This document shows, one piece after another, positions 1-44,794 of a DNA stretch of 44,794 bases. The notes under the pieces are model-generated. The model was not told the DNA's origin. It saw only the letters and a program-made list of their open reading frames with translations, and did not search any database. How positions within the stretch are numbered: position 1 is the first letter of the stretch; every line of letters starts with the position of its first letter. Origin of the DNA: an uncultured Phycisphaera sp. (GTDB taxonomy: Bacteria; Planctomycetota; Phycisphaerae; Phycisphaerales; SM1A02); NCBI GenBank assembly GCA_937919685.1, contig CALFOM010000135.1, positions 1 to 44,794 of the forward strand. The letters are read 5' to 3'. A program made the position numbers and the translations under genes.

Positions 1-120
1 CCGGGATCGCCGCCGTCACCGGGATCGCCGCCGTCACCGGGATCGCCGCCGTCACCGGGATCGCCGCCGTCGCCGGGATCGCCGCCGTCGCCGGGATCGC
101 CGCCGTCGCCGGGATCGCCG
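1..120 (-). repeat. 18-bp coding minisatellite (GDGGDP linker)
   Basis: Six consecutive 18-bp units (ccgggatcgccgccgtca or ...gtcg) occupy 1-108, followed by a 12-bp partial copy. The left three copies end in A and the right three in G, so the array shows block-like homogenisation. Each unit is a multiple of three and encodes six residues, so copy-number change keeps the frame and only alters linker length. The array may continue beyond the window start. Confidence 0.95.
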
Positions 121-698
121 GTCGACCATCCATCAAGCCACATGGTGAGCGAGCCATTCTCTCCGAGCGAAATCCACCAGGGTGCGGCATCGCCTCCGCC
201 GTAGTCCATGTCGACGACCGCGACCTCCGCCGCGAGCGCCTCGCTTCCCGATGAGGCGTAGCGAGAATTCGGGCCGTCGTACTCATAGGTGGCGACGACG
301 CCGGCCGGCTCGCCCGCAATCGCGAAGAGGTCAATGTCGGCGCCTGGGTCGCTGTTTGGGTTGTAATAGTTGTCGCCCAGATCCGAGATCCGGATCCAAG
401 AGATCCCCTGGATGTTCATCTGCTTGCAGAGGCTGCCCAGATTGACCGTCGCCACGGTCCGAAGGTAAGGATCACCTTCATAATCGGTGCCCATCAAGTC
501 GGCATGCGATCCTTCGTATGCGTAGTCTTCCAGACCGCCATTGAACATGAACCGACCGAGATTCATCTCGATGACATCTGCAGATGCGATGGATGCGATG
601 GATGCGATGGATCCGATGGATCCGATGGATCCGATGAATCCGATGGATGCGATGGATGCAGGAATCACGCCGCACAGTGAGAGCAATCGGTTCTTCAT
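1..698 (-). CDS. Secreted protein with GDGGDP repeat linker, N-terminal part (3' end outside window)
   Basis: This reading frame is absent from the ORF track because it runs off the window edge; I translated it from the ATG at 698. An AAGGA-like sequence lies upstream. The product begins MKNRLLSLCG and continues into a hydrophobic stretch of S-I-A and S-I-G triplets that acts as the signal-peptide core, probably cleaved near the ASA-DV junction. About 150 residues of a globular domain rich in Asp, Gly, Tyr and Trp follow. The frame then enters a (GDGGDP)n linker that continues past the window start. I do not recognise the globular domain. Acidic Gly/Asp/Pro linkers in planctomycetes often precede a C-terminal dockerin-like or anchoring module, but that part is not visible. 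Export is well supported; the function is unknown. Confidence 0.75.
   Translation of the reverse strand, partial: MKNRLLSLCGVIPASIASIGFIGSIGSIGSIASIASIASADVIEMNLGRFMFNGGLEDYAYEGSHADLMGTDYEGDPYLRTVATVNLGSLCKQMNIQGISWIRISDLGDNYYNPNSDPGADIDLFAIAGEPAGVVATYEYDGPNSRYASSGSEALAAEVAVVDMDYGGGDAAPWWISLGENGSLTMWLDGWSTGDPGDGGDPGDGGDPGDGGDPGDGGDPGDGGDPGDGGDP
586..657 (-). repeat. 9-bp coding minisatellite inside a signal peptide
   Basis: Eight tandem 9-bp units run without interruption. Four read gcgatggat, three read ccgatggat and one reads ccgatgaat. On the minus strand each encodes three residues (Ser-Ile-Ala or Ser-Ile-Gly, with one Phe-Ile-Gly). Together they form the hydrophobic core of the signal peptide of the secreted protein at 1-698. 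Unit gain or loss would lengthen or shorten the hydrophobic core in steps of three residues without a frameshift. Confidence 0.95.
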
Positions 699-1351
699 TT
701 CTTTCATTCCTTTGCACGCGCCCTCTCATGGCCCCGCTTCCAACGACGGAAAAACGGAACTCTTCGAAGGCACTGCGTCAACAATGCCCCGTGCGAATCC
801 CGCTGCAAGTCTCGCGAACGCGAAATTCCCTTTGCCGGTAGAGCCGTGTCGGCTGTGCCGGTTCCTCCACTCGAATCGATGCCGTCTGTGCGGGTCATGC
901 CGCCTGCGGGGCCGCCCATTCTGCCTGCGGCGATCTTGAACCGCATCAATGATGGCTCCAAACTTCAAGGCCCCGCAGCGTGCAGATTCCGGAAACGACT
1001 CTTCTGCGGCGGTCTCCCCGAGCACCCCCCTGGCAGCTGTTCGCAACGAACACCGGAATCAAATCATGACCAAGGATGCTGCCGTCATCTCGTGAACTGT
1101 GGATTCGTCGCCGCGTTGATCAAGGGAGCAGCCGCTTTTCTTCAAGTTCATCGGCGCGGCGATGCCGGCGGCGATCTTCCTGACGCCGGGCGCAGAACCC
1201 TCCGGCCGCTTCGGCCGCGGCATCGTCATTCTCGTGCTGCAACACAACGACTTCACGAGCATGTTCGGCCGAAAGAAGCCCGCCTCATCCTGATCGCTCC
1301 GACAGAATCGCACCGACTCGACCCGGCATCCACCCGAAGATCGAAAGAGTT
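699..1351. other. Gene-poor interval with one probable gene remnant
   Basis: About 650 bases separate the start of the secreted protein from the end of the peptidase gene. The ORFs listed here (541-939, 704-961, 726-1046, 846-1448, 1059-1400) have Arg/Pro/Ser-rich, non-protein-like translations and overlap one another on both strands, so I treat them as spurious. The only coding-like signal is the broken plus-strand frame at 1066-1293, described separately. I saw no convincing terminator or RNA structure. Confidence 0.6.
1066..1293 (+). pseudogene. Possible remnant of a small membrane protein gene (frame interrupted)
   Basis: Frame 1 opens with ATG at 1066 (MTKDAAVIS) but stops at 1093 and again at 1117. 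It then stays open to a TGA at 1291 with almost exclusively G or C in third positions, which is typical of real genes in this window. The open part reads FFKFIGAAMPAAIFLTPG, a plausible membrane segment, and ends GRKKPASS. Between the stops, a neighbouring frame reads VNCGFVAALIKGAAAF, so two compensating frameshifts would give one continuous short protein of about 75 residues. It could be a decayed gene, a sequencing error, or chance in GC-rich DNA. I do not recognise the family. Confidence 0.3.
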
Positions 1352-3691
1352 TCATTCTTCCGAGATGACGGATCCCGGCGGAAGATTTCGCTTCCACCAA
1401 CGAAGCATCGACTGGCGGAGGTGGAGCGTGGTCCCCGCCCCTTCGTGAATCCCATGACTCCGATTCGGATAGGCCAACTGATCGAATTGCTTCCCCTGCT
1501 TGACGAGTTCGTTCACCATCGCTTCGAAGTTCTGGTAATGACAGTTGTCATCGCCCGTTCCGTAGACCAGTAGAACTGGATCTTCTAGGCCCGCGGCGTG
1601 ATGAATCGGCGAACCCGCTCGATAGCCTTCGGGGTTTGCCTGCGGCGTGTTCATAAACCGCTCCTGATAGATCGTGTCGTAATAGCGCTGGTCGGCGACG
1701 AAAGCCACCGCGATACCCGCGGAATAGATCTCCGGATATCGAAACAGCGCATTCAATGTCATGGAGCCGCCACCCGACCAGCCCCAGATGCCGATCCGTT
1801 CAGGGTCGATCCACGGGTGCGCTGCGATCAAACCGAGGACCGCCTGCGCCTGATCCGCCGCGGCCAGCACTCCGATCTCGCCATACACGCTCTTGCGCCA
1901 CGCCCGCCCCTTCGGCGCGGGCGTACCACGATTGTCGATGCTCGCGACCACATAACCCTCCTGCGCCAGGAGTCGATGCCACAACTGACTTGCCGATCCC
2001 CAACTGTCATTCACCGTGGTCCCCGCAGGCTCTCCGTAGACATGCATCAGCAACGGCCATTTTCCGATCTCGGGGTCGAAATCCGGCGGGTACATCATCC
2101 ACCCGTCGACCACAGCGCCATCAGGAAGTTCGAGTTGAAAAAACTCTTCGCGAACCAGCGGGAGTTCGTCGATGCGTGCCGCGAGCGACTCGTTCCGCAC
2201 GTCGGGGAATCGATCAACCGACTCATGGTTCGGAAGGCGGACCAACTCGACCTGCGGAACCTGAGACCTCGAGGACCAGCGATGAATCGCAAATCGCCCG
2301 TCATCGGAGATCTGGTAGTCGTGCGAACCCGGCTGATCCAACGGAGTGACCCGCACCGGCTCCCCGCCGGACAGTGACTGCCGGTAGAGATATCGCTGGG
2401 TCGCGTTTTCCGGCGATGCCAGAAACCAAAGCGTGTCGTTCTTCGGATCGACCTTTAAGACCGAGATGACATCCTGCGCCTTCGTGGTCAGACATCGCGG
2501 CTCGGCGCCATCTCGATCGATCATCCAAACCTGGCGCCAGCCCCCCCGCTCACTGACCCAAGTGAAGGTCCGCCCTTCATCATCCAGCCAGACGACGTCG
2601 TCGCAGACGTCTGCCCACGCCGGGTCGTGATCACGGAAGACGATGGAAGGTTTCCATTCCGTTGGATCCACGTCGAGCACGCTCACGGTGTCCTGCCGAC
2701 GATTCACCTGCTGGATCATGAGGTGTCCGTCCGGCGTCCATTCCATACGAGCCACGTAATCGTCGCGGAGATCCCCGGGGAGTTCTAGCCAGCGTGCCGG
2801 CCTGCTCTCGGCGATCGCGCCAGGCACGCCGTCTTCCGCGCCGACCGGCCGTCTGATGAGGTCGATCACACCGACGCGACACTTCGGGTTGGTGGTACCC
2901 GCCTTCGGATAGTGGATCCATTTCAGCTCGGGATAGAGACCCGAAGTGAGGTCGACGAGCGGGAACTGCTCGACCCCGTCATCGTCGATCTGCCAGAACG
3001 CAATGCGATCACCGTCCGGGCTCCAACGAAATCCATCTCGCAGCGACCACTCCTCCTCGTACACCCAATCGAAGGTTCCATTGATGACGGTGGCCGAACC
3101 ATCGGTGGTCAACGCGACCGGCTCACCCTCCGGAAGATTCTGAAAATAGAGATTGTTCTGATGGACGAATGCGACCGCATCGCCGCTCGGAGAGAACTTC
3201 GCGAACTGGAACCAGGTCCCTTCGAGATCACCGCCCATCTTTCGCAGGGTGCCAGCCGCGAGATCGACGACCCAGTAGTCGCCCCGGCTGTGGTGGCGCC
3301 ACACCCGGCGGGTGTTCGTGAAGACCAGAAGTTTGTCGCCATCGGCGGACCATTGGTAGTCGGCCACCGAAAGAGCCCGCTCCGAACCCTCCGGCGTCAG
3401 CTTCGCTGCCGGAACCAGCACCGTCCGGTCACCAGTCTCCGGCTCGTACCTCGCCAAAATCGGCTGGCCGTCGTCATCTCGTTCCAGCGCTGTGTAACCG
3501 CCGTCCTCGAGCCAGCGAACCGGACCGAATCCTTGCGCCGAGAAATCTCCCGCCGCGTAAATCCGATCGATGGTGAGCGGTTCTTCGCCATCCGGCACAG
3601 ACGCTTGTACCGCAAGCGAAGGGAGCATCGCCGCCAGAACCAGGCCGAGCGTCAGAATCCGAGGGTCACGTCGCAAAGAGGATGGCTTCAT
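1352..3691 (-). CDS. Dipeptidyl-peptidase IV-type S9 serine peptidase, secreted
   Basis: The 779-residue product begins with a signal peptide (MKPSSLRR then a hydrophobic stretch ending VQASV). Residues of roughly 50-500 form the DPP-IV N-terminal beta-propeller, and the rest is the prolyl-oligopeptidase alpha/beta-hydrolase domain. The sequence DWVYEEE in the propeller matches the DPP-IV double-Glu motif that binds the substrate amino terminus. The catalytic triad is visible: Ser in GWSGGGS (about S639), Asp in GTGDDN (about D714) and His in RSHGIH (about H746). In the family this enzyme removes N-terminal dipeptides, often after Pro or Ala, and here would act in the periplasm on imported peptides. 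The ATG at 3691 lacks a strong ribosome site. The gene lies 73 bp after clpB on the same strand; no functional link is evident. Confidence 0.93.
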   Translation of the reverse strand: MKPSSLRRDPRILTLGLVLAAMLPSLAVQASVPDGEEPLTIDRIYAAGDFSAQGFGPVRWLEDGGYTALERDDDGQPILARYEPETGDRTVLVPAAKLTPEGSERALSVADYQWSADGDKLLVFTNTRRVWRHHSRGDYWVVDLAAGTLRKMGGDLEGTWFQFAKFSPSGDAVAFVHQNNLYFQNLPEGEPVALTTDGSATVINGTFDWVYEEEWSLRDGFRWSPDGDRIAFWQIDDDGVEQFPLVDLTSGLYPELKWIHYPKAGTTNPKCRVGVIDLIRRPVGAEDGVPGAIAESRPARWLELPGDLRDDYVARMEWTPDGHLMIQQVNRRQDTVSVLDVDPTEWKPSIVFRDHDPAWADVCDDVVWLDDEGRTFTWVSERGGWRQVWMIDRDGAEPRCLTTKAQDVISVLKVDPKNDTLWFLASPENATQRYLYRQSLSGGEPVRVTPLDQPGSHDYQISDDGRFAIHRWSSRSQVPQVELVRLPNHESVDRFPDVRNESLAARIDELPLVREEFFQLELPDGAVVDGWMMYPPDFDPEIGKWPLLMHVYGEPAGTTVNDSWGSASQLWHRLLAQEGYVVASIDNRGTPAPKGRAWRKSVYGEIGVLAAADQAQAVLGLIAAHPWIDPERIGIWGWSGGGSMTLNALFRYPEIYSAGIAVAFVADQRYYDTIYQERFMNTPQANPEGYRAGSPIHHAAGLEDPVLLVYGTGDDNCHYQNFEAMVNELVKQGKQFDQLAYPNRSHGIHEGAGTTLHLRQSMLRWWKRNLPPGSVISEE

Positions 3692-3764
3692 GCGGACCAG
3701 CCTAGTGACTGGATGCGAGATCGTTGCCGCCCAGTCTCCCCCGCGGCTCAGAGCGGCCTAAGGC

Positions 3765-6416
3765 TCAGTCCTCGACGAGCTCCGCGTCGACGACCTCTCG
3801 CTCCGGCTCGGGTGCAGGCCGTCGGTCGAAGAGATATTGCTCGCCGCTGCTAGAAACCAGAATGGTGTCACCGTCCTCGAAATGCCCGGACAGGATCCGC
3901 GTCGCGATCGGATTCTCGATTCGCTGCTGAATCACCCGTTTGAGCGGTCTCGCTCCGAACTGAGGATCGTACCCCTCGGCGGCCAATGCCTTGAGCGCCT
4001 CGTCGGTGATCTCCAGATGCAGATTTCGATCGGCGAGTCGCCCCCGCACCAGATCCATCTGAATCACCACGATCCCCTCGAGTTGATCCCGACCGAGTTG
4101 CTGGAAGATCACGATGTCGTCGATCCGATTGATCAACTCGGGCCGTAGATGCTGCTTCATCGCCTCCTTGACGTGCGCTTCGATTTCTTCGTGTACCGCC
4201 CCGGCTTCGGACATCTCGAGAATCTTGTGACTTCCGATGTTGCTGGTCATCACCACGATGGTGTTCGAGAAATCGACGGTTCGCCCCTGCCCGTCGGTGA
4301 GACGCCCGTCATCAAGAACCTGCAGCAGCACGTTGCTCACGTCCGGATGGGCCTTCTCCATCTCGTCAAAGAGAACCACCGAATACGGTCGCCTCCGGAC
4401 GGATTCCGTCAATCGCCCGCCGTCCTCGTACCCGACGTATCCCGGAGGCGCTCCGATCAGCCTCGCCACCGCATGCTGCTCCATGTATTCGCTCATATCG
4501 ATACGAATCATGGCGTCTTCAGTGTCGAAGAGGAATGAGGCCAACGCTTTGCAGAGCTCAGTCTTGCCGACGCCGGTGGGGCCGAGGAAGAGAAAGGACC
4601 CGATCGGCCGGCTTGCCTCACCGAGCCCGGCGCGACTGCGGCGAACCGCTTCGCTGACCGCCCGGACCGCCTGGTCCTGGCCGACCACCCGGCCTTCGAG
4701 CACCGACTCCATTCGAAGCAGCTTTTCTCGTTCCCCTTCGACCAAGCGGTCGACGGGGATGCCCGTCCATCGGGCGATGACTGCAGCGATCTGCTCGCTG
4801 TCGACTTCTTCTTTCACCAAAGAATCGCCCGACTCCTGTCGTTCGTGCAGCGATTTCTCCGCGGCGAGCAACTGCTCGTCGAGATGGCGGAGGTCGCCGT
4901 ACTGAATCCGACTCGCGGCCTCGAAGTCGCCGAGTCGCTTCGCCTGCTCGAGTTCCGTGTGCTTTCGATCGATCTCGGCCTTCACTTGCTTGATCAGGTC
5001 GAGATCCCCCTTCTCGATCTCCCACTTGGCGGTCAACCCTTGATTCCGCTCTTCGAGCGAGGCAAGTTCCTCGACGATGACGCCGAGCCGTTTGCGGGCA
5101 TCCTGGTCCTTCACACTCTCTCGCTTCAACGCTTCCCGTTCAATCTCCAACTGCATGATCCGCCGCCTCAGCTCGTCGAGTTCGGTCGGCATCGAATCAT
5201 TCTCGATCCGCAATTTGGAACTCGCCTCGTCGAGCAAGTCGATCGCTTTGTCCGGCAGGAATCGATCACTGATGTACCGCTCGCTCAACCGAGCGGCGCT
5301 GACCAACGCTCCGTCCTGGATTCGGATGCCGTGATGCGCTTCGTAGCGAGGCTTCAGCCCCCGAAGGATGGCGATGGTGTCTTCGACGCTCGGTTCCTTG
5401 ACCAAGACCGGCTGGAACCGGCGGGCGAACGCCGCGTCCTTTTCGATGTGCTTGCGATACTCGTCGAGCGTGGTCGCACCGATGCAACGGAGTTCGCCGC
5501 GGGCGAGCGCCGGCTTCAGAAGATTGCCCGCGCTCACCGCTCCCTCGGCCTGTCCGGCGCCGACGATGGTGTGGAGCTCATCGATGAAGAGAATGATCGA
5601 ACCTTCGGCCGCGGCGACCTCGCGAAGCACCGCCTTCAGGCGTTCCTCGAACTCACCCCGAAACTTGGCTCCCGCGAGCAACTGGCCCACATCGAGTGCC
5701 ATGATCCGCGCATGTCGCATCCCTTCCGGACAGTCGTGGTCGACGATCCGGATGGCCAGCCCTTCTGCGATCGCAGTCTTGCCGACGCCGGGCTCCCCGA
5801 TGAGCACGGGGTTGTTCTTGGTTCGCCGCGACAGCACCTGCATGCACCGTCGGATTTCTTCGTCGCGACCGATGACCGGGTCGATCTTCCCGGCGGCGGC
5901 CCGATCGTTGAGATCGATGGCGTACTTCTTGAGCGCCTCGAAATTGTTCTCGGCATCGGCATCGTTGACCTGGGTCACGCCGGATGCCTTCCGGATCGCG
6001 GTGATCGAGGCATCGATGTTCTGGCGTTTCGCCCCGCAACTCGAAAGCACCTCCTTCGCCGCGCTCGGGACTTCCATCAGGGCGAGCAGGAGATGCTCGG
6101 TGGACACGTAGGCATCCTTCCGATCCTTCGCTTCCTTCTCCCCCCGCTGCAGAACCTGCATCGTGGCGTTCGCGGTTCTCGGCTGCGTTCCGCTCGCCTG
6201 TGGCTGACGGGCGAGTTCGGCCTCTGCGACGTCGCGGACTCGTTCGGGCTGAAGGCCCGACTTGGCGAGTATCGACGAGGCGACCCCGTTCCGATCCGCG
6301 AACATCGAGGCCAGAATGTGGAGCGGCGTGAGTTCGGCGTGACTCCGCCCGGTCGAGAGCGACTGAGCGTTCGAAAGGACCTCTTGGGCGAGGGTTGTGA
6401 ATCGATCCATCTGCAT
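3765..6416 (-). CDS. clpB: ATP-dependent disaggregase ClpB
   Basis: This 883-residue Hsp100 chaperone has the full ClpB layout: an N-terminal double Clp-N domain (1-145), AAA-1 with Walker A GEPGVGKT (207-214) and [12 protein letters not shown], a long coiled-coil middle domain (about 400-530), and AAA-2 with Walker A GPTGVGKT (612-619) and [11 protein letters not shown]. ClpB pulls proteins out of aggregates together with DnaK in the cytoplasm. The track starts 39 codons earlier, but the extension is Arg-rich and unlike the family. The ATG at 6416 has GGAG eight bases upstream and gives the normal [11 protein letters not shown] start. The C-terminus carries an acidic tail of about 25 residues ([15 protein letters not shown]) beyond the usual end. 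A CTTGAAA box about 60 bases upstream resembles a heat-shock -35 element, but no matching -10 is seen. Confidence 0.97.
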
Positions 6417-6528
6417 ATCGTTGACTCCATTCCCGGCATCGCGATTCAGGTTCGCAGGATGCCGATGCGACCTTTCAAGTCGCAAGTCCTGTGCCGTTCC
6501 AACGAGGGATCTGGCCGCGTTTCCCGGC

Positions 6529-6547
6529 CTCAATCTCTGTTATTGAG
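6529..6547. promoter_or_regulatory. Inverted repeat upstream of clpB
   Basis: CTCAAT and ATTGAG form a perfect 6-bp inverted repeat separated by 7 bases (ctctgtt), about 110 bases upstream of the clpB start and 53 bases after the end of the preceding gene. It is not the CIRCE element (TTAGCACTC-N9-GAGTGCTAA). It could be an operator or a weak hairpin between the two genes. Confidence 0.25.
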
Positions 6548-6599
6548 ACACGCAGGGCGGTTCCTCCTGCCGAAGGGGCAGCCCGGAGGATCTTGCCCG

Positions 6600-7550
6600 T
6601 CAACGCGACGCGGTGACGGTTTCCACCGGAAAATCAGCGGGGAGGACCTCAGGCCGGTCATTGAGCCAACTCACCAACCAGCGAAACGCATCCACGAGGC
6701 GCGGACCGGGCCGATTGAACATCGCATTGCCATCGACCATCACCACCGCGTTCGGATCACCACCGGCGACCGCCGGCAACGCGTTCCACCAGTCGGCGGC
6801 CTGCAATGCGGGAAGGTCTCGCCGAATTGCCGCCAGGTCGTACCCGCACGGGCAGATGATCACCCGCTCGGGTTGCGCCGCCACAATGTCCTCGGGCGTC
6901 ACCTGCCTGCTTTTCGACCCCACGGTATTGAGTGAGTGCGTTCCGCCCGCGTCTTCGATGAGGCCTGGAGTCCAGTGACCGCCGACGAATGGTGGGTCCG
7001 TCCACTCCAAGAAGAGCGTCTCTGGTCCCGGGACGTATTGGTTGACGAAATCAACCGCAGACCAGTAGCCGTCTCGCGCCCGGACCACCGCGAACTCGGC
7101 CTCTCGTTCGAGTCCGACCGCGCCGCCGACCTTCAAGAGATCGTCGAAAACGTCCATGAGCGTATGTGGGTCGAGGCTCACGATCTCGGGGGGCGCGGGC
7201 ATCCCCGCGGCAATCGCTCGAACCGTCGCGAGATCGATCGAGCAGACGTCGCAGAGGTCCTGAGTCAGAATGATGTCGGGCTTGAGCGAGACGAGCAGAT
7301 CAGCATCAAGGTGGTACAGGCTCGCCGAAACGCTTTCTTCACCCTCGCGATCATTCAGAGCCGCCCTGACCTGGGCATCAATCTCGGCGCTGGTGGTCGC
7401 CGTGGTACGGGCGGCGGTCAGCACCGGACGGTCTGCGATCGAATGGGGGAAATCGCACTCGTGGCTTCGACCGACCAAGAGCGACTCGCCGCCGATGGCG
7501 CAGAGGACTTCGGTGGCGGAGGGGAGAAGGCTAATCACTCGGGGAGGCAT
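6600..7550 (-). CDS. Cobalamin/iron-siderophore-type substrate-binding protein (BtuF/FepB fold), apparently without signal peptide
   Basis: The 316-residue product opens MPPRVISLLPSATEVLCAIG, the standard start of the mature periplasmic-binding domain of the BtuF/TroA-like helical-backbone family. LVSLKPDIILTQDLCDVC and VTPEDIVAAQPERVII mark the two lobes. No signal peptide precedes the domain. The track's TTG start at 7586 adds only 12 residues, none resembling an export signal, so I chose the ATG at 7550 by homology. The related group often annotated 'cobalamin-binding protein' likewise lacks an obvious leader. It may bind a corrinoid or related cofactor, but no transporter genes are adjacent, so substrate and location are open. 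It is followed by clpB. Confidence 0.8.
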   Translation of the reverse strand: MPPRVISLLPSATEVLCAIGGESLLVGRSHECDFPHSIADRPVLTAARTTATTSAEIDAQVRAALNDREGEESVSASLYHLDADLLVSLKPDIILTQDLCDVCSIDLATVRAIAAGMPAPPEIVSLDPHTLMDVFDDLLKVGGAVGLEREAEFAVVRARDGYWSAVDFVNQYVPGPETLFLEWTDPPFVGGHWTPGLIEDAGGTHSLNTVGSKSRQVTPEDIVAAQPERVIICPCGYDLAAIRRDLPALQAADWWNALPAVAGGDPNAVVMVDGNAMFNRPGPRLVDAFRWLVSWLNDRPEVLPADFPVETVTASR

Positions 7551-7593
7551 GAGCACATGGTACGAGCCGAAACTGACCGGACCCAAGTCCCTC

Positions 7594-7630
7594 GAAAAAA
7601 ATAAACGCCCGCACGGTGACTAGCCTCACC
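7594..7630 (-). terminator. Possible terminator downstream of the TIM-barrel/DUF6807 gene
   Basis: Read on the minus strand, GGTGA-GGCTAG-TCACC forms a 5-bp stem with a 6-base loop, followed about 11 bases later by TTTATTTTTTT. It lies just past the two-gene sugar operon. The stem is short and the T-run is displaced, so this is only a candidate. Confidence 0.3.
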
Positions 7631-7715
7631 CCAGGAAGCAGAGACATGAGACAGACGGATCCTGATGGGCTCGCCGGCGGGGTGGTTGATTGAAGAATCA
7701 GGAGGGTGGTAAGAC

Positions 7716-9473
7716 TCAGACGTCTTCCGCGCCGGATTTCAAGCCCGTCTCGAGATTGACGGCATACCGAAGACGCAACGGCGATGCCCGCGTGATCGTC
7801 ATGGCGCCAGATTCTCCGCGACCCTCGAAGGCGCGACGGCCGAAGGGATTGGCGGCCAGAAGACCGTACTTTCGGGCGTGCCACCAAGTCAGATGCCGAG
7901 GATTCCCGTTCGCGTCGACGATCTCCACGCGAACCAGGCGCCCGTCGATCGGACCTTCGGCGACGATCGATCTCGATCGCCGACCCCAGCATTCGCCATC
8001 GAGAAGGCCCTCCGCATTCTCGAGACGACCGAGGGCCTCCGGCCCCTCGACCCGAAGCGTCGGCGCTAGTCTCAACGCGAACGAACCTTCCTTGGTATCC
8101 CCGAGCGTCATCGCATCCGCGATGGGCGTCAACTCGATGGCCACCTCAATTCGCCGCCGCGAAGGCGTCGCGGAAAATCGCATCGCCCTCGACTCGACGG
8201 CAAGATGCTGGCCATCGGCCAACCAGTCTGCGGTAAAACGAATGGTGTCGCCGTCGACTACGGTCTCCCGCACCTCGACGCGACAGGCCTCGTCATGCCA
8301 GAAGTCGTGGCCATCAACGTCACCATGGGCAAACCAGAGGCCGCGATGGTGCGGATGATCGGACGACTCACCGGGGCGATGCTCAAATGGGAACGCCCGG
8401 ATCGCAAGCCTTCTTCCGGGCGCGTGGAGCGGAAACATCGTCGGCGTGCGATCCTCGCTTCCCAACCGAACGGTGCCGAAGAGCTCGTCGCCCGCACGAA
8501 CGTCGAACCGACCGGGCGATCTTCGCTGAGCCGCGATGACCACCGGCAACGGCGCATCGTCTACGACGACCGTGGCCCGCCTCGCCATTTCATCGATCAC
8601 CGCTCTTTGGTTCGCCAGCGCCGAGACTCGATGCCGCGGCGGCGGCGAATGCGCTTCGAGCAAGACCGTTCCGGCGTATTCGTCTCGGACGAGGAGCTCC
8701 AAGAGATCCGCGAACGGATATCGCTCGTCGCCGAGCTCTCGGACATGGAGCGTCCCACCGAAGTACGGGCGAAGCCGTTGGTAATTCCGCTGGAATCCCT
8801 CGCCACGAAGGTCGCGAGCGTTGGAGTTCCAACAGACCCGGATCGCGGGATGATCAGCGATCTGGACGATTCTCTCGATGATCCTCGGATCCTGACACTG
8901 TCCATGGACCTCCAGCCGAAGTTCCTGTCCGAGATCCGCCGCCATCGGCGCGAGTTCCGCGAGGCTCCGTCCGATCTGCTCAATCGTTGTCGCCTGACTG
9001 ACCCCCTGATGGAACGAATCTGGCTTGACCTTGACTCCCGTTCCACCGACCGACGCCGAGAGTTCGAGAAACTCCCTCGTAGCCTGCTTCGCGGCAGCGA
9101 GCCGCTCCGGGTCAGGCGAGTCAAAGCGTTCATCGCTTCCGATTCCGACCATCACCACCGGCGAATCGGCGAATCGCTTCCGGACTTCCTGACGCGCCTC
9201 GGCGCTCAAGGAGCGTTCGACACCATGCCGATGCGTGGTCCGCAGTTCAACGCCTTCCAGACCGCTGGTTTCGCAGGTATTGATGAGTTCCGAAAGCGAA
9301 AGGTCGGTTCCCCAGAGGTACGTGACCATCCCGAAGGAGAATGAAAAAGGCCTTGCGCCGCACACTTCGGATGCGGCCCGGGCGGAGGCAGCGAATGCGG
9401 CCGGCCCGGCGACCAGCATCGCCGCAGAAGAAGCAAGAAAGTCACGCCGATTCCGGTCCGGGATTCCCGACAT
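7716..9473 (-). CDS. Tat-exported fusion: xylose-isomerase-like TIM barrel plus DUF6807 (PmoA-like) domain
   Basis: The N-terminus RNRRDFLASS plus a hydrophobic stretch is a twin-arginine signal. Residues of roughly 43-300 form a sugar phosphate isomerase/epimerase-like (AP endonuclease 2) TIM barrel: FGMVTYLWG, GLEGVELRT, LRLEVHG with likely metal ligands, and a closing LLEAH. Residues of about 305-585 match the DUF6807 family, named PmoA-like in some databases but unrelated to particulate methane monooxygenase. Its hallmark SDHPHHRGLWFAHGDV is at 371-386. The two halves are usually separate proteins in planctomycete sugar-degradation loci. Both are expected to act on carbohydrates outside the cytoplasm. 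The ATG at 9473 has GGAG six bases upstream. The gene sits 37 bp after a Gfo/Idh/MocA gene, probably in one operon. Confidence 0.85.
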   Translation of the reverse strand: MSGIPDRNRRDFLASSAAMLVAGPAAFAASARAASEVCGARPFSFSFGMVTYLWGTDLSLSELINTCETSGLEGVELRTTHRHGVERSLSAEARQEVRKRFADSPVVMVGIGSDERFDSPDPERLAAAKQATREFLELSASVGGTGVKVKPDSFHQGVSQATTIEQIGRSLAELAPMAADLGQELRLEVHGQCQDPRIIERIVQIADHPAIRVCWNSNARDLRGEGFQRNYQRLRPYFGGTLHVRELGDERYPFADLLELLVRDEYAGTVLLEAHSPPPRHRVSALANQRAVIDEMARRATVVVDDAPLPVVIAAQRRSPGRFDVRAGDELFGTVRLGSEDRTPTMFPLHAPGRRLAIRAFPFEHRPGESSDHPHHRGLWFAHGDVDGHDFWHDEACRVEVRETVVDGDTIRFTADWLADGQHLAVESRAMRFSATPSRRRIEVAIELTPIADAMTLGDTKEGSFALRLAPTLRVEGPEALGRLENAEGLLDGECWGRRSRSIVAEGPIDGRLVRVEIVDANGNPRHLTWWHARKYGLLAANPFGRRAFEGRGESGAMTITRASPLRLRYAVNLETGLKSGAEDV

Positions 9474-9510
9474 ACATCACTCCACTGTCGCCGGCCTCTG
9501 GCGATCGAAT

Positions 9511-11022
9511 TCAGAAAGAATAGGGCTCGCGACAATTCCGGAATAACATCGCGGTCGCTTCGGGATCACCGGTAATCGCATCTCCCGAGGCCCGAACCCG
9601 CAACGGTCTTCCCAACACCACCGGCGTCGCTGACAAGTCGACAAGGTTGGCGGCCACATGCGATCGCATGCGGCGCCACGCCTCCGTCGCGATTTCGTCG
9701 TCGGCCCATGCCGCGTCGATCTCCGAGGGAGTCGCTGCGTTTCCGAGTTGATGTGAAAGAATGCCCAGATGGCAGAACGCTGATGAAAGATGACCTTCGA
9801 CGATGGGTGCGGCCAAAATGGCCTCGTCATTGGCGCGAACCGCTTCCACGAAGTTCGCGAAATGATCCCCACCGCCCTTCCACTCCTGCTGCTTCTTGCC
9901 ATCGCGATCGATGAAATCAGCCCAGGAATACGAGTTGGAGATCCGAACCATGCCGTTCTCGCCATGGACAATATTGCCGATCGATTGCCCTTCGTAGCGA
10001 TCCATCTCCCATTTGCCGGACTGCGAAGCTTTGTCCTTGGGCAGGCCGCGAACTTCGAATACCAGCGGCGCCTCGCCGCAGTCGAAGACCGCGACCTGAG
10101 TATTCGGCGAATTGCCCGCATCCTCGTAACCGAGTCGGCCGCCGACGGACGCGACGGCATTCGGCATGCTGCCGCGATTCAGTGCCCAGCGGGCGATGTC
10201 CATCTGGTGAATCCCCTGATTTCCGAGATCGCCATTGCCGGTCTGCAAATTCCAGTGCCAGTCGTAATGAAGTTGCCGTCGATCCAGCGGCTGGTACGCC
10301 ACCGGCCCGAGCCAACGGTCGTAGTCGACGGTTGCGGGCACGAACTGCGGACCCTTGTTCACGCCGATCGATCGACGAGGCTTGTAACAAAGGCCACGAG
10401 AACAATGCACCTTGCCCAGTCCGCCAGAATGCACGAATTCGATCGCAGATTGAACACTTGACGCTGATCGCCCCTGGGTTCCGCTCGCGCAGATTCGACC
10501 GCTCCGCTTTGCGGCGTCGACGATCCGCTGACCTTCTTCGACCACGTGGGAGACCGGCTTCTCGCAGTAGACGTGCTTTCCCGCGTCGAGCGCCCAGCAG
10601 GCGAGCATCGAATGAGTGTGATTGGGCGTGGCGATGGAGATGACATCGATGTCGTCACGGTCGAGGAGCGTGCGGATGTCGCCGGTCGTCTCGACCTCGA
10701 AGCCCGGGCGGTTTTCTCCACCCGCCGCGCATTCCGCCGCCCGCCGCGCAAGCACTTCCGAATCGACGTCGCAGATCGCCACCACCCGAACGCCGGGCAG
10801 CCGCGAGAATCCCATCGTGTGATTCCACCCTCGGCCTCGAAGTCCGACCACGGCGATTCGAAGGTCGTCCGCGGACGCCGAAACCGGGGCTGGATTCGAA
10901 CCGGGCTTGGACGCCGCATCCTGTGCCGCAGTCGTGGCGCGAGACGGGAGCATGGCCCCTGCGGCCCCCACCGCGGAGGCGGCGAGAAACTCGCGGCGAC
11001 TCGATCTGGTTGGTTTCTTCAT
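9511..11022 (-). CDS. Tat-exported Gfo/Idh/MocA family oxidoreductase
   Basis: The 503-residue product starts MKKPTRSSRREFLAAS, a classical twin-arginine signal with an Ala-rich core, so it is exported folded, presumably with its NAD(P) cofactor. The Rossmann fold begins at IAVVGLRGRG (about 56-65). CDVD follows, and the family EKP motif is at about 154-156 (CEKPVSH). The C-terminal half is the alpha/beta Gfo/Idh/MocA domain with GNQGIHQMDIARWAL. Members oxidise or reduce sugars and cyclitols; Tat-exported forms are typically abundant in planctomycetes. The track starts 45 codons earlier, but that extension is not protein-like. It is probably co-transcribed with the TIM-barrel/DUF6807 gene downstream. 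The exact substrate cannot be read from the sequence. Confidence 0.92.
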   Translation of the reverse strand: MKKPTRSSRREFLAASAVGAAGAMLPSRATTAAQDAASKPGSNPAPVSASADDLRIAVVGLRGRGWNHTMGFSRLPGVRVVAICDVDSEVLARRAAECAAGGENRPGFEVETTGDIRTLLDRDDIDVISIATPNHTHSMLACWALDAGKHVYCEKPVSHVVEEGQRIVDAAKRSGRICASGTQGRSASSVQSAIEFVHSGGLGKVHCSRGLCYKPRRSIGVNKGPQFVPATVDYDRWLGPVAYQPLDRRQLHYDWHWNLQTGNGDLGNQGIHQMDIARWALNRGSMPNAVASVGGRLGYEDAGNSPNTQVAVFDCGEAPLVFEVRGLPKDKASQSGKWEMDRYEGQSIGNIVHGENGMVRISNSYSWADFIDRDGKKQQEWKGGGDHFANFVEAVRANDEAILAAPIVEGHLSSAFCHLGILSHQLGNAATPSEIDAAWADDEIATEAWRRMRSHVAANLVDLSATPVVLGRPLRVRASGDAITGDPEATAMLFRNCREPYSF

Positions 11023-11107
11023 TCCCCGACGGTACCCAAACGGGACGAGCCCGCAAGTACCGATCCACGGATCGTGTCGAATACCCGCACGATGCAGCAA
11101 AGGGCGT

Positions 11108-14100
11108 TTAGAGGGGGCGGTCGGGAGTCGATTCGCTGGGAGGGGAATCAACCTCACGCACTCCGAAGACCCGCTCGCGAGCGAATTCGACCACGATGTA
11201 GATCACCGGAACGACCAGCAAACTCAAAAACGTCGACGCGATCATGCCGCCGAAGACGGTGGTGCCGATCGAATGCCTTGCATTCGCGCCCGGCCCAGTG
11301 GCGATCACCAGCGGCACGACTCCGAGAATAAAAGCGAAGGCGGTCATGAGAATCGGGCGAAGCCGAAGGCGAACCGCCTCCATCGCAGCTTCCACGATCC
11401 CCCATCCATCTTCACGCAGCGTCTTGGCAAACTCCACAATCAGAATCGCGTTTTTCGCCGCCAGTCCGACCAGCATCAGCAGTCCGATCTGGCCGTAGAC
11501 GTCGAGCGGAAGTTCACGGATGTCCAACGCGATCAAGGCCCCGAGAACCGCCAGCGGAACCGAGAGCAGGATGACGAACGGCATCGCCCAACTCTCATAG
11601 AGCGCCGCCAGCACGAGGAAGATGGTGATCAATGAGAGGCCGAAGATCATCGGGGCGATGTTTCCGACCTTGATCTGCTGATAGACCGTTCCGGTCCATT
11701 GGAATCCCCATCCGTTCGGCGCGAGGACCTCCTCGGCCACCTTCATCATGGCGACCACGGCTTCGCCGCCCGATTTGCCCTTCGCCGGACCGCCGATGAT
11801 CTGGGCAGATTCAAAGAGGTTGTAGTGAGCGATGTTCATCGGCCCCGCCTGCTGCTCGAGCTTCACGAACTGCGAAAGGGGAATCTGATCGCCCTGCTTG
11901 TTCGCGACGCGGAGGTCGAGAATGTCCGCGAAGGTCATGCGGTCTGCGCCTTCGGCCTGAAGGTTCACCTGATAGACCTGATTGAACTTGTTCCAGTTAT
12001 TGACGTAATAGCCACCTAGGTGGACCTGAAGCGTCTGGAACACGTCGGACATTTCGAGGCCGAGCCGGGTCGCTTCCACGCGATCGATGTCGAGATTGAC
12101 CTGCGGAACATCGGTCTTGAAATCACAGAGCAGCTTGCCGATTTCCGGAGTCGCTTCAGCCTTCTCGATAAACTCCAAGGTCGCCGCGAGCAACGCGTCG
12201 GAACCTTGGCCGAGTTGATCAAGGATCTCGAACTGGAATCCACCCGTCGAACCAAGCCCCGGAATCGCGGGCGGATTGATGGGGATGCAGGTGGCACCCT
12301 CGACCGCGAGCAGGTTACTGAGTGACTTCTTGATGATCCCGGGGACCTGCTCGTCATTCACGGTGCGTTCCGCGAAGGGATCGAGGATCGCGAAGACCAC
12401 GCCGGTCGCCGAATCAGCGTAAGCATCCAAGAAGTTGTAGCCAGCGACCGTGTTGACGTACTGGACCCCTGGCGTATCCATCAGAATGGAGGCCGCGCCT
12501 GCGCAGGCTTCTTCCGTGCGCTCAAGCGACGAGCCGCTCGGAAGCGCCACGAACACGAAGAACCAACCCTGGTCTTCTTCGGGAACGAAGCCGGTCGGCG
12601 TCTCCTTGAAACGGTTGAAAGTCAGCAGGATCAGCGCCACGAAGGCGATGAGCACCGCCCACCACAACTTCCGTCCCAGCATGCCGACGAAACGGCTGAA
12701 TCCAGTGGAGACCGAATCGAACGCTTCATTGAAGATCCGGAACGGTTTGGCGCGATCCTCTCGTGCGGTATGCCGGAGCAGCACCCCGGAGAGAGCCGGA
12801 CTCAGGCTGAGCGAATTGAACGCAGAGATCGCAACGGAGAAAGCGATGGTCAACGCGAACTGGTTGTACAACTGACCAGCGATACCCGGCATGAAGGCGG
12901 TCGGCACGAAGACCGCCAACAGGACCGCGGTGGTCGCAACGATCGGCGGCGTGACCTCTTTCATCGCGGCGATCGCGGCATCGCGACGCCCCAATCCCGC
13001 CTCCAACTGTCGCTCTACGTTCTCCACCACGACGATCGCGTCATCGACCACCAGCCCGACCGCGAGGACCAGGCCAAGCAGCGTGAGCGTGTTGATAGAA
13101 AAACCAAACGCGGCGAGTACGGCGAAGGTCGCCACGAGCGAAACCGGGATCGCGATAATCGGAATGATCGTCGTCCGCCAGCTCTGGAGGAAGACGAAGA
13201 CGACGATAACCACGAGACCGATCGCCTCCAGCAGCGTCACGACGAGATCGGACATGCTGTCCTTCACGAAGTCGGTGCTGTCGTAGGTAATCAGGGCCTT
13301 GACGCCGTCGGGGAATCGCCCCTTCTTCTCCATCTCGTCGATCAATGCATTAATCTGGTTGCTGAGCTGGATCGCGTTCGCTCCGGACCGCTGAAAAATC
13401 CCCAGCAGAGCCGTAGGCTTGTTCTGGTAGGTCGTCGACGAGGCGTACGACTGTGCCCCGAGTTCCACACGGCCAATGTCCTTGATCTGAATGACACTGC
13501 CATCGCGGACTGCGACCACGATGTCGTTGAAGTCCTCTGCCTCCTTCAACTGACCCTGCGTCGTCAACTGGTAGGTGAACGCCATTGACTCCGGAATCGG
13601 GGGCGCCCCGACCTGCCCGGCCGCGATATCGACATTCTGTGCCTTGACCGCGTTGACCACGTCATTGGGCGTGATCCCAATCGAAGCCATCTTGTCCGGG
13701 TCGAGCCAGATACGAATCGAATACTCGAGCAGTCCAAAGTTGGTGACCTGCCCGGCGCCCGGCAAGCGATTTAGCGCATCAACCATGTTGATCTGCGCCC
13801 AGTTCCCGAGGAAGGAACTGTCGTAGTTGCCGGTGGTGTCGTGCAAGGTGAGCAGACAGGTGATGTCGCTCTCGGCCTTGTTGATCGCCACACCAGATCG
13901 CTGCGTAACGTCCGGCAACTGACCGATGGCGGTCTGCACCTTGTTCTGGATGTCGACGGCGGCGATGTCGACGTCGTACCCGACTTCGAAGGTGACCGTG
14001 ATCGAACTCGCGCCATTCGACGTCGAGTTGCTGGCAATGTAGATCATGCCCTCGACACCATTGATCTGCTGCTCGAGCGGCGTGGTGATCACCCTCGCCA

Positions 14101-14269
14101 CGACCTCTGCGCTGGCCCCGGGGTAACCCGCGGTGACCTGTACCGTCGGAGGGACGATCGGCGGGAACAGCGAAATCGGAAGTGTGAAGATCGAGACCAA
14201 ACCAATCACGACCATGAGGATCGCGATCGAACTAGCGAAGATCGGACGGGCGATGAAGAAACGGGTCAC
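11108..14269 (-). CDS. RND multidrug efflux pump inner-membrane transporter (AcrB/HAE1 family)
   Basis: The 1053-residue length and architecture match HAE1 pumps such as AcrB and MexB: TM1 near residues 13-33, a large periplasmic loop, a TM2-6 block, a second loop and the TM8-12 block. The proton-relay aspartates are in VVDDAIVV (D409/D410), and the matching lysine is in GLAAKNAIL in the second half. It exchanges protons for efflux of hydrophobic compounds, taking substrate from periplasm or membrane. The start is GTG at 14269 with GGAG six bases upstream. It is the last gene of an outer-membrane factor / fusion protein / pump operon, 34 bp after the fusion-protein gene. Substrate is unknown. 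Confidence 0.97.
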   Translation of the reverse strand: MTRFFIARPIFASSIAILMVVIGLVSIFTLPISLFPPIVPPTVQVTAGYPGASAEVVARVITTPLEQQINGVEGMIYIASNSTSNGASSITVTFEVGYDVDIAAVDIQNKVQTAIGQLPDVTQRSGVAINKAESDITCLLTLHDTTGNYDSSFLGNWAQINMVDALNRLPGAGQVTNFGLLEYSIRIWLDPDKMASIGITPNDVVNAVKAQNVDIAAGQVGAPPIPESMAFTYQLTTQGQLKEAEDFNDIVVAVRDGSVIQIKDIGRVELGAQSYASSTTYQNKPTALLGIFQRSGANAIQLSNQINALIDEMEKKGRFPDGVKALITYDSTDFVKDSMSDLVVTLLEAIGLVVIVVFVFLQSWRTTIIPIIAIPVSLVATFAVLAAFGFSINTLTLLGLVLAVGLVVDDAIVVVENVERQLEAGLGRRDAAIAAMKEVTPPIVATTAVLLAVFVPTAFMPGIAGQLYNQFALTIAFSVAISAFNSLSLSPALSGVLLRHTAREDRAKPFRIFNEAFDSVSTGFSRFVGMLGRKLWWAVLIAFVALILLTFNRFKETPTGFVPEEDQGWFFVFVALPSGSSLERTEEACAGAASILMDTPGVQYVNTVAGYNFLDAYADSATGVVFAILDPFAERTVNDEQVPGIIKKSLSNLLAVEGATCIPINPPAIPGLGSTGGFQFEILDQLGQGSDALLAATLEFIEKAEATPEIGKLLCDFKTDVPQVNLDIDRVEATRLGLEMSDVFQTLQVHLGGYYVNNWNKFNQVYQVNLQAEGADRMTFADILDLRVANKQGDQIPLSQFVKLEQQAGPMNIAHYNLFESAQIIGGPAKGKSGGEAVVAMMKVAEEVLAPNGWGFQWTGTVYQQIKVGNIAPMIFGLSLITIFLVLAALYESWAMPFVILLSVPLAVLGALIALDIRELPLDVYGQIGLLMLVGLAAKNAILIVEFAKTLREDGWGIVEAAMEAVRLRLRPILMTAFAFILGVVPLVIATGPGANARHSIGTTVFGGMIASTFLSLLVVPVIYIVVEFARERVFGVREVDSPPSESTPDRPL

Positions 14270-14303
14270 GCGTCACTCCGGGTCTGGATGAGCCGATGCT
14301 GAT

Positions 14304-15575
14304 TCACTTGGAGTCGCTCTCATGGCCGGTCGCGGCCGTCGGCTCGACGCCGTGCTTTGCGGTGTGGGTCTGGGCTGGATGACTCCCGCCCACGGTTTTG
14401 TTCGCCTTCGCCGCCTGCTGGTCAGCGACTTCCTTCCGCCAAGCCTCGAGTGACAAGTTCTTGGACCGGACCGCGACGTCGGTCTTCATCCGGTAGGGAT
14501 TGCCTTCCACGACGACCGGGATTCCGGGTTCGAGACCGGTGATCACCCGCAATTCCTTCCACTGCGGACCGAGCGTGACATTGGCCCTGACGAGCTTGTT
14601 GTCCTTGATCGTCCAGACGTAAGCCTGCTGCGGTTCGCTCTGGATCGCCTCGACGGGAACCACGATCTGGTTCTTCAGGGCCCCGAGATCCACTTCGATC
14701 TCTGCGAACAATCCGGGGACGAGCTTGAGATCGGTGTTCGGGAAGGATGCCCTTGCGATGAAGGTCGAACTGTCGACCGCCGCCTCATTGTCGACGAGGT
14801 CGACGTCGCCTTCGAAGGTCATGGTCGTGCTGACCCCGTTCACCGTGACCGTGACGCCGACCTTGGTCGACGGCCAGACCGCGAGGAAGTCGGGAAGTTC
14901 GGTACCCGCCGGCTGGAAGACCACCCGCATGGGATCAAGATCGACCAGCACTGCGAGATTCTCGTGGACGCCCGGCCCGACGAGGTTGCCGACGTCGACG
15001 AGGCGACGACCGATCCGACCGTCGAACGGCGCCGTCACTTCGGTGTACCCCAGATTGATCTGGGCGCTAATGAGGCTGGCCTCTGCGACCTGCACCTGAG
15101 CCGCGGCCGACTCAAGATTCGATCGGTATTGATCGAAGTTCTGGGCGGAGATCGCGCCAGATGCGACCAGCGGCTCATTTCGCGCGTACTCGCTCCGGGC
15201 GTAGTCGAACGCCGCCTCCGCCGAAAGCAACTGCCCCTGAGCTTCGAGAACCACCGCTTCATAGGGAGGCTGCTCGATGATGAAGAGCGTCTGGCCGGCA
15301 GTGACCGACGTCCCCTCCTCGAAGAGCCGCTGCTCGAGAAAGCCCTGGACCCGAGCCTCGAGCGTGACCTGCTGGACCGCCTCGGTGTTGCCCGGATACC
15401 GCCGAAGGTCTGGAACATCCATCGTTTCCGCGTTGACCGACGTCACTTCAAGGACCGGCGGTTTCGGGGCGGCCTGCGCCGCCTTCCGACCGCAACCAGT
15501 CGCTACCACCGCCACGGAGAGCCCGGCGGCGGCCACGAATCCGAAGGCCTTCGGGTTGAGCATCGTCGTCATCAT
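14304..15575 (-). CDS. RND efflux membrane-fusion lipoprotein (AcrA/MexA family)
   Basis: The 423-residue adaptor starts MMTTMLNPKAF and has a lipobox VATGC (Cys about 28), so it should be lipid-anchored facing the periplasm. It shows the hairpin-lipoyl-barrel order: VTLEARVQGFLEQRLFEEGT (lipoyl half), a coiled coil with SAQNFDQYRSNLESAAAQ, ITAPFDGRIGRR-type return to lipoyl (here VTAPFDGRIGRR), then barrel and membrane-proximal domains. It bridges the RND pump and the outer-membrane factor. The track's start is 21 codons upstream inside the preceding gene; the ATG at 15575 overlaps that gene's stop as ATGA and is preceded by GAGGAAGCAGG, indicating translational coupling. Confidence 0.96.
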   Translation of the reverse strand: MMTTMLNPKAFGFVAAAGLSVAVVATGCGRKAAQAAPKPPVLEVTSVNAETMDVPDLRRYPGNTEAVQQVTLEARVQGFLEQRLFEEGTSVTAGQTLFIIEQPPYEAVVLEAQGQLLSAEAAFDYARSEYARNEPLVASGAISAQNFDQYRSNLESAAAQVQVAEASLISAQINLGYTEVTAPFDGRIGRRLVDVGNLVGPGVHENLAVLVDLDPMRVVFQPAGTELPDFLAVWPSTKVGVTVTVNGVSTTMTFEGDVDLVDNEAAVDSSTFIARASFPNTDLKLVPGLFAEIEVDLGALKNQIVVPVEAIQSEPQQAYVWTIKDNKLVRANVTLGPQWKELRVITGLEPGIPVVVEGNPYRMKTDVAVRSKNLSLEAWRKEVADQQAAKANKTVGGSHPAQTHTAKHGVEPTAATGHESDSK

Positions 15576-17104
15576 CCTGCTTCCTCCGCCGTTCCGGCTG
15601 CTGCCGTGACGTCCAGCGTGTTTTCCTCGATGTTCCAAGATCCCCCCAGAGCCTTGTAGAGGCCGACTGCATTGGAAGCGACCTGTCCGTTCACCACCGC
15701 AAGCTGCTGCTGTACCGCAAGCAGTTCTCGCTCCAGATTCAAGAGCGACTCAAGATCCGAGACGCCGCGAGCCAATCGATCCGTCGCCAAGGTGGCGGCC
15801 CGGTCGTAGGCCGAAACGGCATCGACGAGTCTCGACTGTTCTCGAAGGCTTGATCCATACGCGACCAAGGCCGTCTCGACGTCCGCGATCGCGTTGAGCA
15901 CCGTGGATTCGTAGGAGAGCAACGCCTGATAGGCCTGCTCGTTCCGCACGTCGACGACCGAGCGAAGGCGGCCCGCCGTGAAGACCGGCCAGCTGATCTG
16001 GATGCCGAACAGCCCACCAAGATTATCCGGCGAGATCAGTTGGTCGAATTCCGTGCTGCTATATCCGCCCTGACCAGTCAACTTCAGCGAGGGAAACAAC
16101 GCGGCCTCGGCGACTCCGATGTTCGCTGCCGCTGCTCCCAAGGTGCGTTCCGCGGCTCGAATGTCCGGCCGACGCCGGATCACGTCCGCCGGAATGCCGA
16201 CCGCGATAGTGGCCGGCGGCAGCGGGACACCCAACTCCTCCGCGGTCGCGGCGAAGCGGTCCTGTAAAGGTCCCGGCGGTTCGGCGAGCAGAACCGAGAG
16301 GCGATTGATCGCCGTCGCGAATTCGTACTGCAATGCGGGGAGTCTGGCCTCCGCGACCTGGAGCTGAGCCTCGGCCTGAAGCACCGAAAACTCGGTCACC
16401 ACACCCTGCTGATACTGCTTCTTCGCCAGCGAGAGCGTCTCGGCCTGCGATTCGATAATGCTCTGAAGAGACTTCATCTGATCCTGAAGCGATCTTCCCT
16501 CCACGTAACTCCGAGCAACCTCAGCCCGAATGGTGATGAGCAGATCGCGGGAATTCTCGATCTCTGCGAGCACATCGAACTCCGCGGCCTGCATCGATCG
16601 ACGGACCTTGCCCCACAGATCAATCTCCCACCCGAAGTCGAGATCGGCGCTGTAGAAGTTGGTCGATTCGGACCCGAAGGAATCGCTGCTGAGCTGGCTT
16701 CCTGCGACGAAGTCCGCGTCCGCTCCGGCCGAGATCTGAGGATAGAGGTCGGCGGCGGCGATGCCGTAGCGTGACCTCGCTTCCCGGATACGGCTGGCGG
16801 CCGTCCGCAGATCGAGATTTTTCCGTTCTGCGACCGCGATCAACTCGACCAGCATGGGGTCATTGAATCGTTTCCACCAGGCACCGGGGTCGACACGCTC
16901 ACGAGAGACGCCTTCCACCAATTCCGCGTGCCAAGAGTCTGGATTCACCGTCGTCGGCGGCGTCGGATCGGGCCCGACCATGCAACCGGTCGATCCGAGG
17001 ACCAGACACGAGACCAAGCAAGGCAGAGTTTGGCTCCGGAACAAGCCGTAGGCGGCTCGGCATCCCGGATTCGCTGATTCAGTTCTTCGCGCTGGGGCCT
17101 TCAT
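15572..17104 (-). CDS. RND efflux outer-membrane factor lipoprotein (NodT/OprM family)
   Basis: The 510-residue protein is an outer-membrane channel of the TolC/OprM type. It has a lipoprotein signal with lipobox LGSTGC, typical of the NodT branch, then MVGPDPTPP. Two similar repeats of the channel follow, with diagnostic segments such as LDFGWEIDLWGKVRRS, QVAEARLPALQYEFATAINRL, PADVIRRRPDIRAAE and FGIQISWPVFTAGR. It forms the outer-membrane exit duct for the downstream fusion protein and pump, and is the first gene of the operon. I chose ATG 17104 because it places the lipoprotein signal near the N-terminus; the track extends 50 unrelated codons upstream. The 142-bp gap to the divergent cytochrome gene must hold both promoters, but no clear -35/-10 pair was seen. 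Confidence 0.95.
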   Translation of the reverse strand: MKAPARRTESANPGCRAAYGLFRSQTLPCLVSCLVLGSTGCMVGPDPTPPTTVNPDSWHAELVEGVSRERVDPGAWWKRFNDPMLVELIAVAERKNLDLRTAASRIREARSRYGIAAADLYPQISAGADADFVAGSQLSSDSFGSESTNFYSADLDFGWEIDLWGKVRRSMQAAEFDVLAEIENSRDLLITIRAEVARSYVEGRSLQDQMKSLQSIIESQAETLSLAKKQYQQGVVTEFSVLQAEAQLQVAEARLPALQYEFATAINRLSVLLAEPPGPLQDRFAATAEELGVPLPPATIAVGIPADVIRRRPDIRAAERTLGAAAANIGVAEAALFPSLKLTGQGGYSSTEFDQLISPDNLGGLFGIQISWPVFTAGRLRSVVDVRNEQAYQALLSYESTVLNAIADVETALVAYGSSLREQSRLVDAVSAYDRAATLATDRLARGVSDLESLLNLERELLAVQQQLAVVNGQVASNAVGLYKALGGSWNIEENTLDVTAAAGTAEEAG

Positions 17105-17246
17105 GGGACGCACGGTACTCGGCCCATCGCCCCCATTGGAACCAACGGCATCGAAAACCCGAGAATCAAATCTCCTATTTCCCCTCGCGGCTTCCCCACG
17201 TCCCATCGGTACCATTGTTGAGCCCCCAACCACCCCGGAGTGACAC

Positions 17247-20081
17247 TTGAACATCCGAATCCTGAATGATCAGAGCCGTCGCAAGGAGTCAGCCTCGAAC
17301 CTTTTCAAGATGTTCGCGGGCGGCGTGGCCATTTTTCTCACCGGGTGCGGCGAGCCAACCACCGGACCAGCGACGACATCCGCGTCGGCATCCTGGCGAT
17401 CGGTCGCCGGCGAGATACTCGCCGCGGACTCGTCCTGCACGGCATGCCACACTGCCGGTCCAGATACCGTCCGCCGACTCGGCGTCAGCCAGGCTCCGCA
17501 GATCCTCGGCGAGACCGGCATCGGATCGAGACTCTCGCCGGATGCGATCCGTCAACGGATCGGCGCCCATGGAGGCGAACTTGGACTCCGAATGCCCGAC
17601 CTCTTGCACGGACTCGAAGCGGCGGAGAAGCGTGCCGCAGTGGAGGAATTGGTTAACTTTTTGGTGAGCCAGGGAGGCCCAATCGATCCGCTGGCCGCTG
17701 CGATGGAAGTCTCGTCCGCTCAGATCTCCCAAGGCTCGACGATCTGGCGATCCGTCGGCTGCACCGCCTGCCATGGCGTCGATCCGGCGACTGCGGTCGG
17801 CCTCGAAGATCTGACGACGTCCTGGACCCACGGCAGCCTGACGACCTATTTGGCCAATCCACTGGCGGTTCATCCCGGCGGAAGAATGCCATCGCTCAAT
17901 CTGACCGACGACGAAGCGTCGTCCCTCGCCGCCTATCTGCTCGCCGGCGACGGGGTGCTGGAGACGATCGCGTCGCGGCCGGGGTTGCAACTCCAGTACT
18001 TCGACGGCGACTTCGATGGTGTGGGCCCGATTGACGAAGTGGGCGGCACGGTCGACCCGATTCGAGTGCCCATCCCCGGCATCGGCCCGTACGCTGGCCA
18101 AGACACCTTCGGACTTCGCCTTTCCGGGGAGATTGAGATTCCGACCACCGGGGTCTGGAACTTCTATCTCACGTCGGATGACGGCTCGGGGCTCAAGATC
18201 GACGGGAAGATGGTCGTCGACAACGGCGGCATTCACGGCGCCGCGATGAAGCGAGGCTCGGCCACCCTCGACGAGGGGCGACACGCGATCGACATCGGAC
18301 TCTTCGAAGCCTCCGGCGGCGAAGAACTCTCGCTTTCCTGGAGTGGACCCGGCATCGCTCGGCAACCGATCCCCGCCGAGGCCTTCTTTAGTGATGCCAC
18401 CGTCCTCGCGCCCGACTGGGACCGCTTCGAACTCGACGATGAATCAATCCAGCGAGGAATGGTCCGATTTGCCAAGACCGGATGCGGCACCTGCCATGTG
18501 CCAAAGATGCCGAAGCTCGGCGAACTGGCAAACATCGCGCCGTTGTCCTTGTTGATCGCCGGACGAGGTTGCCTCGCCGAGGCGGTCCCGGCAGCGGCTC
18601 CGGATTACGGCTTCACCGAATCGGAGCGTGGACTGCTCGACGAACTGATCAAGAACGTCGCCGCGCTCGACGAACCGCTTCCCGCCGATCTCGCCGTCGT
18701 GCACACCATGACGCGACTGAACTGCATCGCCTGTCATTCCCGTCCCGACGTCGGCGGACCGAGCCCTGAAGCCCAAACCCGATTCGCCGGCAACGACGAC
18801 GCCGAACTCGGCGACGAAGGCCGCATCCCACCCGCCCTCGACGGCGTCGGCAACAAGTTGCAACTGAGCGCACTGCGAAGCACGCTGGCAAATGGCGACA
18901 AGGTTCGCCCGTACATGAAGGCTCGTATGCCGGTCTTCGGTTCCGAGCAGACCGACGATCTTGTGGTCCACTTTGTCGCCGCCGACGCCATCGCCGCCGA
19001 TGGCCGTGAACCGATCTTCGATGATGCCCGGGTCGCGGCCGGACACGCCCTCACCGGCGTTGAAGGCGTCTCGTGCGTGCAATGCCACACGGTCGCCGGT
19101 CATCCGGCACTGGGCGTCCCGGCAGTGGATCTCGCTTCGATGCACGCCCGAATTCGTCCCGGCTGGTTCAGAAAGCACCTCCTCGATCCGCAGAAATCCA
19201 ATCCCGGAACCCGCATGACGGCCTTCTGGGGCAACGGAGGCACCGAGCGGATCTTCCCGGAATACCTCGGCGGCGATCCGGAGAAACAAGCCGACGCCAT
19301 CCGCGCCTACCTTTCGCTCGGCGAGTCGATGCCACTGCCGAAGGGCGTGGTTCCAGATGCGGGCGAGTACGCATTGATCCCGATCGACGAGCCGATCCTC
19401 TTCGGAACATTCATGCGTGACGTGAGCCCGAGGACCATCGCCGTCGGCCTGCCCGAAAATGTGCACTACGCCTGGGACGCCGAGCACGCTCGACTTGCCA
19501 AAGCCTGGCGAGGCGGTTTCATGGACGCGGAGGGTACCTGGCGCGGCCGGGCCGGTCAGTTAGAACACCCCGAAGGCCGTTCGACGCTGCAGATGCCCGC
19601 GGGTCCGGCGATCGCGGTGCTGGCGACCCGAGACGAGGCTTGGCCCGAACCCTTCGCTCGCGATGCCGCGGGCGTCCGCAACGGCGCCTGGAGGTTCGCA
19701 GGAACCACGCGGAACCGGGACCGGCGCCCCGCCTTCAACAGCGAACTCGATGGCGTACGAATCACCGAGACGCCGATTCCCCGCCTTGCCGAAGGTGGAA
19801 CACGACTCATTCGACGCTTCACCGTCGGAAGCGACGAAGGACGAGGCGACCTCTATATGAGAGCCGCGGTGGCGGCGTCGATCGTTCCCGCCGGCGGCGA
19901 GGGCCGGGAGCGCGTCTGGACCGTCAATGACGAACGAATGCTGCGGATCACCGGGGCGGAGTCATTCGTTCGAGCGTTGCCCGGCGGCGGCATGGAGCTG
20001 CTCGTGAAGGTTCCATTGAGCATGGTCGGGCGAGAGGACATCGCCTTCGAAGGCGCCTTCGACGTGGAATTATCCTGGTGA
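17247..20081 (+). CDS. Pentahaem cytochrome c lipoprotein with embedded PA14 domain
   Basis: The 944-residue protein has a lipobox FLTGC (Cys about 34) and five CxxCH haem sites: CTACH (64-68), CTACH (172-176), CGTCH (413-417), CIACH (493-497) and CVQCH (610-614). Several RMP segments (RMPDL, RMPSL, RMPVF) are likely Met axial ligands. A PA14 domain (about 247-380; YFDGDFDGVG, FYLTSDDGSGLKIDG) sits between the second and third haems; in other proteins PA14 binds carbohydrate. The C-terminal 230 residues (NVHYAWDAEHARL onward) are an all-beta region I cannot name. It probably passes electrons from a periplasmic dehydrogenase, most likely the neighbour at 20144, to the respiratory chain. The TTG start is supported by GGAG eight bases upstream. 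Confidence 0.88.
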   Translation: MNIRILNDQSRRKESASNLFKMFAGGVAIFLTGCGEPTTGPATTSASASWRSVAGEILAADSSCTACHTAGPDTVRRLGVSQAPQILGETGIGSRLSPDAIRQRIGAHGGELGLRMPDLLHGLEAAEKRAAVEELVNFLVSQGGPIDPLAAAMEVSSAQISQGSTIWRSVGCTACHGVDPATAVGLEDLTTSWTHGSLTTYLANPLAVHPGGRMPSLNLTDDEASSLAAYLLAGDGVLETIASRPGLQLQYFDGDFDGVGPIDEVGGTVDPIRVPIPGIGPYAGQDTFGLRLSGEIEIPTTGVWNFYLTSDDGSGLKIDGKMVVDNGGIHGAAMKRGSATLDEGRHAIDIGLFEASGGEELSLSWSGPGIARQPIPAEAFFSDATVLAPDWDRFELDDESIQRGMVRFAKTGCGTCHVPKMPKLGELANIAPLSLLIAGRGCLAEAVPAAAPDYGFTESERGLLDELIKNVAALDEPLPADLAVVHTMTRLNCIACHSRPDVGGPSPEAQTRFAGNDDAELGDEGRIPPALDGVGNKLQLSALRSTLANGDKVRPYMKARMPVFGSEQTDDLVVHFVAADAIAADGREPIFDDARVAAGHALTGVEGVSCVQCHTVAGHPALGVPAVDLASMHARIRPGWFRKHLLDPQKSNPGTRMTAFWGNGGTERIFPEYLGGDPEKQADAIRAYLSLGESMPLPKGVVPDAGEYALIPIDEPILFGTFMRDVSPRTIAVGLPENVHYAWDAEHARLAKAWRGGFMDAEGTWRGRAGQLEHPEGRSTLQMPAGPAIAVLATRDEAWPEPFARDAAGVRNGAWRFAGTTRNRDRRPAFNSELDGVRITETPIPRLAEGGTRLIRRFTVGSDEGRGDLYMRAAVAASIVPAGGEGRERVWTVNDERMLRITGAESFVRALPGGGMELLVKVPLSMVGREDIAFEGAFDVELSW

Positions 20082-20143
20082 CGCGACACGCCTCTCTCCC
20101 AATCGAACACGCAGACTCAAACGAAGCAAGCCTGGAGCGAAAC

Positions 20144-21757
20144 ATGAATCCGTCAAGTACCAACCAGAGTCGACCCTCTCGATCGGCGTGCCGACTTCAA
20201 TCACTGATGTGCGCCGCCCTGCTGACCTCCGCCGCGACCGCCGCTGACGAGTCCGACTACTGGCGATTCATCGACGTGCCGGAACCCGACGGCGTGGCCC
20301 ACGAAGTCGGCGGCATCCTCCCGTTAGGTGGTGGACGGGTGATGACTTCCACCCGCCGAGGCGACGTCTGGATCATCGAGAACGCCTACGACCCCGCACC
20401 CTCCGTCGCCGTGCTGGCTGGAAGTCCCGAGGATGAAGCCACCGCGAACGACCCCCACCGCGTGCGATTCATCAAGTACACCGATGGCCTTCAAGAACCC
20501 CTCGGACTCGCGGTTCATCCGAAAGATGACGCAAAGCGTCGAGCCGCGATCGCCGCCGGCGAATCTTGGAACGGTCCCGTGTACGTCGCGCAACGAGGCG
20601 AGGTCTCGAGGATGGCCGACGAAAACGGCGACTGGCGCGCCGACCGGATCGAAACCATCTGCGACGACTGGGCGATCAGCGGCAACTACCACGAATACAC
20701 CTTCGGCCCAGTCTTCGAAGCGGATGGCGACCTCTGGCTGACGCTGAATCGCCCCTTCGGAAGCGAGCCCTTCGGCAAGAAGGACTGGCGGGGTTGGGCG
20801 ATGCGGATTGATGGCGACGGCGTGATGCACCCGGAAGCCGCCGGATTGCGCTCACCCTGCGGCATCGCGATGGGCCCCGACTCGAACATTTACTACACCG
20901 ACAATCAAGGCGAGTGGTGCGGTGCAAGCAAGATGTCCATCATCGAGCGCGGCGATTTCCACGGGCACCCCTGGGGGATCGCAAGTACCAAGCGGCCGGA
21001 ATCGCTCGTCGAGTTCCCCGGCGAGATCCCGGACGGCATCCCGATGCCCGAAGCCGCGAAGCGAATTCCCAACTTCAAGATGCCGGTTGTCTGGTTTCCC
21101 TATGACAAATGCGGCAAGAGTCCGGGCGAGGTCCTCTGGGACACCGAGGGAACCCTTGGTCCGTTCTTCAAGGGGCAGGCCTTCATGGGCGACCAGCACC
21201 ACGCCGCGGTCTATCGAATCTTCACCGAAGAAGTGAACGGTCATGTTCAGGGCGCCGTCTTCCCCTTCCGCAGTGGATTCGAGTGCGGGATCATCCGCGT
21301 GAAAATTGGCGAGGACGGCTCGCTGATCGCAGGCATGACCAATCGCGGATGGGGTTCGAAGGGCACTCGACCATTCGGCATGCAACGTCTCGAATGGACG
21401 GGTGAGACGCCATTCGAGATCCGAACGATGGAAGCAACGCCCCAGGGCTTCCGGCTCACCTTCACCCGCCCCGCGGATCCTGCGACGGCGAGCGAACCTT
21501 CGAACTACTCGATGAAGAGCTACACCTACCTGCTTCACTCGCCCTACGGAAGTCCGGAGACCGACACCGCCCCCGTGACCGTCAAACTCGCCCAGGTCTC
21601 CGGTGATAACCTCACTGTGAACCTCATCTGCGAACCCCTTCGCGCGGGCTACGTGCACGAACTCCGACTCGACGGGGTGCGGGACGAGGCGGGCGAACCG
21701 TTGCTCCATCCCGACGCCTACTACACCTTGATCGAGATTCCGAAGGCCAACGAATGA
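20144..21757 (+). CDS. Secreted beta-propeller dehydrogenase-like protein (sorbosone/glucose dehydrogenase-like)
   Basis: The 537-residue product has a signal peptide (CRLQSLMCAALLTSAATAA) and then propeller-like sequence: GGGRVMTSTRRGDVWIIENA, VYVAQRGEVSRMADENGDWRADR, LRSPCGIAMGPDSNIYYTDNQGEW. This resembles the PQQ-type sorbosone/glucose dehydrogenase fold and the large planctomycete family of such proteins, though I cannot confirm PQQ ligands. The last 100 residues form an Ig-like domain (SNYSMKSYTYLL ... VHELRLDGVRDEAGEPL). Its place directly after the multihaem cytochrome suggests an oxidase/electron-acceptor pair acting on extracellular carbohydrate. The track start (GTG 20078) overlaps the cytochrome stop, but ATG 20144 has GGAG at good spacing and gives a normal signal peptide. 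Confidence 0.8.
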   Translation: MNPSSTNQSRPSRSACRLQSLMCAALLTSAATAADESDYWRFIDVPEPDGVAHEVGGILPLGGGRVMTSTRRGDVWIIENAYDPAPSVAVLAGSPEDEATANDPHRVRFIKYTDGLQEPLGLAVHPKDDAKRRAAIAAGESWNGPVYVAQRGEVSRMADENGDWRADRIETICDDWAISGNYHEYTFGPVFEADGDLWLTLNRPFGSEPFGKKDWRGWAMRIDGDGVMHPEAAGLRSPCGIAMGPDSNIYYTDNQGEWCGASKMSIIERGDFHGHPWGIASTKRPESLVEFPGEIPDGIPMPEAAKRIPNFKMPVVWFPYDKCGKSPGEVLWDTEGTLGPFFKGQAFMGDQHHAAVYRIFTEEVNGHVQGAVFPFRSGFECGIIRVKIGEDGSLIAGMTNRGWGSKGTRPFGMQRLEWTGETPFEIRTMEATPQGFRLTFTRPADPATASEPSNYSMKSYTYLLHSPYGSPETDTAPVTVKLAQVSGDNLTVNLICEPLRAGYVHELRLDGVRDEAGEPLLHPDAYYTLIEIPKANE

Positions 21758-21773
21758 ATCACCGGGAGGCCCG

Positions 21774-22253
21774 ATGCAGGACGATCTAAAATTCATGCGG
21801 CGAGCAATCGAACTCGCCCGACACAACGCTTTTGAAGCGAAGGCCGGCGGTCCTTTCGGATGCGTGATCGTCCGAGATGGAGAGATCATCGCGGAGGCCG
21901 CGAATCAGGTGCTCGAAGACCGGGATCCGACCGCCCACGCGGAGATGGTCGCGATCCGCATGGCCTCGAAGTCTCTCGACACCCACGTGCTCGAAGGATG
22001 CACCGTCTACACCACCGGAGAGCCGTGCCCGATGTGCTACGCGGCGTGCTGGTGGGCCCGCGTCGCCTCGATCCGATTCGCCTCGAATCACGACGACGCG
22101 CTGGAGTTCGGCGACTTCGACGACCGTCACATCACCGAGGCACTCGCTCTCCCGGGCGACGCCCGACCGCTGCCCTCGACCGAACTCTGCCGGGCCGAGA
22201 TGCTCGAAGTCTGGCGGGCGTACCACGTGATGCCGGATCGCATCCACTACTGA
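21774..22253 (+). CDS. Guanine-deaminase-like nucleoside/nucleobase deaminase
   Basis: The 159-residue protein has the cytidine/deoxycytidylate deaminase fold. Zinc-site motifs are PTAHAEM (His ligand and catalytic Glu) and EPCPMC (two Cys ligands). GGPFGCVIVRDGEIIAE is typical of the Bacillus GuaD / TadA branch. The C-terminus (EVWRAYHVMPDRIHY) resembles the domain-swapped tail of bacterial guanine deaminase rather than TadA, so deamination of guanine to xanthine is the best guess. A related nucleobase or tRNA adenosine substrate is possible. A strong GGGAGG lies four bases before the ATG. It is 16 bp after the propeller gene, possibly in the same transcript, with no obvious functional link. 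Confidence 0.85.
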   Translation: MQDDLKFMRRAIELARHNAFEAKAGGPFGCVIVRDGEIIAEAANQVLEDRDPTAHAEMVAIRMASKSLDTHVLEGCTVYTTGEPCPMCYAACWWARVASIRFASNHDDALEFGDFDDRHITEALALPGDARPLPSTELCRAEMLEVWRAYHVMPDRIHY

Positions 22254-22265
22254 TCGGACCGCCCG

Positions 22266-22931
22266 TTGGCCGCATCGTCCCCGGACTCATCACGCTTCCG
22301 TCGCTGGCTGGAATTCGTCGGGTTCTTCTGGATCGTGCCGATCCTCGTCGCGGCCCTTCCCTCCGGCTTCCTCCCCCCAATACCCGTGTTGTGGGCTGCC
22401 GCGATCGCCTGCCTCCTGCTCCTTCGGCGTGACGATCGCCTGGATCGTCGAACGCTCTGGGGCGCCGCCAGCATGGCCGCGGGAATTCCTGGAGTCATCG
22501 GACGGTTCCTGATCTTCGCGCCGCTACTCGCAGGATTCGCGTGGCTTATGGAACCGGAGTGGTTCCTAAAGTTCCCCCGGGATCGAACCGGAGCGTGGGC
22601 TGCGGTGATGGTGCTCTATCCACTTCTTTCGGTCGTCCCCCAAGGCATTGTCTTCCGGACGTTTGTCTGCCACCGCTACCGGTCGCTCTTTGGAAACGGC
22701 GTGACGATGTGGCTCGTCGCTGGGACCACCTTCGGTTTCGCGCATATCGTCATGCATCGATGGGAGCCGGTCATGATCACAATCATCGGTGGGGTCATCT
22801 TCACTTCGACGCTGCTTCGACGGCGGAGCGGACTCCTCGCGGATCTCGAGCACGCGATGTACGGCGACCTCGCATTCACGCTCGGCCTGGGCGTCTGGAT
22901 CTACTCCAACGCCGCTCGACAAGGACTCTGA
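22266..22931 (+). CDS. CPBP (CAAX/Abi-type) family-like membrane protein lacking the Glu-Glu motif
   Basis: This 221-residue protein has about five or six hydrophobic segments. The order VVPQGIVFRTFVCHRY, then FGFAHIV, then a further conserved His/Asn-type region (LEHAMYGDLAF) follows the CPBP intramembrane protease family, whose first motif is EExxxR. In a known subgroup this reads PQExxxR; here it is PQGIVFR, so both glutamates are replaced while the Arg and the FxxxH histidine remain. It may therefore be a non-proteolytic member. The start is a TTG 12 bp after the deaminase gene, with no good ribosome site; the true start is uncertain. I infer no phage-defence role from this sequence alone. 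Confidence 0.65.
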   Translation: MAASSPDSSRFRRWLEFVGFFWIVPILVAALPSGFLPPIPVLWAAAIACLLLLRRDDRLDRRTLWGAASMAAGIPGVIGRFLIFAPLLAGFAWLMEPEWFLKFPRDRTGAWAAVMVLYPLLSVVPQGIVFRTFVCHRYRSLFGNGVTMWLVAGTTFGFAHIVMHRWEPVMITIIGGVIFTSTLLRRRSGLLADLEHAMYGDLAFTLGLGVWIYSNAARQGL

Positions 22932-22972
22932 AGAAACCACATCGGGGAGATGGGGAGATCTGGATCGGCCCG

Positions 22973-25156
22973 CTATGCCGCGCCAGACGCCTTCGCCGCT
23001 TCGAGCTCTGCGACGCCGGGTACCGGCCGCCCCGCAAAGCCGCACAGGGCCACGAACGCCGGATCGACCACCGTCTTTCGACCGATCTGCAGCAGTTCAT
23101 GACCCGCGAATTCCGCGAGCAACGATTCGGCCCATGCCTCCCGCTGCCGGCCCGTCTTCACTGACCGCCCCCAATCACGGACCGTGCCAGCGAATCGCTG
23201 GGACATTCTCTTGACCGTCGTCCGTTCCGGCGAGTCAAGATAGACGACCGCTGCGGCCCGGCACTCCTCGAGAAAGACGTCGCCGCCGAGATCCTTCCAA
23301 CACCTCGCCAGCAGCCTGGCGTCCTCGCACCCTTGTCGATCAAGCGCTTCGAGCAGTCGTTCGTTTTCCCGCGGCGTCGAAGGCGAAGGAAGCGCGAGCA
23401 TTCTTGCATGGGCGAGCGCTCGGACCGTCCGACGATAGAGGTCAAATTCCTCTGCCGCATAGGGTTCGAAGCCAGCTTCGAAGGTATCGAGCACTTCGAC
23501 TGCAGTCATCGCGTCGGGCGCCGCCGCGATGGCCGCATCGACCAGGGGCATTGCGAAGGGGTTCAGGTCCATCGTCGCCTTCATGAGTCGAACGCACTGA
23601 CGAGCACGTGGCGCCGCCTCGAGATCATCCCACGCCCGGCGAAGCACCATCGCGTCGACGAAAGCCTCGGCATCGTGATTCACCGCCCACGCCACGGACT
23701 GATGGAACACCATCGGACGTCGCCCGCCGACATCGTCGTAGTTCCAGCCCGCGTGAACGGTGGTTACGTCGTCGCCGCCCGTGGCGTACTGACCGCCTCG
23801 ACAACGGAACCGCCCGGTCGCCGGGTCCTGCTCCATCACCACGATCGCGCAGTGACCGGGCTGGCCCGCGGTCGACGCAGGAACCCCGCAGATCCGATGC
23901 GTCCGCGCCCCAATGTTCCCCATGGTGCCGCAGACCCCACCGTCCTTCCACATCATCTGGATCGATCCATAGCTGAAGGAGAACGGCCCCACCCGGCGAG
24001 CCGACTGCATGTCGAACTGCTGGGCGATGCCGCCGATGTACTCGCCATACGTCCTGAACTCTCCTTGGTCGCGATATCTGCTCCAGATCTCTTCACGCTC
24101 CCGCAGCGGCTGGTCGTCAGCCACGAGCATCATCAGAATCGGCCACGGCGCTTCGAGTGGGAATCGCGGCCAGACCCGGTCTGTACCCGAAAAATCGTGG
24201 CGGTCGTTGCGGATGAACCATGCCATCGATTCACTCGCGGTCGGTGCCGCGTCCCGCTCTTGAGGCATCCGCCCCTTGGCGCGATACGCGTCGTGGAAGA
24301 GATCGTGCGCTGCTTTGATGGAGGCCCGGACATCCTTGTCCTTCACCGCCTCGGTCGACTTCCGATGCACCACGCCGTCGCCGCACCGGATTTGGATCTC
24401 GGGATGACCGTTCGCGACCATGGAGGCGTTGAACTCATCTTGCAGTTTGGCGGAAGCAATGACGTCGGCGCCGACGAGCCCGCGGCTGACCATCTTCCTG
24501 ACCTTGACCGCCTTCCCGCGAGGCTTCGCCACACCTTGATCGTCGTATTCGAGCGGCGGAAATTCCTCGGCCTCGACTTCCACCTCGACCCAGGGATGAT
24601 CCTCAAGAAAGTTGATGACGTGATCGAGCGCGTCGAGATCCCGCGTCGCATCCTTGGTATCCACGGGGACCCGCGGATCGCCAGGACATGCAAGCATCAA
24701 AGGGGGTCGCGGAGAGACGTCAGGGAGATCGTCACCAAGAGTCCCGCGGTCTCCGTCGTTCCATCCGGATGCTTTGCCGCCTGGCGGCGCGTAGGAACCG
24801 GTGATCGCAAACGCGATCGCGAGTTGGGGATAGTCTTGGCGAACCGTCTCGGCGCCGAGATCGATCTCCAGCGACCGGAGTCCGAGCAACACCGGCAGTG
24901 GATCTTCTCGACACCCGTAGACGGAAGCCTTCAGCCTCGGATCCCCGTCGATCCATGCGAGAAAGTCGGGCGGGAGTTCGATGCCGCGTTCGTGACACGC
25001 CGCAAGCGTCCGCTTCCGCGCATCGACGATGTGCAGGGCAGCCATTCGATCGAAGGCGTCGATCGCGGCGATGGCGACTCGGTCCACGGCCAGAAGCATG
25101 GTGACAATGACGAAGAGGACACGCAGCTGTCCCGAAGAGCCAAGGTAACGCGACAT
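22973..25156 (-). CDS. Large secreted protein with a transglutaminase-like Cys/His core
   Basis: The 727-residue product starts at ATG 25156 with GGAG eight bases upstream and has a signal peptide or anchor (VLFVIVTMLLAVDRVAIA). Most of it matches nothing I recognise. Residues of about 400-440 contain WKDGGVCGTMGNIGARTHRI followed by GVPASTAGQPGHCAIV. This has the look of a transglutaminase-like / papain-fold active site: a Cys (409) at the start of a helix, then 'alGiPa', then a His (435) before a beta strand. A following GWNYDD could supply the Asp. The last 200 residues are mainly helical. It might process cell-surface peptide bonds, but activity is inference. It converges on the CPBP gene and is not obviously in an operon. 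Confidence 0.6.
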   Translation of the reverse strand: MSRYLGSSGQLRVLFVIVTMLLAVDRVAIAAIDAFDRMAALHIVDARKRTLAACHERGIELPPDFLAWIDGDPRLKASVYGCREDPLPVLLGLRSLEIDLGAETVRQDYPQLAIAFAITGSYAPPGGKASGWNDGDRGTLGDDLPDVSPRPPLMLACPGDPRVPVDTKDATRDLDALDHVINFLEDHPWVEVEVEAEEFPPLEYDDQGVAKPRGKAVKVRKMVSRGLVGADVIASAKLQDEFNASMVANGHPEIQIRCGDGVVHRKSTEAVKDKDVRASIKAAHDLFHDAYRAKGRMPQERDAAPTASESMAWFIRNDRHDFSGTDRVWPRFPLEAPWPILMMLVADDQPLREREEIWSRYRDQGEFRTYGEYIGGIAQQFDMQSARRVGPFSFSYGSIQMMWKDGGVCGTMGNIGARTHRICGVPASTAGQPGHCAIVVMEQDPATGRFRCRGGQYATGGDDVTTVHAGWNYDDVGGRRPMVFHQSVAWAVNHDAEAFVDAMVLRRAWDDLEAAPRARQCVRLMKATMDLNPFAMPLVDAAIAAAPDAMTAVEVLDTFEAGFEPYAAEEFDLYRRTVRALAHARMLALPSPSTPRENERLLEALDRQGCEDARLLARCWKDLGGDVFLEECRAAAVVYLDSPERTTVKRMSQRFAGTVRDWGRSVKTGRQREAWAESLLAEFAGHELLQIGRKTVVDPAFVALCGFAGRPVPGVAELEAAKASGAA

Positions 25157-25283
25157 GGAATGCTCCAGCGATGAGAACGGATCCGTGCGACAAGCCAATC
25201 TTCGGTCCTTCGACTCGAACCCATGAACAAGTCTGCCACAGATCTAGGCCGTAGGCCAGCCTGAATCGTCCAACCCGCCGGAA

Positions 25284-26678
25284 TCAGAGAAGGGACTCGC
25301 GGATCACTACTCCGGGAGCACGCTGGAGCATCCCGAACAAGCCACGGACCGCGGCACCCCGCCCGCGGCCGATCTCGATCAGCGACGATCGAAACGCCTC
25401 GACGATCCAGTCGACATCCTCGTTGGAGATCAAGAGGGGCGGAACGACTTTGATCACACCGCTTCCCTTGCTCGTCGACTGCGTGAGCAATCGATGTTCA
25501 GTCAACAAACGCATCACCAGAGCCTGCGCCACGAGCGTCGGTGTCCGTCGGGCAAGGCCCGGCATGTCGATCGAGAGCGCCGACGGATCAATCTCGATGC
25601 CGATCATGAGACCGCGGCCGCGCACCTCGCGGATCCCGGGTACTTCGGCGGCCACGCGTCGCAGCCCACGAATCAGGGCGTCGCCGGTCTCTGCCGCACG
25701 CTCGACCAGACGCTCCTCACGAAGGACGTGGAGCACCGCCAGACCAGTGGTCATCGCCAAGGGATTCTCACGGAAGGTCGAACTGTGAACCACTGAACGT
25801 TCCACCGAATCAAACACCCGGTCGAAGATCGGCGCCCGCCCAAGGATCGCGCCGACCGGGACGCTACCCGCCGACAGCCCCTTGGAGAGACAGACGATGT
25901 CCGCTTCGACACCATCCACCCTGCTCGCGAGCGCCGCTCCGGCTCGGCCAAGTCCGGTCTGCACCTCGTCGGCGACGAGAAGCGTTCCGGTGTCACGGCA
26001 GATCTCGGCAACTTCCTTGAGCACCCCCGGCGGATGAGGAATCACACCCTTGCCCTGGATCGGCTCGAAGAAGAACGCCGCCACGGATTCATCGCCGAGC
26101 GCGTCTCGAAGGCGGTCGAGATCGCAGAACGGAACTTCTCGACATCCGGGGATCAGTGGTTCGAATCCTCGCCGCAGCCAGTCTGCGCCATTGAGCGATA
26201 GAGCGCCGAGCGTGAGCCCGTGAAACGCGTTCGACCAATATGCGAAGCCAGGCCGACCCGTCGCGGCGCGGGCGATCTTCATCGCGGCCTCGACCGATTC
26301 TGCACCACTGTTGACGAAGAAGACCCGGTCGTGCGGCCGATCGACGAATCGCTTCAAGGACTCGGCCAGCGCGACTGCAAGCGGCGGAGTCTCGAACTGC
26401 ACCAAGGCCGGGGGCGCGATCCGAAGGGCCTGCTCGAGCGCATCGCGGACCACGGGATGGTCGCGTCCGAGGGAAAGGCTCGCGAAGCCGCCGATCGCGT
26501 CGAGGTAACGATTCCCCTCCTCGTCGAAGAGATACGGTCCTTCGCCGCGGACGAAACGCTTTTCGAAACCGACCAGACGAAGCAGATCGTGGAAGCGTGG
26601 GTTCAGATGTCGTGCGTAGGCGGGGCCGGAATCTGGGCCGAACGAATCAATAATCGCCTGCAAGTCGAATGACGCCAT
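25284..26678 (-). CDS. Class III (ornithine/putrescine-type) PLP-dependent aminotransferase
   Basis: The 464-residue product has all fold-type I class III landmarks: GPYLFDEEGNRYLDAIGG, FFVNSGAESVEAAMKIAR (phosphate-binding loop), FHGLT, LLVADEVQTGLGR (PLP-ring Asp, about D237) and CLSKGLSAG with the Schiff-base Lys (about K266). STFRENPLA follows as expected. The family transfers an amino group, usually from a terminal amine such as ornithine, putrescine or GABA, to a keto acid. Substrate cannot be set from motifs alone. It lies between the transglutaminase-like gene and an unknown secreted protein. It is about 1 kb from the aryl-polyene-like cluster but separated by another gene, so I do not count it in. 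Confidence 0.92.
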   Translation of the reverse strand: MASFDLQAIIDSFGPDSGPAYARHLNPRFHDLLRLVGFEKRFVRGEGPYLFDEEGNRYLDAIGGFASLSLGRDHPVVRDALEQALRIAPPALVQFETPPLAVALAESLKRFVDRPHDRVFFVNSGAESVEAAMKIARAATGRPGFAYWSNAFHGLTLGALSLNGADWLRRGFEPLIPGCREVPFCDLDRLRDALGDESVAAFFFEPIQGKGVIPHPPGVLKEVAEICRDTGTLLVADEVQTGLGRAGAALASRVDGVEADIVCLSKGLSAGSVPVGAILGRAPIFDRVFDSVERSVVHSSTFRENPLAMTTGLAVLHVLREERLVERAAETGDALIRGLRRVAAEVPGIREVRGRGLMIGIEIDPSALSIDMPGLARRTPTLVAQALVMRLLTEHRLLTQSTSKGSGVIKVVPPLLISNEDVDWIVEAFRSSLIEIGRGRGAAVRGLFGMLQRAPGVVIRESLL

Positions 26679-26729
26679 GCGTACCCTTGCTTCCTCCTCC
26701 GCTCGCCGGCAATCCGACGACGGCGGGAA

Positions 26730-27518
26730 TCAGCCATCCGAGGCTCGTTTCAACGAACGAAGCACGCCCGCGTGGTCGGTATCGTTGTTGTAGAAAATGA
26801 AGGCCGAGATGTCGCGGCTGTCGGTGAACGCGACCGGACCCACCCCCTTGGCCAGAAACATGTACTTCCAGGCGCTGACGGATGCCGGTCCGATGCTGCC
26901 GTCGTAGCTGATCTTGATCAGTCTCGTGTCATAGGTTCCGTGCGGGACCTTCACCTTCCAACCGCCCAGATCGGTCCAGGTGCACTTCACCTGACCCGAA
27001 TAACTGACATCGGTGGGCGAATCCAGATCGCAGATGCTGATCTTGATCTCTTCACTCACTTCGTTCTTCGCGGTCGTCGAGGCATGGACGATCGGCTCCG
27101 GCGGAGAGAGGCGGATGATGAAGGCGTTCGGCTTTGAAACATCGGTGGCCGCGACGAGCCCGTTCTCTCCATCCTGCTTCAGGAATCTGGTGGTCCCGGA
27201 TGGGAGTTCGATGGCCCAGCCCTTGATCCCGGCGTCCAACTTGCTACCCGGAGCACGATCAATCTTCGTCAGAACATGCTTCAGTGTCTTGTCCTTATTC
27301 GTCGGATGATCGAAAACGAAAACCGTCGACTCGAGCGGAAGCCAGTCCGCGGCATTCGTAATCTTCGGAACCGATGATTCCGGACCAAGCACCACGCCGG
27401 GAAGGCTTGCGGCGATCCGTCTGGCGTCGTCCTTGGGGATCGTCTTCAGCGGATCATCCGCCGTCGCGCCGGGAGCGGAGAGAAAGATGGACAAGATCAG
27501 AGTGTGAATAAAAGTCAT
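26730..27518 (-). CDS. Secreted protein of unknown function
   Basis: The 262-residue product has a clear signal peptide (MTFIHTLILSIFLSAPGATA, cleavage near ATA-DD). The rest is soluble and mostly beta-strand in appearance, with two Cys residues (ISICDLD and QVKCTW) that could form a disulfide. I do not recognise the family. GTG 27521 and ATG 27518 are adjacent; I chose the ATG, although the upstream sequence is a poor ribosome site. It uses more A/T third positions than its neighbours, which may mean weaker expression or more recent arrival. It is divergent from the glycosyltransferase gene, with 174 bp between them. Confidence 0.7.
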   Translation of the reverse strand: MTFIHTLILSIFLSAPGATADDPLKTIPKDDARRIAASLPGVVLGPESSVPKITNAADWLPLESTVFVFDHPTNKDKTLKHVLTKIDRAPGSKLDAGIKGWAIELPSGTTRFLKQDGENGLVAATDVSKPNAFIIRLSPPEPIVHASTTAKNEVSEEIKISICDLDSPTDVSYSGQVKCTWTDLGGWKVKVPHGTYDTRLIKISYDGSIGPASVSAWKYMFLAKGVGPVAFTDSRDISAFIFYNNDTDHAGVLRSLKRASDG

Positions 27519-27692
27519 CACTTCATGTTAGCGGTTCTCGGCAAAATCTTGCACTCGGGGACGGACCTCAAGACAAAATCAGAACTCCGGGCGTTCCCGG
27601 CGTAAGATCCGGCCTTGGCGCCGACAGGTTCGGCCTCGAAAGTCTTGCCCTCACCGCTGCACGTGCGGACCTCGGAGCCTCGCGGACCACGC

Positions 27693-28826
27693 ATGACGAA
27701 AGCGGATCACATGGCGACGGACGAAAGTCCCGCGGACGGCACGCTGAGCATCGCGGTGCTCATTCCGACCTACAACAACCGGTCGACCCTCGACTCTGTG
27801 CTTCGCGGCGCCGCCGAATCGGGGCTCCCGGTGGTGGTAATCGACGATGCCAGCACCGATGGCAGCCAGATCGTGCTCGAAGAACTAGAGACCGAAGGCA
27901 TCGTGCATCGACGGTTCCGAGCTCCCCGGAACCTTGGCAAAGCCGGCGCCCTCCGCGCGGGCTTTGAACTCTGCCGACAGAGTGGCTTCACGCATGCCAT
28001 CACTTGCGATTCGGACGCACAACATGACACCGATCTGATCCCACTGTTCGCCGAAGCGGCCCGTGCCGACGCCGGTTCGTATCTCTTGGGATGCCGTTTT
28101 CCACTTCATCCCGACCAACCTCGCCGCAATCTCCTCGGCCGAATCTTGAGCAACGTGGCCATCCGCGCGCATTCCGGCGTGACCATCGGCGATGCCGCCT
28201 GCGGATTCCGATGCTGGCCGCTGGAACTTCCCGCGACGGTGCGCGGGCTTTCCGGTCGGTATGCGTGGGAGGAAGAGATGATTACCAGAGCAGCTTGGGC
28301 CGGCTGGCCGATCACTTCGATTGACGTCCCCGCGATCTACCATCCGCCCTCAACCCGGGTGAGTCACTATCGCTTCGGAAGAGACTGGTCCGAAGGCATC
28401 GGCATTTACCTTCTTCTCCTTCTTGAAGCAACGCTTCCGCGGTTCCCCCGATCTGGGGGCGGGCGGCGCCCGTTCCGGGACGGGTTTCTGCGGCGTTGCG
28501 ACCGGCTTCTCTCACCCGGCGCCCTTCGAGGCCGGCGGCCGGAAGCCGCGACGGAACGCTGGTTCCAGCTCATCGCCCTCGCAGCGGGCGGACTCACCGC
28601 CACCATCGCCCCCCCGTCGATGGTGACGCTCGCCGCGATCGGCTGGATCGGCTGGCGATGGCATGCTGGCTTCGCCGCCATGGCGATCGCCGCATTTCCC
28701 ACCCTGCTCGAACTGGAGGCGTTCGACGGCAAGGCGGAATGGATCGTTCTGGTCGCCGTCGCCAGCCTGCTCGCGGGCTTGATCCGAAGATCCGCGTCGC
28801 TGCGCAGTCTTGCACCAGAAGGCTGA
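27693..28826 (+). CDS. Family 2 glycosyltransferase with C-terminal membrane segments
   Basis: The 377-residue protein carries a GT-A domain of the dolichol-phosphate-mannose-synthase type: AVLIPTYNN, VVIDDASTDGS (nucleotide binding), CDSDAQHD (DxD metal site) and RYAWEEEMITRAAWAG (acceptor/catalytic acid region). The C-terminal 90 residues contain two or three hydrophobic segments. It would move a sugar from an activated donor to a lipid or lipid-linked product at the cytoplasmic membrane. GT2 enzymes are regular members of aryl-polyene clusters, and this gene converges with a 2-bp gap on the aryl-AMP ligase of the cluster, so it may glycosylate that product. Start ATG 27693 is uncertain; ATG 27711 is an alternative. 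Confidence 0.85.
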   Translation: MTKADHMATDESPADGTLSIAVLIPTYNNRSTLDSVLRGAAESGLPVVVIDDASTDGSQIVLEELETEGIVHRRFRAPRNLGKAGALRAGFELCRQSGFTHAITCDSDAQHDTDLIPLFAEAARADAGSYLLGCRFPLHPDQPRRNLLGRILSNVAIRAHSGVTIGDAACGFRCWPLELPATVRGLSGRYAWEEEMITRAAWAGWPITSIDVPAIYHPPSTRVSHYRFGRDWSEGIGIYLLLLLEATLPRFPRSGGGRRPFRDGFLRRCDRLLSPGALRGRRPEAATERWFQLIALAAGGLTATIAPPSMVTLAAIGWIGWRWHAGFAAMAIAAFPTLLELEAFDGKAEWIVLVAVASLLAGLIRRSASLRSLAPEG

Positions 28827-28828
28827 AT

Positions 28829-30313
28829 TCAGATGTCGGCGGATCGGCCGACCAATTCGATCAGTCGGCCCCGGAGGAGTTTTCCGGTCAGGGTGCGCGG
28901 CAACGAATCCACGAAGTCGATGACCCTCGGTCGCTGATGTGGCGCGAGGTCACGGGCCGCGAGGGCTCCGAGTTCACGGCGAATCAAAGACTCTCGTTCC
29001 GGATCGCCCGAGCAATCCACCACCACGACCGCACGAACCCTGGTCACCGTCGCGGTCAGCGGTAGCGGGATGACCGCCACTTCTCGGATCGCCGGATGCG
29101 CCGCGAGTACCTCTTCGACCTCGGTGGGATTCACCTTCAAACCGCCGACATCGAACTGTATCTTGGCCCTTCCGGTGATCTCGACCCGCCCCTCCGCATG
29201 CACCCGTCCGAGATCGCCGGTACGGAAGTGCCCTTCGAGACGTCGCCCGGGATCGACCTCAGCATCTCGAGCCGCCAGATAGCCTGCGAACATCGCATCG
29301 CTTCGCACCACGAGTTCGCCCGAACCCTCGGCGGTCACCACGGGCACCTCTCCACCATCCTCATCGACTACGGCCGCCACTCGAATCGAGACACCGGCGA
29401 CCGCCGCATCCAAGCCGCCGATTCCGTAGGTGATCGTCCCGAGCTCCGTGGCCCCATAGAGATTGCCGGTGGGACAACCCCACGCTTCGGCGAACGCCTC
29501 TCGAACCACTTCTGGAAGCGAGCTTCCTGCGGAATAGGCCAGTCGAAGCCTCGAATCCAGCCGCCCTTCTCGCGCTGCGGCTTCGAGCGTCACTGGAACA
29601 CCGGGAAACACGGTCACGCCATTGGCCAGCGCCTCGACGCCTCCTGCCAGATCAAATCCCGGGCGAAAGCGGACTGAAGCCCCAGCCCGCATCGGCGCCA
29701 GCACGCCGTGCTCGATGCCGTACGCGTGCTGCATCGGAAGCGTCGCGAGCACCTCGTCGTCATCGACCAGTTCGATGACCCGCAACAAGGTCTCCGAAAC
29801 TCGGTCCAGCGCGGCTCCCGTCCGCAAGGCCACCGCCGGCCGACCGGTCGTTCCCGAACTCCGCAAGAGCAGGGAACCGCTTGAGCCTCGGGCAAGCACC
29901 CCGGCGTCGTTTCCACGCGGGATACCAATGCCGTCCATCACCTGAAGATGAACCGTCGCCGGCGACTCCGCCCATCCCACCGACGCATCCGTCTCGATGA
30001 CCGCGTCGACTCGATGAGCATCATGAAGCGTCGCACGATCCCGCGCGGTGGTCTCGATGCCGATGGGAAGCATCCGCCTTCCCGAACCGAGAATCGCGAG
30101 CAACCCCGCCCAGTAGCCCGCACCACTCGGCCCATGGAGCATCACCACGCCATCTTCGGGGACGGTGGCGTCGAGCCGCCGGGCGGCCTGGGCCGCCGCC
30201 GCGAGAATCTCGCCACGGCTGGTCTTCCGTCCCGACGTGAGATCGTGAACCGCCACCCGATCGGGATCGCGATCCACCGATGCGATGAAATCTCGGATCA
30301 GCTCGGCTGCCAC
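28829..30313 (-). CDS. Aryl-AMP ligase, probably hydroxybenzoate:ACP ligase
   Basis: The 494-residue protein is an ANL-superfamily adenylating enzyme: LLRSSGTTGRPA (P-loop-like A3), YGATELGTI (A5), FRTGDLG (A7), GRAKIQFDVGGLKVNPTEVE (A8) and RTLTGKLLR with the catalytic Lys (A10). Its length fits stand-alone acid:ACP ligases. Next to a chorismatase and an ACP, it most likely activates 3- or 4-hydroxybenzoate and loads it on the ACP as starter unit, as in xanthomonadin and aryl-polyene pathways. The track starts 148 codons upstream within the FAD gene. The best start is GTG 30313 (VAAELIRDF), overlapping the FAD gene's stop by 16 bp. It is the last gene of the minus-strand series and converges on the GT2 gene. 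Confidence 0.88.
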   Translation of the reverse strand: MAAELIRDFIASVDRDPDRVAVHDLTSGRKTSRGEILAAAAQAARRLDATVPEDGVVMLHGPSGAGYWAGLLAILGSGRRMLPIGIETTARDRATLHDAHRVDAVIETDASVGWAESPATVHLQVMDGIGIPRGNDAGVLARGSSGSLLLRSSGTTGRPAVALRTGAALDRVSETLLRVIELVDDDEVLATLPMQHAYGIEHGVLAPMRAGASVRFRPGFDLAGGVEALANGVTVFPGVPVTLEAAAREGRLDSRLRLAYSAGSSLPEVVREAFAEAWGCPTGNLYGATELGTITYGIGGLDAAVAGVSIRVAAVVDEDGGEVPVVTAEGSGELVVRSDAMFAGYLAARDAEVDPGRRLEGHFRTGDLGRVHAEGRVEITGRAKIQFDVGGLKVNPTEVEEVLAAHPAIREVAVIPLPLTATVTRVRAVVVVDCSGDPERESLIRRELGALAARDLAPHQRPRVIDFVDSLPRTLTGKLLRGRLIELVGRSADI

Positions 30314-31686
30314 GAAGGCCGCCCGCGATGCCGTCTCTTGATGCCGCGAACCACGCCGGATTGCGGCGAAGGCAGCGTGATACCACCGGACTGCAGCAGG
30401 GAGTGTGGACGGATCCACTCCACGACCTTCCGGTGCCGGTTCGCCTCCTTGAGCCACCGCATGAGTTCCCATCGCCAGCGGACTCGAAACGGGACGCCTT
30501 CGAAGATCTCCCCGGCGAGCATGTTGACCACCGCCGCATCGATTTCGAGCCGGCCTTGGCCGCTCACCAGAAGCTCCCGAAACGAATGATCGTAGAAGTT
30601 TGAGATGAGCGATAGAAAGCTCGAACGCAGTCGCTTGACGCGCTTTCCGTACGCCTTCGATGCGGCGGACGCCGCCATCCGGCCCGCATCTACGTCGATG
30701 ATCCGTTGCGCCGATTGCATGCCCCCGTCGATTCCCAGACTCACGCCGGTTGACCAAACGGGGTCAATAAAGGCCGCGGCATCTCCGACCAAGAACCAAC
30801 CGTCACCGGCGTAGGGCTCGCAGGTGTAGGAGAAGTCACCCGTGACTTGATTCGTCTTGGGTCCGACCGCATCGCGGAGCCGATGCTTGACCAACGGGCA
30901 GTTCTCGATGCACCATTCCAGTCTTTGGTTCGCAGGCACCGGAATAAGTCTCGCCAGCTTGTCATCAAGGACCACACCCACACTGGTCGTCTTCTCGTCA
31001 ATGGGAATCATCCAGAACCAACCTTCGCGGCACATCGCAAGCGTGGCGAAGCCTTGCCGATCACCGCTCGGTCGATCGACGCCTTCGAAGTGCTCGAAGT
31101 ACGAAACGTTTTGATATCCCTCAAGGAGCTTTCGGGTACCAAAATGCCGACCCAAGACACAAGCCTGACCGCTGGCATCGATCAGCCAGTTGGCCTGAAT
31201 CGGCCCGGATTCGAGCTGCAAGCGGACGTCACCCCGAGCTAGATGATCTATGGAAACCACGGATTCGCCGAATCGATAGGTGGCACCTGCCTCCATCGCA
31301 ACGTCTGCGAGCATCTGATCAAAGAGCGATCGCCGGACGTTGAAGGTCTCCTTGATGGTGTCGCCAAGCATCCGGTCAAACGGAATCGCCGCGGGGTCGC
31401 GACGGCCGTCCCCAAATGAGATTTCCAAACCCAACTTGACCACATGGGGAAGTTCGCGGACTCGATCCATGAGCCCGAGTCTCTCCATCACTCGATTGGT
31501 GTGGGGGAGCATCGATTCGCCGATTCGGAATCGCGGAAAGGTCTCCTTGTCGATCACCAGGACTTTCTTGCCCGCACGAGCCAGTTCGAGCGCCGCAATG
31601 CTCCCGGACGGCCCTGCGCCGATGACCACGACGTCCCAGACGTCCAAGGACTCTCCCGATGCAATCGCTTCAGAGTGGGCAATCAT
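30298..31686 (-). CDS. FAD-dependent oxidoreductase of the tryptophan-halogenase family
   Basis: The 462-residue protein begins with the FAD-binding VIGAGPSGSIAALELARAG (GAGPSG at 23-28). It then shows FPRFRIGESMLPHTN, shared by flavin halogenases and related enzymes, and WFWMIP at 223-228, which fits the WxWxIP motif diagnostic of flavin-dependent halogenases. A second FAD contact, FLVGDAAAFIDPVWSTGV, follows. Xanthomonadins are brominated aryl polyenes, so halogenation of the arene head group is an attractive role, though some family members hydroxylate or reduce. No flavin reductase gene is adjacent. ATG 31686 overlaps the chorismatase stop as ATGA; the 56-codon track extension is out-of-frame chorismatase sequence. 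Family placement is firm; halogenase activity is inferred. Confidence 0.85.
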   Translation of the reverse strand: MIAHSEAIASGESLDVWDVVVIGAGPSGSIAALELARAGKKVLVIDKETFPRFRIGESMLPHTNRVMERLGLMDRVRELPHVVKLGLEISFGDGRRDPAAIPFDRMLGDTIKETFNVRRSLFDQMLADVAMEAGATYRFGESVVSIDHLARGDVRLQLESGPIQANWLIDASGQACVLGRHFGTRKLLEGYQNVSYFEHFEGVDRPSGDRQGFATLAMCREGWFWMIPIDEKTTSVGVVLDDKLARLIPVPANQRLEWCIENCPLVKHRLRDAVGPKTNQVTGDFSYTCEPYAGDGWFLVGDAAAFIDPVWSTGVSLGIDGGMQSAQRIIDVDAGRMAASAASKAYGKRVKRLRSSFLSLISNFYDHSFRELLVSGQGRLEIDAAVVNMLAGEIFEGVPFRVRWRWELMRWLKEANRHRKVVEWIRPHSLLQSGGITLPSPQSGVVRGIKRRHRGRPSWQPS

Positions 31687-32669
31687 GCGTCGCGCTCCGC
31701 GGCGAGCCCGGCACCTTCGATCTCGACCAGCAGTTCCGGCCGGCAGAGTTTCTGAACTCTGAATTCGATCTCGACCTGATGACCCGGCCACCGACGTTCG
31801 ACCGCCGCCAGAACTTTTCCACGCTGCGTGGCATCCAGAAGGTAGACCAGCCAATGATCAAGATGGACCGGGGTGAATCCCGCCCGGCATGCATCGACCA
31901 CCATCGCCAGATTGTCGAGCGTCTCCTCGAGTTGGCGATCGAAGTCCTCGACATGCGCCGAGTCTTCTCCGACCACGCTCGCGGTGCCACTCACCAGGAT
32001 GTACTCACCGGCGTCCGACTGAATCGTCGCGGCACGAACGAACGCGGGCGGAAGGTCCCCGAACTTCTCGGAGTAGTCGACGGGAAGCACCTGCCGAGGA
32101 TTGTCGACCGGGCGAGGCAAGCCATCGCCGTGGAGAAGATGGAGAACCAGATCGTCGCCGGCGTGACCGACGCCTGAAGCCACCGGAAACCATTCGGGGC
32201 GTTCATACACCTCCTGAAACGACTGAAATCGCCCGGCATTGAACGCCATGTACCGGTTTCGGGGAACGGCGGCCTCCAGATCATCTTCCACGGCATCATT
32301 GATGCGAGGCACGTAGTTCCAGATGCGAAGAAGGTGACCGTGCGGAATGCCAAGCAGCAGCCGGCGGTACGCCTGATGAGTCGCCCGCTCGAAATCCTGT
32401 CCCTGCATCAAGCATGCCGCGGGTACCACGACCGTCCGAATCGTCCAGTCTCCGGACTTTCGTTCGAAAGCGCGGATCCCGGACTCGCATTCGAGGGCCA
32501 GATCAACCGCATCATCTCCGATGAACACGCTCGTCCAGGCCGGCAGATCTGCGGCCGATCCATCGGCGGCCCAGTGCTTCGACAGATCGAAATCTCCCTC
32601 CAAGACACGTTCGCCAGTGGAGGAAAGCTTTTTTCCCTGCTGCATGTTTTCGCGGACACTCAAACTCAT
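31683..32669 (-). CDS. Chorismatase (FkbO/Hyg5/XanB2 family), hydroxybenzoate-forming
   Basis: The 328-residue protein shows the segments I associate with chorismatases: HLLRIWNYVPRIND (about 112-125), RYMAFNAGR (139-147) and SGTASVVGEDS (227-237), ending in a region with RPELLVEIEG typical of the YjgF/RutC-like fold. The family hydrolyses chorismate: FkbO gives a dihydroxycyclohexadiene acid, Hyg5 gives 3-hydroxybenzoate, and XanB2 gives 3- and 4-hydroxybenzoate for xanthomonadin and coenzyme Q. In this cluster it most plausibly supplies the aromatic starter for the adjacent ligase. Which product forms depends on active-site residues I cannot resolve by eye. The start ATG is 14 bp after the KS-CLF stop. 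It overlaps the next gene by ATGA. Confidence 0.87.
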   Translation of the reverse strand: MSLSVRENMQQGKKLSSTGERVLEGDFDLSKHWAADGSAADLPAWTSVFIGDDAVDLALECESGIRAFERKSGDWTIRTVVVPAACLMQGQDFERATHQAYRRLLLGIPHGHLLRIWNYVPRINDAVEDDLEAAVPRNRYMAFNAGRFQSFQEVYERPEWFPVASGVGHAGDDLVLHLLHGDGLPRPVDNPRQVLPVDYSEKFGDLPPAFVRAATIQSDAGEYILVSGTASVVGEDSAHVEDFDRQLEETLDNLAMVVDACRAGFTPVHLDHWLVYLLDATQRGKVLAAVERRWPGHQVEIEFRVQKLCRPELLVEIEGAGLAAERDA

Positions 32670-32683
32670 GGTTCAGATGATAC

Positions 32684-34918
32684 TCACCGGATCTCAAGAG
32701 AACCCGCACCACCGGCCGAATCCGGCCATGCGATCACGGATGCCTCGCCCGCCCGGATCGCATCGGCGGCGGCGAGCATTGGCCCGACCGAACCACGCTC
32801 CACTCCTGCGGCGGATGGGCAAGGCCTCGCTCCCGCTCTCGAAAATCGTCGTCTCCGCATCGCCAGATCGAACACCCGACCAGCAAGACTCTCGGCGGGC
32901 GGTCCCACCACCGGCTGTTTCGGAACTCCCGGAATTGCTCTAGCCAGTGCCTCGACGCTTGCCAGAGTTCCTCCCGACGCCGGCCAGATCACCGCGGAAC
33001 CGGCGAAGACGCCTCGAGCCGAACCGCCTCGATCGCGAAGCGAAGACGCCCGCTCGAGCACGAATGCCACCGCTCCCTCCGCACTCGGATGCTCGCAACC
33101 ATGTCCGAGGTCATGGAGGATCTTCCGAATCATCGGATGCGTCTCTTCTGCCGCCACCACCACGGCCCGTTCTGACTGCCCGGTCTGAAGGTGCCGCCGT
33201 GCGAGATGCATGGCCTCGATACCCGCGATCACGGTCCCACCGACGGAAATCGTGAGCCCTTCGAGGCCGAGCCCCAGGCTCAACTGCGCGCTCCCGATGT
33301 TCGGCACGCTCTCCGCGAAGTAAAGGGGGTTCCCAGCGCCCAAACCGTCGCGAATCAACTCCTGATAGAAGTCGAGCGTGTACTCCGGCGCCCCGAATCT
33401 CGTCCCGACGAATCCCGCACAGTCCCTGATCTCCTGGTCATCAAGTCCGGCGTCTCGCACCGCGAGGATCCCGGCCGCTCTAACCAAACGCGAAAAACGG
33501 GCGAGGCGACGCACCGCCCGTGGGTCATCGAGGCCTTCCAACGCGTCGTCGTCGAGACCGATTTCACCAGGTCGAATCGGCACTGCGTCGGCTGGGGGGA
33601 CAAGTACTCCGCAGCCGGAGATCAGAACCACTTCTCTTTCCGTCGACGAGATTCTGGCCTCGCGACCAGGGAAATGCGGGGTGATTGGATGCGGTGATTC
33701 CGCGGCCTCCACCAAAATTGCAGCGTCGGCACCGCCGAATCCCAGCGAAACAACCGCGGCTCGCTCCACGATCCCGATTCGAAAACCGTCATCCAGAAGA
33801 TCCAGATTCGGGAAGGAAGCACGGTCGGTTTCCGCATTCGCCGCGGCGGGTATCTGCGACTGCTCCATCGCCGCAACGATCACCGCGAGCTCCACCGCTC
33901 CGGCGGCACCCAGGGTGTGTCCGATGCGACTCTTCAGCGCGGTCACCGGAATGTTCGAGAGATCGTCGCCGAACGCGACCGACAACGCGGCATACTCGGC
34001 GGCATCGTTTGCCGGCGTTGATGTCGCGTGAGCCGCGATGAGATCGGGAAGCGACCGCGAGGGCTCCAGCGCGCGAGTCGCCTCGCGAATCGCTCGAGCG
34101 GCACCTCGCCCATCGGGGGCGGGCTGGGTCAGATGATGCGCATCGCTTGCTCCACCCCAACCAAGGATGCGGGCGACGGGTCGTGCTCCACGAGCCTTCG
34201 CATCAGCCGCTCGTTCGACGATGAACACGCCATAGCCCTCACCTAATCGCATGCCGGTTCGATCCGCGGTGAACGGACGAAGGGGACCCTCGCTCACCAG
34301 CCGAAGACAGGTAAAACCGGCGAACGCAAACTCACTGATCGGGTCGTACGACACCGCCAGCAGGAGATCCGCCTCATCGGCCAGGATCGCCGTCGCCGCA
34401 ATCGCCAGCGTGCTGACCCCGGAGGCGCAGGCCGCAGAGATTGTCGAACCGCCAAGTGGGAGACCCGTCTCGGATAACACGGAGCGGGTAAGGGTCGCGG
34501 TGGTGGCCTTCGACAGCTCCTCGAGCCGCCCGGTGCGGAGACCCTCTCCAAGATGCCTCATCCCTCCGAGGGTCGTCCCGAAGACCGTCTCGAACCGCCT
34601 TCCTTCGGATTGCATCCGTTCAATCGTCGGGCGATCAAGATTGGCCTCTGCCAGCGCCTGACGGATGGAGCGGCTCAAGAGCCTCTCGGCCCGATCCGGG
34701 ACGGCCCCAACCTCAGGCTGGATTTCGGCGACCTGTGCTGCCCTGATCTTCGCGGCGGGCGTTCCCGGCGACTCCGCCAGGAAGACGCCCTCGATCGCTG
34801 GCGCATCATCGATGGCGGTCCGACCTTCGAGCATGGACGCGAGAATTTCGGATCGATGCTCGCCGAGTGAACAACTTGCCGCCGCGGCCGTGAGCACCAG
34901 GCCATCCTCCGACCTCAC
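32684..34918 (-). CDS. Single-chain ketosynthase-chain length factor (KS-CLF) fusion
   Basis: The 744-residue protein is twice the usual KS length. Residues 1-405 form a complete FabF-type ketosynthase with the Cys-His-His site: SAACASG (C164), HATSTPAND (H297) and ALKSRIGHTLGAAG (K329, H334). Residues of about 425-744 are a second thiolase-fold domain (VVLISGCGVL, GFVGTRFGAPEYTLDFYQ) in which the nucleophile region reads SVGGTVIAG, so the Cys is replaced by Gly. This is the hallmark of a chain-length-factor-like or inactive partner. In aryl-polyene and type II polyketide systems KS and CLF are normally separate genes forming a heterodimer; here they are fused in one uninterrupted frame. It probably extends the hydroxybenzoyl-ACP starter. 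The GTG start overlaps the dehydratase stop as GTGA. Confidence 0.9.
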   Translation of the reverse strand: MRSEDGLVLTAAAASCSLGEHRSEILASMLEGRTAIDDAPAIEGVFLAESPGTPAAKIRAAQVAEIQPEVGAVPDRAERLLSRSIRQALAEANLDRPTIERMQSEGRRFETVFGTTLGGMRHLGEGLRTGRLEELSKATTATLTRSVLSETGLPLGGSTISAACASGVSTLAIAATAILADEADLLLAVSYDPISEFAFAGFTCLRLVSEGPLRPFTADRTGMRLGEGYGVFIVERAADAKARGARPVARILGWGGASDAHHLTQPAPDGRGAARAIREATRALEPSRSLPDLIAAHATSTPANDAAEYAALSVAFGDDLSNIPVTALKSRIGHTLGAAGAVELAVIVAAMEQSQIPAAANAETDRASFPNLDLLDDGFRIGIVERAAVVSLGFGGADAAILVEAAESPHPITPHFPGREARISSTEREVVLISGCGVLVPPADAVPIRPGEIGLDDDALEGLDDPRAVRRLARFSRLVRAAGILAVRDAGLDDQEIRDCAGFVGTRFGAPEYTLDFYQELIRDGLGAGNPLYFAESVPNIGSAQLSLGLGLEGLTISVGGTVIAGIEAMHLARRHLQTGQSERAVVVAAEETHPMIRKILHDLGHGCEHPSAEGAVAFVLERASSLRDRGGSARGVFAGSAVIWPASGGTLASVEALARAIPGVPKQPVVGPPAESLAGRVFDLAMRRRRFSRAGARPCPSAAGVERGSVGPMLAAADAIRAGEASVIAWPDSAGGAGSLEIR

Positions 34919-35367
34919 GATGCCTCATCCTCGCCGCCGGACCGCAGGCTCACCCCCACCGAGCCGCTCGCGACCCGGACCCCGTCGACCAATGCGTCGA
35001 AATCGAACCGATGGATCGAATCGAACTGCCCCATAGACGTCACTTCAAGCATGATGGTCGCCGGCGGTTTGACGGGACGTCGGAACCTCGCGTCACTCAG
35101 TACGAGCATGCCGTCTCCGTTGCCCCCCACTCGGCGGTGTGCGACCACGCCCGCGAGTTGCGCCGCCGCCTCGGTGATCAGGACCCCGGGAACCAGCGGG
35201 CGGCCCGGAAAATGCCCCCGAAGAAAGTCCTCGTCGCCACGCACGACCCACGCACCGCGGGCCGCGTCGTCGCTCAGCGCGTCGATTCGATCAAGGAATC
35301 GGAACGGTGGTTCGTGCGGCAGATTCCGTAATGCCGACGCGAACGGATCGTTGACCGCCTCGGTCAC
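34915..35367 (-). CDS. FabZ-like 3-hydroxyacyl-ACP dehydratase (hotdog fold)
   Basis: The 150-residue protein has the FabZ core: LRGHFPGRPLVPGVLITEAAAQLAG, with the catalytic His in GHFPG (H52) and Glu in TEAAAQ (E66). The N-terminal ALRNLPHEPPFRFLDRI also fits. It removes water from 3-hydroxyacyl-ACP to give the trans-2-enoyl chain, the step that creates each double bond of a polyene. Dedicated dehydratases of this fold are part of aryl-polyene clusters. A housekeeping FabZ would be expected elsewhere. The GTG start overlaps the ACP stop as GTGA, implying coupled translation. No ketoreductase that would make its substrate is seen nearby. Confidence 0.92.
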   Translation of the reverse strand: MTEAVNDPFASALRNLPHEPPFRFLDRIDALSDDAARGAWVVRGDEDFLRGHFPGRPLVPGVLITEAAAQLAGVVAHRRVGGNGDGMLVLSDARFRRPVKPPATIMLEVTSMGQFDSIHRFDFDALVDGVRVASGSVGVSLRSGGEDEAS

Positions 35368-35627
35368 GCGTCGGTCCGGATCGATTCGACGAACCGAACG
35401 AAGTCACCGATGGTGCTCATGGTGTCTTTGCCGAGCTTCTCGTTAGGGATCTTGATTCCTAGCCTTTTCTCAGTACCCGTGACCACCATGAGAAGATCCA
35501 GCGAGTCGAGACCCAGTTCGTCACCGACCAACGGCGTATCCGGACCGAGTTGGATCATCCCAAGCTTCAAATCCGTCCGGAGAACTTCACAGACAACTTC
35601 CTGGAGATCCGCGGTGTCATTGCTCAT
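35364..35627 (-). CDS. Acyl carrier protein
   Basis: The 87-residue protein has the phosphopantetheine site GLDSLDLL (S42) in a four-helix ACP pattern with acidic surroundings. It would carry the aryl starter and growing chain for the KS-CLF and dehydratase encoded next. I chose ATG 35627 (MSNDTADL) because GGAGG lies five bases upstream; the track's start adds 18 residues with no support. It is the first gene after the 164-bp gap from the ABC permease gene, downstream of a candidate promoter. Aryl-polyene clusters commonly have two ACP genes; only one is here. Confidence 0.95.
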   Translation of the reverse strand: MSNDTADLQEVVCEVLRTDLKLGMIQLGPDTPLVGDELGLDSLDLLMVVTGTEKRLGIKIPNEKLGKDTMSTIGDFVRFVESIRTDA

Positions 35628-35684
35628 TTCTGCCTCCATGACGGCGTGCGTGCCGCCTTCTTGATCTGCTCGACCGAGCATGGT

Positions 35685-35713
35685 ATTTGATCGGACTCAT
35701 CAATCGCCGTCAA
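35685..35713 (-). promoter_or_regulatory. Candidate internal sigma-70-type promoter before the ACP gene
   Basis: On the minus strand TTGACG (35713-35708) is followed after exactly 17 bases by TCAAAT (35690-35685), matching 5/6 and 4/6 of the consensus. The predicted transcript would begin near 35678, about 50 bases before the ACP start. It sits in the only sizeable gap of the minus-strand series, where a separate promoter for the polyene core genes makes sense. Base matching alone cannot prove use. Confidence 0.35.
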
Positions 35714-35752
35714 CGAAACCCGATTCACGCCTTCTCCCGATTCCAGCCGAGC

Positions 35753-35767
35753 CCTTCGACTCGAAGG
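35753..35767. other. Short inverted repeat between permease and ACP genes
   Basis: CCTTCG-ACT-CGAAGG is a 6-bp inverted repeat with a 3-base loop, 25 bases after the permease stop. There is no T-run after it on the minus strand, so it is not a standard terminator. It lies about 40 bases upstream of the candidate -35 element and could be an operator or a minor RNA hairpin. Confidence 0.25.
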
Positions 35768-35791
35768 TGGAATCAGCGATTCGAATATCGC

Positions 35792-37066
35792 TCAATGCCA
35801 GCGTGATATCGCCACTCGAGCGCCGACCAGACAGACCACGGTGGTCCCGAAGATCAGGGCGAGCGCCGGACTGATCCGGCCAAGCATCGCGCCCAGAGTG
35901 TCGTCCGACGAGGTGTACCAGAGTACCTGTTGCATGGCCTTGATGGCACGGGCGTTGAAGGCCCAATCTCCGATCGCCTGCAGTCCCGGTGGCATCAGGA
36001 AGATTGGAATCATGCTCCCGCCGACGGCGCTCAGAATCAGCACCGTGATGGTCCCGATGGTGGTCTGCTGCCTTCGAGTCTTCGCGATGCCGGTGATGAG
36101 CAGCCCGAGGCCGGCGGCTGCGGCGGCGACCATCGGCACGAGGATCAAGAGCGCGATCACCTGACGGAAGGAGAAGAACCGGACGCCGAAGACGATCGCC
36201 GCCCAGGCCAGCATCACCGCGATCTGAACCGATCCGACCATGATGGCGAACACAAAGCGATTGAGGAGAACCGCCCAGGGACCGATTCCCGAGGCTCGCA
36301 TGCGATCAAGCACCCCACGTTCCTGATCTTCGAGCAACCATCCCGTGGTCGACAAGGCGCTGAAGAGCATGAACATCACGCCAATCGCCGCGGTGTAATA
36401 GGTGACGAGGCTCGGCCCCCCCTGTCCGACGGTGACCGGGCTCCCCTCGATCGGCACCTGAGTCGAATCGGCGAGGCGGGCGATCATTGGGGACACCTTT
36501 GAATCCGAACCAGACTGGAACGATTGAAGGGAATCCGCGAGCTTCCGCTGCGGGGCCGTGAGTTGGCCGGTGATCATCTCCAGCACACGGATCTCGCGGC
36601 CCAGCATCTGAGGGGCCAGGCCCTTCCAGGTCGCGGCTGCCAGCACGCCTTTCGCGAAATCCGGGGCGATCGGGTTCGCGGGATCGAATCGCACCAGCAG
36701 CGGCGGAATCTCCGCCGTCGGATCGGCCAGCGCCGCCCCGAATCCCAACGGAATGATCACCGCCGCAGGAAAAGCGCCGCTGGCGACCTGGCGATCCGCC
36801 GCGGCGACGTCTGCGCCTTCGATCATCTCGAGGTTGACCCGGTTGCTCGATTCTTTCACCGCCGCCTCGAGCGCCTTGGATGCCGGACTTCGGTCGAGAT
36901 CCAGCAGGGCGATGCGAACTTGGTTGTCACCGTTGCGACCGAACCCCTGGAAGACGCTCGCGAAGATCGAGAGGAAAATGATCGGCACCATCGCGTAAAG
37001 AAGTAGGCCGAGCCGATCTCGGTGCAGCGTGATCCACGCGATCCGGAGCAATGCGAGACGCCTCAT
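35792..37066 (-). CDS. ABC-2 type transporter permease
   Basis: The 424-residue protein has one N-terminal membrane segment (LLLYAMVPIIFLSIFASVF), a soluble periplasmic domain of about 150 residues, and five C-terminal segments, including TYYTAAIGVMFMLFSALSTT and LLEDQERGVLDRMRASGI between them. This is the YhhJ/YbhR-type ABC-2 membrane protein. With the ABC ATPase four genes upstream it would export a hydrophobic or lipid-linked product across the inner membrane. The start ATG overlaps the acyltransferase stop as ATGA. The rest of the polyene core genes follow after 164 bp. The transported substrate is inferred only from context. Confidence 0.92.
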   Translation of the reverse strand: MRRLALLRIAWITLHRDRLGLLLYAMVPIIFLSIFASVFQGFGRNGDNQVRIALLDLDRSPASKALEAAVKESSNRVNLEMIEGADVAAADRQVASGAFPAAVIIPLGFGAALADPTAEIPPLLVRFDPANPIAPDFAKGVLAAATWKGLAPQMLGREIRVLEMITGQLTAPQRKLADSLQSFQSGSDSKVSPMIARLADSTQVPIEGSPVTVGQGGPSLVTYYTAAIGVMFMLFSALSTTGWLLEDQERGVLDRMRASGIGPWAVLLNRFVFAIMVGSVQIAVMLAWAAIVFGVRFFSFRQVIALLILVPMVAAAAAGLGLLITGIAKTRRQQTTIGTITVLILSAVGGSMIPIFLMPPGLQAIGDWAFNARAIKAMQQVLWYTSSDDTLGAMLGRISPALALIFGTTVVCLVGARVAISRWH

Positions 37067-38004
37067 GCCGCGCTCCGATCATCACCAGCGCCCGCTATCG
37101 CGGATTCTCCACCCCGCCAGACGGGATGCACGTTGAGCCACTGCTCCGGCGTGGCGCGGATTCTTGCCTCGACAAGTTCCACCCAGCGCCGCATCGCGGG
37201 GTTCGATCCCGGGTCGCGGCGAAGGTCTCCCTCCACCTCGATGGGCGCCTCCATCCGCATGGCGAGCCTTCCATCGGGTAACCACCAGTTGAAGACTGGA
37301 ATCAGCCTGCTCCCCGTGGCCTGAGCCAACTTGAACGGTCCGACCGGAATCTCCATGTGCCGCCCGAACATGGGCATGAAGGTTCCAGTCTGGCCTGGCT
37401 GAACTCGATCGCCGAGCAGCGCAACGACCTCGCCCCGATCCAGCACATCCCGGAGTCTCATCCACGCGGCCAGCCCGTCGTCGACCGCATGGCCAGTGAC
37501 CCCGAGCAGACCTCGGGCGCGAGCCCGGATCGTCTCCAACGTCTTGATTCGATCTCGGCGATAGAGCACGTGCACCGGCGCGTGGCGACTCATGAAAGCC
37601 GCCGCGGGTTCGAATTCGCCCATGTGAATGGAGAGGAGGATCAGGCCACGCCGCTTCCGGTCCTGGAAGTACTCGCGGAAGTCGGTGAGGCCCTCCACCG
37701 TGTCGATGCGCTTCAACAACGTCTCGGGATTCAGTTGCGAGGCGACCACCAGGCCTTCCATATATCGCTGCATGTATTCAAGCACCCCGAGACCATAGGC
37801 CTCAAGGCGACCCTCGTCAGCCTCTCGCCCCAGAATGATCCGGCCGTTCTCCCGAAGCGCCTCCCGCCAGAATGGTGCGCGACGCCAGGTCTGCCGCACC
37901 ATCAGCGGTCTGATTCGATGCATGAAACCTGGAACTCGAGCGTACCCATGGAGCAACGAGGAGACCGCCAGTCGTTCGGCTTTCGAGACGCCTGCGTCGT
38001 TCAT
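37063..38004 (-). CDS. LpxL/HtrB-like lipid acyltransferase
   Basis: The 313-residue protein belongs to the LpxL/LpxM/HtrB (lauroyl transferase) family. It has the HX4E catalytic motif in HMGEFE (127-132), then VLYRRDRIKTLETIRARARG, a segment LGDRVQPGQTGTFMPMFGR corresponding to the family DQ-x-G-F region, and FNWWLPDGRLAM. These enzymes transfer acyl chains at the cytoplasmic face of the inner membrane. Aryl-polyene clusters regularly encode such acyltransferases, thought to attach the polyene to a lipid. The track's 58-residue extension lies in the previous gene out of frame; ATG 38004 overlaps that gene's stop as ATGA. Confidence 0.88.
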   Translation of the reverse strand: MNDAGVSKAERLAVSSLLHGYARVPGFMHRIRPLMVRQTWRRAPFWREALRENGRIILGREADEGRLEAYGLGVLEYMQRYMEGLVVASQLNPETLLKRIDTVEGLTDFREYFQDRKRRGLILLSIHMGEFEPAAAFMSRHAPVHVLYRRDRIKTLETIRARARGLLGVTGHAVDDGLAAWMRLRDVLDRGEVVALLGDRVQPGQTGTFMPMFGRHMEIPVGPFKLAQATGSRLIPVFNWWLPDGRLAMRMEAPIEVEGDLRRDPGSNPAMRRWVELVEARIRATPEQWLNVHPVWRGGESAIAGAGDDRSAA

Positions 38005-38756
38005 CCCACATGCTCCACAGACATTTTCTCGGCCACGCAAACCTCGCCCGTTGAAGGCGACGTCGACAATTCCTCGATCGCAACCGCGAGCCGCCTGGTG
38101 AAGGCCGTCGCCGTTTCGTCGAGAGCTGCCCTCATGGGATCCCCTGCGATTATCCGCAGCGTCGTGGCCCGGGGCCACCAGACTCCACGGGGCAGGATGT
38201 ACTCGGTCCCTTCGATTCGGACTGGTATCACCGGCAAGTCGTTCCGCCGAGCAAGCTCCGCGGCCCCATGCCGAAAGCGGCCCGGTCGGCCATCACGACT
38301 CCGAGTCGCTTCCGGAAAGATCACCAAGCTCCATCCGGCGGCGATCATCGCATCGATCCGATCGAGTTCGGAGTACTCACCGCCGACGCGATCGATCAGC
38401 ATGACGTTCATGGCGCTTCGGATGAACCAGATCACGCCCCTGCGGAAGAGCCGTTCGAACCAAGGCTGGCCGGATTCGGCCTTGAAGAAGTCGAGGCCAC
38501 CGACCGTCGCCGTCCGATTCCGACGACTCGCCGGTATCGACATGAACAAGCAAGGCGTATCGATGAGGCTGTGGTGATTGGCAACCACGATCGATTGCGG
38601 CATCTCCTCGATGCACTCAAATCCCGACCGTCGAATCGGAACCCTGCAGACGAACCGGCCGGCGAGGTGAAGAAATGACAACACGCTTCGAGCCACCACC
38701 CGCGAAAGGAGTGGCATCGGGATGCGAAACTCGGCGATGGCCTGGGATGCCGTCAT
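38001..38756 (-). CDS. PlsC-like 1-acylglycerol-3-phosphate acyltransferase family protein
   Basis: The 251-residue protein shows the lysophospholipid acyltransferase motifs: NHHSLID (HX4D, H61-D66), a substrate loop, and FPEATRSRDGRPGRF (147-161; the FPEGTRS-like motif with Ala in place of Gly). It would acylate a glycerol- or sugar-type acceptor in the membrane. In the cluster it may help anchor the polyene; a general phospholipid role is the alternative. ATG 38756 has GAGG upstream and overlaps the DUF2141 stop as ATGA. The track extension of 18 residues lacks support. Confidence 0.88.
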   Translation of the reverse strand: MTASQAIAEFRIPMPLLSRVVARSVLSFLHLAGRFVCRVPIRRSGFECIEEMPQSIVVANHHSLIDTPCLFMSIPASRRNRTATVGGLDFFKAESGQPWFERLFRRGVIWFIRSAMNVMLIDRVGGEYSELDRIDAMIAAGWSLVIFPEATRSRDGRPGRFRHGAAELARRNDLPVIPVRIEGTEYILPRGVWWPRATTLRIIAGDPMRAALDETATAFTRRLAVAIEELSTSPSTGEVCVAEKMSVEHVG

Positions 38757-39367
38757 CGTCCGCCCTCGGCATGGGTCTTGTCGGACATCGCGATCTGGAT
38801 CTGGCCACAATTTTCGTCGGGTACCGAGCCCTCGCTCCGACTCGAAAGCTTCCGAATCTTGATGGAGGTCGTCGTCGAGGGCAGGACGAGTTCGATCGCA
38901 GCATCATCGAACCGCGGGGGGCCGAAGAGCACGGTGGCGTTGTTGGAGAATCCGTAGGGTTCGCTCGGAATGCCGAAGGCCCCTCGACCGAGATCGTCGT
39001 TCTCATCGACATCGATGAAGACCGAGATGGCGGTTGGTCGCGCGGGCAGACCTTCGAACTCAACGATCGTCAGCGGCGGAGTGACCGAGACAGACCTCGC
39101 CGCGGCCCATCCCGTCGCTTTGAGCCAGCCATCCCGCGACTGGACGACCGCGATCTTCATCTGCTTGCCTGCATCGTTCGGAGTCAGGATCTCGATACGC
39201 AGCGTCGTCGTTCCGACGAATTCCGCGTCGGCTTCGTCTGCGGAACTCGCGGCGACCGGTGGAGCCTGACACCCGCCAGCGAAGCAGGACGCCGCGACTA
39301 CCACCGCAAATGGCGCTGAAACCACGAACCGGCGTCGACTTGAACGCGCCGAAAGCTTGGTTCGCAA
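38753..39367 (-). CDS. DUF2141 family lipoprotein
   Basis: The 204-residue protein has an N-terminal export signal (RRRFVVSAPFAVVVAASCFAGG then Cys-Gln) that is close to a lipobox, and the DUF2141 signature YGFSNNATVLFGPPRFDDAA. The family is periplasmic, has a beta-sandwich fold and unknown function. I chose a TTG start at 39367. It is one base after the methyltransferase stop, has GGAG four bases upstream inside that gene's end, and puts the signal peptide at the N-terminus. The track's ATG at 39433 would overlap the methyltransferase by 65 bp and bury the signal 35 residues in. A role in handling the exported product is speculative. Confidence 0.8.
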   Translation of the reverse strand: MRTKLSARSSRRRFVVSAPFAVVVAASCFAGGCQAPPVAASSADEADAEFVGTTTLRIEILTPNDAGKQMKIAVVQSRDGWLKATGWAAARSVSVTPPLTIVEFEGLPARPTAISVFIDVDENDDLGRGAFGIPSEPYGFSNNATVLFGPPRFDDAAIELVLPSTTTSIKIRKLSSRSEGSVPDENCGQIQIAMSDKTHAEGGR

Positions 39368-39368
39368 T

Positions 39369-40094
39369 TCACTCCACGGGGACTTGGGCACGAAATTCTC
39401 CAAGCAGGCCACCGACGTATCGATATCTGACATCGATGAATCCGGAATTCTCGAGCAACTCGACCACGAGTTCCGGCGAGTCGAAAGAGGATATCGAGTC
39501 CCAAAAATGCCGCATCAGATCACCGGCGGCCCGGGAGCCGCAGACCAGTGAGAAGAAGCGAGCCCCCAGTCCTTGAACCATGAATCGAAGGATCCGCCGC
39601 TTTGCGGGCGACCGAGGCACCACCATTTCGAGCAGTACCAAACGCCCTCCTGACCGAAGCACGCGGCGAGCCTCGGCGAACGCCTCCGCAAGGTCAACCG
39701 CATATCGAATCGCGTAGCCGCTCACCATGGCATCCATCGAGGCGTCCTCGACGGGAATGGAACCGAACGAGCCTGCGCGGACATCGCGAACCCCGGCTCT
39801 GGAAGCCATCGCCCGCATTTCCGGCGACGGATCGACGGCAACGATCGAAGGTGAATCGGGGAGGTACCGCTGCGCTGCCACCGCCAGCGAACCCGTCCCG
39901 CTCCCCACATCCACCAAGGTCCCGTCGGACGGGAGATCGAGCGAGAGGATGGTCCGGCGGCGATACCAGTTGCTGGTTCCAAAGCTGATCAGGTTGTTGA
40001 GCCGGTCATACCGCTTTGCGGCACGGTCGTAGAGACGCGTGATCTCCGGATCGACGCCAACCGACGATTCCATCACGACCGTGGCGTCCTTCAC
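39369..40094 (-). CDS. UbiE/MenG-like SAM-dependent methyltransferase
   Basis: The 241-residue protein begins with the UbiE-typical segment ITRLYDRAAKRYDRLNNLISFG, followed by SAM motif I LVDVGSGTGSL (60-70), acidic VAVDPSPEM, and FDSPELVVELLENSGF near the end. UbiE/MenG methylates quinone precursors. Here the gene is within a secondary-metabolite-like operon, so methylation of the arene or another intermediate is equally likely; aryl-polyene clusters often include a methyltransferase. The start GTG 40094 overlaps the ABC ATPase stop as GTGA; ATG 40073 (MESSVGV) is an alternative. Its own stop is one base before the DUF2141 start. Confidence 0.85.
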   Translation of the reverse strand: MKDATVVMESSVGVDPEITRLYDRAAKRYDRLNNLISFGTSNWYRRRTILSLDLPSDGTLVDVGSGTGSLAVAAQRYLPDSPSIVAVDPSPEMRAMASRAGVRDVRAGSFGSIPVEDASMDAMVSGYAIRYAVDLAEAFAEARRVLRSGGRLVLLEMVVPRSPAKRRILRFMVQGLGARFFSLVCGSRAAGDLMRHFWDSISSFDSPELVVELLENSGFIDVRYRYVGGLLGEFRAQVPVE

Positions 40095-41059
40095 TCCCGA
40101 AGATCCCGACCGGTCAACGCCAAGAAGACCTCTTCCAGACTCGCTTCATGAAGGCGAACGCCCTCGATGCCTCCTGGAATCGATTCGAGAGTGGTGAGTG
40201 CGGCGTGCAATTCGTCACCGAGACCATCAAGTGGAACGCGGATTGTTCTTCCGTTCCAGGCGCCGATCGGCGGCGTAAACTCTGGGCCGACCGGACTCAC
40301 CGGACGAGCCTCGAGTTCAAAAGACGAGACGAGATGTTCTCGAGCAAGCGAGGCGGTATCGCCTCTCGCCACCAGATTCCCATGATCGATGATCGCCACG
40401 GAATCGACCAGAGTCTCCGCCTCCTCGATCAAATGCGTGGCATGAAGAATCGTGGCCCCGTTCGCCTGCAGCTCCTCGATCATCCTCCAGATCGCCGCCC
40501 GCGCCTGAGGATCGACGCCCTCGGTCGGTTCGTCGAGCAAAAGAAGGCGTGGACGATGAAGGATGCTCACCGCGAGGTTTAGCCGTCGCTGCATTCCCCC
40601 TGAATAATGCCGGACTTGATCGTCCGCCCGATCTTCGAGTTGACTGAAGGCGAGCGCCCACCCGACCCGATCGGCACGATCCCGACGGTCTACCCCGAGG
40701 AGATCCGAGTAGTTCAAGAGATGTTCTCGAGCGGTCATGGTCTCGTGCAACGCGATCCGCTGTGGCACAAAACCAAGGTCTCCCGCCGTCGGCCTTCCGC
40801 CGCCGAACGCGGAGATTGTTCCGGAGTCCTCCCGAAGCAGCCCGGCGATGCACCGCATCAACGTCGTCTTACCCGCGCCATTAGGCCCGAGCAGCGCGGT
40901 CCATTCGCCTCGGCCGAGTTCGAGATCCACTCCTGCCAGCGCGGTCACCTTCCCGAAGGTCTTCCGAACACCCTGCACCCGCAGCGCAGGTGGCGGCGGT
41001 GGCGGCGACGGCGTGGCTGAAGGATTTGCTCCAGGTGTGATTTTTACGGCTCCAGGCAT
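40091..41059 (-). CDS. ABC transporter ATP-binding protein with Pro-rich N-terminus
   Basis: The 322-residue protein has Walker A GPNGAGKT (58-65), Q-loop FVPQ, signature SGGMQ (153-157), Walker B LLLLDEP (172-178) and the switch His in LHATHLIEEAE. The C-terminal 90 residues are the extension common in ABC-2 (CcmA-type) ATPases. A stretch of Pro and Ser (TPSPPPPPPALRV) precedes the nucleotide-binding domain. It should power the ABC-2 permease encoded at 35792, with four genes between them. ATG 41059 overlaps the upstream stop by one base (TGATG). The track's 177-residue extension is out-of-frame sequence from that gene. Confidence 0.93.
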   Translation of the reverse strand: MPGAVKITPGANPSATPSPPPPPPALRVQGVRKTFGKVTALAGVDLELGRGEWTALLGPNGAGKTTLMRCIAGLLREDSGTISAFGGGRPTAGDLGFVPQRIALHETMTAREHLLNYSDLLGVDRRDRADRVGWALAFSQLEDRADDQVRHYSGGMQRRLNLAVSILHRPRLLLLDEPTEGVDPQARAAIWRMIEELQANGATILHATHLIEEAETLVDSVAIIDHGNLVARGDTASLAREHLVSSFELEARPVSPVGPEFTPPIGAWNGRTIRVPLDGLGDELHAALTTLESIPGGIEGVRLHEASLEEVFLALTGRDLRE

Positions 41060-43086
41060 CAGTCGAGTCGTCGCCCGTCCCACTTCACGAAAGCCTCGAC
41101 CGCTTCGTATTCGGCGAATCCTAGTTGATCGAGATGCTTTGCGGTGCCACGGTTTCGTTGTTCCGCTCGTTGCCAGAACTCCCGATCGTCGGTACCCGGG
41201 AAGAGCGCCTTGTCCTTCTGGGACTGGTGCTTGAAGATCGCGGTGATCTTCCGCTTGAGTTCGCCGGGAGAGACCGGCACCGCCATGTCGAACTGCTCGA
41301 TCGCCCATTCCTGCCAGGCGCCGCGATAGAGCCAGAGGACGCATTCTGCGACCCAAGGTTCCTTTGCGACGGCCTCCATTCCCTCGAACACCGCCGCGAG
41401 GCAGGTTCGATGGGTTCCGTGCGGATCGGAAAGGTCGCCTGCCGCGTAGATCTGGTGCGGCTTCACGGTGCGAAGCAAGTCGGTGATGATCGCCACGTCC
41501 GCGTCGCCCAGTGGCTTCTTGGTGACTCGGCCCGTCTCGTAGAAGGGAAGATCCAGAAAATGGATATTCTCGTCCGCCACGCCACAACACCGACCGGCAT
41601 CCGTCGCCTCGATCCGGCGAATCAAACCTTTGATCTGCTGGACTTCCGGGATATCCACCTCGCCCGGGCTCTTCTTTCGCAGAACGTCCGTGACCCGACG
41701 CTCCAGCGCCTCGGCCTCGGCGGCGCCGAATCCGAAGGTCGCGTTGAAGTGCGCCACGAAATCGGCGAAGCGAAGCGCTTCACTGTCGAACACTGCGATG
41801 TTTCCAGACGTCTGGTACGCCACATGCACTTCATGGCCCTGGTCGACGAGCCTGATGAGCGTGCCTCCCATCGAAATCACATCGTCATCGGGATGGGGGC
41901 TGAAGACGAGGATCCGCTTTGGAAAGACCTCGTTGGTCGGCCGGTCGATGTCGCCGGACCGCTTCCGTCCGGCGGGTTTGCCACCGGGCCATCCGGTGAT
42001 CGAACGCTGCACCGAGCGAAAGACCTCGAGATTCAGGTCGTAGACACTGCCACGCTCGGCAAGAAGCTCCTGCAGACCGTTCTCGTTGTAATCCTCGGCC
42101 TCGAGTTTGAGAATCGCCTTGGAGACTCGGCCAGCCAGCCAGATCACAGCCTTCTTGACCAGTTGCTCGGACCAGAGGACCTGACCTACGGACCATGGCA
42201 TTGCAAGTCTCGAGAGCGATGCCGCCGCACCTTCATCGAGATACACGGTCGCATCCGGATGCCGCTGCAGGAACGAGGCCGCGATGGTCGCGGTGATCTC
42301 CCCTTCGATAGCGCTCGCCGCCACTTTCGCCTTCGCTTCACCAAAGGCCATGAGAACGACTCTTCGAGCATCGAGGATCGAGCCAACGCCCATCGTCATC
42401 GCCCTCGTGGGAACGTTTTCCTCACCGAAGAAGTCGCTCGCCGCATCTTTCAGCGTGACTCGGTCCAGATGAATCAGGCGCGTTCGACTGTCCACTCCTG
42501 ATCCCGGCTCGTTGAATCCGATGTGACCGGTCCGGCCAAGCCCGAGCAGTTGCAGATCGATGCCGCCGGCGTCGACGATCGCCTGTTCATAGGAGGCGCA
42601 GTAGGACCGGATCTCCTCAAAGGCGATGGTGCCGTCAGGAACGTGGGTGTTGGCGAGGTCGATGTCGATGTGATCGAACAGGTGTTCGTTCATGAACCGG
42701 CGATAACTCTGAAGCGCCTCCGGCTCCATCGGCCAGTACTCATCGAGATTGAAGGTCACGACGTTGGCGAAGGAAAGCCCCTGCTCCCGGTGCATCCGCA
42801 CCAGTTCGCCGTAGACCTGCGTCGGCGTCGAACCTGTCGCGAGCCCGAGTACACAGCCTTCACCGGCCGCCTGGCGGTCGCGAATGAGCGTCGCGATTTC
42901 CTGGGCGATCGCGATGCTGACATCCGCTGCTCGCTCGAAGACGACGGTTTCGATCCGCTCGACCCCGAAATGGGCCGGTACGTCGCAGGTCTGGCCGTTG
43001 CCGATATACCGGCCGCCGCCTCCCGTTTTATCGCTCGATGGATTTCGTCCAAGTTCGGCTGAGGAATTCGGTTCAATAGCGGCCAT
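41059..43086 (-). CDS. Fusion of glucosamine-6-phosphate-deaminase-like and LmbE/PIG-L deacetylase-like domains
   Basis: The 675-residue protein has a NagB domain at about 42-315: LGLATGSTPTQVY, FNLDEYW and GLGRTGHIGFNEPGSG (His188). The Asp of the E. coli NDGH segment is Thr here. After a linker, residues 391-675 form an LmbE/PIG-L domain with zinc motif SPHPDDD (398-402) and DPHGTH. PIG-L enzymes deacetylate GlcNAc conjugates, while NagB converts GlcN6P to fructose-6-phosphate and ammonia. A single protein could thus couple deacetylation and deamination; similar fusions are known in other bacteria such as Bacteroidetes. ATG 43086 has GGGAGG six bases upstream. It heads the minus-strand series by a 1-bp overlap; a link to the polyene pathway is not clear. 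Confidence 0.9.
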   Translation of the reverse strand: MAAIEPNSSAELGRNPSSDKTGGGGRYIGNGQTCDVPAHFGVERIETVVFERAADVSIAIAQEIATLIRDRQAAGEGCVLGLATGSTPTQVYGELVRMHREQGLSFANVVTFNLDEYWPMEPEALQSYRRFMNEHLFDHIDIDLANTHVPDGTIAFEEIRSYCASYEQAIVDAGGIDLQLLGLGRTGHIGFNEPGSGVDSRTRLIHLDRVTLKDAASDFFGEENVPTRAMTMGVGSILDARRVVLMAFGEAKAKVAASAIEGEITATIAASFLQRHPDATVYLDEGAAASLSRLAMPWSVGQVLWSEQLVKKAVIWLAGRVSKAILKLEAEDYNENGLQELLAERGSVYDLNLEVFRSVQRSITGWPGGKPAGRKRSGDIDRPTNEVFPKRILVFSPHPDDDVISMGGTLIRLVDQGHEVHVAYQTSGNIAVFDSEALRFADFVAHFNATFGFGAAEAEALERRVTDVLRKKSPGEVDIPEVQQIKGLIRRIEATDAGRCCGVADENIHFLDLPFYETGRVTKKPLGDADVAIITDLLRTVKPHQIYAAGDLSDPHGTHRTCLAAVFEGMEAVAKEPWVAECVLWLYRGAWQEWAIEQFDMAVPVSPGELKRKITAIFKHQSQKDKALFPGTDDREFWQRAEQRNRGTAKHLDQLGFAEYEAVEAFVKWDGRRLD

Positions 43087-43291
43087 GGTGGTCCTCCCAA
43101 GCACTCGAGCGGTCCGAGGAATCGGCGTCGATGAAGTGTGCGGACACTGACAGTACCGGAAGCAGTGGACATCGTTGAGGAAGACCCGCTCATGGTGGAC
43201 AAAATAGAGACTGCAACACCCGACTTTTGAATCGACAAAATCGGCGGCAACCGGAAAGTCACTCGAGCCGATCCTCTATCCTTCCCAGTAC
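43087..43291. other. Divergent intergenic region
   Basis: These 205 bases separate the divergent NagB-LmbE and TPR-sulfotransferase genes and must carry the main promoter of the long minus-strand series. The middle (around 43195-43245) is A/T-richer than its surroundings. I could not pick out a convincing -35/-10 pair or operator on either strand. Confidence 0.5.
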
Positions 43292-44791
43292 ATGGCCAGC
43301 AATCCACAGCAGATCCTCGCCCAACTGAAACAAGCGGCCGCCCTTTTCGAGGGCGGCAGGGCTCGTCAAGCCAACGAACTCGCATCGGAAGTCCTCAAGA
43401 AAGAACCCCGGAACGTTCACGCACTCCGGATCTTCGCCCTTTCCGCCGCGAATTCAATGCAATGGCCCGAAGCGATGAAGGCCGCCGAGAAAGCTCTAAA
43501 ACTCTCTCCGACCGACCCCGGCGTGCTGGCCACCAATTCGACCGTGCTGATCGCCGGCGGCCGCTTCGAGGAAGCGTTGGCGAAGGCGAGGACCGCCCGA
43601 CGCATCGCTCCCAACGACCCCCGCGCCTACGGAAATTACACGGAATGCCTCATCTGGACCGGGCAGTTCCAGGCGTGCGCCGACCTGCTCCAGGAACGCG
43701 CCGACGCTGGACGGCTCACCCCGGGGACCGCCGGGAGCTTCGTCGGATCCTGCTTCGAACTCGGCCGATATGACGAGGCAATCAAGGCGGCCCGCGAGTT
43801 TCTGGACGCCCATGGCGCCAACCAGCCGCCGGTGGTGACTCGGCCCCTGTATTCCCTCCTCGGGCGATCCTTGGAGAAGGCCGGTCTTTCGGCGGAGGCG
43901 GTGCTCGTCTACGAAGAAATGAACACGCTGGTCGAAGGCCAGTTCGACGTCGCCGAGGCCGATCAGTTGACGGATCGCGTCATCCAGGCATTTCCCGCAG
44001 ACCACTACGAGGGAAGAGGTGGTTCAGCCAACGCTCAGAGCCGTCTACCAGTGTTCATCGTCGGACTCCCTCGAAGCGGCACGTCACTCCTCGAGCGAGT
44101 GGTCGGCGCCCATCCGGATGCCCATGGTGTCGGCGAGACGAGCCTGCTCGATGAACTACTCATGACGCACCTCGGCGCCGTCGGACCGAAACTGGCCTTC
44201 ATGGCGGCCGAGGCCGACGACGCGATGCTCGAGCGTATTCGCGCGGACTACCTGCGGGGCCTCCAACTGCAAGGAGGCCGCAAGCAGCGGATCGCCAACA
44301 AGAGCCTCATGCTGCCACGGCAGGTGGGCATCATCGGAATGCTCTTTCCTCGAGCGACCATCCTGGTCACCGATCGCGACCTTCACGACACCGCGATCTC
44401 GATCTGGGCCAACCTCTTCGACCCGACCCGCATGGCCTGGACGAGCCGGTTGGAGTGGATTGGCGCCATGGCCGCGATGCACCTGCGCATGATGAAACAC
44501 TGGACCGAGACGCTTCCCAATCCGGTCCTCACCGTCGACTACCGCCAACTCGCCAAGAATCCGAAGGAGACCGTTCCGAAAATCATCGAAGCGTGCGGAC
44601 TGCCTTGGAATGACGCGTGTCTCTCGCCTGAAACTGCTGCCACCAAGAAGAAGAGCGGCCGATTCTCGCCCACGCTCTCCGAACAGCAGCTTCGCAGGCC
44701 GATCAACACGTCGTCCATCGGTCGCGCCGAAGCCTTCGCCGAGAAAATCGCGGAGTTCCAGAAGGGCTTCGACTCGATCCGCAAGGATTGA
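43292..44791 (+). CDS. TPR-repeat sulfotransferase fusion
   Basis: The 499-residue protein has about five or six tetratricopeptide-like repeats in residues 5-240 (for example AMKAAEKALKLSPTDPGVLA and EEALAKARTARRIAPNDPRAY). A sulfotransferase domain follows, with the PAPS 5'-phosphosulfate loop in VFIVGLPRSGTSLLE (254-268) and a 3'-phosphate-type segment TDRDLHDTAISIWANLF. Such proteins transfer sulfate from PAPS to an acceptor; the TPR part probably selects protein or glycan partners. No signal peptide or membrane segment is visible, so it is likely cytoplasmic. The family is common in planctomycetes and marine bacteria. The gene is complete, ending three bases before the window end, and is divergent from the biosynthetic series. 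Confidence 0.9.
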   Translation: MASNPQQILAQLKQAAALFEGGRARQANELASEVLKKEPRNVHALRIFALSAANSMQWPEAMKAAEKALKLSPTDPGVLATNSTVLIAGGRFEEALAKARTARRIAPNDPRAYGNYTECLIWTGQFQACADLLQERADAGRLTPGTAGSFVGSCFELGRYDEAIKAAREFLDAHGANQPPVVTRPLYSLLGRSLEKAGLSAEAVLVYEEMNTLVEGQFDVAEADQLTDRVIQAFPADHYEGRGGSANAQSRLPVFIVGLPRSGTSLLERVVGAHPDAHGVGETSLLDELLMTHLGAVGPKLAFMAAEADDAMLERIRADYLRGLQLQGGRKQRIANKSLMLPRQVGIIGMLFPRATILVTDRDLHDTAISIWANLFDPTRMAWTSRLEWIGAMAAMHLRMMKHWTETLPNPVLTVDYRQLAKNPKETVPKIIEACGLPWNDACLSPETAATKKKSGRFSPTLSEQQLRRPINTSSIGRAEAFAEKIAEFQKGFDSIRKD

Positions 44792-44794
44792 CCG

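Follow-up and report, generated by a model that had tools for sequence, protein, structure and literature searches.

The window analysed here, a stretch of 44,794 nucleotides from an uncultured Phycisphaera sp., carries on its minus strand six core genes that the initial annotation had read as one series, a reading confirmed by Pfam and profile matches and by four-base gene overlaps. An acyl carrier protein (ACP; 35364..35681, with a start possibly at 35627) shows a GLDSLD motif, matches PF00550 (PP-binding, E 3e-9) and lies beside the dehydratase also in relatives. This FabZ-like 3-hydroxyacyl-ACP dehydratase (DH; 34915..35367), with its GHFPG...PGVLITEA motif, matches PF07977 (FabA-like, E 4e-19), the FabZ model (87 bits) and FabZ entries in the PDB. 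The series continues with a fused ketosynthase-chain length factor (KS-CLF; 32684..34918; ketoacyl-synt, E 3e-29), a chorismatase of the FkbO/Hyg5/XanB2 family (31683..32669; PF21168, FkbO_Hyg5-like_N, E 1e-15), an FAD-dependent enzyme of halogenase fold (30298..31686; PF04820, Trp_halogenase, E 1e-26) and an adenylate-forming ligase (28829..30313, start approximate; PF00501, AMP-binding, E 3e-35, plus PF13193). Stop-start overlaps of four bases (ATGA/GTGA) join the ACP/DH, DH/KS and chorismatase/FAD enzyme gene pairs. For the ligase and the FAD enzyme, the listed open reading frames begin too far upstream (at 30757 and 31854), and the likeliest true starts are a GTG at 30313 and an ATG at 31686, respectively.

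The borders originally given to the locus (28829-35627) were too narrow for the conserved unit, which spans from 25284 to about 41059 (about 25.3-41.1 kb), with flanking genes that are kept with the core in relatives. Convergent with the ligase there is a GT2 glycosyltransferase (27615..28826, plus strand; PF00535, E 1e-16), present in most relatives, whereas all the other flanking genes lie on the minus strand. These are a class III aminotransferase (25284..26678; PF00202, E 1e-81), an ABC-2 type permease (35792..37066; PF12698, E 3e-34), an LpxL-like lipid acyltransferase (37063..38004; PF03279, E 2e-22), a PlsC-like acyltransferase (38001..38756, start inferred; PF01553, E 1e-16), a DUF2141 protein (38753..39367, start codon uncertain; PF09912, E 1e-19) that is linked to the cluster in loci of the window type, a UbiE/Coq5-type methyltransferase (39369..40094; PF01209, E 8e-22) and an ABC transporter ATPase (40091..41059, start inferred; PF00005, E 5e-28). 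The ATPase gene shares a GTGA overlap with that of the methyltransferase, and its product likely partners the ABC-2 permease.

A close look at the KS-CLF showed that its first half keeps the Cys-His-His residues (AACASG, HATST, GHT), whereas the CLF alignment revealed a second half with a thiolase fold lacking the catalytic cysteine, so that a type II ketosynthase and its CLF partner are fused in one chain. The AlphaFold model of this protein (pTM 0.85) finds its best fold match, over the whole length, in the KS-CLF didomain of PfaC (PDB 6riw, E 1.8e-30), another case of both domains in a single chain, although PfaC belongs to a polyunsaturated fatty acid synthase and has only 15% identity to the window protein. 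The possibility, raised at the outset, that the ketosynthase and the ligase group with housekeeping fatty-acid enzymes or unrelated pathways was not borne out for either of them. A FabF identity of the ketosynthase was rejected (AU p 0.003). In a tree with ApeO/xanthomonadin and FabF references, planctomycete ketosynthases form a separate clade (100/100) and the ApeO/xanthomonadin clade closes without them (100/99), a sister position to ApeO having a support of only 63/68. In the same line, the ligase falls in a clade of its own, outside the ApeH group, and joins neither FadD nor EntE nor the other ligases of its genome.

Regarding the starter unit, the chorismatase aligns with the Hyg5 structure (E 7e-21) and keeps at the Hyg5 positions all the diagnostic Gly, Gly and Cys residues plus the catalytic Glu, a set described for Hyg5-type enzymes, FkbO having Ala for Cys (PMC7170507). 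Its score with TIGR04444 is 118 bits, far under the cut-off of the model (325). A different YjgF-fold protein, the other possibility considered initially, is contradicted by these residues and by a tree in which the protein groups with XanB2-type and Hyg5-type enzymes among the true chorismatases (SH-aLRT 99); the outgroups were distant chorismatases from a plasmid collection (Streptomyces, Caballeronia), which yielded only such sequences. Planctomycete Rid-duplicate proteins that stand alone (L027-L031 among them) were considered as extra copies of the pathway and discarded; they lack cluster neighbours and fall outside the chorismatase clade, apart from the window protein. The enzyme would be expected to yield pyruvate and hydroxybenzoate, the latter either as 3-hydroxybenzoate (3-HBA) alone, as with Hyg5, or as 3- plus 4-HBA, as with XanB2; an alignment is by itself not enough to tell which of these an enzyme of the family makes (PMC3949708).

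The FAD enzyme, described from the beginning by a WxWxIP motif, indeed carries it as GWFWMIP, together with GAGPSG (GxGxxG) and a lysine in VVKLG, all of them kept in relatives. This lysine aligns with that of solved halogenases, and we take it to be the catalytic lysine of flavin-dependent halogenases. Matches to halogenases in the PDB, CndH and CmlS included, range from E 1e-48 to 1e-42, far better than those to UbiH-type hydroxylases, and the enzyme may halogenate the aryl group. The aminotransferase in turn most resembles the corresponding domain of PigE, as indicated by the NCBIfam PigE model (394 bits vs 288 for the ArgD type) and by PDB 4ppm (310 bits vs 234 for putrescine aminotransferase), an entry identified as PigE through a reference in PMC9594044. 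The best sequence matches are the aminotransferase domains of PigE and TamH (prodigiosin, tambjamine), from which it differs in having no fused thioester reductase. Moreover, no match to an AAR-type thioester reductase that could feed it was found in the genome, the PF07993 matches in this search being weak and possibly general NAD-binding folds.

The genome outside the window, available as a draft of 254 contigs, was searched family by family. MMPL matches occur in the genome but not in this cluster, the window matches at 11192-13558 being an RND pump, and LolA has no Pfam match anywhere in the genome. Instead of an MMPL exporter and a LolA-like carrier, most window-type clusters carry ABC-2 genes. 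Two types of planctomycete cluster, both with the LpxL-like acyltransferase, share the same core: the window type, with the aminotransferase in 13 related loci and the ABC-2 permease in 9 of them, and a sister type with an MMPL exporter in 11 loci and LolA in 8 of these. The methyltransferase is not constant across related loci, though linked in most of the window type. Linkage between the KS-CLF and FAD enzyme genes recurs in 23 additional genomes of the order, and because this gene set is kept together in over 20 genomes besides this one, the association goes beyond chance. The FAD gene alone, however, is no proof of the cluster, because it also occurs without the rest (L192, L196 and L203). 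A myxococcal locus (L055) combines a planctomycete-type chorismatase and ligase with an ApeO-type ketosynthase and an ApeC-type CLF. In a cultured representative of the order the cluster seems to occur in split form, which makes pigment work feasible.

Altogether, the diagnostic residues of the chorismatase, the CLF half devoid of cysteine, the PfaC-like fold and the linkage in relatives support the aryl-polyene or xanthomonadin-type reading of the initial annotation, and we consider it likely that the window holds a planctomycete operon for the biosynthesis and export of an aryl polyene of xanthomonadin/arcuflavin type, ACP, DH and adenylating ligase all lying within the cluster. We infer from the gene content every reaction of the route, how long the polyene is, which ketoreductase takes part, what carrier is used, what the aminotransferase does and the colour of the product. 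The chorismatase would convert chorismate into hydroxybenzoate, which the ligase, whose aryl specificity is a prediction, would be expected to adenylate and load onto the ACP. The fused KS-CLF would extend this aryl starter with malonyl-ACP, and a ketoreductase (KR) from outside the cluster, probably FabG, would work with the DH to convert every keto group to a double bond. The FAD enzyme would halogenate (or hydroxylate) the aryl head and the methyltransferase would methylate it, possibly on a ring oxygen. Finally, both acyltransferases and the GT2 enzyme would link the polyene to its carrier, a lipid or a sugar, and the ABC-2 transporter would carry the product towards the outer envelope to serve as an antioxidant pigment. 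A bolder version, which we regard as tentative and rather doubtful, is that window-type clusters make a new class of nitrogen-bearing (amine or amide), possibly halogenated aryl-polyene lipids, with a fused KS-CLF, a KR borrowed from fatty acid synthesis and a LolA/MMPL export that was replaced by ABC-2 when the PigE-like aminotransferase joined.

A distinctly improbable alternative is a type II PKS lipid built on a hydroxybenzoate starter without being a polyene pigment, such as a short aryl-ketide or aryl-alkyl lipid, reduced only in part and made in few KS-CLF/DH rounds. No dedicated SDR ketoreductase was detected above noise in the window or the planctomycete loci tested (a weak match to the SDR model in L061, E 6e-4, was not counted), in contrast with 7 of 7 proteobacterial or Nitrospira loci. 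Such an absence could mean a different product, as could the separate KS and ligase clades and the extra aminotransferase of the window type. The DH, however, is retained in most loci and needs a 3-hydroxy substrate, hence a KR from some source; the genome has FabG and further SDR matches elsewhere, and the sister type keeps LolA and MMPL, as aryl polyenes do. A quinone-like pathway, in which chorismatase, UbiE-family methyltransferase and FAD enzyme would make a redox cofactor next to an unrelated lipid synthesis, would fit the presence of the latter two in the operon but seems very improbable, given the halogenase affinity of the FAD enzyme, the inconstant methyltransferase and the ACP, DH and KS-CLF genes that adjoin the chorismatase and travel with it. 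That the cluster is decayed or mis-binned is hardly credible even for a draft genome, as all core ORFs are intact with their catalytic residues, the FAD gene occurs in 6 of 7 other genomes sampled from the genus and L051, L184, L185 and L188 show synteny across the region.

The aryl-polyene operon would bring the xanthomonadin-type route into a further phylum, where many genomes share the trait and have enzyme clades of their own, which suggests a pathway more ancient or more widespread than its proteobacterial record indicates. Moreover, with two sister architectures that have the core in common but differ in their export genes, and of which one carries an extra aminotransferase, the step of attachment to the envelope and export becomes testable. 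The claim of a new setting holds only in part, because antiSMASH had already flagged Phycisphaera mikurensis for an arylpolyene gene (PMC8882080).

Neither is the locus a plain copy of known clusters, with its separate KS and ligase clades and no SDR ketoreductase found in planctomycete loci; dialkylresorcinol genes were not recognised among the window genes scanned. The aryl polyene cluster of E. coli CFT073 (L044; PMC8253772) shares the type II PKS logic, from ligase to ACP, KS plus CLF and DH, as well as an acyltransferase, a glycosyltransferase and a methyltransferase. It differs in obtaining 4-HBA from UbiC, in lacking chorismatase and halogenase, in the clades of its KS and ligase, and in having KR, MMPL, LolA, DUF3261, two DHs and a thioesterase, whereas the window's own cluster has neither a second dehydratase nor a thioesterase. 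The xanthomonadin clusters of Xanthomonas and Lysobacter (PMC3691225) resemble the window in their chorismatase starter, ACP, DH, KS with a CLF-like partner and DPM-like glycosyltransferase, plus a halogenase in Xanthomonas. Their KS and half-length CLF are, however, separate genes, with a LolA-type carrier and a KR that is in the cluster and required, the Lysobacter KR mutant being white. The characterised arcuflavin clusters of Azoarcus sp. BH72 (PMC3949708) have in common with the window a XanB2-type chorismatase, a halogenase-like gene, AMP ligase, dehydratase, glycosyltransferase, phospholipid-type acyltransferases and a methyltransferase. In comparison with these clusters, which also carry LolA and an exporter, the window lacks KR, LolA and MMPL, has its KS and CLF fused, and adds the aminotransferase, the DUF2141 protein and the ABC-2 transporter.

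The six genes that the initial annotation assigned to an aryl-polyene-like route are all present on the minus strand of the window (28829-35681), namely those for an acyl carrier protein (ACP), a FabZ-like dehydratase (DH), a fused ketosynthase-chain length factor (KS-CLF), a chorismatase, an FAD-dependent halogenase-fold enzyme and an adenylate-forming ligase. They likely belong to a single operon that extends from an ABC ATPase gene (about 41059) as far as the ligase gene (28829), as suggested by ATGA or GTGA stop/start overlaps at seven junctions (ACP/DH, DH/KS, chorismatase/FAD, permease/LpxL, LpxL/PlsC, PlsC/DUF2141 and ATPase/methyltransferase). A glycosyltransferase gene (GT2, 27615-28826) is convergent to the operon, and past it lie an aminotransferase (25284-26678) and an adjoining 741-aa protein (22973-25198) without Pfam match, syntenic in close relatives. 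Elsewhere, the window carries an RND efflux pump gene with a neighbouring membrane-fusion-like gene (11108-15638), unrelated to the cluster, a repeat-like contig start (1-939; SIGSIGSIAS on the minus and MDPMDAMD on the plus strand) and, at the contig end (43292-44791), a TPR and sulfotransferase fusion protein.

Profile searches matched the chorismatase to the FkbO/Hyg5 family, with a score far under the TIGR04444 cut-off. Alignment to the solved Hyg5 and FkbO showed that it retains the Gly/Gly/Cys set that marks benzoate-forming chorismatases (residues as given in PMC7170507), the Cys position being Ala in FkbO, as well as the catalytic Glu. A 65-protein tree placed it inside the true chorismatase clade (SH-aLRT 99), where it groups with proteins from planctomycetes, acidobacteria and myxobacteria plus one gammaproteobacterial MAG, next to the branch containing the proteobacterial and actinobacterial enzymes. 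Other planctomycete loci (L027, L028, L029, L030 and L031) encode stand-alone proteins of about 390-430 aa with two Rid-like halves, in L030 inside a longer open frame, which keep the chorismatase Cys and Glu yet fall outside the pathway clade.

The KS-CLF is a single chain of 744 residues with the Cys-His-His set in its first half, whereas V replaces the Cys in the second, where aligned relatives show A, M, R or S. Its AlphaFold model (pTM 0.85, mean pLDDT 75, from an alignment of only six sequences) matches the PfaC KS-CLF didomain 6riw over the whole length. The DH and the ACP are an ordinary FabZ-like and an ordinary PP-binding protein, respectively. The FAD enzyme matches halogenases, including CmlS and CndH-type, and retains GxGxxG, Lys and WxWxIP; a second halogenase-fold FAD family of the order occurs in other gene contexts (L210, L211 and L212), in each of which an ABC ATPase match is no more than a few kb away.

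That the planctomycete KS belongs to FabF was rejected (AU p 0.003), and the ligase separates in the tree from FadD, EntE and the genome's other ligases. The planctomycete KS forms a separate clade (support 100/100), its position as sister of the ApeO/xanthomonadin clade reaching just 63/68. In quick trees with SH-aLRT only, both the FAD enzyme and the ligase form clades of their own, apart from proteobacterial pathway enzymes. Such separate clades argue that these enzymes are distant cousins of their counterparts in the Proteobacteria sampled, from which they were not recently acquired. The myxococcal locus L055 bridges both systems, with a planctomycete-type chorismatase and ligase adjoining an ApeO-type KS and an ApeC-type CLF. 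Two neighbouring FabF-like genes outside the fab operon were also seen in L157 (G000:C244, 7711-10382), one of them long-branched in the KS phylogeny.

An SDR ketoreductase was found in 7/7 proteobacterial/Nitrospira loci tested and in none of those from planctomycetes (each searched over at most 20 kb), nor in the stretch of L055 searched, despite its ApeO-type KS. Since the Lysobacter ketoreductase is required for pigment (PMC3691225), one acting in trans must be assumed in planctomycetes; FabG is located in the genome's fab operon. LolA gave no Pfam match in the genome. The nearest relative of the aminotransferase is the PigE domain, and TamH, of a related enzyme type, converts fatty aldehydes to amines (PMC9594044); neither a fused nor an AAR-type reductase partner was found in the genome.

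An order-wide scan detected the cluster-type FAD enzyme (E below 1e-85; next match 4e-51) in 45 of 400 genomes. KS-CLF accompanied it in 23 of the 26 loci fetched from the order, so this enzyme does not always prove a cluster; in G356, another genome compared, the chorismatase lies near KS-CLF, DH, ACP, LpxL and GT2, with the FAD gene about 96 kb off. The nearest named genome, 'Planctomycetaceae bacterium isolate CPC83', shows full synteny with the window cluster; further named relatives are MAGs of Phycisphaerae/Phycisphaerales and of other planctomycetes. Once duplicates were removed, 26 planctomycete loci that have the FAD enzyme together with KS-CLF were compared: 11 carry an MMPL exporter without aminotransferase (8 of them also LolA), 13 an aminotransferase without MMPL, and 2, both on short contigs, neither (Fisher p 2e-5, shared ancestry not corrected for). 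The window is of the aminotransferase type, in which an ABC-2 permease occurs in 9/13 loci.

According to earlier antiSMASH counts, Phycisphaera mikurensis has an arylpolyene gene (PMC8882080), and one is also given in a tabulation of planctomycete genomes (PMC11588811). The literature searched yielded no experimental account of an aryl polyene from a planctomycete. The cluster is best read as an aryl-polyene-type pathway, a quite probable reading, with product, colour and halogenation as predictions. It would work like an aryl-polyene system, its strict membership being incomplete because of the KS clade and the lack of an in-cluster ketoreductase and of MMPL/LolA. As a variant it is new in its fused KS-CLF, its distinct enzyme clades and a ketoreductase that would lie outside the cluster. 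Finally, the MMPL/LolA type of planctomycetes is near the classical aryl-polyene gene set, whereas in the window type, also new, aminotransferase and ABC-2 genes replace LolA/MMPL.
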